Source: Crambe crambe (taxonomy: Eukaryota > Porifera > Demospongiae > Poecilosclerida > Crambeidae). From it: a DNA stretch of 64,000 nucleotides. Numbering within the stretch: position 1 is the stretch's first letter; each line of letters opens with the position of its first letter. The notes below the pieces were generated by a model, which did no database searches, had not been told where the DNA came from, and saw nothing but the letters and a program-made list of their open reading frames with translations. Of this stretch, positions 1 to 64,000 are shown piece after piece. Made by a program: the position numbers and the translations under genes. Location of the stretch: assembly GCA_963924555.1 (NCBI GenBank), contig OZ004590.1, forward strand, positions 682,001 through 746,000, in the 5' to 3' direction.

Positions 1-55
1 CACATGCCAATCAGCTATTTTTACTCGAAAACAATATGGGCATACAAAAAGTAAA

Positions 56-345
56 CAAACAAGTGAAAGGAATGCTAAATAAAAAGGCCATGTAGGGTTA
101 GTCTGTACTTTAACAGTTTCTGTCAACAAAAATCAAAATTATGCTGCCTTCAATAATAATCCCTACATCACTGCCTAAACCAAGCAGAACACTTTTATAC
201 TGACATGAACAATTAAAGCAGCTTGGTGGGAGGCAGTGATGTAGGGATTATTATTGAAGGCAGCATAATTCTGTTGACAGAAACTGTTAAAGTACAGACT
301 GACCCTACATGGCCTTTTTATTTAGCATTTCAATATAGCTATCTG
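56..345. mobile_element. Foldback element FB-1
   Basis: Arms 69-176 and 231-331 are near-perfect inverted copies; the ends read AAATAAAAAGGCCATGTAGGG and the complement. An ACAAGTGA terminal motif precedes the left arm. No coding capacity. It directly abuts FB-2 to the right. Confidence 0.82.
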
Positions 346-366
346 CATTATATCAATAAAGGCGGT

Positions 367-665
367 GAACAAGTAAAGGAAAAAATATTTATTCTAAATA
401 AAAAAGAGAAGTAGGGATGGCTGTGTGCAGCTCAATTACCCATCACCAATATTACCAAACTACGAGATAACTATTCCTACTTCACTCCCTTTATATCTCA
501 TCTTGGCCTGTCATGGGGGTGAAGTAGGAATAGTTAGCTTGTAGTTCGGTAATATTGGTGATGCATGAGTAAGGGGTTACTTGACTGAAGTTCGCTCCCT
601 TGTTGCTGAACTTTTTGAACCACACACAGCCATCCCTACTTCTCTTTTTAATAAATATAGGCAAA
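367..665. mobile_element. Foldback element FB-2
   Basis: The left arm begins AACAAGTAAAGGAAAAAA, then GAAGTAGGGATGGCTGTGTG; the right arm ends in the complement. The arms carry the shared block CAATATTACCAAACTACGAG. Related copies lie at 29612-29990 and, degraded, at 49374-49560. Confidence 0.8.
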
Positions 666-1684
666 AATATGGCATACGTCATGTCCAGCTGGAATTCCAG
701 CAAGAATATATACAGGAAATTAAACAAGGAGTAAGGAGGTCTAAATTGAATCAACCAATCAAGTTCACATATCTGGCCAGGACCTTAAATACTTGATAGA
801 GCTTGGAAATACATTGCTTAACGAAGCCGTCCTTATAATATGTGGGTGGTATCAGACAACAGATGGCTGGTGTCTCATCAATTCATTGAGAGCAAAGCAA
901 GCCACTCTCTATGGTGTACAAAATACTGCAGCATGCACAAAATAGCTAATTTTACAATGTAAAGTGAAAAAAGGGCAAGGTTAGACCGAAGGAATGCGAA
1001 AGATAGAGCCAGAAGAAGCTCTGAATCAGTGGAACAAAGATGGTCAAGGCTTGATAAAAGAAATGAAAGGGATAGGGTTTATAGACTCTATGAGAAGAGG
1101 GCATGCAACTCCAAAATATCATAACGCAACATTTCAAAAGCAAGCTGTGTTGCTTCGCTCGCCCTTCTATGCTACGAGAACATAACTTATTATTATGAAA
1201 AAAAAATTGTATCTTGGTGACACTTTAATTCAGTTGCATCTATGTACTTTTCAGTGCTTAATTTATCATCCTTACATTACACCTATATATGCTGTGACCA
1301 TGTGACATTCTTCCTACTGGGAGGGTTCTTATGAGAATTTTCAATGCCGGATCTATTCGCAATTCACTCCAATTAACACACACCACATTTAGGTACAACT
1401 GAAAAACCACAAATTTCTGGTTAAATGGTTAACATTAAGTAGAAAAGAAGCAAAATGTATTCAGCAAAGTCCTAGGACTTACATGCAAGAGTACAAGCCT
1501 ATACAGTTGATATACTTCTTAGAACACAACGCCTATGCTACATTCAATGCACATCATCACAGCATTGTGGGCATTGTAATGCTGTCCAAATATTATGCCC
1601 AGCTTGATTGAGGCACTAAATGGATTATAGGTGCTTGGCTTAAATAAGTGCTTTGTGGTAAACATTATACAGCGCCTATATTAC
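666..1684. other. No gene seen
   Basis: AT-rich sequence with scattered short open frames. Around 1095-1180 there is a GAGGGCATGCAACTCC...GCTTCGCTCGCCC pair resembling the ends of the 35.0-kb foldback. Confidence 0.5.
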
Positions 1685-1870
1685 GCCTGCATTTGTCTAT
1701 CAGAGAGTGCGCTAGCACTCTCTAAGTAGGGATGGCGGGTCAAAGGTCATAAGACAGTATAAACTAAAAACTCTTCTTTCTCTTCTACCCTTACTCTACA
1801 GGTTCTCAGAAGTCTAGAGTGAATTATTACATCTACAAAGAAGAGAGGAGAATATTCCAAAACCAAAAAT
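1685..1870. repeat. AGAGAGTGC hairpin plus shared 150-bp repeat
   Basis: AGAGAGTGCGCTAGCACTCT followed by GTAGGGATGGCGGGTCAAAG. The same layout recurs at about 25400-25480 and, without the hairpin, at 29350-29490. Related hairpins mark the ends of the large repeats at 31000-31026 and 43926-43955. Confidence 0.65.
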
Positions 1871-1927
1871 TCATTCGCTAACATAAGAAAAAAACGATGT
1901 CTAAAATTGACTTTTGTTCTTTTTCTT

Positions 1928-1929
<2 letters not shown>

Positions 1930-1966
<37 letters not shown>

Positions 1967-1967
1967 C
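1930..1967 (+). repeat. (ATA)n microsatellite
   Basis: About twelve AAT/ATA units. Confidence 0.93.
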
Positions 1968-2261
1968 AGATCGACGTACCGACTTACTGGCTATAGTCAT
2001 CAAAATTCTGCTTTGGCCATCTGTTAGAGCGGCACCTAGAGGCTGATCTTTTGCTATTAGTTTTGACTAAGGCTCTACTTCACTATTCGAGCACTCGGAA
2101 CACTAGCTAATCTTTCGACGCCATTTTGAAGCGCACGTTGGTAGGGGCGGGGCTTATGGGCGGAGCCACGTAAGCTTAGCTAGGTCTTCGTTTAGCTAGC
2201 TATTATTCTTATCTGATGATGTTCCAGTCACTCCTTGCTGAATTACAGTACAGATGCTCAT

Positions 2262-2877
2262 CTTATAGTAGTATTATAGCCAGTACTTGGCTGTAGTGTA
2301 GTCAGCTCACTTCACCATGCCATGCACATGTCATTAAGCTACATTGCTGTTGCTGTAAAGTTTTATATTAAATAATAGACAAAACTTAAATAGCTAAACA
2401 AATTCTTCAACCAGAGACTGTGTATGTACCTACAAAAGAAAAAGATAAGTTTTATGTAGAGCTGGCTTTGTATAGTACTGTACTGTAGACTCGTGTCAAA
2501 TTAATAATCACTGCATGCATACTCTCAATTGAAGTGACAGTCAATACTGCCACTAAATTCTTTACATAGCTACACAACTTACATTCAACTTCAAGCACTA
2601 AGAAAAAAGGATAGAAACAAGTGAATGCAAAAAATTTCTTCTAAATAAAAAGGTTAAGTAGGGATAGCTTAAAATCTAGCTGGGCTATATAATGTACTGC
2701 AGCCTCGTATGAAAACAATCCCTACTTTTACAACTGCCATAGCTAGCTATAGGTAGTGGATATAAATGTAGGGATTGTTTTCATACGAGGCTGCAGTACA
2801 TTATATAGCCCAGCTAGATTTTAAGCTATCCCTACTTAACCTTTTTATTTAGAAGAAATTTTTTGCATTCACTTGTA
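2262..2877. mobile_element. Foldback FB-3 with a 340-bp body, inverted copy of 43420-43925
   Basis: 2616-2877 is a hairpin: GTAGGGATAGCTTAAAATC with its complement, and AACAAGTGAATGC at the end. The adjoining 2262-2615 matches 43628-43925 on the opposite strand. The hairpin is also found as a relic near 51795-51915. Confidence 0.78.
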
Positions 2878-3147
2878 TGAATATGTTTTCATTGGACATT
2901 TTGTTCTAGACGACTATTGGGAGTGTTCAAAAACATCACATGCTCATGTAGTTAAATTCATATTAACCAATCAGAACCTATTGATGGGATTCATAGTAAT
3001 AGCATACCTCCAGGATGCTGACATGGACAGACCTGGTGGTTATGACAATAGGTCCTGCACAACAATACTTGACCTCTCTCGAAGTACAGCATAATTCACC
3101 CTCTTGTTTGTTGCCATCCAGTTGTCTGCTCAATGTACTAAGATAGT

Positions 3148-3587
3148 ATACCATATGGGTAGATATTTTCGAGGGATTTTAATTTCGTGGTTTTCACGGT
3201 CACTTTGCATTTCACAGAATTTTTAACATTCAAAAAAATAAATAGCCTATTAATTTTAGCACATGCGCATTAGTCATTATAGAGTACTTTGACCTCGATC
3301 TTTTCAGATGGCTCTCTACAAGTATTTCAGAACTTCACTTCAGAACAGCAGAACTTCGCCATCTGAAGCTTCCTATAGACGTGAAATTCCCTAACCATTG
3401 AAGGATAACTAAAACTGGTCATCCTTCCAGCTGCTCACAATCACCACATGTGCAATTTTTTTTTACACTGCACATGAGCGATATAATTATTGCAACGCAT
3501 ACGAAGAGAAATTAAAATCCTCGAAATTTTTATAATCTGATATTCACGAAATTTTAATTCCTCGAAAATATCTACCCATACGGTAGA
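3148..3587. mobile_element. 440-bp foldback MITE
   Basis: Terminal inverted repeat GGGTAGATATTTTCGAGG at 3157 and its complement at 3561-3579, with a second inner pair (GAAATTAAAATCC). The interior has no open frame of note. Confidence 0.75.
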
Positions 3588-4789
3588 TTCTTTACATCCT
3601 TGTAAAGTACCAACTCATTAGTGCTTGAACTCCTTATCTGGATGACAACATATTAGGGTGGACGGGTGGACCAGACCAGAAGAGGAGCTTTTCAATGGTG
3701 TATCATAGTTTCTATGGGACTAGCTGCTTTGACTGAATTGGTGGGGGGTATGGTTTCAAAAATATGAAAGAACATCTACGTACCTTCATATGTGATCCTC
3801 TCTGATATCCTATCCTCATAATTGACGTTTGTCCGAAACATGTATTGTAGATATGCAATTCATCAGAGGTTTCATCTTGTACGAGCAGAAATGAACCTAT
3901 CTGGGAGAACAATGCAGATGGAGCTCGTATCTACATAATTATACAGTTTACAACAATAAGATTGGCCTTCATGTACCTGATATACTTTATATGGGGCATC
4001 TGTGCCATCCCCATTAATAGCAATTGTCAAGGCTTGCAAATCAGATCCTGCATTGAGAGACCAACCTCAACACTTATAAATAGCTCTTCTCCTTGATCAA
4101 TCAACACCTGGGTGACAGCAAATATGGTAGACTAAGAGCTAGTCAGACACAAGGTCAAGGTCTAAGAATCAAGGGGGTGGGGTATATAGTGCACTGCAAA
4201 AATTGTTGAAAGCTAGCGGGTTGGAAAATGATGCACTATTTATGACAGGTTAAAGGTAAAGACTGTCAATATTGAGTAATGCGGTATGAACCATTACTTT
4301 TCTGAAATAAGGCCATGAAAGATTATGATGATGATGAACGACCGGATAAAAATAGCGATTATAAAGTTGCTGTAAATGATACTGCTTTGTCTTCTGCTGA
4401 GTCCCAGCACATTGAAGGTGTTCTGTCTTCAAGTTAGGGAGTTGCTGACTGCAGGAGGGAAGTATTCTGGAGTATATTAGTCCAATGGGGCAATCCGTGC
4501 CATCCTCACTTGAGAGTACTATCCATTGTACTCTCTGGCCATGGACTTTTTTTCACTTCCCCAACTACAATTTCCAGGCTGAGTCCATAAGACTACGTAT
4601 ACACTCCTTCATCAACAATTTAGGTAAGAAATTTCAATATTCTAATTATGACTGTAAATACAGAGCATTAAACCATGCAGTCATAATGTACAATAACTGC
4701 AGAGTGGAAGATAAAACCAAAATATACCATTTGCAGGTCAAAAGGTCATATCCAATCTGTACTTTGGCTGAGGTATTACTCTATAAGAG
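3588..4789. other. No gene seen; repeat fragments
   Basis: 3640-3770 matches part of the 37.3-kb palindrome family (TATGGGACTAGCTGCTTTGA). 4729-4770 resembles 9010-9050 (CAGGTCAAAAGGTCA). The rest is unassigned. Confidence 0.5.
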
Positions 4790-5040
4790 GAAAAACATTT
4801 CTTCTAAATGAAAGAGTGATGTAGGCTTGAGTACATGACTATTAAAAGTATGGAACAAGGTGCTGGCTATGTACTGCATTTGCTCTGCTAACTGCCACAG
4901 AATTGACAAACCCTACATCGCTGCATGGACTGTATTGGTGCTCTGAGTGTCATAAAACCCTACATCACTGCTGCCATATATTGGCTACACCTTGCAGCGA
5001 TGTAGGGTTAGGGTTTCCGCTACACGTTTATCATAATTAA
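4790..5040. repeat. Decayed foldback with GATGTAGGGTT ends
   Basis: AGTGATGTAGGCTTGAG, two internal CCCTACATC blocks and a final CAGCGATGTAGGGTTAGGG. It resembles the TAGGGAT foldbacks but the arms are only partly paired. Confidence 0.45.
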
Positions 5041-5089
5041 TGGGAGTGGTTTCAAAACCAGTGCTAGTACAGCTATGTTATAGTTTTAC

Positions 5090-5405
5090 TCCTGCTCCTG
5101 ATTTCTCCTTGGAAAAACTTGGCATTCCTGAAGAAGGAACAACACACAGCTGTCAAAGCAGTCTACGATGAGAAGGATGTTTTTGTTTCTCTACCAAACT
5201 GGTTATAGAAAGATCTGTTACCAGACTCTCCCCTTCATGATGATGCGTAGTGCAGTACTGGTTGCTTCTCCATTAGTTGCTCTGATGATCGACCAACGAT
5301 GCTGTGGCCAGTACTACCTCGCTAGATCTGCCAGTCATAGATCAGATAGCCTTCTCTTTTATGCCTTGTTACTTCTGATGCCCTGGAGGATCCAAGCATT
5401 CTTGG
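5090..5405 (+). pseudogene. RecQ-like helicase fragment (Walker A and motif Ia region)
   Basis: Two frames together show the start of a RecQ-type superfamily 2 helicase: AVKAVYDEKDVFVSLP in one frame, then, after a one-base shift, TGYRKICYQTLPF and VLVASPLVALMIDQ in the next. These match the Walker A (LPTGxGKS.CYQ) and the SPLVALMxDQ blocks. The frame is broken at the Walker A and the Lys position reads KI rather than KS, so it is not functional. A 58-bp hairpin element interrupts its 3' side. Confidence 0.72.
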
Positions 5406-5407
5406 AA

Positions 5408-5465
5408 TAGTCTCCGAGCCAGCCCAGCGAAAAAAAAAAATTAAGTGGGCTGGCTCACAAGACTA
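5408..5465. mobile_element. 58-bp micro-MITE, TAGTCT...AGACTA ends, 9-bp target duplication
   Basis: A near-perfect hairpin: TAGTCTCCGAGCCAGCCCA on the left and TGGGCTGGCTCACAAGACTA on the right, separated by an A-rich loop. TTCTTGGAA occurs at 5399-5407 and 5466-5474, a perfect 9-bp target duplication (13 bp match if shared end bases are counted). It sits within the RecQ-like fragment. The ends resemble those of the larger element at 42844-43327. Confidence 0.75.
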
Positions 5466-5479
5466 TTCTTGGAATAGTA

Positions 5480-5602
5480 TGACATCTGATCTTGCTATAT
5501 AGCACTTTTCGTCAAAACTTGTCATCGCATGCACGTTTATTATGTAATTCAAAAATTGGTGCATGTGCAAATAGTGGATACCAGGCTCTTTTTCCCCCAT
5601 CC

Positions 5603-5633
<31 letters not shown>

Positions 5634-6550
5634 GAGGCTGGGTTAAAGGCTACCTGCTAGCTAGCTCAACAATATGGAATGCACATGCCAATTGAAATAC
5701 TCAATACCTCCTGCTCATCGGTGATCTGCTCAATATCTGCAAACTAGCTAAGCACTCATAGTTAGCACTGTGCTTTTCATTCTATTAGCTTAACATGCAT
5801 GTATGCATAGTAAATGCCAAAATGATGAACTGATTTTTAAAGCTGTCTGCTATTATGATAAGAAAAGTCAGTGCTACCTCAATTAAATCTTCTGCATTAA
5901 ATCTCACCTCATTAATGGGAGTCTGTAAACACTGGACTGGACTGGACTACTGGACTCCAAATTTGATCAAGAAAACCAATTTTGGCCTATCAATCTAACT
6001 TGCCTCAGTCCTTGTCTTGCTTTTCAAAGTCTCGAACATGGCTATCTCTATGCTCAATGAAAAATGGACCTGGAGAGGTTATGTACTTTTCTGGATCAGC
6101 CCCCTGAGCACATGGAGTCCTTCAAAAGGAAAGAAGCAGATTAATGGCTACAGCATAGTTACACATTAGCAATCTTTCAAGTGTAACAGCAGCTTTGAGT
6201 TGCAACAATTAATGCAAGGGAGGCATAATTTATGGGTTGGTGAGGGAAAGATTGTGCTTCATCATAATTAAGGGGCTGAAGCACTCTTCACACAATCAAG
6301 ATCCTATTGCTGTATCAGTGATTTTGAAGTAAATAAGATTTATACTTCGTTTCTAAAGAAATTTTGATTATTTTATGCTAGCTTGTCCTACTATTGCATG
6401 ACTACTCTCTGTTTTAATCAAATGCTGTAGACAGTACCTACGTAGTAGTGACTCATTCCTGGTACACTAAACTGGCTGGTAAGATACACAATATATATGT
6501 ACATATGTACAACCATAAGTGTGTGGGTTTGTTCAACTACAATGATCATA
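5480..6550. other. C run at about 5592-5622, otherwise nothing recognised
   Basis: CATCCCC then a long C run followed by an A run; the rest is unassigned AT-rich sequence. Confidence 0.5.
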
Positions 6551-6555
6551 TCCAT

Positions 6556-6682
6556 ATTGGATACTACATACGCACATTATCTAGTATACTACATATGCAC
6601 ACTATCTAGTATACTACATATGCACACTATCTAGTACACTACATATGCACACTATCTAGTATACTTCATACGCACATTATCT
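6556..6682 (+). repeat. 25-bp minisatellite, five copies
   Basis: Unit ATACTACATATGCACACTAT plus CTAGT, with small differences among copies. Confidence 0.88.
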
Positions 6683-7276
6683 GCATATGCATGCAATGAA
6701 GTGGTGATATGAGACAGGACATATTCTAAGTTCATACTTGTCTTCTACCTAATATTAAGAATGTTACCCCAGGCAGGCATGCATACGCTGGCTGTGCTGT
6801 GTGCACCAGCACCAGATTATACACTCCATTATTGGATAGCTTCATCAATTTATGTAGCACTAAAATAATAATATGCTCATTTAGCATATGATTTTAGTGT
6901 CCCATGCCTTCTCTACAGAGACTGATCATGGGGTTGAAGTCTTTCTGCAGGCATCAATCAGCCCTACTCCACAGAGATCCAATGTTCTGAGTAAAACAGA
7001 TACCCACACATGTAACTTTTATAAGGCACTTGTTACTCAAAGGCTTGTGAGTGATTACTGCAACACAAACTATATCAAGTACATGCAAACACCATTGAAG
7101 TTATACTGTGCATGTATGCCAGAGACTACTTCAGCACTATAACATGTGTTAGTACAAAGATAGGATATCTATAAGCTAATTAGTGTCTCTGACTCTGTAT
7201 TCTCATACATGCACCACATTTCAAAAAAGGTGATAAACAAGTAATAAATATTTAACAGACAAGTAAGGACTACATG

Positions 7277-7452
7277 AACAAGAGAGTTAAGTTATTACTC
7301 CTTACCCTCCTGATTTTAATAACCACACCCATATCATAACTACTTCAGCTGCTCTACCCCAGAATAATAATAATTATGAAGTAGGGAGTTAAGTAGTTGG
7401 ACGATAAGTTATGGGTGTTTTTGAAATTAGGAGGAACTTAACTCTCTCGTTA
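7277..7452. mobile_element. Imperfect foldback, AGAGAGTTAAG ends
   Basis: AACAAGAGAGTTAAGTTATTACTCCT on the left pairs loosely with AGGAGGAACTTAACTCTCTC on the right; the inner ATAACCACACCCATA pairs with TATGGGTGTT. A related fragment lies at about 55975-56065. Confidence 0.6.
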
Positions 7453-7961
7453 ATCCTCAGCGCATGCGCAAGGGTTATAGTAATCATTTTGTCTGTCTGT
7501 CTGTCTGTCACCACCTTGATCTAGGAGCTAGTGCACTTACCACAGTTCAAACAGCCATGAGCACAGCAGGCGATGTGATGTCTTTGAAAAAAGTGTGCAT
7601 TCTATATAATATAGCAGCCAAGAGAGGGAGAGAAGAGGCATGGTCGTCTAGAAGCATATCTCTCTTTTATCACACTGACAGCTGGACAGTTGAAAAGATG
7701 CACCCGTAGAGTTGATGGTTAGCCGGCAAACAACTGTTCAAAAATATTGAAGTTTGATAATGACAGTTTGCACATACATGAAATTGATCACACTTGCTTC
7801 TGGATCTAAGATCACATGTGATGAAAATACTTGGTGCATATACAAGGTGAGATAACTATGTTTAAGCCATGTTTATCTATGAACCTGCACTGAGGGTTGC
7901 ATTTAGTGCTTTTTATTCACATGATTTTTTGACCTTATACACAGCCAGCCATCCTTAAAGT

Positions 7962-8127
7962 ACACTCTTTTCTAGCTCTAAGTGTTTTAATGCACCTGCA
8001 CGAGAATGATGCAATAATGCTCGTAATGCATGAGCCGAAGGCGAGTGCATTACATCACCGAGAGCATTATAGCATCATTCGAGTGCACCATGCATTAAAA
8101 TACATGGAGCTAGAAAAGAGTGCTCTA
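7962..8127. mobile_element. 166-bp foldback centred on a GAGCCGAAGGCGAG hairpin
   Basis: Outer arms ACTCTTTTCTAGCTC and GAGCTAGAAAAGAGTGC, inner arms TTTTAATGCA and TGCATTAAAA, and a central CATGAGCCGAAGGCGAGTGC hairpin. Confidence 0.7.
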
Positions 8128-8288
8128 AACATTAGTGCTGATCACATGACTTGTGACCAATCAAATTCCAGTTGGTCCTTACAGAACTCTAGCCCTACAA
8201 GATTCCCTTCTTTTTCTTGACAGAGATTTAGTTGGCACAGGAGAAATACCAGAAGGTATGCCTGTTATGTATTATTGTGTGCCTGTTC

Positions 8289-8321
8289 GTTTGTTTTTTC
8301 TTTCTTTCTTTCTTTCTTTCT
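8289..8321 (+). repeat. (TTTC)n microsatellite
   Basis: Short CTTT tetranucleotide run. Confidence 0.85.
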
Positions 8322-8759
8322 TAAACAAGTTGAGTGGTCTTTTTAAAGACTAAGAACATGCAATTTAGCATTGAGCAAGCACACAGGATTGGTATTCACA
8401 CATAGCTAGTATTCTGGATCTCACTATTCAATGGTTTCTGAATGCATACATAACTGTGGAATGCCTCAGTTCTAGTGACACAACCCAGCTGTTGGATTCT
8501 CCATGCACAAAGCTTTCATGGTGGACTAACCATAGCTAGGATCAAAGTTTAAATTGCACAACATACATCAATGTAAGAAAATGGTGTCCTGCTAGCCTAA
8601 ACTATCTGTTTCTAAGCAACTAAAAACTTTGTTTTAATTTCTGACTCTGGTTAGACCAAAGAAAGTGTGAAGGTAGCCTTACATGTTTAAAACCTGCTGA
8701 GAAGCAGTTAACATATCTCTGCTCAGTGACATCTTGTGAAGGAAGTTGTTGTAGAAGCA

Positions 8760-10840
8760 CTGCAGAGAGCTCCTCAGATATTGTTCAGTAGAAAGCCAAG
8801 AGAATTTACCGAAGAGGGCCAGTGATGAAAGTGATGATGACAGTAATCAGAAAGAGAAAGAAGAGCATCAAGAACATCCAAGGGAAATAAGAAAGGGGAA
8901 TCTGCTAGAAGAGGACAAACTACATTGGGCCAAAGAAAGAAGAAGAAAGGGGAACCAAGGTACGTATGATGTACGTATATTGCAGTGAGGATTACAACAG
9001 TCGCCATTTACCAGGTCAAAAGGTCAAATGTCTGATCAAGATTTACTTTGGTCTGACATCATATTGGTATAACACATCCCATTGCACTTAGGAATGTACC
9101 ATATTATAATATGGCCGATCAACTCTTCCCATGGTCTGACATTTTGTCAAGAGAGTTATAATCCTCACTGATATTGACAAGCTAAACTGAACATACTGTG
9201 TATATTTGTGCACATACGCTCCAAAATCCTTTGTGTATTATCCCAGCAACCAAACTTGGATAGCAATACAACTGAGGCAGTAGTTATCGTATTTTGCTAT
9301 AGAGAAGAGTTTCAATGGTCTATAACTGATGTTACTTCACCAACTGGTGGAGTCAACAGTGAGCCCTCAGCCACAAGTCATTGCATTTACAACTGACTCG
9401 AAAGGAACCACTGAATGAAAGAAGCAAAAACACTATTTCAAACTTGTACTAACCAATGCAATTTGGAATCTACAGTACATCAATTTGCTTCACAAAAAAA
9501 AGTTCATGGAGGAGCTGAAAGCCTTCTGGCAATGAATGTGGCTATGGGTCTTCTACAGTTACCTCAAATAAGTGACTATTGGAGTAAGGACAAAGTTTTC
9601 ATTGACTCCCTAGTTTCTTTCTATCCTCACTCGTGATTGTTTCTTAAGCTTTTTGCATGTAAATGATTCAACCAAGCAGAAGACGTATGGAGAAGTGGGA
9701 TACGATCCTCTGTTCAAAGTTAGACCTTTATTAGTCACATACCCAGGCCCGCTTTCCACTGCCCCACGAAAAAAGCGGGCCTGGGTACGAGGCTAGACTT
9801 TTATTCAATCATTTTTCTGCTGTTTTTCCAGCATACTACTTCCCTTCTCAACACTTCTGTATTCAGTATAGATGTAATGATGATCAGTACCTGCTGTAGG
9901 GTAGCCTTCCTACAGTACCTCCCAAAGAAACCAATGAAGTTTGGAATAAGGTTTGGGTTAACTCTGAAGGAAAAATGGGATATGTTCTTGCTTTTCAGGT
10001 ATACACAGGAGCAGAAGCTGAGACTTCTAAAAAAGGTCTTGGATACAGAGTTACGTATAATGGATCTCATAAGGCTCTATATATGAGGGAAAGAACCATC
10101 TGCTTTACGTGGACAATTTTTATACCAGTCCAACTTCACTGGTTGATTTGCTGTAAAAGGGTGTGTACTGCACAGAAACTATTTGGACCAACAGAAATGG
10201 ATTCCCCAAGTCTCTCATGATGACACAGAAGTCTTCTGAGCAAGGGTCATACCGGTTTGCAACTTGTTCAAAACATTCACTCACTGCTGCATGGTGGAAG
10301 GACAGAAAAGATGTTTATGCAATGAGTTCCTTTCACAAGATGGCCAATGAATATGTTCAAATGGATTGAAGGAAAAGATCTATTTTCCATGCCCTTTCAT
10401 GATAACAATTACATGTGGAGGTGTTGATTTGACATCTCAGCTATTATTCAATGACAGAGGAGAACCCTAAAGTGGTGCAAGAAAGTGTTTTGGAGAGGAC
10501 ATGCTATCATGAATGCATGGATTGCATTCAGGACTTATCCCTCTTCAGATGTGAAGACACTAAGGTTGTTTCGTCTCAAATTTATTGAAGAACTAGTACA
10601 ACCTCTTTTGTCTATGCACCTGCACATTGTAGGAAGACAGACAGCATTGCTTGCAAGCCGTCTTGTTGGGAAACATTTCCCTTACAAATCGTCAAGCTTA
10701 GCGACAGAGATGCATTGTTTGTAGAAGTAGGCAATCACCCACAACTTCGAAGAGGATAGACACAAAATCATTGTCCAAAGTGTGATGCTTTCCTATGTTT
10801 GGGAAAATGCTTCGAATATTACCATACTAATGGGTGCAGT
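8760..10840 (+). pseudogene. Decayed piggyBac-type transposase
   Basis: Conserved piggyBac blocks appear in order but in shifting frames: an acidic N-terminal stretch near 8820-8960; LLAMNVAMGLLQLPQISDYW at about 9520-9590; GEVGYDPLFKVRPL at 9690-9730; YLPKKPMKFGIRF near 9915; MGYVLAFQVYTGAEAE near 9975; WWKDRKDVYAMSSFH near 10290; MNAWIAFRTYP near 10510; FRLKFIEELVQPLL; and the C-terminal Cys-rich CPKCDAFLCLGKCFEYYHT near 10775-10830. About 250 bp of unrelated sequence (around 8965-9200) and the 64-bp hairpin interrupt it. Many stops and frameshifts make it inactive. TTAA-flanked ends were not located. Confidence 0.85.
9732..9795. mobile_element. 64-bp micro-MITE inserted in the piggyBac relic
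   Basis: Ends TAGTCACATACCCAGGCCCG and CGGGCCTGGGTACGAGGCTA; the arms pair as a hairpin. GACCTTTAT at 9723-9731 and GACTTTTAT at 9796-9804 form a 9-bp target duplication with one mismatch. Removing it rejoins the conserved KVRPL and HFS segments of the transposase, which shows it inserted secondarily. Confidence 0.78.
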
Positions 10841-10884
10841 TAAGATGTTAATGATTATTAACGAGGTAGTGCCCACGAATGTGT

Positions 10885-11485
10885 CGGCATATGCATGATT
10901 GCCAACTTTTTATCAGGGATGGTAGGGACATATCCGTGCACTTACGTGTGGAAATTTTTTAGCCTAACCATGCCCATTTCCCCCTAACCACACCCTTTTG
11001 GATAAACTGCACCTACTTGATGATAACTTGTGTATTGTAAAGATGCTGCAACTTGCATAAATATTACCTGCCCATAATAATAATTATTACCTCATCAATA
11101 CGTGTGTAGAAGAAGCTATATCAACTCTAGAGATAGTCTTTTATAAACGTCCTATGATAAAAGTTACCTTTAGATCTGTTACCTATTCCTGGAAATCTTT
11201 GATCCATTCTACGTCTCTTAGCCTTGGGAGGCTCAGCCATGCTTAGCTAGCTAGCTAAAGTTGACCTAAGGCAAGAGAAATAGCAAAACAACTAGACTCT
11301 GGAGGGTGGAGCTTTGGAGTGTGATGCATGCTGGAATCATTTTTTGTTGAGTAAGCAAACAGTATCGTTCTCTCACCTATAGCTTCTCTAGTATCGGGAC
11401 AGTTTTGTCTGTCGGGTGGGACTCGGGATATCATGAGTGCCCTGACCAAATTGGGACAGTTGGCAACTATGCATATGCATATGTA
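10885..11485. mobile_element. TIR element, partly shared with 42195-42430
   Basis: Left GCATATGCATGATTGCCAAC and right GTTGGCAACTATGCATATGC form imperfect terminal repeats. The first half (about 10930-11250) is a diverged direct copy of 42195-42430. Long minus-strand open frames over its right half (to 11934) look like chance. Confidence 0.55.
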
Positions 11486-11897
11486 TGTATGTAGATAAGA
11501 AGAGACACAAGGACACAAGTGTTTAAACGAGAGAGAGGGGCCTGTGAGTGGAACAGTCCAGTGCTTGTGCTGTGTGAGGTGGTTTAAGAGCAGAGGAGGA
11601 TTGGCTCTCCATAAATGCATACCGGGAAGCTGAGTACTACTGGGAGTTCTACTATGAGACTTTGCTGCTTTAAGGGGCAAGCAGACCATTTAACGGCAAC
11701 TACCAAACAGGAACGTGAACACATGTACATACATATTGTGTTTCCATCCCTGTCAGTGTGTGTAAATGACTGTCTTGTGTTATAGGGGAAAGCCCCCCAT
11801 AGGTATGGTCTACTAACATGGTGAGATTGCCTACATAGATCTGAGCTAACTATCCCCAATCTCTTCAGTATCACTTCATACACATTAGCATTCCATT

Positions 11898-12620
11898 TTT
11901 GCCTCGGCACCGGAGTGCCGAGGCACTGTGCCAAAGGCGACTATAATCGATCTATGATGGTACGTAATAATAGCGCACGCAATGATGCGCGGTGATGCGT
12001 ATCGAGCACGTGCATTATTAGCACTAGCTCTCTAGCTACTAGCATAGCTAGCTAAGCCAAGACAAAAAAGATAAACAGGCTCAAGCTCAGGCTCGCAGTC
12101 ACTACGCAGTAATGCTGTTACACCGTGAAGAGAGTGCTGATGCTTCTTGGCCATCTTTTCCAACAAATCAAGCCCATGCAGAGAACTGACTAAAAGACAG
12201 CAATGAACAAAAATAACAGAGCCACGTTATAAACAGACAGGCTCAGGCTCACAGTCACTACGCAGTAATGCTACACCGTGAAGAGAGTGATGCTTCTTGG
12301 CCGTCTTTGCCAACAAATCAAGCCCATGCAGAGAAGACAGCAAAACAGAGATTGCAATGACATGAACTAGGTGATCATTTGAAGTGCCAAAGACTTAGAG
12401 AGAGCCATGTTGAAGGAGAATCTAATGAAAGAATCCCAGACATACTTCAATCAAGTTATATGCGTGAGAATCATTCAAAACGGCAGTTTGAACAAGAATA
12501 CTAGCTGTGTAAATACCCACCTCACTACAATAAGCCATGTTGCTTAGTGCACATTATTTATAAAGTTTAATAATAATAAAGGTTGCACTGAAGTCATGCC
12601 GAGGCATTCCTAGTCTTTTT
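11898..12620. repeat. Repeat family E, copy 1
   Basis: The ends GCCTCGGCA...TGCCGAGGC-like and GCCGAGGCATTCCTAGTC recur in copy 2 (49800-50300). An internal block (CAGTCACTACGCAGTAATGC) is tandemly duplicated at about 12095 and 12250. Confidence 0.65.
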
Positions 12621-15600
12621 AAAAGACTAACTGGTTAAAAGAGTGGTCCATTGTACCAACAAGCTTTAGCTAGTAGGTACAATAGTATCACACACTAATC
12701 AGGACCCTAGTGCACTTAAGGGTGCATGCAACCCTCCACCCACGCATGGTTGCTAGGGGAGTATAACTCCAGAGCTGTTTAGAGCAGCAATAAGCAAAAT
12801 ATCCTAGCTATACAGTACCATGTCACTACCACACACACCAAAAATTTTAAATATTGCCTAATTTTCGTGGGTGCTATGAACGACTTTGCTAATGCCTGTA
12901 ATTCTCAGGAACTGTTGGACTTACTTGGATAATTTTTTCTCTCAGACACCTTCTATCTGTATTCTACAACATAACATTTGAGTTTTTCTGAATTTCAATA
13001 TTAATTTTTAGTTTATGCTTATTTTTTCATGCCCGACCTTGTGATTTGAGATGTCTAAGCTAGATATAGAAAAAAACTAACTGTTACATTGATCACCTTA
13101 ACTTATGAAAGCTGCATGCAAAAAATGAGCTGATTCGAACCAGTGATTCCTGAGATGTACGAAGTAATCAAAATTTTATGGTTTAAGGTATTTAAGCCAC
13201 ACCATGCCCCACCCCCTCTTAATAACTATTACATAGTGTGTAGATTGATCCTATCTGAAGATAAGACTATAAAATTATCCAACTAGCTGCAGTATAAGTG
13301 CAGGACAACCTTTTCAAACTCTAGAAATAGAAGCACGGGCGTTGCTATTGCAAGCAACCTTGACATGGATCCAGTAATGTGGTTTCTAAACCTACACAAT
13401 GTCAAGGGCTGGACATATACAGGGTGTCATGATGAGTGGCACCGCTCAGCCATCACTCATACTACTATTAAAAGTGTAGTTACTGCCTCAAATCAATGGG
13501 TGTGTCAGAAATGGCATTTTGTCCACCACACCTTTTTTTTGGTGTACCCTTGACTTTGTGCATCAACCCTTACATAAGAATTGTATTCAGATTCAGAGAA
13601 AAATAAACTCACCATGATGACTTAGTGACCTGCTGATGTGGATATGATCATAGGGTAACTGGTCTGATACACACAGCCCCTGGCCTGCAGAGAAATAATA
13701 AAGGTCTGGTGATCCAATCAGAATCCATGCTAGGTCTGCTAATATAACTGATTGTGGCATTTGCCTGGTCTGGGAATCATGAGGCAATCGTTTCATACTG
13801 AAGAATCTAGTGTGTGTGTGTGTTGATTACATTTTGGATACTGAGCAGGAGATCACTGATGTCGAGTTGAGATACGGCAAATCTAGCCTGCTTTCTGAAT
13901 AAGCACCTTCTTTCTGCCACGCATGCGCGTAAGCACCCACACGTGTTCGAAGTGCCCACTATATACCCTTGGTGACAGTGTGCCAATTTTTGCTGTGCGG
14001 TTCCTAGCTGTGACAAGAAAGTATCTTTCGCACGATCCAGGGGCTACCTTTGCGACGTCTGTTGGGGCTCCATGACGCATGGCCCAAAAGAAACTATGTT
14101 TTATCCGCTCCCTCTGCCAATTGAATGATTGCCAAGCAGTGCCTTCTGGATCTCTTGGATCAGGGAGTTTTAAGTAGCAGCATACTGTGCAACTGGTCAG
14201 CTGCCCTACTGAACTCACTTTAGAACTGATGAAAACATACACCAGTAAAGAACCTGGAAGCATCACATCAAAGGCAGACAAATTATAGATCACTACGCTT
14301 ACCTGAATGTGTGGTGTGTGAATTAATGGACTTGAGTGCACACCTGCTAATCAGTCATAGGCGAAGGAAACAGGGGGGCACTGGGGGCACATGCCCCCCC
14401 CCCCCCCCCCCCCCCACATTTTGTGGACTGGGGGCACAGGGGGCATGCATGTTGCAACAAACGCATTTAAATAGTGTCTTTTTATTACACCTTCATAAGG
14501 ATAAAACTGATAACATCAACTTAACGAAAGTAGCACATGAATTTATTAGTTAATAATGAGAGAAGGAAAAAAATTTTTGGATTATAATTATAATAATTTC
14601 TCCTAAAACACATATTCTTCTCACAGCAGCCTTTGGCTGCACGTTTGTTGTGCCTCCCCCCCAGTCAAAGACATCTTCCTTCACCCATGAGTGAGTATGA
14701 TGCTCTGCAAGGGAAAGTTTCACTACTGTGGCTCTTCACCATTGGGAATCACCAGCTCCTCCTTCAGAGTAACTTTGTGCATGGCTTCTGGTGATCTCAT
14801 TGTTAAAGCTGATGCAGCTTGATTCCCCCTGGAGACAGGATGGGACACCTATTGGTGATCCAGTTTACAAACTCTGTGGACAACAGCCTGAGACTGATTC
14901 CTTTCTCTCCACTTGTCCTCGACTTGCTGACACCTCCTGAGGGGTCCACAGGCAATGGTGTCAAGACTTAGAGATCCGACAATCCTTGCAAATCTACTCA
15001 CAGGAGTTACCTGGATAGACGTCCCCAGGCATAGCCTTTGCTCATCTTACTGTGCCCTTCAGGGCCATGTGTGCATGGCATGTTTGGAGGTAAGAATGAA
15101 AGAAAAAGTTAAAACAGCTGCAAGCCCTACGGGAGTGTCATTTGATCACGACATGAATCCAGTAGAGAGAGACCATGACATGAGACTGAAAGACAGTGAC
15201 TACTAATTATAATTATATGGTTGGTATTGCAGGTAGCATAGCTTGTCTCATATCATTTTGCAAGCTTCATAGTCATCGCAGTCCTGTTATTGGACAGAAA
15301 GTAGTTCAATAAATGCTCTTTATTTAGAATAATTGCATCGATAAATGCTCTTTATTTGGAATAATTGATCTCATGCCGTGACCTTTAAACTCGCAGGAGA
15401 CGCAGTAGCAACGTCATAGATTGACTGATGCCCAGAATGTTACAGCCAAGTTTTGGTAAGTGACTCAGTCTATCGATGCTGTAATTAGAGTTATCCAGTA
15501 TTCACGTACACGGGTAGAGTTTCTTCAGTGAGCTGTACGGTAAAGGGTCGGCTACGCCGGACTGTCACAGCTAGCTAGCTAGCTAGCTAGCTATGATGGA

Positions 15601-16095
15601 GCTACAGACTTGAAGAGTGCTACTATAAAAGGTGAGCCCCACACTAGTGATGATGACCTTCCAATGTTCTAGACACAATGCTTGCAGTTATCACATCACG
15701 AGCACTGTATATCAGGACACAAAAAAAAAATAATTTTTTTTTATTTTATTGGGTGGTTAGGTCACCCTATGTATGGCCTTGTACTAGGCATTGTGGGACG
15801 AGCATGCATGCTCAATTTACCAAGGTCATTATGAAAAGAAGCTACAACACTAGAATGTATGACATAACAGTGCTCCCTCATTCAACTCCCTTGTGTGGGC
15901 CTCACTGGTGCTCAGGACCTATTTTAAGATGTAACAACTTCTGCTGATATTACACCCATGAGTTCCTAAAGGGTATTTATAACATTTAAAAACTTCCAAT
16001 GATATTGAGGGCACACCCATCAGCCCCTTATTCAACATAATATGTTAGAGGCACACACAACAGAAAAATACACACAGCTCAAACTGCAGAGAGAG
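12621..16095. other. No gene recognised
   Basis: Holds a GGGGGCACATGCC-type repeat with a C run (14365-14460), a tandem pair of AAATGCTCTTTATTT (15305-15365), a GCTA repeat (15570-15592) and several short open frames without recognisable family features. Confidence 0.45.
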
Positions 16096-16535
16096 TCAGG
16101 GTTTCATCTGTTTGGGAATTTTTATATAGCCATACCCACTTTTCGACCATGAATCAGCTGGCACACTTGATTCCTTGGGTGATATTTGGAAACCATTGTT
16201 CTCAATTGGTCATAGCTATCCATTATGACTAATCATACATATTTTTTAGTGGGGGAGTTACTTGACTCATCAAGACAATGACAATGCTCCTATTCGTAAG
16301 TGCTCACAATGTTGGGTAAAATACATGTAACTACTTATCCTTTTCTTTCTACAAAGGTCTCGATTTGAGGACCATGATTTTTGGAATGTTTGGGGGGGGG
16401 GGATCTTCACCTATAGTAGATGAAACCCTGAGAATTTCACCCCCTGGGCCTATAGATGAAACCACCTCCTGGGCCTATAGATGAAACCCTGAGCGTTTCA
16501 CCTCCCGGGCCTATAGTACGTAGATGAAACCCTGA
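16096..16535. mobile_element. Relative of the CCAGGGT-end MITE with repeated right ends
   Basis: The left end is TCAGGGTTTCATCTG; the right end AGATGAAACCCTGA occurs three times (near 16421, 16473 and 16522) together with a GGGCCTATAGATGAAAC unit. The repeated right ends suggest nested insertion or slippage. Confidence 0.6.
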
Positions 16536-16570
16536 GAGAATAGTTAGTGGGTGTAGTCTCTTTCATTATA

Positions 16571-16700
16571 GCTTCAGTTGTGAAAAGGCCATATTTTTCG
16601 TGAGTTTGTAAGAATCAGAGTTAGTGCTACACATAGTTTCAGTTGTGAAAAGGCCATATTTTTCGTGAGTTTGTAAGAATCAGAGCTAGTGCTACACATT
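16571..16700 (+). repeat. 65-bp direct duplication
   Basis: Two tandem copies starting GCTTCAGTTGTGAAAAGGCC (16571) and GTTTCAGTTGTGAAAAGGCC (16636), differing at about two bases. Confidence 0.9.
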
Positions 16701-18138
16701 TTTTCCTCAAATATTCTATCTAGTTATCAGTTAGTTCTGTTGGTAGATATGTACGCAGGTTAAGACCACCACTCCCACCAAGCAGGATCTACTGGAGTCC
16801 ACCCTTTGGAAGGGATGTAAAGCTGTTGGTGGGGTGGGGGGCCTGTTAGTATTAGCCTATGGCTAGTTCAGGTTCCTTGTCAGCCACTTGGTGGTGAATG
16901 GTTTAAAAAAAATTTTTTTTTTTTTTTTTTAATAAAAAAAATCTGCTGAGTAAGATCTCGAAGAGGAAATTTCACTACTGTAACTCACAGAGTCTTTCCT
17001 GTTCCTTTACTTCCTTTCCTGGTGTGTACTAGCATCCTTTATAGAAGTCTCAAGAATGTTCCTCTTCCTCTTCCTTTTCTATCCATCAGACTCCACTAGC
17101 TTCCACTATACTTACTTGGTTTCATCCTCTTTGAAAAGTGAGATACCTACTTTCCTCAAGTTTAACTTGGTGCATATAATTATCTAGTCCCTCCAGTACG
17201 TACATACATTCATTACCCCTTAGTGCATGTGTTACTTACCCCTTAGTGCCTTAGTTACCCCTTAGTGTCTGTGTATGTTACATCGGCTCTGCAGCCAGTA
17301 CTATAGTGATTAGAATGCTTCAACCTTCAGTCTCAACAATGTCTAGACGATACTCTCCAGTTTTTAAGGGTGCCGGTGATTGGTGAGGAAAAAATTATGC
17401 AAGTGATAAAGCTTTGTATCTTAGGTGAGAAATGTTCCATTTCCCTTCATATTTGGTGTGTATGGTTAGTCTTCTAGTATGTTTTAGTTGAAGCCCTTAT
17501 CAATTTGTGATTGGGCTCCTTGGCAACCATGTACGTGTGGGCAAGATGTGCCAGTGGTTAGAGATTTCTTACAGAAGCACTTTTATTTGTATGACATCCA
17601 TAACACATGCACAGCTTGCAAATTCTTCCAGTAACTTTGTTCACCTTATTCATTCAAAATTAGGCTCAGTGTTATACAAACACTATCACCAGTAATTGCG
17701 TTCTTTTGTTCTACACAACATATACTGTATTATATGCTATCATATCTATTAGTGCCTTATGCACACACTGAGGGTTAGCACTTCAGTACTTTTCATTAAT
17801 TTTTGCTATTGCTATTAGGTGGTCAAGTTTACTTCCACAGAAATGTCAACTCAGATTGCTCACTGGCAGTTTGATACACTCTGACAGTCCAACTTCAAAG
17901 GTCATTGACCATCAAAGTCCTTTCCTTCCCTAGAGGGTGGATTGCCTAGAAGATTGTACTTTAATTTGTCAACCCTTAGACAATCTCTTCCTGTGAACAT
18001 ATCAATTCAAGTGATATTCCATATGTTTGTATAGAAGTATACCCAATCAGTTCTTTATTTTGATACGAGTGATGCTATTCATATCAGTATTCAATTTCCA
18101 TAATTATAATACAAAATAATCGTAATCATTGTTATACA
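16701..18138. other. No gene recognised
   Basis: A T run at 16912-16931, CTTAGTGC repeats around 17215-17270, and otherwise unassigned sequence downstream of receptor gene 1. Confidence 0.45.
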
Positions 18139-18370
18139 CACAAATCAAGACCACCATTATATATGAATTGACAAGACAAATCAAGACCACCATTATGAAT
18201 TGACAAGACAAATCAAGACCACCATTATGAATTGACAAGACAAATCAAGACCACCATTATGAATTGACAAGGCAAATCAAGACCACCATTATGAATTGAC
18301 AAGACAAATCAAGACCACCATTATGAAAATTGACAAGACAAATTGAGACCACCATTATGAAATCAAAAAA
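18139..18370 (+). repeat. 32-bp minisatellite, about seven copies
   Basis: Unit AATCAAGACCACCATTATGA plus ATTGACAAGACA, period exactly 32 bp. No spacers. Ends 190 bp downstream of the stop of receptor gene 1. Confidence 0.9.
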
Positions 18371-18556
18371 ATTGAGAAGACATGATGAATGATAAAATTA
18401 GTATTATTCAAAAAGGCACACAAATAAAATTCCATGTAGCTACAAAAATAATTCAACATTGTCAATAGAAAGAACTATTATCCCACAAAACCATTATATT
18501 ATTATCCCTATGTACTATCTTCTGTTTCAATAATATAAATAATGTGCCATCTTTTA

Positions 18557-18647
18557 TTACTTGTATGATTTGGGAGGGCGTGGTGGCGCTACAGGCACAT
18601 TGGAAGGTGTACTTTTAGGAGGGCGGGGAGGAGCACTTGGGGGAGAC
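18557..18647 (-). CDS. Receptor gene 1, exon 16: C-terminal APPRPPKS repeats and stop
   Basis: Encodes 29 residues with two copies of APPRPPKS-type PxxP motifs and ends SYK, then TAA at 18559-18557. The sequence just past the stop reads TAATAAAAG, so an AATAAA hexamer overlaps the stop; the cleavage site was not identified. Confidence 0.83.
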
Positions 18648-21600
18648 CTGAAATACAACAGTCATTAGTCATTACATAATACACCATACCAGGACCAGGG
18701 TTAGGGTTAGGGATTTTAGTGAAGACACGGAAATGTTCACTTGCACAAAGCTTTTACGTCCCTAGAAACTAGACTGACATTATCTTCCCCAACTGGTGAT
18801 GACTGGTCACACACACAAACACTATTATAATATGCTCCATTAAGCAATCGGTCCTGACCAGTTAGAGCAGCAAATAAATGAAAATATTATTTTCCCTTTA
18901 AAAAAACCTCAAACACACACACACACACAACAGGTGTGCAGAGATTGTCCAATCATTATAGATTTAACATTAGGTTCATAATAATATTATCTGAGAGTGC
19001 GACTGTCACATTGTATATACCAAGCTCATAAAACACCACATCCACATCAGGTGTCCACATATTGTACATACATTGCAGTTTATATTCCTCTGACAGACAG
19101 TTGCTTGAGATGTCACTACAAATACTATGTGATATCATAATGCCTTTATTTTGATGATTGGTTCTCTACTGTGAAAATTTAAATACTAAAGCCTCTGATA
19201 CCCAAGAAGGAAAGCTCCAAGTAATACATACATGCATACTAGAAGAATTTCTTTCTTTTAAAAAAAGTCCCAACAAGTGCAACGAGGTAGCTATCAAAGA
19301 AGGCTGAGGAACTAACTGGTCACATGATTGAAACTAGAGCAATCATATTTCATGCACTGCAGCATAATGTATCATTGTAGAAATAAAATCTTGGAAGGAG
19401 CTAAAGTATTTATCTTGTCAATGTGTTGAAATTCACTGTTGATTAAAGCTCAATTCAAATTGTCTTGCGTAGAAGAAGGAATGCTTTTTAATGAAAAAGC
19501 AATATCCATACGTACAGATTGCTTAAGCCCTAGATGAACATGCAATGGTAAACTTGCCATTGGGTAATCTAAACAATCATTGACATCGTATCAGCTAGAA
19601 ACTGTTACTTGCATCATAGTCATAATGTTATCTTACAGGGGAAGTGCACTTACTACTATGACCTTTGAACTGTGTTATATACTACTGCACAGCTGCATAG
19701 TAACGAACATTGGAGGTTACGTACATGTCTAACTTTCTTGGAACAGGTGGAGGGTCAAGAGTGAGAGGAACATCAGGGGGTATCAGCAACTCTGTGTCAT
19801 CTGTCTTGGGAGGCAAAGGAGGAGGAGATTCGGATTTAGGAGCCTTTGAAACTGGTACACTGTTATCAACCGCAATGGGCAAATCACCTACACACACAAC
19901 ACACACAGTCATACATTAATAACATTCATCAGACTGAACTGTACATCAGTCCAATAAGTTAGGTACGTAATTCACTATTCAATGCTCACTGGTATGACCT
20001 TCCAATATAATTGTCCACCACTAGCTAACGTAAAAGTATTATTTGTACAACTTGTTATCAGCTGAAAGGGACTGGTGAAAGTTCTGTAATTGTAAGTTTC
20101 ATTACAGTTCTAATGCTGTAACGAATTGCACACTTCAGTAAATATCTCAATGGAACATTGTTATCTGCAGACAGAAATAGCCCCTCATTACACATGTTGG
20201 CATGGGACACTATTACCAGCACAAGAGTAACCATGACTACTGGATCTGACCTGTGATGTAGACTTTCATGATGTCGTCAGCAAGTTTCTTGTGACCAATA
20301 TCACTCAATCCATGTGCCACTTCCTTCCAAGTGGGGGCGGGGTCTCGGGAGTGGATGTGGAACCAATAGTCGGTCATCTCCACTAGTTTACTATAGTCAT
20401 CACACTGCATGTCCTTCACCTCATCCAGCACTTGAGTCGGCACTCCAATGGCTCCTCCATACGCATACCAGTCAGGAATCACTTCACGCACTTGAATCAA
20501 CATCATGTTCAGATCCAGAGAACCATCTGAGAGACACACACACACAGAGAGATAATTAATAACACCTCATTAATATTACATTATGTATGTATGTATGTAT
20601 GTATGTATGTATGTATGTATGTAGGTGTTAATGATGTTATTAGTTCATCAAAATAATCATACAACATTATCACATTGAGAGCTCCTTCAGTGTCCCATCA
20701 AAGGTGGAATTCATAGCAGCTTCATTTCACAAGTCTACTTTTATTATACTGAAAGATTCTGCTGCTAACAAGTGGTCAACTTGCCATTCAGTAATGCATA
20801 ATGTACATACCATTCCCATCAGTAGACTGAAATCCTATTAGATACATGTTAGTGCTAGGGATGGGATCATATGAAAAGACTTTCAGCAGTCATTAGCTTA
20901 TGTCAGCAATGGAGTGGAAGCACTACCTACACACTAACTCATTGTGTCCACACAAACACAAATGCTATATTTAGTCATGCACATCTGGACAACACACACA
21001 CCACAGACTAGAGACATCATGACTCCCCAGGAAGACTACTAGTTCTCACAGCAAGTAGTATGAACACCTAAACCTCAGCTATCACCCCCAACACCCTTCC
21101 AGGATTCTCCACTATCATTATACTGCTATGAAACATACTGTCTCACATCTCTGAATCAATTTAGCTCAGTGAGTTTGTATACACTGATAATAATCCCACC
21201 TGATATTTAGAGTCTTTTATTTACTCTCTTACTAACCATAATTCACTTATGCAGTCCAGAGGTTCACCCTATTAGGAGTCTAAGGGCTGTTATGTTGCAA
21301 TATAATAACCACCTCCACCCTAGCAACAGCCAAAGACAGCAAAGGCATTAAAGATCAAAAGATGCCCATGGATATCATATTAAGCTGGGAGGTTTCCACT
21401 AAAGTCTTTCAAACGGGGTGTCACCCCTCAACTCTGGCAAGTGAAAGTATCGAGGGGTGTATGTAATGAAGGAGATGTAACAGGTATAAAGACACACAGT
21501 AAAGCAATGTGGAAAAACCAGCTCTATATACGTATGCATATACAAATAAGGTAAGGAGTGGTCAGCTGTTCTACACAGTACACATTGTAGTAATGTCAGG

Positions 21601-21687
21601 CTAACCGTTCTGTGTGAGGGACAAGTCTTCCTCATCAAAGGACAAACATTGTGTTGCTTGACATTACTACATACTACATGTACACCC

Positions 21688-21744
<57 letters not shown>

Positions 21745-23940
21745 AGGAATGATGGAGGTACCTACGCTCTTCAAAGATTGTGTCAACTATACACTCGAAT
21801 AGCTTATTTGAAAATTGGAGCTAGCTATGGAACCTGCCCTAGGCCTAGGTATGGAGGTATGGAGCCTGCCCTGGATATGGAGCCAGCACTAGGTATGGAA
21901 CCTGCCCCAGGTATGGAGCCTGCCCCGGGTATGGTATGGAGCCTACCCCAGGTATGGAGCCTGCCCTAGGTATGGAGCCTGCCCTAGGTATGGAACCTGC
22001 CCCAGGTATGGAGCTCAGAGCATATATGTAACATCCATGGCTGAAAAGTAGCAGGAGTGATATTAATAAAGTGAGGAGATTTCCCCTAATTCCAGCTATG
22101 AATAGTAAACTGAAGAACAAGAATAATGGGAAATATCATACGCACATACAAATCATATAGCTACCACTGAGCACCCAGGTACACATTTCCAGCTGGATGG
22201 ACTGGTGGCAATGGATATTCACTACCTGATGAAAAGAATGTTACTGGTGGGACTCAATCTCACAGTCTCCCACTTACAAGCCCAGAGTGCAAACCACATA
22301 CATACATACATACATACAATACATACATACATAGGTAGGTAGGTACCTGGATCCTTAGGGGGAGGGGGAGGAGCCTTGGTAGCATTGGCAGGAGATAGTG
22401 TGATGGTTCCAGTGATGTCGGAGTAGACCACTGGTTCATTGATAGGAGGGGACACTGGAAGTCCAGCTGGCCTCTTCCTGGGACCTAAATCAGCATACAC
22501 CAAACCACCTGTGCTGTTCTGCATATCATTGTTGGGGGGAGGATAACCACCACCATTCTGAAACAATCAAGAGAGATAGATATATTAACGCTCATGCATG
22601 GACCAGTGACTACACAACACAGTTGATCAGTCCATGTCCACATGCACAGTCACATATGTAGGTACCAGTCCATGTCCACATGCACACAATCAATCGTAGG
22701 TACCAGTCCATGTCCACATGCACAGTCACATTATGTAGGTACCAGTCCATGTCCACATGCACAGTCACATTATGTAGATACCTTGTTTTGAATGACACTG
22801 TATTGTTCACCAGTCTCCACCTGCACAGTGGAGGCATTACTGCCAGGAGGATAGGCACCACCAGTCTGAAATAAATAAATTTATTTATGCTCAAGGATCA
22901 ATGCAGTGACTAGAAATGTATCCACATATGTACATACCTCAGTTTGTAAAACGCTGTACTGCTCACTAGTTTCAGTCTGAATGGAGAAGAAATCAGTCAT
23001 CACACCACAATTTACTAATGACAGCTACACACACTAGCTGTTAGCTACACATTCACACATGTAACAGCACACCACACAGCCAATGGTGGATATAGACCAC
23101 ACTACACAGCCAATGGTGGATATAGAGCACACTACACAGCCAATGGTGAATCGAGCACTACACAGCCAAAGGTGGATACGTTTTAATTGGACAACTCCTC
23201 TCACTTCCGATATGAAACGTTTTATCATATGTACAACCACGACTACTGTCCGTTTAGATAAAAGTTTAAATACCACAGCCCAGATAAGTAGCTTCAGTAA
23301 CCACAAGTAGGACCAAACTCTCACTATGCTCCTGAATCTTCAGCTCATGGAATGTCCACTAGCTACAGAATGGTTGTAAATCATGGACACTCCAACCAAG
23401 GATTTCTCCACTCAAAGAAGTACTTCAGTAAGTCAGTATTGCAAGGTTATTTGTCTGTAATAATGGAATTGCTCAATGTGGACATTTTGGGAGTAGAGAG
23501 GGTGAGAGTAGATGGGAGTAGAGAGGAGGGTGGGAGTAGAGAAGAGGGTGGGAGTAGAGAGGGAGCAGAGAGGGTGAGAAATGTTATTAGTCAGTCATTT
23601 ACACGACACAACTTAAGGTGAGTCATTTCAAAGTTTGACAGTTCTACTGAATGATGAAGAGACTATGTTGCCATGTAGCTATGTGGTAGGTTGATATTCA
23701 TAGTTATGACGATGATCAATGTGGAGTGTTTAGCTGGGGAGATAAAGATATCTAGACACATTCACGATAGACTAAATATCATTCATACTCCTTGCACAAT
23801 AGTGGACAGGCTATGAATTTCATTTAACACGCACAAAAGTACAAATCATGATTAGCAAGTAGGACACCCAATAGATAAGATTAACCTATCCCACATTGAG
23901 AACTATAATATAATGTAAGTGATAATACACATGTGGTTCC

Positions 23941-23971
<31 letters not shown>

Positions 23972-25609
23972 AAACACAACAAAAACTACAGGATTATCAT
24001 GTGATAATTAGGGGGTGCCAAATCTTTATCATATATTTTTTATATTATATGCATGTGATATAGTGATAAAGATCTGGCTGCTTACAACCCGATATAAAAT
24101 TATCACATGGAAAAATCTAGTCCTGAACCAAGTTTGATAATACCAATACACAGCACTGTATTATAGTAGCTGGTGGACGAAAGGAAGTATTAGAGTCTTG
24201 GTATCTTGGATCGATGTATTGTATGCATTATTGTGTGCATGCTCTGTAAGCACTAAGTCAGAGTTCTGCCCAGGATTCTTGAGTTTATTTTGCCATAAGA
24301 CTATATTAGGGGTGCTCAAAACCATCACTGTGTATGCCTAAAGTTACTACAACTAAGTAGTGGTGGCCAAAAATAGCCAAGTGGTGGCCACTGTCGACCA
24401 GTGTGGGCAGAACCATGCTAAGTGTGTGGAAGCTGAGATTTAACTCATCTGTAAAATCTTTACTCAACAATGCCCCAATGTACGAGTCAGTCCCTACACC
24501 TACTCAGTTCCTACACCTCCAGTCATATTATGTTACGTTGCCTCTGCACTATGATGTCCACTAGTCTGTGTGCACGTTATGGGTACATAGGTCACTGACT
24601 CATGGATCACAGTGACCCATATCTCCTTTAAGCTTTAAAATTGTGCCATCATTATTGGCATTCAGTTAACAAAACTCTGGATAGTGTAGATCACTAAACT
24701 TAGCTCACAATACACCTGTTGAGACAGATGGAATTTAAATAACATCCCACCAAGGAATGAATAACTAGGGACAAAATTTTTCCACACTACGTATTATGCA
24801 AGCACTACTACATGCCAAGATATACATGTGGGGACTATTATTGATTGTACTAAGTTAATATGGGTGTGGTCAACAATGCCAGTAGGATCAAGTTTGATGC
24901 CGTTCTTATCTGAGGAGGTTGAGACAAAGAGAGAGAGGTATATATTAACATACGTATGGAGATATGGAGCATTCCTATCTCAGGTGGTAGCTAAGGGTCT
25001 CAGGAGGTAGCTAAGGGTCTCTGTATACATAACATGCATGGATGGGCTATTTCTCAAAAACAAGTGCTTGTGATGTCTATCAACAAATAAACGAGGACTG
25101 TGTCAACTAACATTGTTGACACAAGATAACACTCCACCTGAGCTGAGTGGCTCTCTCAGTTGTTTTGATAATCCCTCCTGCATGCAAGGGTACCTACACT
25201 ATGCATACATGTATGATATGTATATACTTAATTGTTTCCACATTTGATTCGTAAATAAGGGATAGCAACTCGGAACATGATAAACCTTCAATGAGCACAT
25301 ACGAGTTCAGCTTTCTCACACTAGATATCACATTTGTTTAATTCCACCCCTCACTGGTCACACTACACAGTAACTGTCTAACATACACCTACATACGTAT
25401 CAGAGAGAGTGTTAGGACTCTCTATATACATATCAGAGAGTGCTTATATGTAGGGATGGCAGGTCAAAGGTCATAAGATTCTATACCAAGCTACTAATTA
25501 AATCTCATGACTTGTAGAAACAGTCCCAATGCACATCAAGACATCATTAAAGGTGTGTATCAAATGAACAAATGAATCTATATTGTCTCTCTCTGTGAGG
25601 AATCAAGAG

Positions 25610-25672
<63 letters not shown>

Positions 25673-28600
25673 GAGGATGGAGTGGAAGCTAGAGGTATAC
25701 AGCAGATGCTACTGGACAGACACTTACTTGCACATTCTTCCGAGGAGGTTTTTTGCCATCCACTCGAATTTCACTGTATTCTTCAAGCACTGCAACTGGT
25801 TGCTATAAGTGAGTAAACATCATAATAATGTCAATATTAACCACACGCAACTGTACACAGTTTAAAATGACACTTTCCTTCACTATGAAAGAGTCTAGTT
25901 ACGTATACAGATGTTTAACTAACTTCTTTCTTTTCCTTCTCTGTCATGCCATGTTGCAGAGTGCTGTACTCCTCCTGAAACATGTACATGTGAGAGTCAA
26001 CACTTGCACCTTTATATGGACCTATGTACAGAGCTACATAGGTAGCTGTGACCTACGTACAGTGGGGGGCTGGGAGGGTCTGGGGACCTGCTGGATGTGA
26101 GTAGTGGTACTGTAGAGCACAGGAGCCACTGGAGCATTGTGAGTGGTCCTGTTGTACTCACCCATTGGAACCTACGTAGGTATGAAATCACAAATACCAT
26201 CACTCCATGCATGCAGTGTGAACACTCTAACACTTAGCTAATTACCTCATCTTCATAATTGTTTATCCCATTTCTATAAAATGAAATAAGAGTAATGTAA
26301 AAACATAATGCAAGTCTATCAGCTGTAAACAAGGACTCTGAAGTGAGTATCAATGTGAATAAGAAGAATGTTTATCTAGCAGGATATTGCAGTCTCGTGT
26401 ACCAATAAATATCTCATGAAACAATGTCAGAAGATTGTGGTTTACACATGATAACATGCAAGTTTCTGTGGTCTTATTCCTCATGGATAACTACCCCTGA
26501 AAAACTGTTATATACGTACATAATGTAGCTAAGAAACCTTAATTACCAGAGTCAAACTAATGCATAGGCCATAGATTCACTACTGCATGAAACACAAATA
26601 TAACTTACGTTCTCTTCTTTGGCTTCTCACCTATAGAAGATGAATAATGTGAAGTCAGCTGCATCATTAGCTACATAGAAAACTTACTCATTTTCCTTCT
26701 TAAACAGATGACCATGATGATGATCAGGACTACTGTTATGACAGCAATTATGCCTCCAGCAACACCTCCAGCTATTGCTCCTGTATTATTTGGTCCTATA
26801 ACAGATGGTGAAATAGATGTTCCAGAACTGGTATTCTGAGGATCATCTGCTCAAAGACATAATATAGCACCAAGTTAAAGGTGAGCAGACCTTCATTGTC
26901 CATTAATTAGATTGGAATGGTGAATGATAAGTACAGATCTGCGTATGCTGCCCTGGTCTTGTTGCAGGTGCCAAGAATCCCTGCTTAAAAATATTTCAGT
27001 GGAGTGAGCACAGTGAACCCCACACTAGGGAGTCGAGTGAGAGAGTGTTACAGTATCATATGTAAGTTTTAACATTCAATTGTGATGACTTTGGGTAAAC
27101 TGAACATGCACACTCGCCCCACAATGCTGGTAATTATGCCCCCTCAATCATTGGACTGGTGACTCTTGAGTGTATAGCATATTTATGTGTGGTCTCTACA
27201 CATCCACATAATCACACATGTACAATATCTAAACAGATCATCAACTGTGATAAAATTTCCCATTCTAACCTAGCATACATGGCTCTGTCCCCTTCTATTA
27301 AATGATGTGACTGATACTGTTATAGTAAACTTCTACAGTCCACCAGTCCGTTTCTGACAACCTTGATAAGTAATTTTACTGTATAGGGCTATGTTGAACA
27401 AACTTTTGTACATATTATTGTTATGGGTGTTTCATTATGCTCCCATACTTAAAAGTACAGCCTCTGTGCAAGTCTATTCCTGTTCCTTCAAAGTCAGGAG
27501 CTGTATACGTAGGTACTCATATTTTATACCACTTCTTATTGTCTATTGTTCATGAATGCTATACAAGTCTCTGTTGAATTTGAACCTGCATACTATACCA
27601 GAAAATGTCGGCCCAACACAGTCACTAATTATATAGGGAAACAGCTGGTTCAATAAAAGAACAGTAGGAGGCTTCCTTACAAAGTCTATAAAACAGGTCT
27701 GTTGGTCCAATAAATAATAGCAGGAAAAGGAAACAGATCTACTGGTACAATAAAGAATAGAAACTTCCCATTCAAAAGATTTATGTTCATAAAAGGAAAA
27801 GTACAATGGTACTACAGCATTAAATAATTATGTTGAAATGCTACATTCCTGCACATATGTATCAGTGTGTAGAATATACTTCTAAGCTAACTCACAAGAC
27901 ATCCTATTAACTACTGTTTTCATATCCAGTCTATAGAGAGAGTTACCATTTATGGATTTACACTTGGAGCATAATCATGCACACAATTTACACTGCTCTT
28001 AGTCTTTGTACCTTGGTGTTAAGGGAAAAACAGCTAAAGAGAAGTCAAAGTTTTATGCCGACTAGTTATGTAGATGAGAGCAAGTTATAGTGATATAGGC
28101 GCACATGCACCATATGTGTGTGCATGTAGCACTTTGTTGCTTTCATTCATATTGTCTTCTTATTGGTACATTATATCTCAAGGGACAGTATTAAAGGAGG
28201 CATCTACGTACCTGTATCAGCATCATTTGTGGTAGCACTGGCATTCATGCACATGTGTGTGGCAGGATCTGGACTCCAGTGACCTTCTGCAGTGCAGTCA
28301 GTTCTGATGATGGTAGTGGGACTCAAACCATCACCACAAGTGAAGTTGAAAGAAGAACCTTCAAATGTAGCAGTGAAGTTATCAACCACCACCACACCAT
28401 CAGCAAACACAGGTAACCCACACTCTCCTGCAAAGCAAAAATTATAATTATTGGGGGCCCACACTACACTAGGAGGACTCCCAGACAACCATCAGATAAA
28501 ACTAAACATGTGCTCATCCCTATTATTATAGCAGTGACAATACCAATGGAAAAGATTAAAAAGACCATTAATACCTTTGCACATGACTCCATTGACATCT

Positions 28601-31600
28601 GGTATCCATACACCTTCAACACATGTAGCTCTGTTCACACCAACCAGTGACTGGTTTGAGTCATTACATGAGAATGAGATGACAGTGCCCTCAGGGGCTG
28701 ATGCCACACCCACCACATTAGGTACCAGTCTCACATGAGGACTGATGGAAGGGAAGACACAGCGAGCTACACGAAAGTTAAATGACTACTCATTCAACCA
28801 ACATTTGCTACAATGACTTACTGTGGTTTAGTGAGGTGGATGCAGTGTAATTACCACCACAACGGTTGATGGCCCCTACAGTGATGTTGTACTGGGTGTT
28901 GAAGGGGACATTGGGTATGGTTATGCTAGTCCTTGAAGCATTGTTATATGGAATAGGTGGACTGATGGTAATATTGACATAGTTGACACCATCCTGTGGT
29001 GTCCAGGATACATTAATGGCTGTGATACTAGTCCTCCCAAACTCCAGATCTGAAGTGTCAGGATATGTCAGATCAAATGGTGTAGGGTCATCTGCACAAA
29101 AGAGATCAGTCACGTACAATTCACTCACCCACACACTAGTCATGCTAGTGCATGGGAAAAAAGTACTGCCACATCATGTGATATATCAGGTGGTTATTCA
29201 TGCATGGACTGATACGATCATGCAGTTCACATTTCTGATAAAGAGTTATTCTTATAATCAGAGCCTCTCCAGCGATACTCTTCTAGAACAAGTAGCTAGA
29301 TAATGTCTAGAGCATTATTCATTATTCCATATTAGACTCTGACTGCATCTTTATGTAGGGATGGCAGGTCACAGGTCATAATACTGGAAATCCTTCTTGC
29401 TTTTGTGTCCTTACTATAACTATAGGTTCTCACAACACTACTATATCTACACAGAAGAGGGGAGAATGTATAGAGAATTCAAAACTCATTTGCAGATTTC
29501 AGAATGACTCTTGTTCAGACAGCGATTTCTAAAATCACTGTTTTCATCTGGTCGTTCATTATCTTTCACGTCATTATTTCAGAAATGGTTCATTCAAATG
29601 TTTGTAAAGGAAAAAATAATTATTCTAAATAAAAAAGAGAAGAAGGGATGGCTGTGTGCGGTTCAAAAAAGTTTAGCAACAAGAGAGTGAACTTCAGTCA
29701 AGTAACCCCTTGCCCATTATCAATATTACCAAACTACGAGCTAACTATTCCTACTTCACTCCCTTTATACCATCTTGGCCTATCATGGGAGTGAAGTAGA
29801 TCTTGGCCTATCATGGGAGTGAAGTAGGAATAGTTAGCTCATAGTTTGGTAATATTGGTGAAGGGTAAGGGGTTACTTGACTGAAGTTCACTCCCTTGTT
29901 GCTTTTGAACCGCACACACTTCTCCTTTTTATTTAGAATAAATATTTTTATTTAGAATATATATATATTTTTTTTCCTTTACTTGTATAATATAAGGGAA
30001 AAAGCATTTCGTGAAATGAAAAAAGATGTAGGGATGACCACTGCTCAAAAAAGTAAGGAAACAAGAAGGATGGAAATGGGATCAATCTTCGTTCTGTATA
30101 TCCAGCCAACAATCCCTACATATACGTACATTACTGCACTATAATCTGAAGCTATCCTACGTATATGTAGGGATTGTTGGCTGGATATACAGAACGAAGA
30201 TTGATCCCATTTCCATCCTTCTTGTTTTCTTACTTTTTTGAGCAGTGGTCATCCCTACACCTTTTTTCATTTCACAAAATGCTTTTTCCCTTACTTGTTC
30301 CTGGTCTCTTTTATGGTTTTAGCTATGTATAGAGTTCATTCTTCTATGTCTATGCAGGGACAGATGGAAGAAGAATAGTTCTCCAATAGCATAGCAACGA
30401 GTCAAGGTGTTGTGTTATTGTTGAGCTATACTTGGAGATCGAAGATGCTGAAATAGAGTCTACCGGTAGATGGATTGGTGAATCTAAAATCCCCGAGTTG
30501 ATACAGTAGTCTATGATCTAGCTAGCTAGAGATAGCTGAGTAATATTATAATTTAATATTATAATTTCAAATAATTGGATATCAAATACATGCGCATGCA
30601 TATTATAGAAAAGATGGCTTCCACTAATTGCTCCGTAGTGTCTCCTTTTTCATCGACTCTTTCGAGGATCAACGAGTAGAAAAGATCGTAGTTGGTAGAA
30701 TTTGGAGTGGATTTATCCAGAAATCATACCTGTAGCTTGAGTGGTTCGAGAGATATGGTTGTCTAAGAATAATAATAATAATAATAGAGAAGAAGAAGAA
30801 TCCAGCGATTTACCTGCCTGCCGTATTTCTGAAATGGTAAGCTCCCTGGTCCTGAAACTTGGTCTGCACATTGTAGTAGGCTCTAGTAGGCTGGATAATC
30901 ATTCACAGTAGCTTTTGTTAGGTCTAAGTGGGGGAACTAGAATTTCACTTTTGTATTAGTCTATAGGCAGCGCGTGCGGCCGTCCGAGTCATCCCTACAT
31001 AGAGAGTGCTACCGTGCTCTCTGATATCACCACTATCCAGTTGGTACACCATAGAGAGGGGCTCACTTCACATAATCTGAGCTAGATTGTTTTCTACAGC
31101 CTTTTGTCACAGAGGCCTAGGCTTATCTAAGTGGATTGTAAGCGCTTGGCTTATCTAAGTACTTGTGGTAAGCATTAATTTTACTCTCTGACAGCAATAT
31201 GCTACTTTAATTGCTCAATGTTATAGAGGCTCTAGGCTTATCTTTGTTACACATAAACTCAATAGAAAAATCTTCTAAAGAGTTGAAGCACTAAATAATA
31301 CTTGCCTGCTCACTTGCTGTCAAATGTTGCACATTGCCCTAGTAGTGTAGATTTACACTATACATATACACTAAGAGGATCTGAATCACTGCAGGTCACA
31401 CTAACTAGGAATCGCTTGTAAAGTGTTGGGCGAGTGAAGCAATGTTGATAATGTGAAGTTATGTCCTCATGCACATACACAATTTTGTTGTAAATTATTG
31501 TGTGTGACATGCAGTGGGAGGGGCACATGCATTTCTTTCGTCCAGCCCAGTTCTTATCTCTTTCTCTGTCTCCTTTTTTCTCTTTTTAGCCTTTGGTGGC

Positions 31601-34194
31601 TTCATACTATAGTAGCTAATCATCAAATTCACAAGATTAGTTTTTTCTAATCAACATTAAAACGAGTCTTTGTTGTTGCTTAGCAATTGGTTCAGCGCAT
31701 GCGCAATGATAATTTTCTGACGTACGTATATATATATATCTCGAGTTCCCATTGACATAACCAGAGAGTGGCTCGCTTTGCTCGCCAATTACTACTTCTT
31801 ACCTGCAAGTGTCAGCACTGAAGTTTCCCTCCTTGCAACTCCTGATATGAGTGATGCACACTCTACCAATGTTCCATTGAGGTTCTGACTGACACTCACA
31901 GTCACAGTGGCCACTAGTTCCAGAGGTGAAGATGTGTAAGAAGTGACTCTGAATATCAACACACCATCTTCTGTCCTCAGCTCCATATTATCATTGCGTA
32001 TTCTTATTGCTGTGTAGTTAATTGTGGAAGTAAAAATATTCCAAGTCACAGATGTTTGATTAGCAGTGCAAGTAAACACCACTTGTTCTCCATCACAAGC
32101 AACAACAGAGGGAGGAGATAAGGTCAGTGCACCTGAATACCAAAAAAAACATACATATGTACAGTGAAACCTGCCTTAAAGATCACCTGTATCCAGAGAC
32201 CACCCTTCTATAAAGACCACTTGGTTGGGTTCTAAAAAGTGCCATTTCAATTGATTTTGACCTCCATACAGAGACCACCTCCCTTTTTTGTGGCCCAGAG
32301 GTGGTCGCTGTAGGGCACTGTATTTCAAGTTGACAAGCACAGTTAATTTAGAACATAGTAGAAAGCAATCTGATGGGTTAGCGAGCACTATATGGCTTAA
32401 TGCCCTCTACCAAACTTAGAAAACCTCAAACAGGTTACTAGCCTTTGCTCTCAGGACGTTACTGCATGGTGTGAAGCTTCCCACAGCTTACAACTTTAAG
32501 TGTGACATGGTGTAATGTGATTGTTCACTGGATATACAAAACAATTTCCTTCTACCCTAGTTTGTTTACTTTCTTGGGCAATTGTCATGTCAAGTGTTCA
32601 GCTATATCCAACTTAAGTATATTATAGGAGGTTGAGGATGCAGATGAATCTGTAATACCAGTAGATGGACTGGTGAATCTAAAATCCCTGAGTTAACCTC
32701 AATGTAACCCTAGCTGTGGAGATAAGAAACAACTTTGTAAAGCACAAAAGACAAGGCTGCAGTTCAAAGGCATAATGGGTTCTTCTATCTACATCTACTA
32801 TCATTGAGTGGACATGGAAATATAATTTTTTCGAATACCTGGGTATCGGCAAGCAGGCATTCTTCTCATTATTAATTCTTCCTAGATAACGATATTCCAC
32901 AGTAATAAATCACTCTTATTGAAAGAGTCTATGCAAATAGAGACACGGCAGGACACCATACTATAATACAAAGTTAATTATTGGAAGCCATTTTGATAAT
33001 GTGCATATGCATGTTATTAATATCCAAGCATTCTTTTTTTTTCTGTCGAAATAACCAGTAACTATTTTAGTGTGGTGGGATTAACCCCCACTGTACAATG
33101 CTAGGTGTTGGTCCCCTCTGTACACTGTACAATGCTAGGCGTTGGTTCTGAGGATTGCATGTTCTTATTAGTGTCTAATTTTGGACACACATGCAGAGAA
33201 AATTCTACCAAGTTTTTGAAGTCATTCACAGTATTGTAGCAGCAAATTTTTTTTGTGACATAAAATAATTAGGAGTTAGGCTCATGGTTTAAGTAGACTG
33301 CAAGCTGAAACTTGTGGCAGTAAGTAAGGTAACCTGGGGTAATCCCGGACACTGGCTCCTTATTCCGAAGAGAAGAAAGCTAACGGGCTTTAACCTGTAA
33401 CTTAAAACAACTACTTCTGCTTTATCCCTCCACTGACTCTTGAAACCCAGTTCTGTATCATTCGTTATCATTTGCACTGATAACGACTACTGTAAAGTAG
33501 TGGAAACATTTGTGTGTTTTTTTTTTAAATATTTGACTAGTGTATAGTTTGAATATACAATGATGTCTAATGCAATTCCTAGTCACACAGGACTTTACAA
33601 AGACTACATTAGCTAATAGCATGAATCAGTTTTTCTTGTACACATCTTAATACTATATATCTATGCCAATGGCCTAATGACTATTGTGACGTTATGAGGT
33701 GGGGGAGGGAGGAGGGGTCAGAACATAATGTCACAATGACGTTATGTTTTCCAAAAAATAGTTTGGAGACACCCCCTTACTCCAGCCAGGAATAAGAGCA
33801 GCTTTTGTAAAAAAGTGTCCAGAATTACTCCATTTTACCTTACTTCTTTAAAATTATACTTCTGGTTAGTTAAGAATCTCGCCCAGAATTAGGCATCATC
33901 CTAAATTAGGCACCCTTACCTTTAACTAGACAATTAGAACATGTTTAAAGTATTAAACCCCCATGATCATCATGAAAGTGGTCAAAGATTCAAAGTTTAC
34001 CCAGTAGATACCATATAGCAAGGATCAACTTGATTCCCTGTACAATCATCCAATCATGGTTTAGTAAGTATGATGGGCTTGCTAAGCATAATCCTTAGCT
34101 ACCTAGCATTTGCCAAGCTATTTAACTCACCTGCCGACAATAGAGTACTGAATGTATAGAAAATTCCTAGCAACAGAGATGAATAGGAGCCCAT
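18557..34194 (-). CDS. Ig-FN3-Sushi-Sushi-TM receptor with six Tyr motifs and a DEATH domain (16 exons, complete)
   Basis: Exons in transcript order: 34194-34131, 32132-31803, 29091-28822, 28766-28575, 28427-28212, 26846-26688, 26630-26609, 26273-26246, 25974-25924, 25802-25728, 22976-22938, 22865-22782, 22557-22347, 20526-20251, 19887-19725, 18647-18557. All boundaries are AG/GT and every codon phase agrees; total 2271 nt, 756 residues plus stop. Layout by residue: signal peptide 1-21, Ig-like 22-131, FN3 132-221, CCP 222-285, CCP 286-357, membrane helix about 381-406, short basic stretch, Tyr motifs at 430, 453, 476, 504, 531 and 555, DEATH about 581-672, Pro-rich tail to 756. It should be a type I plasma-membrane receptor: ligand binding outside; SH2, SH3 and DEATH partners inside. 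The ligand is unknown. The model is strongly supported by phase agreement; alternative exon use in the tail is likely but not shown. Confidence 0.9.
19725..19887 (-). CDS. Receptor gene 1, exon 15: proline-rich SH3-ligand segment
   Basis: 163 nt, phase 1 in and phase 2 out. Encodes a low-complexity tail with SPPPLPPKTDD and DPPPVPRKLD, both PxxP-type SH3 ligand patterns with flanking basic residues. The donor is GTACGT. Confidence 0.82.
20251..20526 (-). CDS. Receptor gene 1, exon 14: DEATH domain
   Basis: 92 codons, phase 1 at both ends. The pattern of a DEATH six-helix fold is visible: IPDWYAYGGAIGVP (helix 1-2 with the W..G..LG-like turn), then VLDEVKDM, MTDYWFHIHSRDPAPTWKEV (the W......TW..L signature), GLSDIGHKKLADDIM. 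DEATH domains make homotypic contacts with adaptor or NLR-type proteins. Confidence 0.88.
20583..20623 (+). repeat. (TATG)n microsatellite
   Basis: About ten tetranucleotide units, just upstream (gene sense) of the DEATH exon. Confidence 0.93.
21693..21741 (+). repeat. (CA)n microsatellite in an intron of receptor gene 1
   Basis: About 25 CA units. Confidence 0.95.
21845..22015 (+). repeat. 18-bp minisatellite GGTATGGAGCCTGCCCTA
   Basis: About nine imperfect copies in an intron of receptor gene 1. The repeated open frames on both strands are by-products. Confidence 0.88.
22160..22300 (-). repeat. SINE-2 fragment in an intron of receptor gene 1
   Basis: Minus strand: GTGGTTTGCACTCTGGGCTT and AGATTGAGTCCCACC, a tRNA-like head with a B-box-like site, then CCAGTCCATCCAGCTGG. 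Related heads lie at 48850-48905 (minus) and 52300-52355 (plus). Confidence 0.6.
22347..22557 (-). CDS. Receptor gene 1, exon 13: two ITIM-type motifs and proline stretch
   Basis: 70 codons plus one base (phase 0 in, phase 1 out). Contains LVYADL and VVYSDI, both fitting the ITIM consensus [SIVL]xYxx[IVL], 24 residues apart. It ends in a proline run (APPPPPKDP). Such motifs bind SH2 phosphatases in vertebrate receptors; the sponge partners are unknown. Confidence 0.87.
22625..22781 (-). repeat. 39-bp tandem repeat next to the exon 12 donor
   Basis: Repeats of GTACCTACATAATGTGACTG-type units (minus strand), starting at the splice donor GTATCTACATAATGTG of exon 12. Each unit carries a donor-like GGTACCTAC. 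Confidence 0.8.
22782..22865 (-). CDS. Receptor gene 1, exon 12: Tyr cassette EQYSVI
   Basis: 28 codons, phase 0 at both ends. Starts TGGAYPPGSN and ends GEQYSVIQNK. The start matches NGGGYPPPNN of exon 13 and the end matches exon 11, which suggests a duplication or fusion history for the cassettes. The donor is followed directly by a 39-bp tandem repeat in the intron. Confidence 0.8.
22938..22976 (-). CDS. Receptor gene 1, exon 11: Tyr cassette EQYSVL
   Basis: 13 codons, phase 0 at both ends; encodes TETSEQYSVLQTE. Nearly the whole exon is the motif. It shares EQYSV.Q with exon 12, so the two probably arose by exon duplication. Confidence 0.8.
23065..23172 (+). repeat. 31-bp minisatellite, four copies
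   Basis: Unit CACACTACACAGCCAATGGT plus GGATATAGAG, in an intron of receptor gene 1. Confidence 0.85.
23490..23580 (+). repeat. GA-rich tandem repeat (GGGAGTAGAGAGGA)
   Basis: Several short GGGAGTAGAGA-type units within an intron of receptor gene 1. Confidence 0.8.
23990..24112. repeat. AT-rich hairpin in an intron of receptor gene 1
   Basis: TATCATGTGATAATTA and AATTATCACATGG, with inner ATCTTTATCAT and GTGATAAAGAT, form a nested inverted repeat. Follows a C run at 23940-23961. Confidence 0.5.
25609..25671 (+). repeat. (GT)n microsatellite in an intron of receptor gene 1
   Basis: About 30 GT units, 57 bp downstream (gene sense) of exon 10. Confidence 0.95.
25728..25802 (-). CDS. Receptor gene 1, exon 10: Tyr cassette EEYSEI
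   Basis: 25 codons, phase 0 at both ends, donor GTAAGT. Encodes AVLEEYSEIRVDG and then a basic, Pro-containing stretch (GKKPPRKN). The Tyr lies 23 residues after that of exon 9. Confidence 0.8.
25924..25974 (-). CDS. Receptor gene 1, exon 9: Tyr cassette EEYSTL
   Basis: 17 codons, phase 0 at both ends, donor GTTAGT. Encodes EEYSTLQHG followed by a charged tail. Together with exon 8 the context is EDEEEYSTL, which resembles an acidic hemITAM-like YxxL context. Confidence 0.8.
26246..26273 (-). CDS. Receptor gene 1, exon 8: acidic microexon NGINNYEDE
   Basis: 28 nt, phase 2 in and phase 0 out. Encodes NGINNYEDE, placing an acidic cluster just before the first Tyr cassette exon. From here the introns switch from phase 1 to phase 0. 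Confidence 0.8.
26609..26630 (-). CDS. Receptor gene 1, exon 7: 22-nt juxtamembrane microexon
   Basis: Encodes the basic stretch EKPKKRT. The acceptor ends in TATAG, the donor is GTAAGT, and the exon joins phase 1 to phase 2. Its size and phase fit exactly between the TM exon and exon 8. Confidence 0.8.
26688..26846 (-). CDS. Receptor gene 1, exon 6: stalk and transmembrane helix
   Basis: 53 codons, phase 1 at both ends. A polar stalk is followed by a Gly/Ala/Val/Ile-rich helix (core GGIIAVITVVLIIIMVICL) and the stop-transfer signal RRK. The helix covers roughly residues 381-406 and puts the following exons in the cytoplasm. Confidence 0.9.
26847..28211 (-). other. Intron 5 of receptor gene 1
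   Basis: Between the second CCP exon and the TM exon. No repeat structure or coding segment stands out. Confidence 0.6.
28212..28427 (-). CDS. Receptor gene 1, exon 5: Sushi/CCP domain 2
   Basis: 72 codons, phase 1 at both ends. Begins GECGLPVFADG; has four cysteines (ECG, NFTCGDG, RTDCTAEG, HMCMN) and the GHWSPDP tryptophan segment. Followed by a Ser/Thr/Asn-rich stalk (NASATTNDADTG). Confidence 0.88.
28575..28766 (-). CDS. Receptor gene 1, exon 4: Sushi/CCP domain 1
   Basis: 64 codons, phase 1 at both ends. Four cysteines in CCP spacing (TRCVFPS, SFSCND, ATCVEG, VMCK) with the GVWIPDV segment that holds the CCP tryptophan before the last Cys. One exon per module, as usual for shuffled CCP domains. 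Confidence 0.87.
28822..29091 (-). CDS. Receptor gene 1, exon 3: fibronectin type III domain
   Basis: 90 codons, phase 1 at both ends. FN3 signatures: a hydrophobic-Trp strand (INVSWTPQDG), and the strand pair NVPFNTQYNITVGAINRCG matching the usual L.P.T.Y...V.A. pattern. NIT, NAS and NVS sequons fit an extracellular location. The conserved Cys of INRCG matches VSRCD in the neighbour's FN3 exon. Confidence 0.88.
29612..29990. mobile_element. Foldback FB-2 copy in intron 2 of receptor gene 1
   Basis: Same arms as FB-2 at 367-665 (GATGGCTGTGTGCGG, CAATATTACCAAACTACGAG), with a 30-bp internal duplication around 29775-29825. It abuts FB-4 at 29993. Confidence 0.78.
29993..31026 (-). mobile_element. 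Composite repeat, arm A (FB-4 plus 720-bp body) in intron 2 of gene 1
   Basis: 29993-30300 is foldback FB-4 (arms with GTAGGGATTGTTGGCTGG, ends AAGCATTTCGTGAAATG). 30300-31026 is a body with no coding capacity, ending in an AGAGAGTGCTACC-type hairpin. The unit matches 43926-45157 in the opposite orientation. Confidence 0.82.
31803..32132 (-). CDS. Receptor gene 1, exon 2: Ig-like domain
   Basis: 110 codons, phase 1 at both ends. Shows an Ig-like core: Cys34 in VVACDGEQ, Cys43 in FTCTAN, Trp52 in SVTWN and Cys113 in LVECAS, with several N-glycosylation sequons (NQT, NYT, NGT). The pattern AC....E..vxxC.A is shared with exon 2 of the divergent neighbour at 55361-55657, which supports paralogy. 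Confidence 0.85.
32159..32321. mobile_element. Mariner/pogo-like MITE in intron 1 of receptor gene 1
   Basis: Left end TACAGTGAAACCTGCC, right end (complement) TACAGTGCCCTACAGCGACC, with TA at both borders and repeated GACCACC blocks inside. TACAGTG starts and TA targets fit Tc1/mariner-type elements. Confidence 0.55.
33322..33846. mobile_element. 525-bp MITE in intron 1 of receptor gene 1
   Basis: Terminal repeats AAGTAAGGTAACCTGGGGTA and, complemented from the right end, AAGTAAGGTAAAATGGAGTA, each followed by a GGACAC. No coding capacity. Confidence 0.7.
34131..34194 (-). CDS. Receptor gene 1, exon 1: start codon and signal peptide
   Basis: Encodes 21 residues beginning MGSYSSLLLGIF, a hydrophobic leader typical of a secretory signal peptide, plus one base of the next codon (phase 1). 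The donor is GTGAGT. An in-frame stop lies 12 nt upstream of the ATG, which fixes this start. Confidence 0.88.
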
Positions 34195-34242
34195 GCCGAA
34201 ACTTCAGCGAGACTGTTACCTGATGACCGATGACATGATCTG

Positions 34243-34249
34243 TTTTATA
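34243..34249 (-). promoter_or_regulatory. TATA-like box of receptor gene 1
   Basis: TATAAAA on the minus strand, about 49 nt upstream of the start codon. If used, transcription would begin near 34215-34220 and the 5' UTR would be only about 20-25 nt. This is position and sequence only; no transcript evidence. Confidence 0.4.
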
Positions 34250-34254
34250 AGCCC

Positions 34255-34281
34255 GGGGGGGGGGGGGGGGGGGGGGGGGGG
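34255..34281. repeat. 27-base G run (C run on the gene 1 sense strand) next to the gene 1 start
   Basis: An uninterrupted run of 27 G on the plus strand, 61-87 nt upstream of the gene 1 ATG and just upstream of the TATA-like box. It can form G-quadruplex or i-motif structures and is expected to vary in length. Confidence 0.9.
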
Positions 34282-35009
34282 AAATCGGTCTGGAGTCAGG
34301 GGCCAGGCGAATTTTCGCCACCTCTCTCTCAAAATATTAAATTTACGCATATGCGCGCGCGCATAGATACTCGTTCCCGGTACCAGCGCAGACCCCCAGT
34401 CGAATCGTCACTGCACCGGAAGTCCATTGCCGTAATACAATGTTAATTTTCGGAGAATACAAACAGTATCCGGAAAATTACTGCAAACTCAGCATAAATT
34501 ACCATAAAGAACGGCAGCTGTTTTAGTGTGAGTTAAGGCCCTATTCTACATTCTATTCTATTCTATTCTGGAGGGGTAATGCCACCCTTTGGCTTAATCG
34601 CCTCCCAACTCACTCTCCCTGGGTGGATGGTATCATCTAACTGACTTTTTCATCCAATACTTATTACTGTTGCTAGCTAGTCTAGCTTTTGTGATTTGAT
34701 TATAATAAAAAATAAAAAAATAAAAAAAATAAAAAATAAAAAAATAAAAATAAAAAAAATTATTGGGAATAAGATTTTATTCGGGATTTCCGGAAACTGC
34801 AAGCATGCATAAGAAAGGGGCCAGTTTTGTAGCCATTTTGTAGAATGGTCTTCTCCTCTTATCATGGAAGGTTCCTGAGGGTGAGGTGTAGCTAGCTAAT
34901 CACCAAATTCAATTTGCTCTTGCAATTATTTAACAGACCACCATTCAAGTGAGTAGCATCATAATTCAACAGGATATGAATCTTATGTAAGACTACCAAG
35001 ATGTAGATA

Positions 35010-35222
35010 CCAAGGGCGTATCGAGCCGCGAAGCGGCGAGAGGGCATGCAACTAGCAAAATGTAAATTGTTACTATATTTAACCACAGTTTACTGCAGTA
35101 TCCGGACATATGTGGTCACGTGCTAAGCTATTTATAGTAATATTTTACATTACACCGTCTATATACAGAGCATTGGAAGTTGCATGCCCTCTCGTCGCTT
35201 CGCGACTCAATAAGCCCTTGAC
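35010..35222. mobile_element. 213-bp foldback with GCGAAGC-containing ends
   Basis: The left arm AGCCGCGAAGCGGCGAGAGG pairs with the right CCTCTCGTCGCTTCGCGACT, both beside GGCATGCAACT. Located 0.8 kb upstream of receptor gene 1. Confidence 0.75.
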
Positions 35223-35471
35223 AATACATATAGCAGCAGAACTTCTACAAGCATGCGCGCGCGCAGCGCAGAACTTATTATGATTACATCATTATTATCA
35301 TGACGTCATAATATTATTATTCTGCATCGATCGATCAGCAGTTTGGTTACTGCTAAGGCTATTATAATAAGCTATTAGTAATTTATAGAGACGACTAAAT
35401 GTAAGAAAATTTATCTAGCTACTTTAATTGTTCAGTAACAGCATTGGGAAGTCTTCGGTCCTGAATCATAT

Positions 35472-35562
35472 CTTGACCCTTGACCGAAACCCCGAAGAGC
35501 CGTTGACCATCTGACCGGAACAAAAAATCAATCTTGACCCCTTGACCTCACTTTGACCCCGG
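35472..35562. promoter_or_regulatory. Cluster of seven TGACC sites between the divergent genes
   Basis: TGACC occurs at about 35474, 35481, 35504, 35512, 35535, 35543 and 35553, several as TTGACC. TGACCY is the complement of a nuclear-receptor half site (RGGTCA). About 1.3 kb upstream of the gene 1 start; function is inference. Confidence 0.45.
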
Positions 35563-37317
35563 TCGCGAACGTATGTACAGAGTGAATGGGAGTGACCTCC
35601 CCCTGAGAGAGTGGTCAAATTCCATTTCTCCATGAATTAGGAATTTCATTTTTTGTGAATTGATAGTGCTAAGATGTATCATGATGCAAGTTCCTATTTT
35701 TTTCACAAAATTACTTCCAATAGTGTCATTTCATTGCAAGACCCCAAGAAGACATTTCCCCCCATGGAAAGAGTACTACAATATTTGATCTTTCCTGAGC
35801 CTAGATTCATGTGATATATTTCTACAGACTCAACTATTTGGTGAACAGCTGACGTATGCTAACACAGTATGGCAGCAAAGAAGTCAGAAATTGTGTTTGA
35901 TCAATGCATGCACACACTTTATTGATTTTTGATACAAGATAATATATACCATAAACATCTATTGAGTCAATGCATGTCTTATACTGAAGAGGAGAAATGG
36001 TTTTTGACCGCAATTAGTATTTTTATCAGCCATGATTTCATGCACTGAGAATTTATTTTAAAAGGTCTAGTAAAGTTATCAAGAGGAGGGTGAAGAAGTC
36101 GTTAAAATTTCATATAAGAAGTTTTCAGAAGTTGTGATAGCCATAAGTGGAGAGTAACCAGCACACAAACACACCTGCTTCTTTTTTTCCCATTAAAATT
36201 GTGCCCATTACGTCACTTCCGGTTTATTATTAAAAATTGACAGTGGCGATTCGACTGCCCCGCCCTCTAAGGGTCTACGTCTGGGGACGAGACTAATCAT
36301 CTGGAATGGATTCATATTGATAACCAAAGTGAATTTAATGCTGTTGTGTCCATTATCCAATCAGCTCTAGGTGGTCTCCCCACACTACATAACCATGGTG
36401 TCCAGCAATCAATCAGCTCCAGGTGGTCTCCCTACACCGCATACCTGTGATATCCAGCATAATCTACCTATGTTTCATAATAACATTGGGATCTTGCAAC
36501 ATTATGCACATGAATTACAAGCCGGCTCAATTCCTCCTTTTTTTACTTAGCAGGTGCCTTAATCATTATGTTGTGATGTTATAATGCTTAGTAAGTATCA
36601 TTGCGACATAATTATTCAGTAGAACTGGCTTGCTAGCTAGAACAGCACTCCGGGATCCCAGGCCAATGGTAACCATATACAGAGGGTGTGTCATGGAAGT
36701 CCAGTGCTCAGGTTACTGAGCATGCCTGCACCTCATAATTGCAATATTAGTTCACATCAACTTGGCCTGCATGCAAACAATTTTTCAGACCTGCACACTC
36801 AAGCTATCCAAAAAGGGGGTGGGGCTCACATCTGAAGGGTATTTCGGAAACCTTAAGGAGTTAACAAACAATAATGTTGTCGTGGGTAGATTGGGTGAGT
36901 AGAAAGGCAGTGACAAGATTTGGTGACCACAGACTTGTTCATGTCCGAGTAACAGGTAATATTCTTGATTTTGTGTCTGTGATAGAAAGATCACAACATT
37001 ATGTACTACACTGTAGTGATTTTTTTTCTCAACAATGCAGATTTTTGCTCACAGATAGCATAGTTTTGGTGATAGGAGGGTCAAATCATGACACCAGGAC
37101 CTTTATGCTGTGGTCTATCACATGCTCCATGGACGGGGAAATTAAACCCATCTAAGCCGATCATATGATGTACCACCACCCACTGATAACTATAACACTA
37201 ATGGCTATTTGGAAACATCAAGATGAACATCCACGTACTTTGTGACCACATCTATCATGCACACCTATGATACAGGCAACAATACCTGAACGAGTTGTCA
37301 TTTAGCACAGAGAAGTC
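35563..37317. other. Intergenic sequence between the divergent genes
   Basis: No exon recognised. Includes CCAATCAGCTC-type direct repeats near 36358-36420. Confidence 0.5.
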
Positions 37318-37977
37318 GGGAGGATTACACCATAAAAATAAAAATTTTAAAACGTCCATATCTTCATTATACTACCCCCTATAAGCTTGGTTTATGTCTC
37401 AAAAGAGAGCTCTCTTGTAGAGCTTTCCAATGGTGTACTTAGTTACAACTTTACACCCCCCCATATATGGAAGACCTGACATGACCTCATTAATTAACAC
37501 AATTCTTTTAAATTACCACATACTTAGGAGGCCTTTAATACTCCTATCATAGCTTCTATGGGCCTAGCTGCTTTGAATGAACGAAGGGATTTCAAGGGGG
37601 GGGGGGGGGGGGGTATAGTTCCAAAGAAAAAAAGGTAAATGTGAAAAAAGTGTCATTTTTTTACATCTCCCTTCATATGTTTGGAACCATACCCCCCCCT
37701 TGAAATCCCTTAGTTCATTCAAAGCAGCTAGGCCCATAGAAGCTATGATAGGAGTATCAAAGGCCTCCTAAGTATGTGGTAATTTAAAAGAATTGTGTTA
37801 ATTAATGAGGTCATGTCAGGTCTTCCATATATGGGGGGGTGTAAAGTTGTAACTAAGTACACCATTGGAAAGCTCTATAAGAGAGCTCTCTTTTGAGACA
37901 TAAATCAAGCTTATAGGGGGTAGTATAATGAAGATATGGACGTTTTAAAATTTTTATTTTTATGGTGTAATCCTCCC
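37318..37977. repeat. 660-bp near-perfect palindrome
   Basis: Arms of about 310 bp with a loop near 37630-37670. The arms start GGAGGATTACACCATAAA and contain a G or C run. They look almost identical, so the structure is recent or maintained. Fragments of the same sequence lie at 3640-3770 and 63355-63465. Confidence 0.88.
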
Positions 37978-37990
37978 TTATCAAGGTTTA

Positions 37991-38021
<31 letters not shown>

Positions 38022-38264
38022 TAATGTAGATGTGTATGCACTGTTAGGGACAAACTAAAAGGTTCAGCGTCTAAAGTGGCTAGAATTGATATATAAAATA
38101 AGGATGTGGATATACAGTATGTTCCCCAGTAGGTCTTCCTTCTGTTGATTTCCCTGCAACACAGAATGATGGGTACATTACGTAAATGTACAAGACAAGA
38201 AGAAAAAAACACTTACTAGATTTCAAGGATCCGATTAAAAGGTAAGAAATTGTGCTATGTCTTA

Positions 38265-39655
38265 GGAGCCAGTCTCCGAATAGAACGGCGAACAGCTTCC
38301 TACCTATAAAGACAGAGATGCAAATGAATGCAGTAACAATATGCAGTGGTTTACTAGTAACAGTTCATAAGAACGTACATGATTCTATTCCACTGCTATG
38401 CCCTCGGGTCCTTAGTCCAATCTCTAGATAGAACGGTAAACAGCTCTTTAACATTAAATACATGGATGCAGTAACAGTTTGTAGTGGTTTACTAGTAACA
38501 GTTCATAAGAACGTACATGATTCTATTCCACTGCTATGCCCTCGGGTCCTTAGTCCAATCTCTAGATAGAACGGTAAACAGCTCTTTAACATTAAATACA
38601 TGGATGCAGTAACAGTTTGTAGTGGTTTACTAGTAACAGTTCACAAGAAAAGAAGAATGTACATGATTTTATTTCACTCGGGTCCTTAGTCCAATCTCCG
38701 AATAGAATGGTGAACAGCTCTCTAGAGAAGTGTTACACGGATGCAGTAACATTAAATCCTTAGTCCAGTCTCCAAATAGAATGGTGAACAGCTCCCTAGC
38801 AATAAATAGAGAAGTGTACATGGATGCAGTAACAGTTTGCAGTGGTTTATTAGTAAGAAAAGAAGAACATACATGATTCTATTCCACTGTTATGCACTCG
38901 GGTCCTTAGTCCAATCTCCAAATAGAATGGTGAATGCTCCCTAGCATTAAATAGAGAAGTGTACATGAGATTCAGTAACAGTTTGCAGTGGTTTATTAGT
39001 AACAATTCACAAGAAAAGAAGAGCGTATATGATTCTATTCCACAGCTATGCCCTTGGGTCCTTAATCTCCAAATAGAATGATGAACAGCTTCCTAGCATT
39101 AAATAGAGATGTGTACATGGTGCAGTAACGGTTTGCAGTGGTTTATTAGTAACAATTCACAAGAAAAGAAGAACGTACATGATTCTATTCCACAGCTATG
39201 CCCTCGGGTCCTTAGTCCAATCTCCAAATAGAATGGTGAACAGCTCCCTAGCATTAAATAGAGAAGTGTACATGGATGCAGTAACAGTTTACAGTGGTTT
39301 ATTAGTAACAATTCACAAGAAATGAAGAACATACATGATTCTATGGCACTGGTATGCACTTAGGTCCTTAGTCCAATCTCCAAATAGAATGGTGAACAGC
39401 TCCCTAGCAATAAATAGAGAAGTGCACATGGATGCAGTAACAGTTTGCAGTGGTTTATTAGTAACAATTCACAAGAAAAAAAGAACAACATGATTCTATT
39501 CCACTGTTATGCACTCGAGTCCTTAGTCCAATCTCCAAATAGAATGGCGAACAGCTCTCTAGCATTAAATAGAGAAGTGTACATGGATGCAGTAACAGTT
39601 TGCAGTGGTTTATTAGTAACAGTTTACAGGAAAAAAAGAACTATGCTTTTTTCTA
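38265..39655 (+). repeat. About 155-bp satellite, nine copies
   Basis: A unit with GATGCAGTAACAGTTTGCAG, GATTCTATTCCACTGCTATG, CCTTAGTCCAATCTCC and AGAATGGTGAACAGCTCC. Copies are 130-160 bp apart. Lies between the two divergent gene starts, ending about 400 bp before the gene 2 start. Confidence 0.88.
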
Positions 39656-40051
39656 AAAATCAATAATAAATGCTACAGCATTTATGATATTCTTACTTAC
39701 CTATTCTCTGTTGTTCTGTAGTTGTTTCTTGATGGTATGATCATGCATTCTCGTGCTGGATCTCCAACTCGCTAGCTAGTACGTAGCTAGCTAGAGGGTT
39801 AATTAAATGAATTATGGTGACGTCATTTGGGTCCTAACGAATGGCCGATGGCCACAGTTTTAGTATACCTGTGGTCGATCACAAAAATTTTCTCGCGCGC
39901 TAACGTGCGCGCAGATTAGAAACAAAACCGAACCCTCCTTTTAATTTCCTGGATCCGCCACTGGACACACCCCTACCTTATATTCCTAGCTAAATTGTAG
40001 CCCACGTAACTGGGCCACGCCTCAATAATTATTACATTTATGTGTTGAAAG

Positions 40052-40127
40052 ATGGCAGTACTGCCACTGGATATCATCGTCTGTATGACTGTTATATTTC
40101 TACCCCTTGGCCAGTCCACACCAAAAA
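40052..40127 (+). CDS. Receptor gene 2, exon 1: start codon and signal peptide
   Basis: Begins MAVLPLDIIVCMTVIFLPLG, a hydrophobic leader, then QSTPK and one base of the next codon (phase 1), donor GTAAGT. It stands just after a short AT-rich stretch and has the same form as exon 1 of gene 1 (leader only, phase 1). Confidence 0.75.
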
Positions 40128-43100
40128 GTAAGTTGGGACTTTAGGCTGTCGTTGGCTAGCCAATGAGAGAGTGCGGTACAGTGAATAGCATTTTCATTTT
40201 TGGCTGGCATCATCACGAGTCTGATTAGTCAGACAAGAGTGGAAAGTGACCGCTTTATGTATTAGAGAGAAAAAATAGCCACCAATGTACGATAGGCGTG
40301 ATCACACAAATTCAACATGGCACAGAAGCTGTCTGAGACTGTTTAAGTGTTTTTGTTGGTTTTGTTTTTTCAAGCATAACTGACATACCAAGTAGAGCAG
40401 CATGCAGAGCATGTTACTTGTGCTTTGTTTAATAATAGTTATAGGGTAGGGTGTGAAAGTACCTTTGATCCTGGTGGAGGGGCATAGTCTGGCGGGCGAC
40501 AACCCCTGGTAAAAAATAGGGGTCTGGTAACACTGCTATACCGGACCAGAATGTGATCAGCACGAATTGAGGATGTCATCGCGGTCATGGAAAAAACCAC
40601 GATCAGCCACCTGCGCGATGCACATAACTTGTTCTTCAGTCACAGCACAAACTATAGATGGCTCAGGGGATCCAGAGCTGCAGATCTTGTCGAATGTCCA
40701 TAGCAAAGGCTTCCCCATACCCCGTAGGCAAGATCCCGAAAACATCTCTGAAACCTGCAACTGTAAATCTTTCAGGCGACCCGCCGCTACGCCAGACTAG
40801 GCGCTTTAGCTGACTCAACCTTCAAAGATTCAATTCAGGGCTCCATGCATGGAAGATCAATATGGCAGCAAGATTCAGCCATGTGGAAGTCGCTCTTTGG
40901 CTAATTAAATTCTTTGGTCGTGCTAATGATATTCACGATACCGCAACTTCCCTCCCCCCCCAGAATCATGGGGTAAAAACTGGTTCGGTATAGCGGTGTC
41001 ACCAAACCCCTATTTTTTACCAGGGGTCATCGCCCGCCAGACTGGGATGGGGCAGTGGTGGTGGCAGGGGGAAGTCAAGTGGTATGGCATGATTTGACCT
41101 GCACAATATAATTATTATGATGAGGCTACTCAGGTGGATGGCCTGCAAAAAGAGGTAAATCTCAGTAGTGCTCTCCAGAACAGCCTATGGAGTAACCTTC
41201 ACTGGCACCAGTGCCCTCAGGCCTACCTCAAGAACTGCCTACTGGTACCAGTGCCCTTCCCTTCCAGAACGGCCTACAGAATAACTGTCACTGGCACCAA
41301 TGCCCTTTGGGCCTACTCTCTCACTAGTGTCAGATTATTGAAGCTGGAAGGCCATACCTGATAGGCTAGGGCTAGGGCAGCTGATTATGACCTAGCTGCT
41401 TTTTGAGTGTCATGTTAGCTATAATACAGATGATAGTTAAAGCTGACTAGGTACCCACCTGAAGTACATAATGCCTGTACACACTGGTAAGCAGAGTCTC
41501 ATCTCTGAACTCTTAGATTGTATGGTAAAGATCGAGTAGTATAATTACCAATGATAGTTAAAGCTGACTAGATAGACTCTGTACACACTGCTTAGCAAAG
41601 TCTCATCTCTGTCTTCAATAAAGGCTTGCCGCTACAGGAGAAAGATAAATAAAGAATTCTGCTTGCACATCTTCTTAGATTGTATGGTAAAGATCGTCAA
41701 CATGGAGACGTTAGTACAAATTTCTGACCTGATGCACAGTCCAAAAACAAAGTAGATTCAGGCACTAAGTTAATAGCATGAAGAAGGACGAAGTTGCTTT
41801 AGAGATCCGTGATGGCAACGAAGCGCTGAGGTACTTGGGGATGGAATGCGCTTTGATTAATTATTTGCATTATGTTGTTTTTTTTCTACTTAGTATTTTT
41901 TTCTTTTTTCTTTCTTTTTTTCCCCAAGGGCAACCGCACACCAAGTATATTGGCATTTTAGAACCATAGATGCAAGGGGCAGGGAGTCTAGTTTCTTGCT
42001 ATAAAGCACCAACTGAAGCCCAGAGAAGAGCAACAGGGTACCGAAAGTAGCATAGATAGCTTGTTTTGTTTTAACCTCGTACCTAGGCCCACTTTTTTGT
42101 GGGACAGAGAAAAAACAAAAAGGCCTGGTATCAATTTTATACACATGCGCTCTCAGGGGGGAGGGGCAAAATGAAGGTTGAGCAAAATAAGGGGGGCAAG
42201 TGCTTGCGTGGGGAAAAATTTTCGGCCAAACCATGCCCACTTTTGCCTACACTCTTTTAGATAAACTGCACCCACAACAATGACTTATGTATTGTCAATG
42301 GACATTACCTACACATCATATCACCTATCAATATGTGTGCAGAGGAAGCTATACCAGCTCTAAGGACCTCTATTCTTTGATCCATTCTTTATAATGGCTC
42401 TTAGCCTTGAGGGACTCAGCCATGCTTATCTAACTAAGCATAGTACTACATAGAAGGCTTGTTGTATTAACTATGTCATATTACTGAAATCCCAATTCCC
42501 CTAAATGAACCCCTGCACATACAAAAAAATTTTTTGACCCCATACAAATAGAGCATAAACACGATTTTAAAGCCTTACAAATATTACTTGTGCAATGTAC
42601 AACATTTGAGTCACAGCAAGCGAGGGAGCAAGTATTCCTATAGGCTTTTGTGCTGATATTCATTTGCTTAGAAGATTTTGCTGTGAGTTATACGTATGTA
42701 AATAGCAGGCAGCTTAGATAAGCCATGTACCTGCTGTCCAAAGGCTGTAGAAATCAATCTTGCAATTACAAGTTGAGCATGTGCATTATGCACCCATGAC
42801 CTTTGACCCTCATTGACTTTAAAAGAAAATGGATGCTAATGCATAGTCTGGCGTCGCCAGCCCAGCTTTTCTTCTTTTTTGGGGGGACGGGGAAGAAAAG
42901 TGGTCTGGTGGCTCTAGCATCAACTACTTGTGTCGCCCGCGCGCACAGCTATAGCTGCGTCCCAATCAGATTGCTCTATTCAGTCACGTGAAGTAGTATT
43001 AATGTTGGCGAGACACACCCACTATTTATTCCAGGTTGGCAGAGCTAGAGCTATGGAGAGTAACCAAGAACTGTGTTTAAAGAGCTAGGAATACCTGGCC

Positions 43101-46100
43101 TGAAGCCTGAACGGCTGAAAGTTGTATCAGCGATTTTCAAGGGCGATGTGTTCGCAATTCTACCTACTGGCTTCGGAAAATTATTCAACACGCATGTATA
43201 TTGCAATTTAAATTATTTTTGAGAGAGCGCGCGGGTGTCACAAGTAGTTTATGCTAGAGCTCCCAGACCACTTTTCTTCCCCGTCCCAAAAAAAAAGAAG
43301 AAAAGCTGGGCTGGCGACGCCAGACTAGCTAATGCATGCGCAGTGGCCTACTCAATTTTCAAATGCAAGTGAAATCAGCAGTATGTAGGCCTGGGGCATT
43401 TGGAGTGTAGACCTAGATATACAAGTGAGCACAGGAAATTTCTTTAAATAAAAAAGGGATAGCCTAAAATCTGCAGCCTCGTATGAAAACAATCCCTAAA
43501 TTTGCATCCACTGCCTAGTTGTAAATATAGGGATTGTTTTCATACAAGGCTGCAGTACATTATACAACCTAGCTAGATTTTAGGCTATCCTTTTTATTTA
43601 GAAGAATTTTTTTGCGCTCACTTGTTTCTATCCTTTTTCTTAGTACTTGAACTTGAAAGTAAGTGTGGCAGTATTGATCGTCACTTCAACTGAGAGTATG
43701 CAGTGATTATTCATGAGTCTACAGTACAGTACTATACAAAGCCAGCTCTACTGTCTACATAAACCTTATCTTTTTCTTTTGTAGGTACATACACAGTCAG
43801 TGGTTGAAGAATTTGTTTAGCTATTTAAGTTTTGTCTATTATTTAATATCAAACTTTACAGCAACAGCAATGTAGCTAAATGACATGTGCATGGCATGGT
43901 GAAGTGAGCTGACTACACTGGCTATAATCAGAGAGTGCGGTAGCACTCTCTATGTAGGGATGACTTGGACGGCCACGTGTGCCGCCTATAGACTAATACA
44001 AAAGTGAAATTCTAGTTCCCCCACTTAGACCTAACAAAAGCTACCAGGGTGTCATCTGAGGGGGGTGCAGGGGAAGCTTCCCCCCCCCCCCCAAACAGCT
44101 CAACTGACGCAGCTTCACCCCCAAATTATTGCCAAATTTTAGGACAAAAATTACTTCTAAGTAGGATCCAAGCATTTTAAAAATACTTCTAAGTATTATT
44201 TTAAGCATTTTTGGCTTGGGAGCCCTCCCGCACCCCCACTACGCATTCCATACGCTTCCCCTCCAAGGTGGAATTCCTAGATGAAACCCTGGCTACTGTG
44301 AATGATTATCCAGCCTACTACAATGTGCAGACCAAGTTTCAGGACCAGGGAGCTTACCGTTTCAGAAATACGGCAAGCAGGTAAATCGCTGGATTCTTCT
44401 TCTTCTCTGTTATTATTATTCTTCTTCTTAGACAACCATATCTCTCGAACCACTCAAGCTACAGCTATGATTTCTGGATAAATCCACTCCAAATTCTACC
44501 AACTACGATCTTTTCTACTCATTGATCCTCGAAAGAGTCGATGAAAAAAGAGACACCGCACTCGACTAATTCAAATAGTGGAAGCCATCTTTTCCATAAT
44601 ACGCATGCGCATGTATTTGATATCCAATTATTCGAAATTATAATATTACTCAGCTGTCTCTAGCTAGCTAGCTAGATAATGATCATAGACTACTGTATCA
44701 ACTCGGGGATTTTAGATTCACCAATCGGTAGACTCTATTTCAGCATCTTTGACCTCCAAGTATAGCTCAACAATAACACAACACCTCAACTCGTTGCTTT
44801 GGAGAACTATTCTTCTTTCATCTGTCCCTGCATACACATAGAAAAATGAACTCTATACATAGCTAAAACATAGAAGAGAGGAAAAAAGATCAGGAACAAG
44901 TAAGGGGAAAAGCATTTCGTGAAATGAAAAAAGATGCCACTGCTCAAGAAAGTAAGGAAACAAGAATGATGGAAATGGGATCAATCTTTGTTCTGTATAT
45001 CCAGCCAACAACCCCTACATATACCCGACGTATATGTAGGGGTTGTTGGCTGGATATACAGAACAAAGATTGATCCCATTTCTTGTTTCCTTACTTTTTT
45101 GAGCCAGTGGTCATCTCTACATCTTTTTCATTTCACGAAATGCTTTTTCCCTTATTATTATTATCTATATAATAATGTGCTTGTCAGTGCGTACATACGT
45201 ACACAGTAAGTGCATCACAGTTAAAAATTGAGAAGGAAAAAAAACTTGGTTGAGTTGGGACTCAAGCCCGCATCCTTTATGCTTGGCACACAAGCACACT
45301 GCCACACGACTACAACAGTAACACTGTAATTAATTTATTTTTAAATGATTTTATACATCTTGCTGATGTTATTAGTATGCATAGACATGATTACATATGT
45401 GCATGCTCAAATATAAATATAATGGCGCGAAATTTCGGCTTAGAGGCATAAGTGAAGTTCAGGTGGAAACTAGAGGCACAAAAGTGGGAGAGCACGCTTC
45501 ACAGAAGATGAAAAATCAAGGGAGAGAGAGGCAGAAGTGAACTTCAGGTGGAAACTAGAAGAGAAAGGGAGAGGTAGAAAAGATGGAGAGCATGCTTCAC
45601 AGAAGATGAAAGATCGAGAGAGAGGCAAAAAGTTGGAGAGCATATACAGTCAGAGAGAGATAGAGACGTCAAAGAGTATGCTTGACGGAAGATGAAAGAG
45701 CAAGAGAAAGAGAAAGGCACAGAATGTGGGGAGAACAAGAGGCAAAAAAGTTGGAGAGCATGCTTCACAGAAGATGAAAGATCAAGGGAGAGAAAAGTTG
45801 GAGATAGCATGCAAGGGAGAGCTAAAGAGAGAGGCATAAGTGAAGTTCAGGTGGAAACTAGAGGCACAAAAGTGGGAGAGCACGCTTCACAGAAGATGAA
45901 AGATCAAGGAAGAGAGAGGCAGAAGTGAACTTCAGGTGGAAACTAGAAGAGAAAGGGAGATGCAGAAAAGATGGAGAGCATGCTTCACAGAAGATGAAAG
46001 ATCAAGAGAGAGAGAGGCAAAAAGTTGGAGAGCATATACAGTCAGAGAGAGATAGAGAAGTCAAAGAGTATGCTTGACGGAAGATGAAAGAGCAAGAGAA

Positions 46101-49100
46101 AGAGAAAGGCACAGAATGTGGGGAGAAGAAGAGGCAAAAAAGTTGGAGAGCACGCTTCATAGAAGATGAAAGATCAAGGGAAGAGAGATGCAGAAAAGTT
46201 GGAGAGCATGCTTCAGAAGATGAAAGATCAAGGGAGAGAAAAGTTGGAGATAGCATGCAAGGGAGAGCTAAAGAGAGAGGCATAAGTGAAGTTCAGGTGG
46301 AAACTAGAGGCACAAAAGTGGGAGAGCACGCTTCACAGAAGATGAAAGATCAAGGGAGAGAGAGGCAGAAGTGAATTTCAGGTGGAAACTAGAAGAGAAA
46401 GGGAGAGGCAGAAAAGATGGAGAGCATGCTTCACAGAAGATGAAAGATCAAGAGAGAGAGAGGCAAAAAGTCGGAGAGCATATACAGTCAGAGAGAGATA
46501 GAGAAGTCAAAGAGTATGCTTGACAGAAGATGAAAGAGCAAGAGAAAGAGAAAGGCACAGAATGTGGGGAGAAGAAGAGGCAAAAAAGTTGGAGAGCACG
46601 CTTCATAGAAGATGAAAGATCAAGGGAAGAGAGATGCAGAAAAGTTGGAGAGCATGCTTCAGAAGATGAAAGATCAAGGGAGAGAAAAGTTGGAGATAGC
46701 ATGCAAGGGAGAGCTAAAGAGAGAGGCATAAGTGAAGTTCAGGTGGAAACTAGAGGCACAAAAGTGGGAGAGCACGCTTCACAGAAGATGAAAGATCAAG
46801 GGAGAGAGAGGCAGAAGTGAATTTCAGGTGGAAACTAGAAGAGAAAGGGAGAGGCAGAAAAGATGGAGAGCATGCTTCACAGAAGATGAAAGATCAAGAG
46901 AGAGAGAGGCAAAAAGTCGGAGAGCATATACAGTCAGAGAGAGATAGAGAAGTCAAAGAGTATGCTTGACAGAAGATGAAAGAGCAAGAGAAAGAGAAAG
47001 GCACAGAATGTGGGGAGAAGAAGAGGCAAAAAAGTTGGAGAGCACGCTTCATAGAAGATGAAAGATCAAGGGAAGAGAGAGGCAGAAAAGTTGGAGAGCA
47101 TGCTTCACAGAAGATGAAAGATCAAGGGAGAGAAAAGTTGGAGATTGATATCCGAGCATACTTCACAGAAGATAAAAGGGTAAGGGAGAGAGAGAGGCAG
47201 AAAATTTGGAGAGCACACTTCACAGAAGTTAAATTAAAAAGAGTAAGGGAGAAAGAGGCAGAGAAGTCAAAGAGTATATGCTTGACGGAAGATGAAAGAG
47301 CAAGAGAAAGAGAAAGGCACAGAGTGAGGGAGAAGAATAAATGTCAGCCAGTGAGAAAGAGTATGAGGATAACTAGCAAGAGAGAGCAGAGAAATGAAAC
47401 AGCATGCTTGACAGAAGATGAAAGAGCAAGAGAAGGAGAGAGACACAGAGTGAGGAAGAAGGGGAGAAAAGTGTGTGTGTGTGTGAGAGAGAGAGAGAGA
47501 ATGAGGACATCTAATTGGGAAGAACAAACGAGCTTGCTAATGAAATAAGCAGCATCTACCTTGAGCCCCCATATCTTCAGTTTGCCAACATTGATGTTTG
47601 CAAGCAACTGCTATCACAATGGAAAAGTGTTGAAGAGCACACTTGACGAAAGATGAAAGAGCAAGAGAAAGAGAGAGGAAGAAATTTCAGCCAGTGAGAG
47701 AGAGAGAATGAGGATTATAACTGTGGAAGAACAAAGATAAAGACAAGCTGCTAATGAAACAAGCAGCATCTATAGCTACCTTGAGCCCATATCTTCAGTT
47801 TGCCAACATTGCAAGCAGGTTAAAATGAAATCATCCCCTGTTGCACTAAAGGATTTACTCCTGTTGAGAAATGGATTGAGTAGCTATATATGTTGCATGT
47901 CCAAAGAATCAATCCTATGCAAACACTTGCACTATAATGATTGTTCAGGACCCCCTATAAAACCCACTGCAGGTTGTGGTCAGAAACCCACCTATATGGG
48001 ACACTAAAGGCAGTATGGTCAGCTGTACATATAATTGAGCAGTAGCTAACATCTCAAACTGAGACTATATCTCTTCTCAGCAAGGACCACAACCGATATT
48101 AGAGAGCACTTGACAGAAGATGAAAGACCATGAGAAAGTGAGAAAGAGAGAGGCACAGAGTGAGGAAGAGAAGAAATGTAAGCCGGTGAGAGAGAGAGTA
48201 GCTATGAGGAGAACTAAGAGGCAGAGGAGCTGGAGAGGAGGGAGAGAAGCAGAGAAGTCAAAGAGCACTTGACAGAAGGTGAAAGAGCATGAGAAAGAGA
48301 GAGGCACAGAGCGAGGAAGAGAAATGTCAGCCAGGGAGAGAGAGAGAGTATGAGGAGAACTAACAGGGAAGAATAAAGACAAAGGGAAGCTGCTAGCTAA
48401 TGAAGCATCTACCTTGGGCCTATATCTTCAGTTTGCCAACATTGTCAGGCTTTGAGGTTTGCAAGTGAAGCTCTCAACTGCTGTCACAATAGAAAAGTTA
48501 GTCTACCACCGCACCTCTTACTGTCTATCCTCTGCACTCAAAGAACTGTTTACTGATATCTGAAACTCACTATCTCTTCTCAGCCAAGTGTGGGCACCTG
48601 AACCAGTTTGATTAGACTCCAGGTACCTATTTTCAGTTGGGTGGGTCAGACTCACTACAAATTAATGCATGTGAAAAGGAAGAATAAACACCATAATGTG
48701 AAAGGTACAAGTTAAAATCAAAATATTCGCACAATTAAATTTCGCTTAAAGCTTGCACATTACAATCGGTAGAATCTAACATGATAATGCCCTTGCAAAA
48801 TTAATAGACCTTTACTTGATAACTTGTACCCTTCACATATGTCACTAGTAGGACTCGATCTCATAGTCTCCTGATTACAATCCCAGATTGCAAGCCACTC
48901 AATGCCAGTGAATGGACACACATTCGTGTGTCAGCTATCTCTCTCGATAATGATGATAGACTACTGTATCAACTCGGGATTTTAGATTAGCCAATCCATC
49001 TACCGGTAGACTTTATTTCAGCATCTTCGACCTCCAAGTATAGCTCAACAATAACACAACACCTTGACTCTATAAATAATGATTGGGCTGCTGGACTATT

Positions 49101-52100
49101 GGACAACTATTCTGTCCCTGCATACACACAGAAGAATGAACTCTATACATAGCTAAAACCATAAAAGAGAGGGAAAAAAGACCATGAACAAGTAAGGGAA
49201 AAATCATTTCATGAAATGAAAAAAGATGTAGGGATGACCACTGCTCAAACAAGAAATGCTTTATTCTGTATATCCAGCCTACAATCCCTACATATACACG
49301 CTATAATCTGAAGCTACCCGACGTAGAGCTGGTGCTCATCCTAAAAGTTATCTACTTTCCTCCCTCTGAAGGCAACAGGCTAACTATTCCTACTTTACTC
49401 CCTTTATATATCATCTTGACCTATCATGGGAGTGAAGTAGGAATAGTTAGCTCATAGTTTGGTAATATTGGTGATGGGTGAAGTTCACTCTCTTGTTGCT
49501 GAACTTTTTTGAACCACACATAGCCATCCCTACTTTTTTAGAATAATTCTTAATAATATTGAGTTCCAAATTCATGTAAGTTTGAACTATGAGTGAAGAT
49601 CAGCAAGCGGGAAGAAACTAGGATCGATGCAAGAACGAGAGAGACAGGAACAGAGGCTAGCCATTAGCTACAATTATTCAGCTAATAGACAACATGGACT
49701 TGTTGCTGATACAGATGTCCATTTGTCGCTCCGCTCTCGATCTCAATCTGCTGCCTACTCTCAGTCTCGAACCACTAATAGTAGTCTCACACCTGCCAAA
49801 AGCATGCGCAATGGTGCACGATGATGCGTATCAAGCACGTGTATTAGCTTCTAGTTCTAGCTAGCCAATAAACAGACAGACTCAGGCTCACAGTCACTAC
49901 GCAGTAACTCTACACCGTGAAGAGAGTGCTGATGCTTCTTGGCCGTCTTTGCCAACAAATCAAACCCATTATGACATGCAGAGAACTGACTAAAAGACAG
50001 CAATGAACAAATGCAGTGTACACGAACTAGTGATCGTTTGAAGTGCTAAAGAGAGAGCCATGGTAATGGAGAATCTCAGAACTTTGAGGCTTCCAAATGA
50101 GAGAATCCAATACACATACTTCAATCAAGCTATCTGTGAGAATAACCATTCAAAACGGCAGTTTGAAAGCATTGAACAGCAAGTTAGAATACTAACTGCG
50201 TAAATATAACCTTAGCCATGTTGCTCAGTGTGCATTATTTAGAAAGTTTAATAATAAAGGTTGCACTGAAGTCGTGCTGAGGCATTCCTAGTCTAACGTG
50301 GTTTATGGAAGTGATACAACATTAGACTGTTGTTTTAGCAGTATAAACTATTGATGCATGGCTTACTATACTGTCCATTGCAGGTTGGTTGTCAGGAAGG
50401 TTTGGGGAATAGGTGGATACCATTTATCCTTAGCCTCGTTCCCAGGCCTTCCTCTCTCACGTACCGCACGGGAGGAAGAGAAGAAGAAAAAGAAGAAAAA
50501 TAAGCGAGAGGAAGGCCTGGTACATCTTATCACGTGAGTGACGTCACAAACAGCGTGATATTTAATGAGCGTGGGCGATATACAAGCTAACTCATGACGT
50601 CAGAAAACAAGTGCCCACGCGATCTCTTCCGCAGGATCTAGGAAGGACTGAAGCGATTTAGATCGAGCAGACTTTAGACTTCTACACGAGATAGATAGCT
50701 GATTTTAGCTGATTTAAGTACACAGTCCTAGCTTTTTTGTTACGTAGCTAACTAGTAGTAGCTAGATAGTTAGCTCAATACTCTTGGGTCTACTCCTGAT
50801 CTTAGATGTCACAGACTGCTCCAGTATAGGCCTAGGACAAACTGAAGCATTCAAACTTACGATCGCGAAGACGGTCTGATCTGTTTGATGGTCCTGTCAG
50901 AAGGCGTAGGCATGGTCATGCTGCAGAGTAAAACATGCCCACGCGCAATTAAAGTCCTCTCTACCTCCTCTCTACCCTTGACGTCACTCACGTGATAAGA
51001 TGTACCAGGCCTTCCTCTCGCTTATTTTTCTTCTTTTTCTTCTTCTCTTCCTCCCGTGCGGTACGTGAGAGAGGAAGGCCTGGGAACGAGGCTAATTTGT
51101 CCTATGGTTTATACAACTGCATGGATTGTATAGGACATGAAAGGATCGGGTTTCTTAGGTCCTTGTAAGCCACTACCTATTTCTCATTCCTTACTGACAA
51201 CCATCCTGAAATCTACAGTAGTACAAATTCATGAGTTAATGTGGTGAGTAGTAACACCAACTATGAGATGTCACAGTTGACTACAGTTTCATACTGACTA
51301 GCTCTTCCTACTCTACACCTAAAGGCAAGCCAGACACTCGACAATGCTACCGTTTCAGAGAAACTCAACCACTAAGCAGCCATAATTCAATCAATTTTTT
51401 GTCGTCAAATTTCTCGAGCAGCAGCCATGTGCTATATAACCATATTTTGTATTGTATGAACCAGTGGGCAGGGCGACTTGAATAGATTTTAAAAAGAAGC
51501 CACTAGGTGAGAGCTGTGGCACTTTTTAGCTGTTTGATCACTCAATCGACAGCTGAGTGTTCGCTAAATCTTTTCAAGCCACCTTTCCATCTTGGTTTAT
51601 ACAATTGGAATAAGCACAAAAGACTTAAAAACAAGATTGCTGTTTGAGAAAAATGACAGCTGAAAATTGATCAAGTCATGGCTGCTTAGTGTTTTAATTT
51701 CTCTGAAACAGTAGCATTCTTGAGTGTCCTCAGTTGTAGTAGGAAGCTAGTCAGTATGGAACTGGTGTACATTAACTGAGAAAACTCTATACCGTTACAT
51801 GCAGCCTCGTGTGAAAATGATCCCTACATTTACAACAGGATGTACGTAAATGTAGAGATTGGCAGTACATTATACAGACCAGCTACGTAGATTTTAGCCA
51901 TCCCTACTTTTTTTTTTCTTTTTTTTTTCAAGAGTCGACCACATACCAAGTAGAAAAAAAAAACAGGCAATAAGTCTTATAATGTATTACATTACAGATG
52001 TGTCACTGAGAGAAGCTGTCGAGGCAATGATTATTTTGATCATTAAAAAATATTATTTTGCTAGCAAGTTAACAGGTGAAAGGTCAGGAAGCACAACTGT

Positions 52101-55100
52101 ACTCTCTCACTAGTGTCCCAAGTCATAGATTATTGAAGCTGGATGGCCATAACCTGGTAAAAGATAGGAAACATTTCCATTATACAAGCAGTTGATTATG
52201 ACCTAACTGCTTTTTGTCAGCTATTAATACAGACTAGCGACTACCTGCAGATACTCTGCACACGCCCACACCCACAAAAATGAATGTGTGTGTCGTGAGT
52301 GGCTTGCAATCTGGGCTTGTAATCATGAGACCATGAGATCGAGTCCTAACAGTGACATATGTGAAGGGTACAAATTATGCATGTCAAGTAAAGGTCTATT
52401 TGCAAGGGCATTATCATGTCAGACTCAGTTATATCGATTGTAATGTACAAACTAATTTTTTTGTGCGAATATTTCAATTTTAACTTGCACCCTTCACATT
52501 ATGATGTTTATTCTTCCTTTTTGCTTGCATTTATTTGTAGTGAGTCTGACTATTCATCTAACACCATGCCAACCAGTCCACCCAGGTACCTGGAATCAAA
52601 TCAAACTCAGCTGTGGTTCAGGTGGGACTTTAGGTGCCCACACCACTTACTGAGAAGAGATAGTCAGTTAGAGACGTTACTGCTCAATAGTGTACAGCTG
52701 ACCATACTGCCTTTAGGTTCTGACCATAAGTACCACAACCTGGGGTTCTGAACAATCATTTAGAGTGCAAGTGTTTGCATAGGATTGATTCTTTGGATAT
52801 TTTCTCACATGTAACATAGCTACTCAATCCATTTCTCAACAGGAGTAAATCCTTTAGTGATCGATCCCAAATTTTCATTTTAACCAGTAAACAGTTCTTT
52901 GAGTGCAGAGGGATAATCAGTAAGCGGTAGTAGAGTAATTTTTCCACTGTGACAGCAATTGAGAGCTTCACTTGCAAACCTCAAACTTGACAATGTTGGC
53001 AAACTGGATGTGCCTTGTTTCATTAGCAGCTAGCCTTTGTCTTTGTTCTTCCCTGTTAGTACTCTCTCACTGGCGGACATTTCTTCCCTTCTTCTTCTCT
53101 CCTTCACTCTGTGCCTCTCTCTTTCTCTTGCTCTGTCAAGTGTGTTTTTTGACTTCTCTGCCTCTCTCTCTCCCTTGCTCTTTCATCTTCATCTCCGACT
53201 TCTCTGCCTCTCTCTCTCCCTTGGTCTTCTAGTTTCCATGTTACCTGAACTTTACCTCTGCCTCTCTCTCCTTATATTTAAGCAGAGTCATGTTTAAGCA
53301 TGCACGTGTGCATGCATTCGTCGCAAGCTGACTTCCCACCTCTCGTCTTGCCGCTCTGTGGGAGTTGAATTATCCCTCTCGTGGCTGAACCTCAAGGTGG
53401 CCTCACAAAGGATACTATCGTCTGATCTCACCTCCTCCACCAAGCACCTTTTCAGGCATGTTGCCATTGCTCTTTGGCGTAGGAATGCAAGTTTATGGCT
53501 GCATTGTCGATACAAACCAAGGGACAAAAAAAACAAAATAAATAAATAAAAACAACAACAAACAAACAAACAAAAAAAAACAAGTGAAAGAAAAACTGAC
53601 TACAATGGCAATGCTATGAACATTTGATTTTTTAAAGGATATTGCAGATCAAACACAAAAGACCATCCAGTTTAGGGAGCAGGGTCGGCCTCCTTGGGTT
53701 ACATCTTTTCACACTCATCAAAATTCAGTGAGAAAAAAAGAAACAAAAAACAACAGCATAGCTGATCTGCAATATCCTTTAAAAATCAAATGTAAGTAAT
53801 GTTGTTGCAGTTGCGCGGTAGTATGTTGGCTTGCGAGTTCCGAGGACTCGCAAGCCAACATACGCTTTGGGTTCGAGCCCTAACTTGATCAGGTTTTTTT
53901 TCTTTCTCAATTTCAACTGTGATGTATTACTGTGACGTCACGTGACGTAGTGCGTATGTACGTACGCACGTCAAGCACATTATTATATAGATGATAGTTA
54001 AAGCTGACTAGATACTCACCTGAACCACATAATGCCTGTACACGAGTCTCATCTCTGTGTGCAATCAAGGCTTGCTGCTACAGGAGAAAGCTAAAGAACT
54101 CTGCTTGCATGTGTTCTTAGATTGCATCGTCAACACAATTACTGATGATAGTAAAGCTGACTAGATACTCACCTGAACCACATAATGCCTGTACACACTG
54201 CTTAGCAGAGTCTCTCTGTCTGAAATCAAGGCTTGCCGCTACAGAAGAAAGCTAAAAGTAATGAACTCTGCTTGCACATGTTCTTAGATTGTATGGTCAA
54301 CATGGAGACGGTAGTACAATCTCTGACCTGATGCACAGTCCAAAATGGAGTAGAGTTAGGTGCTCTAAGTTAATAGCATGAAGAAGGACAAAGTTGCTTT
54401 AGAGATCCGTGATGGCAGCGAAGCCCTGAGGTACTCAGGGAAGAAACATGCTTTGATTATTTATTTATTTATTTATTTATTTTACGTTGTTTTTTTTCTA
54501 CTTGGTATGTAATTCACAGAAATACTCTTCCCTTCCCTTAGTCCCTTACTCTCTCAATGCTGTTCATATAAGTATTGTGTTGATGTTGTAGACCTAGCTC
54601 AGCCCTTGGCACGAGTCAGTTCAAAATCATAAGCCCAGGTCCCTAAACCCCACCCCCCACATCTATAATCTTTACGTAGTCCCCTGTAATCATAGCTTGA
54701 TCCTACTGTGGCAATTAGCATTGTAGTAAAATTATTAATTTTGAATAAAACGGCATCTACTCAAAAATGCGTAAATCATGTCCTCTAGATTGATTGCTAC
54801 AATGCGGAGAGAGAGAGAGAACCCTTTTAATCAGTACAGCATGTAGCGAAGCAGTTACATAATTTATGAGTTATTTTTGCTACTTATTACGTATGTAAAT
54901 ATAAGTTAGACAACGAGACCAAGGGATATAAGTTATTTAGACACCCGAAGGCCCGAGGCTGTAGCATCCCAAGCGCAGTGAGGGTGCTACTAAGGGCCTG
55001 AGAGTCATGCATAGCAACCCTGTGCAGCAACTTACTGACAACCGCTGAGTTTGACAAACACTTATGGAAAGTAACCAGCAGCCAACCCTGGCGCCTCCAC

Positions 55101-58100
55101 TCATAACCACTACATGTTATCTAGGCACTACATGTTATCTAAGTGAGCTTTATACAAGAAACTAACCACTTCTTGTTTGCTAGCTGTTCAGCAGGGTGCT
55201 TTCCCCCTTAAAGTTGCTAGGCAACTAATGTAAAATAATGCACTGTGCTGATAAGTGCCTGAGAGCAGGGTGATAAGTGCTGACCAGTGATATAAGTGAT
55301 TTATTACACTTGGTTTTCCTACTAAGCTATGATCTAACTACTATTTATTTTTTTCTGTAGTAACTCCAGCATTCAGTACAGCATGCCTTAATGAAAGGTT
55401 TACTGTATACTGTGTTGCTGATAACATACTTGGATGGAGAAGTGAACAAGTTATTGGTCCAGTGGAAATTTCATTTCAAGTTGGTCTGGATTCACCTGGG
55501 TCCACAGCATCTAGAAGGAATGCTACTGCCATGTTTATTAATTTGAATGGTAATACTATCAACTCTTCTTTGTCATACACTGCAAACAATGGTGTGAGTA
55601 TCATATGTGTAGAAGATGGATCTGCTAATGACACCTATGTACAGCGTATTAGTCAGCGTAAGTTGTTACTGGAATATGGTAGATTTGATTGTAGAAGTAA
55701 TTGTCTGGTAAGATAGAAGAAAAACACCAACTTATGTTGTGGGGGTGGGTTAGACTAATAAAAGTGAATATTATCATCACCAATCTTAACCCACTCTACT
55801 GCATGTATCTCTTTTTCTACCAAGAGCACACATAAGTAGGGGAAAAAGTTGACAATCAAATTTAGTTGCATATCACAGGGTACAAGACCAAGTTTTTTCT
55901 TTACGCGGCTTAAAGATAAATGATGCTTATGGAATTAATTTCTAAGTTCCTTCCCATGCGCATAGATGTGGGGTGGGTGTGTAAAGTTCAAAACTACTAT
56001 CGAGAGTGAGGTAGTAGTTGGGTATGATTCTTGAAATCAGGAGGGGTCGGCTCTCTTGTTTATGAACTTTTTACACAGCCATCCCTACTTTTCTTGTTCA
56101 AGGGCCAACCACATACCACGTAAATTTTGAGCAGTTAGCTAGACTATTTAGTAAAGGTTGTCACATGAATAAGCTGTTCAAGGGGTGGGGTTTCCATCTA
56201 TCCGGCCAGCTAGCTAGCTGCTAGTTCATGCTATGAAGAATACCAACCAAAGCCTAGGGAAGATCAACAAGGTACTGAACATACCACAAATAATTAGCCT
56301 CATACCCAGGCCCGCTTTTTTCGCGGGATGATGGAAAAGTAAGAGGGCCTGGTATCAATTGCATGCGCATGCACTTAATTAAACATGTAATAATATCTAA
56401 AATTTCATGCATGGTGAATGATATAATCATCAAAACGTATGTACGTAGCATGTGCACATTCTATCAGCTTAGCTAGCTTGTTTGCACAGAACACTTCTTG
56501 AGTTAAATCTAGCGCAGAAAAAGCAAAAGCATCAGAACAGTCTTAGCTAGAGCTGCTGACTCAGCTCTCAAAATTACAATGATGTAATGTTTATTATGAT
56601 TTGTGCCCGAAAGAGCAAACCCTTTAATTCAAGGGCTGGAGTGCATGTGCATGCTGGAAAGCCCACCTTAGTTGTTGGTGATTTTTCCACACAACTCTCT
56701 GCTATTAGATTCTCTGTGCATGAAGCTTTCATGGCTGACTAGCTATCTTTAGCACTATATTCGGCATGTCTATATTCATAAGCTGTAGAACTATGTCCTT
56801 GCATGCGTGAATTGGGAAAGGTCGCCGATATAACGTGTTAGTACGTGATGTCTAATTACATAGCTAGAGTGTTCCATTCCGCTGGCCTCACTGAACTACC
56901 AGTAAACTATTAGAGCTAGTGAGAGAGCTCGAGAGCGTGTTCTGTATCTATGAGCTCTTATCAAAAAAAAAATGGTGCCTGTCGTTTGGAAGTTCCCCTG
57001 TTTGATCTGCGGGAAACCAGTCAAAGTCAACCAGCGGTGCGAGGCCTGTCTTTTGTGGAGCCACCAGAAGTGCCTTGGTTTGACTACCTTAGACTATGTG
57101 AGTCTTCAGGAGTCAGAGGAGGGCTGGTGCTGTGCACCATGCTGGAGGCTGCTGTCGTGACAGTTCCTTCTCCATCTGCCAGGAAGGTCAGGCTAGCTTT
57201 AGGAGATTTCTCCATCAGACTCCCTCAGATAGAGGGTGATGCCTCCTCTGTGACGAGTTCTGTCCCTATATGACAGGCAATATGATGGAATGTTCAGCTC
57301 CTGGTCCAGTATGTCTGAGTCCAGCCAGGTTTCAGTAAGAGCTACTATGTCTGGCTCAGCTATAGAGACCCTAGCCCTCAAAAAGTCCATCTGTTGCAAC
57401 AGACTTCTGTGTGGTGGTTTCCAATCATAAGTCCTTTGAGGCAGTAGAGTTTATGGCTGCATGGACCACCTTGCACTCCTCCTAGGCCACCTGGTTCAGA
57501 CCACATCATGGATGAGCTGGAGTCGATTCTCTCTGAGCTGAGATGGTCTTCAAACACCACCTTCCTACTCATGGGGACTTCAATGTTGGTTTTTTTGAAC
57601 ACGCCTCATCAACTTGCCTCAGACTGGAAGAAATTACATCATCCTTCGGCCTTACCCAAGTTGTTGACGAGCCTACCCATATCACTGATACCTCATCCAC
57701 ACTGATTGATCACGTCTACATGTCCAATCCTGCAGTGTGTTCGGGTGTGTCCGTCGAGGCCCCTCTAGGCTCTGCCAACCACAACTCCATTGTGGTTCAA
57801 CTCTCCTTTGTCAAGTGTAAGCCCAGGTCAGTCAAACGTAGGGTGTGGTTATACCAGAAAGCTGACTTTGAGGGCCTGAATGACCACCTCATGGATTCAC
57901 TACCTGACAAACTACACTCCACTATGGACGTCAACAATCATTGGGAGTGTTTCCAAGACACTATTATGTCTGGTGCTTCAGATTTCATCCCCAACTTCAC
58001 TACCAGTTGACGCAAACCTGCTTTCAGACTACCAAAAACCGTCTGAAACTTCGTCAGCAGACGCAATAGATCACATACCCTAGCCATCAAAACAAGCTCA

Positions 58101-61100
58101 GTAGCTGCCTGGGACAATTTCATTTGCTGTGAAATAGAGTGGTATCTGCACTCAGGAAATGCAAGCAAAGCTTCCAGAGATCCCTTTCAATGAAAATCAA
58201 GGATGTAAAACACTTTTGGTCTGTCTAAACTCCAGCAAGACAAGCTACAACCGTGTGTGCCTCCATCACTCTCTGCCCAGGCAGAAATGTTCAATAACAC
58301 CTTCACACTAAACCAACCACTATCCCTGTTCAGCCTATGGCTGTCCCCACTGCTCCGGCTATTTCAAGTGTCAGTTTCAATGGCCTTAAGGTCTTGAGAG
58401 TGATCAAATATCTGCAGCCGAATGTGGCATCCGGCCCAAATGGTATTTCCAGCAAACTGCTAAGGGAAGGGGGATTGCTCCATCAGTCATGTCTGATCTT
58501 TAACCAATCTATGTCAACCAGCAAGGTTCCATCAGACTGGAAACTATCTAATGTGTGTCCTATCTTCAAGGCTGGTGACCCACACTCAGTTTCAAACTAT
58601 CGACTGATTTCCTTGCTCTCCCTTTCATCCAAAGTCATGGAGAGACTCATCCGTAATGCACATGATGTCACACCTACTGGATAACAACCTTCTATCACTG
58701 GAACAGTTTGGCTTTCACCCCTCCAGCTCAACCCAGGAAGCTATTCTATCAGCTACCAGGTCATGGCATAACACACTGGAGGACAGAGCAAGTGTGGCCT
58801 GTGTGTTTTTTGACCTCTCCAAGGTGTTTGACACCCTCCCCCACTCCCTCACCATGAATTCCCTAGCTCATGTAGGCATCTGTGGAGACCTCTACCGATA
58901 GTTTGCGGATTACCTCACAGGGAGGAAACAGAGAGTGGTCTTGGATGGAAAGTTCTCCACAACTATTAGTGTTACATCTGGGGTTCCCCAGGGCTCTATC
59001 CTAAGCCCTCTCTTATTCACTCTGAGTGTGGACCCCCTAACTAAGCTTTCCCTCTCTAAAAACGCCTACTTGGGCATGTTCGCAGATGATATCATCCTAC
59101 ACAAGGTTATCAGGTCTCTGTATGCCTACAGTCTGATGTTTCCATCATTGCTGACTGGGCAGACACAAGTGACCTTCAACTCAATAAGAACAAGACTAAG
59201 TGCATGGCTATATCAAAGAAGAAAAATCCGCCAATTCTTGACCTTTCTGTGAACTCTCAAAATCGAACAAGTTAACGCCTTTAAATATCTTGGTGTCTGA
59301 ATCTCCAGTGACTTGAATTGGTCTGTCCATATTGCCAAACTACTGGGCATTATCTTCAGGACCTTTAGATGGGTTGGTGTGAAATGTCTCTCCTACCTCT
59401 ACTAGGTCCTCGTTAGGCCCATCCTTGAGTACTGTTCTTGCGTCTGGGACCCTACTAACATCACCAGTGTGACCAAGTTAGAGAGGGTGCAGGAATTTGC
59501 TGCTAAATGGCCTCCAGTAAATGGAAGGAGACTGGAGCTGTTCTAGTCTCAGAATTAGGCTGGCTGCTGCTATCCCAAAGACATATTTCTCAAAAGCTTT
59601 GTCTGTACAGGAAAATCCTCGAAGAGGTCCATCAAGTGTCTTCGGACCTGCACCCAGTACGAGTGCCCATCACCAAAACAGTGTGCAACTCTTCAGTCCA
59701 TTTGTAAGAATGAAACATCATCAGAGCTCCTTCTTCATTAGTGTCATCATCCTCTGGGACTCCCTACCAGACCACGTCATCTCACCTCCAAACTACAAGA
59801 GCATCCTGAAAACCTATTTAGTAGTTTAGTTTTGTTCTTGTCTTTGTTTTAGTCTCATTAGTCTTATTAGTCTTTTGTTTTTCTTATTTGTCATGTCTCT
59901 CTTCTTACCTCCTCTCTCATTCTTACACCTACTCCCTTCAAGAGGGCAATAATAATAACTTATTATAGCTAGTTGACCCACCTCATTGCTTGCGATGAAA
60001 TTTATTAGAGAAATGTAATTTTCATTTCACAGAAATATTTCCCTTGTCAAAGCTCAATCCAGTTGGATCAACACCATGAGCGATGGCTATGGCTGTTGTA
60101 ATTGCAAATATCCTTGCACCCCTCTGTTTTGGCTGCCATAATCTCACTGTGGTTAGAAGAAAAGTTTTCTATAACCATTTTGTATTGTACACTGAATTGT
60201 AAATTGTAACATCACCATTCTGCCATTCTGAATTGTGGATACAACAATCCAGTGATCACTGCAACTGTGGATTATTCATCTGGTGTACTACTCTTTGTCT
60301 TATTCAGTGTGGACTTCAATCCATTTAGATATGGAAGCTTAGATGTCAGTTAACTTCTATAGCTTCAATGCTGCCTTCTAAGTGGATTCTCCTAGCACTC
60401 ATCATTGAGTTGTTCAGGTACAGACTCCAGCCTCAGTCTTGTTTTCAACATACAGGGGAAATCCAAGCCTCCTTGTAGCAAATCAATAGAATAATGTCAA
60501 ACTTGATCGCACTTGACAGATTATATCACCACCTTATCGAAGAAACAGTACTAATAGAGGGGTACATGTCCAACTATTGTACCACTGAATAATAGTTAGA
60601 CACCGAGGCCTGGAATCTACGGGATTTAGAAACCGGAAGGGCCTTGGGCTATGGAGGCCGAGTGAAGCGAGGCCTCTACTAAAGGCCCTGAAGGTTTCTA
60701 AGACCGTAGATTCCATTGACCAAGGTGGACCAAGGTGTCTAACTTATTTAGACTATATGGTCTGCATGTAAGTAATAAGCTGAGATTCCTACGTGATAGT
60801 TGTGTCGACAGTGGACAGCCAGCAAAATGCTGTAATAACGGCCAAGAAATTATTGATGAATGCCAGCGGTGTGACAATCCTTCCTGTCTTGGCAAACCTT
60901 GGTGCAGTGCATGGGGGCTTTATGAAAACCTAGAGTCCGACATGCCTGAAGAAACTGCCCCCTTGGCGACAGAGGAAATTGCTGCATAATCTCCATCTGA
61001 GAGAGAGAAGGAAAAATCACACAAAGGAAGAGGAAGTGTGTGGAGGAGGGGCTGGAGACAAAAAAAAAAAACACCTCTAGAACGCTTTGCAAAGCCCAAG

Positions 61101-63264
61101 ACAGCTGAAGAAGTAGCTCAAGCAAGAAAAGAGTCCATACCTCAGGAAATAAGAGCTGACACTGAATACTGCATCAAAGTGTGGGAGGATTGGAAAAAAT
61201 CAAGGAACCATGATGCAAAAAATGAGCTGGTTATTGATTATATCATCAGCATGAATAGAGCAATATTGCAAACGTGTCTCTGCCACTTCATTCTTGAAGT
61301 ATGGAAGAAATGTGGAAGTGAATATCCACCAAATTCTCTGCATCACATATGCTGTGGTGTCATGCAATATTTGAGGATGAATGGATTTTTTTTTAAATTC
61401 GGAGTTCAGTGATTTCAGGCTCACACTGGATGCTGAGATGAAAAGGCTGCAAAGAAAGGCCTGGGCTCCAAAAGAAAACAGGCAAACCCATTGACTGAAG
61501 AAGAAGAAGTGGAGTACTGGACAGTTAGGTGACCATTCCCCTCAAGTGTTGGTGGATACTATGCTCTTCATGTGTGGAGTATTACTTTGCCTTGAGAAGT
61601 GGACAAGAGCACAGGAATCTATGTTTACACCCACCATAAATAGAGCTCATTGAAAAGCCAGGTGAGCGACCTTTTCTGAAGTATACAGAGGATGTGTCAA
61701 AAAATAACCCAGGAGGTTTAAAGGGCCGAAAGCACAAACCTAAAGTTGTTGTTCATCATGCAAATGACGGGAACCTTACCAGATGCTTTGTAAGGCTGTA
61801 TAAGTTCTACAACAGCAAATGCCCCCAAGATCTTCCCAATAGTGTTTTTTATTTACTTTAAATAAATGCACTGGTCAGTATTGGTACACTCACTCACCAA
61901 TAGGCCCTGCAACACTAGCTAATATGGTAGCTCGAATGTGTAAAGCTGCTGGAATTAATGGTTACAAGACTAATCATTCACTACAAGCAACCACTGCAAC
62001 CCGCCTTTATCAAGCAAGTATTGATGAACAATTGATCATGGAAAAAAACTGGCCACCACAGTTTGGAGGGTGTCCACAGTTACAAACGAACTAACTCTGA
62101 GCAGCAAGAGTCTTTATCAGACATTTTATCCTTGAGATAAAAAAGGCAATAGTTTCTTGTAGCAGTACCATATCTACTAGTGTGCAGCCCATGGAGAAAC
62201 AGCTCTTGTCACAGCCCTCATCACAGCCAATCCAGAACCTGCATCATACAAATAATCAACATCTCGTGATTCACCCAAACAACTTAAAGAACATGTTTAC
62301 CTTGAATGGTTGTTCTGATGTGAATATCCATGTACACTTTTAACTCAATGCAAAGCTCTCAAGACAACAACAAAAAAAATTTTTTTATTTTTATGCGGAT
62401 ATCTAAGTGCTGGGGGGCTTTATGGTTTGGATTTCTAAGTCCCATAGGCAAGATACTATGCAGTATGTAGAAACTTACAACTGACCAATCAAATTGCTCT
62501 ATTCAGACTAGGTATAAACATAAGTAGTGATTAGGGGTGGAAACTCCTGTGTTAGTGACCCCATGCAATCATGTAGGGGTCGGGTCGTTGGTATTAAATA
62601 GTGCTATGTCTAAGCTACATAACCAGTATGATGCCACACGTACCAAACAGTGGGTTGTTGGTATTAAGTGCTCCATGGTAAGCATTACAGTTTCCTATGT
62701 ATGCAGTTTCTGGCTCCACTTACGTACTCATCTTTTAGCTATTAGTCAAAGCAGCAAAGATACAATATTATGACTCCAGGAGCCTAGCTATCAGCACTAA
62801 AAGTATTTTACTAGCTCACTGTCAAATATTATACTTTAATTTTGCTTGCTTGCTTGCTTGCTGTCAAATGTTGTACATTGCCCGTATAAATAATCTATAG
62901 AGCTTCATTCTTGCCACCTGAGAGTCAGCTCACTCACTGAAATTACTTGCTATATTATTTTTTATTACAGGACCTGAAGGTGTGGAGTTCACTATAAGAG
63001 ATGAGAATTCTCAACACACCCTAGCCTGGAAGAAACCAGCTAATTCAGATGAATATGATTTTCTAAACTATACAGTCACTGTAAAAAATATTGATAATGG
63101 CAAGAGTGAAGTGATGAATAGAACCAGCAATTCCAAGAGTCTTAACTTGGAGCCTGATACCAACTATTTGTTTACTGTGACCACTGTTAGTCGCTGTGAC
63201 CAAGGTGATGTGACTTCCTTGAACTTTTCAACTGGTTCGACTTCATCCATCATTACACCATCTG
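40052..63264 (+). CDS. Second receptor gene: signal peptide, Ig-like, FN3; continues past the right edge
   Basis: Three exons are visible: 40052-40127, 55361-55657 and 62971-63264, joined by phase-1 introns with GTAAGT donors. They give 222 residues: leader 1-25, Ig-like 26-124, FN3 125-222. The order Ig then FN3, the intron phases and the residues around the cysteines match gene 1, so this is a divergent paralogue arranged head to head with it. The first intron is about 15 kb and filled with repeats. Joining exon 1 to exon 2 across it is inference from phase and the lack of a better candidate; another exon could lie between. Whether this copy also has CCP, TM and DEATH modules cannot be seen here. 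Confidence 0.72.
40484..41044. mobile_element. 561-bp TIR element, TAGTCTGGCG ends, carrying a RecQ-like start
   Basis: Inverted arms of about 60 bp (40484-40543 and 40985-41044) beginning TAGTCTGGCGGGCGA. The flanks GGAGGGGCA and GGATGGGGC(A) look like a 9-bp target duplication with one change. The interior carries a RecQ-like Walker A region on the minus strand. The same end sequence occurs at 42844. Confidence 0.78.
40663..40790 (-). pseudogene. RecQ-like helicase first-exon fragment inside TIR element
   Basis: The minus strand reads FRDVFGILPTGYGEAFAM, matching the RecQ block (G)RDVFxxLPTGxGKS. The Walker A Lys reads Glu and a stop follows 12 codons later, so the fragment is dead. It is enclosed by the terminal repeats at 40484 and 41044. 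Confidence 0.7.
41395..41960 (+). repeat. Repeat family F, copy 1
   Basis: Shares GATAGTTAAAGCTGACTAG, CATAATGCCTGTACACACTG and GAAGTTGCTTTAGAGATCCG with 53990-54505 in the same orientation. The same unit is partly duplicated inside. Confidence 0.7.
42844..43327. mobile_element. 484-bp TIR element, TAGTCTGGCG ends, perfect 9-bp target duplication
   Basis: Arms begin TAGTCTGGCGTCGCCAGCCC and end in its complement, and stay paired for roughly 100 bp with small bulges. GCTAATGCA is duplicated at 42835-42843 and 43328-43336. Nine bases with long TIRs would fit a Mutator-like superfamily; this assignment is inference. The interior carries the 5' start of a RecQ-like helicase. Confidence 0.82.
43053..43195 (+). 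pseudogene. RecQ-like helicase start region inside TIR element
   Basis: Begins MESNQELCLKS, then after a one-base shift continues ELGIPGLKPERLKVVSAIFK and DVFAILPTGFGK, the N-terminal region and Walker A of RecQ-type helicases. It stops shortly after the Walker A Lys. The fragment holds a start codon and what looks like a first exon, between the two terminal repeats. Confidence 0.78.
43420..43628. mobile_element. Foldback FB-3 copy
   Basis: A hairpin with GGGATAGCCTAAAATC and complement, CTGCAGCCTCGTATGAAAAC arms and CACTTGT at the right end. Shorter loop than the copy at 2616-2877. Confidence 0.75.
43926..45157 (+). mobile_element. Composite repeat, arm B in intron 1 of gene 2
   Basis: Opposite-orientation copy of 29993-31026. 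Differs by a 249-bp insertion (44044-44292) and a shortened FB-4 loop (44891-45157). Together with FB-3 at 43420-43628 it forms a 1.7-kb block with a foldback at each end. Confidence 0.82.
44044..44292. mobile_element. 249-bp MITE with CCAGGGT ends, empty site visible in arm A
   Basis: TIR CCAGGGTGTCATCT and AGATGAAACCCTGG. CTA is present on both sides. The paralogous arm A reads AAAAGCTACTGTG without the element at 30911-30923 (minus strand), which fixes its ends and a 3-bp (CTA) duplication. Confidence 0.8.
45165..45333 (-). repeat. SINE-1, second copy
   Basis: Minus strand: GGGCTTGAGTCCC B-box-like site, a T tract, CTCAATTTTTAACTGTGATG and the tail CACATTATTATATAGATAA. Same order of blocks as 53812-53998. 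Confidence 0.68.
45446..47145 (+). repeat. 446-bp polypurine tandem array
   Basis: Units start at 45446 (388 bp), 45834, 46280 and 46726, with a period of exactly 446 bp. Inner subunits of about 45 bp carry GCTTCACAGAAGATGAAAG. The plus strand is almost all purine outside those subunits. Diverged continuations run to about 47540, at 48100-48360, and inverted at 53040-53285. Open frames here are by-products of low stop-codon content. Confidence 0.9.
47815..48905. repeat. Inverted duplicate, left arm
   Basis: Contains CTAAAGGATTTACTCCTG, TTGAGTAGCTATATATG and, at its right, a minus-strand SINE-2. Pairs with 52300-53000. A GA-rich stretch (48100-48360) lies in the middle. Confidence 0.7.
48940..49560. 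mobile_element. Degraded copy: composite body, FB-4 relic, FB-2 relic
   Basis: 48940-49190 matches the composite body, 49188-49330 is a shortened FB-4, and 49374-49560 is half of FB-2. The order body, FB-4, FB-2 is the same as in arm A, so these pieces move or spread together. Confidence 0.65.
49800..50300. repeat. Repeat family E, copy 2
   Basis: Same order of blocks as 11898-12620 (GATGCGTATCAAGCACGTG, CAGTCACTACGCAGTAAC, GAGGCATTCCTAGTCTAA) with one copy of the internal unit. Confidence 0.65.
50431..51094. mobile_element. 664-bp TIR element with compound palindromic ends and 9-bp target duplication
   Basis: Arms of about 116 bp, 50431-50546 and 50979-51094, nearly perfect, starting TAGCCTCGTTCCCAGG. 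Each arm is itself a hairpin (CCAGGCCTTCC paired with GGAAGGCCTGG around a purine-rich stretch). Flanks ATTTATCCT and ATTTGTCCT form a 9-bp duplication with one mismatch. No coding capacity seen. Confidence 0.8.
51333..51728. mobile_element. 396-bp MITE in intron 1 of receptor gene 2
   Basis: Left GACACTCGACAATGCTACCG and right TAGCATTCTTGAGTGTC; arms continue through TTTCAGAGAAACTC and CTAAGCAGCCAT with their complements. Confidence 0.7.
52300..53000. repeat. Inverted duplicate, right arm (includes SINE-2)
   Basis: Reads GTGGCTTGCAATCTGGGCTT, AGATCGAGTCCT and a long 3' part. The whole stretch matches 47815-48905 in the opposite orientation with gaps, and is followed by a reverse copy of the GA-rich array. 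Confidence 0.7.
53812..53998 (+). repeat. SINE-1: tRNA-derived SINE
   Basis: A tRNA-like head with B-box-like GGGTTCGAGCCC, an AGGTTTTTTTTCTTTCTC tract and the tail CACATTATTATATAGATGATA. The head is a long hairpin (GTTGGCTTGCGAG paired with CTCGCAAGCCAAC). A second copy lies inverted at 45165-45333. Not a functional tRNA. Confidence 0.7.
53990..54505 (+). repeat. Repeat family F, copy 2
   Basis: Direct copy of 41395-41960, with the first 130 bp tandemly repeated (about 53995 and 54140). It follows the SINE-1 copy directly. Confidence 0.7.
54903..55025. mobile_element. Foldback related to 60594-60744
   Basis: GTTAGACAACGAGACCAAGG, AAGGCCCGAGGCTGTAGCAT, then a CAAGCGCAGTGAGGGTGCTA centre and AGGGCCTGAGAGT. 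Same organisation, one end degraded. Confidence 0.5.
55361..55657 (+). CDS. Receptor gene 2, exon 2: Ig-like domain
   Basis: 99 codons, phase 1 at both ends, strong polypyrimidine tract before TGTAG, donor GTAAGT. Ig-like core: STACLNERFTVYCVADN, a following Trp (LGWRSE), and SIICVED as the closing cysteine strand, with NAT, NSS and NDT sequons. Confidence 0.83.
56290..56360. repeat. Single end of a TAGCCTC-type TIR element
   Basis: TAGCCTCATACCCAGGCCCG followed by a CCCGC-TTTTTT-CGCGGG hairpin and GGGCCTGGTAT, as in the ends of the 50431 element. No matching right end was found nearby, so this is probably a truncated copy. A similar stretch lies at about 42075-42135. Confidence 0.5.
56972..57160 (+). 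pseudogene. LINE ORF1-like PHD-type zinc finger
   Basis: Reads PCLICGKPV, then RCEACLLWSHQKCLGL and GWCCAPCW: the C-x2-C...C-x2-C...H-x2-C...C-x2-C layout of a PHD finger. PHD-like fingers occur upstream of the endonuclease in several CR1/L2 elements. Open for 62 codons, then broken. Confidence 0.65.
57199..57399 (-). pseudogene. Inverted fragment of the LINE endonuclease domain
   Basis: On the minus strand: DFLRARVSIAEPDIVALTET and WLDSDILDQEL, the N-terminal part of an apurinic-type endonuclease (the TETWL block). The surrounding element is on the plus strand, so this segment is inverted relative to the rest of the domain starting near 57480. Confidence 0.75.
57480..58010 (+). pseudogene. 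LINE endonuclease domain, C-terminal part
   Basis: Shows a GDFNVGFF block (in the frame starting 57543, HGDFNVGFFEHA), DTSSTLIDHVYMSN and GSANHNSIVVQ, the last corresponding to the SDH catalytic block with the Asp lost. A one-base shift separates the first part (DELESILSELR) from the rest. Confidence 0.75.
58337..59270 (+). pseudogene. LINE reverse transcriptase
   Basis: Blocks in order: GPNGISSKLLREGG, PSDWKLSNVCPIFKAGD, VSNYRLISLLS, QFGFHPSSSTQEAI, VFFDLSKVFDTLPH, TSGVPQGSILSPLLF, and the catalytic MFADDIIL. Frame changes occur near 58670 and 58900. Downstream (59270-59830) are the usual C-terminal blocks (FKYLGV, LVRPILEYCS, WDPTN). Not functional. Confidence 0.85.
59966..60593 (+). other. 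Intron sequence between the LINE and the Crypton relic
   Basis: No recognisable coding or repeat structure. Confidence 0.45.
60594..60744. mobile_element. 150-bp foldback, GTTAGACACC ends
   Basis: GTTAGACACCGAGGCCTGGA pairs with GGTGTCTAAC; GAATCTACGG with CCGTAGATTC; the centre is GAGGCCGAGTGAAGCGAGGC. Related to 54903-55025. Confidence 0.65.
60735..62150 (+). pseudogene. Crypton-type tyrosine recombinase (DUF3504-like), decayed
   Basis: Open segment 61038-61412 contains RFAKPKTAEEVAQARKESIP, YCIKVWEDWKKSRN, PPNSLHHICCGVMQYLRMNG, typical of the DUF3504/Crypton-derived recombinase family. Further blocks follow in other frames: GLGSKRKQANPLTEEEE near 61465, LIEKPGERPFLKYTEDVSK near 61650, GRKHKPKVVVHHANDGN near 61720, and the catalytic-end block GHHSLEGVHSYKRTNSEQQ near 62050, which holds the HxxH...Tyr signature. 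The leading segment 60735-60989 (DECQRCDNPSC, GKPWCSAWG) may be its N-terminal part. Several frameshifts and stops show it is dead. The ends were not defined. Confidence 0.75.
62971..63264 (+). CDS. Receptor gene 2, exon 3: fibronectin type III domain
   Basis: 98 codons, phase 1 at both ends. FN3 pattern: TLAWKKPANSDE (Trp strand), FLNYTVTVKN, then LNLEPDTNYLFTVTTVSRCD, which is the L.P.T.Y...V..V element. It ends in a Ser/Thr-rich stretch and donor GTAAGT, so the reading frame continues beyond this window. Confidence 0.87.
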
Positions 63265-63426
63265 GTAAGTCACCATTTGACATTATTATCTAAGGTAGTA
63301 TTATGTAGTACATGTCAGTTGTACTAGAGCCTATTCACTGAATTAAGGATCAACGCCCCTATAAAAATAATTTTTTTAAATGTCCATATCTTCATTCTAA
63401 TGATGTACTTAGTTACAATTTTACAC

Positions 63427-63427
<1 letters not shown>

Positions 63428-63463
<36 letters not shown>

Positions 63464-63464
63464 A
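63428..63464 (+). repeat. Long C run (about 36 bases)
   Basis: The longest of several G/C homopolymers in the window. It lies in a fragment of the 37.3-kb palindrome family. Confidence 0.9.
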
Positions 63465-63634
63465 GGTTTGAGTAAAATATGCTGGCATAATTTTGAGAAT
63501 TAGGCCAGACCAACAAGATTTGTTGTTGCTCGGGCTAAATCTTAAAAAATTGCTGATTTTTATTTATTTATTTTTTGTGAAGTTATAATTTTTTAAAAGC
63601 ATCAAATCAATTACTGTAAAGCAAAATAATTTTT

Positions 63635-64000
63635 TTAAAAACAATTCAGGTATTCAGTATGTGTTGATGGCACTGAATCAGTCAGTTGTTTTTGTTTTTT
63701 GGAGCGCTTGGCAACATGTGATGTTAGGGCGTTTGCCTTCTGAGCGACACAGGAAACATATTGTGCATACTGACTCTCTAAATTTTGCATGAATTCATCA
63801 TCAGTCAACATTTCTTCTGGGCTAACACAGTACCAACATACTGGTGGAAAAGCACCACTATAGTACTGGAGATGAGCAACTGAGTATCTGGTGACAAATG
63901 ATAATACGGTGTAGTAGAGGTAGTGACTTGAGTGGCAATGTTCATTCATGAAAGCCTTTAAACCTGCTGCATCCTTCAGATTTTCTTGCTGCAATTTGCC
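63635..64000 (-). CDS. Unrecognised open frame, 5' end outside the window
   Basis: About 121 codons open from the right edge to a stop at 63635-63637. No upstream ATG is visible, so the start lies beyond the window or the frame is a relic. Segments include EHCHSSHYLYY, PPVCWYCVSPEEML and a basic tail (KRSKKQKQ). A Cys/His-containing start and basic end would suit a transposon-encoded protein, but I do not recognise a family. It lies antisense within the intron after the FN3 exon of receptor gene 2. Confidence 0.4.
   Translation of the reverse strand, partial: GKLQQENLKDAAGLKAFMNEHCHSSHYLYYTVLSFVTRYSVAHLQYYSGAFPPVCWYCVSPEEMLTDDEFMQNLESQYAQYVSCVAQKANALTSHVAKRSKKQKQLTDSVPSTHTEYLNCF

Follow-up and report, generated by a model that had tools for sequence, protein, structure and literature searches.

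Results

A receptor-type gene in the window

We analysed a 64,000-nucleotide stretch of DNA, hereafter the window, located at G000:C13:682001-746000 of the Crambe crambe genome (143.14 Mb, 119 contigs), in which, judged by length, C13 is chromosome 10 and C3 is chromosome 2. The minus strand carries a gene for which the best model, built from the sequence and from comparison with relatives, has 17 exons and 793 residues. The residues run in the order signal peptide, Ig, FN3, two CCP modules, transmembrane (TM) helix, six Yxx[LI] motifs, DEATH domain and proline-rich tail:

Exon 1, 34131..34194, minus strand: start codon and signal peptide (MGSYSSLLLGIFYTFSTLLSAG), predicted from sequence only; ATG, hydrophobic stretch, GTGAGT donor, phase 1
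Exon 2, 31803..32132, minus strand: V-like Ig domain (C-W-C); its 11-row profile matches antibody chains in the PDB; C21, W30 and C91 invariant
Exon 3, 28822..29091, minus strand: FN3; Pfam fn3 E 0.0012, below cut-off; one of 24 near-complete FN3 exons on C13
Exon 4, 28575..28766, minus strand: putative CCP/Sushi 1, from cysteine pattern and paralogues; no Pfam match by itself
Exon 5, 28212..28427, minus strand: CCP/Sushi 2; Pfam Sushi above cut-off, residues 302-340
Exon 6, 26688..26846, minus strand: stalk and transmembrane helix; AIAGGVAGGI also in H. panicea P0001
Exon 7, 26609..26630, minus strand: juxtamembrane, 22 nt; a 22-nt counterpart is readable on C3
Exon 8, 26246..26273, minus strand: 28 nt, joined in frame
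Exon 9, 26061..26171, minus strand: YNRTTHNAPV...; absent from the first-pass annotation; like a C3 paralogue and P0001
Exon 10, 25924..25974, minus strand: EEYSTLQ motif; H. panicea counterpart EYSALQH
Exon 11, 25728..25802, minus strand: EEYSEI motif
Exon 12, 22938..22976, minus strand: EQYSVL motif
Exon 13, 22782..22865, minus strand: EQYSVI motif
Exon 14, 22347..22557, minus strand: strict ITIM-type LVYADL and VVYSDI; two C3 copies read LIYADL and VVYSDI
Exon 15, 20251..20526, minus strand: DEATH domain, containing a further YSKL
Exon 16, 19725..19887, minus strand: proline-rich tail with PxxP; C-tail similar to H. panicea
Exon 17, 18557..18647, minus strand: RPPK-type proline-rich C-terminus and stop; RPPKS common to P0001

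The sixteen exons listed by the first-pass annotation lie on this strand where it had placed them, and their in-frame join encodes 756 residues followed by a stop codon, with AG and GT flanking the exons at all internal junctions, continuous phase, and phase 1-1 for every exon encoding an extracellular module. That count missed one exon, 26061-26171 (111 nt, phase 0-0), which is in frame and has canonical splice sites. The exon resembles its counterpart in a C3 paralogue (shuffle p 0.0002) and in the Halichondria panicea protein P0001 (YNRTTHNAPVA and YNRITHNNPAS, respectively; p 0.0001), and in these two comparisons none of 263 overlapping open intronic windows scores as high; compared with the form in P0023/P0025, no significant similarity was found (p 0.23). 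Because the exon is in frame and conserved in both the C3 paralogue and P0001, we favour the 793-residue model. Alternative use of this cassette is possible.

Support for the ectodomain and DEATH assignments

We compared the domains proposed at first pass with Pfam and the PDB, using both the single protein and profiles that include its relatives. For the single protein, one Sushi match exceeds the Pfam cut-off (23.7 vs 20.7 bits), fn3 falls below it (19.5 vs 25 bits), Ig_3 is weak (E 0.44) and Death is not listed. The assignment of the putative CCP1 rests on its cysteine pattern, on paralogues and on a weak match to CD55 across both CCPs (E 0.001). The 11-row Ig profile matches 1425 distinct PDB sequences at E<=1, and the 60 listed all carry antibody-chain names; the best match has E 3.8e-4, with no stretch passing alone, the next has 0.0019, and many cover the N-terminal half only. 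Pfam Ig models match at most 4 of the 11 Ig rows (best E 0.007). The C-W-C pattern together with the profile places the V-like domain in the Ig superfamily, although single-sequence Pfam scores stay below cut-off.

Pfam Death matches six of seven family rows (best E 1.7e-6), compared with E 0.035 for the window DEATH exon alone, and exceeds its cut-off in three of the five DEATH-tailed H. panicea proteins scanned (P0003, P0004 and P0014, not P0001 and P0002). By profile the domain belongs to the DEATH superfamily, its ten best PDB matches all being FADD at modest E values of 0.003-0.02. With relatives included, the Ig and DEATH assignments are thus supported.

Tyrosine motifs in the cytoplasmic tail

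Between the TM helix and the DEATH domain, six of nine tyrosines in the 16-exon model lie in Yxx[LI] motifs (shuffle p 0.0003), or six of eleven when exon 9 is included (p 0.0024). The strict ITIM consensus is [ILVS]xYxx[LIV]. The first-pass annotation had described these motifs as ITIM- or ITAM-type: two of the six (LVYADL and VVYSDI) fit the strict ITIM consensus and the remaining four fail it, while the ITAM reading was rejected because adjacent motifs are 23-28 residues apart and ITAM spacing does not occur. Each of eight H. panicea DEATH tails carries 2-6 Yxx[LIV] motifs, with 2-4 of strict ITIM type (p 0.0001-0.023).

The accompanying statement that such motifs and DEATH domains usually sit in different vertebrate receptor classes was overdrawn, since Fas and UNC5 join a DEATH domain, tyrosine phosphorylation and SHP phosphatases (PMC4778973, PMC6080411, in the sections available). 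According to these sections, Fas tyrosines set the signalling outcome via Src kinases and SHP-1 (PMC4778973) and UNC5 phosphotyrosine recruits SHP2 (PMC6080411); an excerpt of a further report associates TRAIL-R with SHP-1 (PMC10967194).

A tandem family with two tail classes in C. crambe

An Ig-to-TM query gave 118 matches (100 of 274 candidates scored), all located at C13:0.318-0.947 Mb and C3:4.67-5.13 Mb. The Ig exon gave 38 matches (69 of 69 candidates scored), and by our own tally three of these are fragments, whereas the Ig exons matched across 84 or more of the 111 residues number 27 on C13 and 8 on C3. The FN3 exon gave 47 (50 of 50 scored), of which 15 are remnants of broken copies; the rest are near-complete, 24 lying on C13 and 8 on C3. 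Genes clustered on C13 and C3 with ectodomains that the tree described below places close together are a feature of paired receptors.

On C13, the window FN3 exon shares 86-93% identity with the 23 further FN3 exons, and the window Ig exon 39-94% with the 26 further Ig exons. Mean pS, for 7-9 C13 exons per module chosen by similarity to the query, is 0.312 for Ig, 0.201 for CCP1, 0.109 for CCP2 and 0.056 for FN3; FN3 looks homogenised, and Ig appears to have remained old and divergent. No positive selection on Ig was found by simply counting pN/pS in Ig exons picked by query similarity, 7 from C13 and 4 from C3. The C13 ratios are 0.72 (Ig), 0.70 (CCP1), 0.69 (CCP2) and 0.57 (FN3), and pN exceeds pS in 1/21, 6/36, 7/21 and 10/28 pairs, respectively.

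Two kinds of tail follow these ectodomains. The short (S) tail consists of a TM helix followed by YE[DA][VI] and NVAYGH tyrosine motifs, and adjoins family exons in the C13 pieces L021, L025, L026 and L030 and at four places on C3. Genome-wide, it gave 71 matches (84 of 84 candidates scored), of which 40, by our own tally, are free of stops and cover residues 7-86 or more (26 on C13, 8 on C3, 5 on C17 and a distant one on C5), counted as tails alone and, on C13, not paired gene by gene to ectodomains. The remaining matches, some of them on C14 and C21, are pieces or stop-bearing copies. With 26 near-complete copies on C13 and 8 on C3, the S tail is the commoner form in the family. In the window gene itself, no hidden short-tail exon was found; the best match in the window and its flank (E 0.086) lies outside the gene. 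S tails also recur at C17:6.17-6.57 Mb, C14:0.69-0.85 Mb and C21:5.21 Mb, where no Ig or FN3 exon matches; they are perhaps attached to other ectodomains.

The long (D) tail carries the six Yxx[LI] motifs, the DEATH domain and PxxP/RPPK motifs. DEATH exons of at least 60% identity comprise three full copies on C13 (window, 461k and 352k), three on C3 and one partial copy on each (150 of 224 candidates scored). Only the window copy reads as an intact DEATH-tailed gene, and therefore the D arm may be small in C. crambe.

Additional full-length DEATH-tailed genes on C13 at 352k, 461k and 572k were considered and rejected, as these places align with the DEATH exon, proline exons and nearby introns of the window gene; no Ig, FN3 or cytoplasmic family exon was found near them with all candidates scored. 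We read these loci (L011, L010 and L017, respectively) as truncated 3' duplicates of the window gene. On C3, DEATH cassettes keep CCP-TM-YxxL-DEATH-PxxP exons in the same order within ~4 kb, and no Ig exon of their own was found among the 69 of 69 Ig candidates scored. FN3 is broken similarly in the cassettes at 4709k and 4837k, CCP2 is out of frame at 4877k and has lost a cysteine at 4838k, the DEATH exon at 4993k is matched in part only, and the 4712k copy was seen in part. The C3 cassettes may be decayed, or the short-tailed gene immediately upstream may use them as alternative 3' cassettes. A distant relative lies at C5:8573089-8574676 (L052/L015), where a CCP-like piece (38%) is found ~1.2 kb from a 33% identical DEATH exon.

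The same architecture and both tail classes in Halichondria panicea

A search for the architecture in other sponges, as proposed at first pass, recovered it in H. panicea protein models. P0001, isoform X5 of LOC135347907, reads Ig-FN3-CCP3-TM-YxxL-DEATH-PxxP in the NCBI gene model and aligns with the window protein over 566 columns (E 5e-33). The Ig-to-DEATH join is supported by annotation in these predicted proteins, and the first-pass claim of an Ig-FN3-CCP ectodomain, tyrosine motifs and DEATH on one chain holds; because the same order recurs there, we treat the window locus as one gene. LOC135347907 and its relatives, named uncharacterized or complement receptor-like by NCBI, have the same architecture and both tail classes, but differ in showing three Sushi matches in five of ten proteins scanned and in being only ~27-32% identical to the window protein.

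All 21 H. panicea clusters lie on one contig of 18,138,809 bases. Eight are DEATH-tailed (P0001-4, 14 and 23-25), including P0004 and P0014 with fewer modules and P0024 without its N-terminus; P0016 is of the DEATH type but truncated. The remaining twelve (P0005-13, 15, 17 and 18) have short tails, ten with ends like NTNQAYGPLGL and two (P0005 and P0017) ending in EIKH.

The segments of the D tail match separately and in order in P0001, P0023 and P0003, with E values, uncorrected for low complexity or composition, of 3e-6, 0.001 and 0.04 for the tyrosine region, 3e-16, 6e-16 and 9e-15 for DEATH, and 9e-13, 6e-13 and 4e-11 for the proline tail. The weak tyrosine-region similarity of P0003 counts against the interpretation that we favour below. 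S tails of the two species are similar in all three pairs compared (E 8e-10 to 9e-13). Judged by this similarity, both tail classes are homologous across the two species.

We built an ectodomain tree of 33 rows, comprising 13 Crambe sets and every H. panicea cluster except P0016 (20 of 21). Crambe rows span FN3 to CCP, and most H. panicea rows start at residue 101. A branch with 100/100 support separates the two species. Tail class requires nine changes on the tree, a raw count without a shuffle control: the window D ectodomain groups among short-tailed C13 ectodomains (95/86), and P0025 (D) pairs with P0018 (S) (99/80). Fourteen of the 30 inner branches stay open, and in three rows more than half of the columns are empty. 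Since ectodomains group by species and mix classes, either the tails predate the present ectodomain sets or ectodomains were swapped between classes. Class-mixed ectodomains on two tails judged homologous are the mark of paired receptors, and by motif the two tails on shared ectodomains include ITIM-type tyrosines (two strict motifs in D, ITIM-like ones in S).

Our comparison covers two sponge species; no family member beyond H. panicea was found in protein searches of limited sensitivity (~8000 candidates scored each), in which the other matches, P0019-P0022, carry Sushi and no Death in precomputed domains.

Candidate signalling partners

On the minus strand of C1, a DED match (54335-54484) adjoins a Death match (53929-54069) in the order of FADD, each covering part of its model, and on the minus strand of C18, SH2, SH2 and PTP matches follow in order from 6540942 down to 6539084. 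These FADD-like and SH2-SH2-phosphatase loci, both exon-level matches and not gene models, are possible partners of the receptors. A Death-family search returned at least 150 matches, all above cut-off (150 of 965 candidates scored), with the window exon not among the matches listed. Death domains are thus common in the C. crambe genome and many partners are possible, which we count against our preferred interpretation.

Discussion

From the exon structure, the two tail classes observed in two sponges and the ectodomains common to both classes within each species, we infer that the family works like paired receptors, and put a probability of roughly 0.55 on this reading as a whole, with the window gene as the DEATH-tailed member of such a tandem, single-pass recognition receptor family. 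In this system, S and D receptors would bind the same or similar ligands, whether self/allogeneic or microbial, via the variable Ig domain. Src-type kinases would phosphorylate the tail tyrosines, and SH2 proteins, e.g. an SHP-type phosphatase, would bind both S and D tails. Clustering of D receptors would recruit a FADD-like DEATH adaptor and lead to death or an NF-kB-type response, for which the S receptors and the tyrosines of the D receptor would set the threshold. We also count against this reading that no positive selection on Ig was found, that C. crambe has a single intact DEATH-tailed copy, that YxxL/I doubles as an endocytosis signal and that the comparison covers two species.

A serious competitor, to which we give somewhat less than even odds, is that these genes encode innate pattern-recognition or complement-type receptors, with no role in allorecognition; microbes or complement-like proteins would be bound through the Ig and CCP modules, and an NF-kB-type defence would be driven by DEATH. 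The CCP modules and the complement receptor-like names of several H. panicea relatives are in line with such a role, as is the response of Ig-, Sushi/FN3- and DEATH-bearing genes of other sponges to microbial patterns, described in the available part of one study (PMC6208332), but solved complement proteins are matched weakly (CD55, E 0.001).

It seems doubtful that the proteins are adhesion or dependence receptors of the UNC5 kind, with the DEATH tail acting in adhesion, migration or survival and tyrosine phosphorylation as feedback. UNC5 likewise has an Ig ectodomain, an SHP2-recruiting phosphotyrosine and a C-terminal DEATH domain, and occurs as a DEATH-less short isoform (PMC6080411, PMC10464613, in the passages available). 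Pfam SH3BP4_C is matched by three of the seven DEATH rows (best E 6e-4). However, TSP1, ZU5 and UPA were not found among Pfam families at E<=1, the sponge genes add FN3 and CCP modules in a large multigene family, and the 24 PDB matches of the DEATH profile at E<=1 are FADD, RIPK1, Fas and non-DEATH chains, with no UNC5 among them. A guidance receptor, moreover, would not usually come in dozens of tandem copies whose Ig exons diverge.

We also think it unlikely that the tyrosines are endocytosis signals and not phosphorylation sites, leaving DEATH as the sole signalling part. YxxL/I is an endocytosis and sorting pattern too, and four of the six motifs fail the strict ITIM consensus; yet the motifs are spread over five exons, two ITIM-type sites are kept in two C3 copies, and all eight H. 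panicea DEATH tails carry strict ITIM-type motifs. Finally, a gene-model artefact that fuses separate Ig-CCP and DEATH genes, which the first-pass annotation had named as a possible refutation, is very improbable: introns reach ~2.8 kb, 1.8 kb precedes the DEATH exon and no Ig exon was found for the DEATH cassettes on C3, but we reject it on the Ig-to-DEATH order of the H. panicea protein models, the compact CCP-to-PxxP order on C3 and the continuous phase.

Vertebrate paired receptors, which our preferred interpretation takes as its model, are defined to include KIR and LILR and resemble the sponge family in clustered genes, related ectodomains on two tail classes and ITIM-type tyrosines (PMC3533184, as far as the accessible text goes). 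They differ in that their second class carries a charged TM residue for an ITAM adaptor, whereas the second sponge class carries DEATH, with a TM segment without charge in the D receptor, and in that the sponge ectodomain is Ig-FN3-CCP. Alr receptors of Hydractinia have tyrosine-motif tails. Their family comprises 41 IgSF genes in the allorecognition complex (PMC11999971, in part) and likewise consists of clustered V-like Ig receptors of a non-bilaterian, to which the sponge genes add a DEATH tail and CCP modules. TNFR-type death receptors (Fas, TRAIL-R) combine TM, DEATH and YxxL motifs handled by SHP-1 (PMC4778973, in part); the sponge receptor differs in its Ig-FN3-CCP ectodomain, in six motifs outside DEATH and in TNFR repeats not being found by Pfam at E<=1. 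Sponge Ig-CARD and Ig-TIR genes each encode Ig together with a signalling domain, either a death-fold (CARD) or another kind, but use CARD or TIR instead of DEATH, and the accessible portion of their description mentions no CCP or tyrosine tail (PMC6208332). Sponge surveys, in the parts available, name Ig-TIR, Ig-CARD, FN3-Sushi, SRCR, NLR and DEATH-bearing genes, not Ig-FN3-CCP-DEATH (PMC8242945, PMC6208332, PMC12909245), and we found no earlier description of an Ig-FN3-CCP/DEATH paired family in the open-access literature as far as its text was accessible. Tyrosine control of a DEATH receptor is known; an Ig-FN3-CCP paired family with a DEATH class appears to be new.

The family missed at first pass and its short-tailed class turn one odd receptor into a paired-receptor-like system, a candidate for self/non-self or immune sensing in an early animal lineage. 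To our knowledge, the genes behind sponge graft recognition are not settled. H. panicea belongs to the order Suberitida. C. crambe belongs to Poecilosclerida (PMC12166358, in part), so that a multigene Ig receptor complex with signalling tails, chromosomally placed, is now available in two demosponges of different orders and is open to genotyping. Should the family indeed follow paired logic, then pairing one recognition domain with two kinds of tail arose outside vertebrates, DEATH replacing ITAM adaptors. It is a long shot that the C13 and C3 clusters form a sponge histocompatibility complex, in which Ig would read self, S tails would convey tolerance via SHP-type phosphatases and D receptors would kill or wall off a mismatch; if true, an inhibitory/DEATH paired-receptor logic exists far outside vertebrates.

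Other features of the window

A second receptor-type gene on the plus strand has an Ig-like exon at 55333-55713 without a Pfam match and an FN3 exon at 62922-63290 (Pfam 3e-9), and its relatives lie inside and beside the C3 cluster. Between these two exons are reverse-transcriptase ORFs, then QRICH1 and integrase-like ORFs (57537-59249 and 60990-62091). A repeat with inverted copies at 29600-30970, in the intron between Ig and FN3 of the window gene, is matched by L047 and L017, which also match 44-45 kb and 49 kb of the window. A purine-rich tandem array occupies 45447-47145 (446-base unit, 3.1 copies, 98% matches), and GC skew is 0.44 at 46001-48000.
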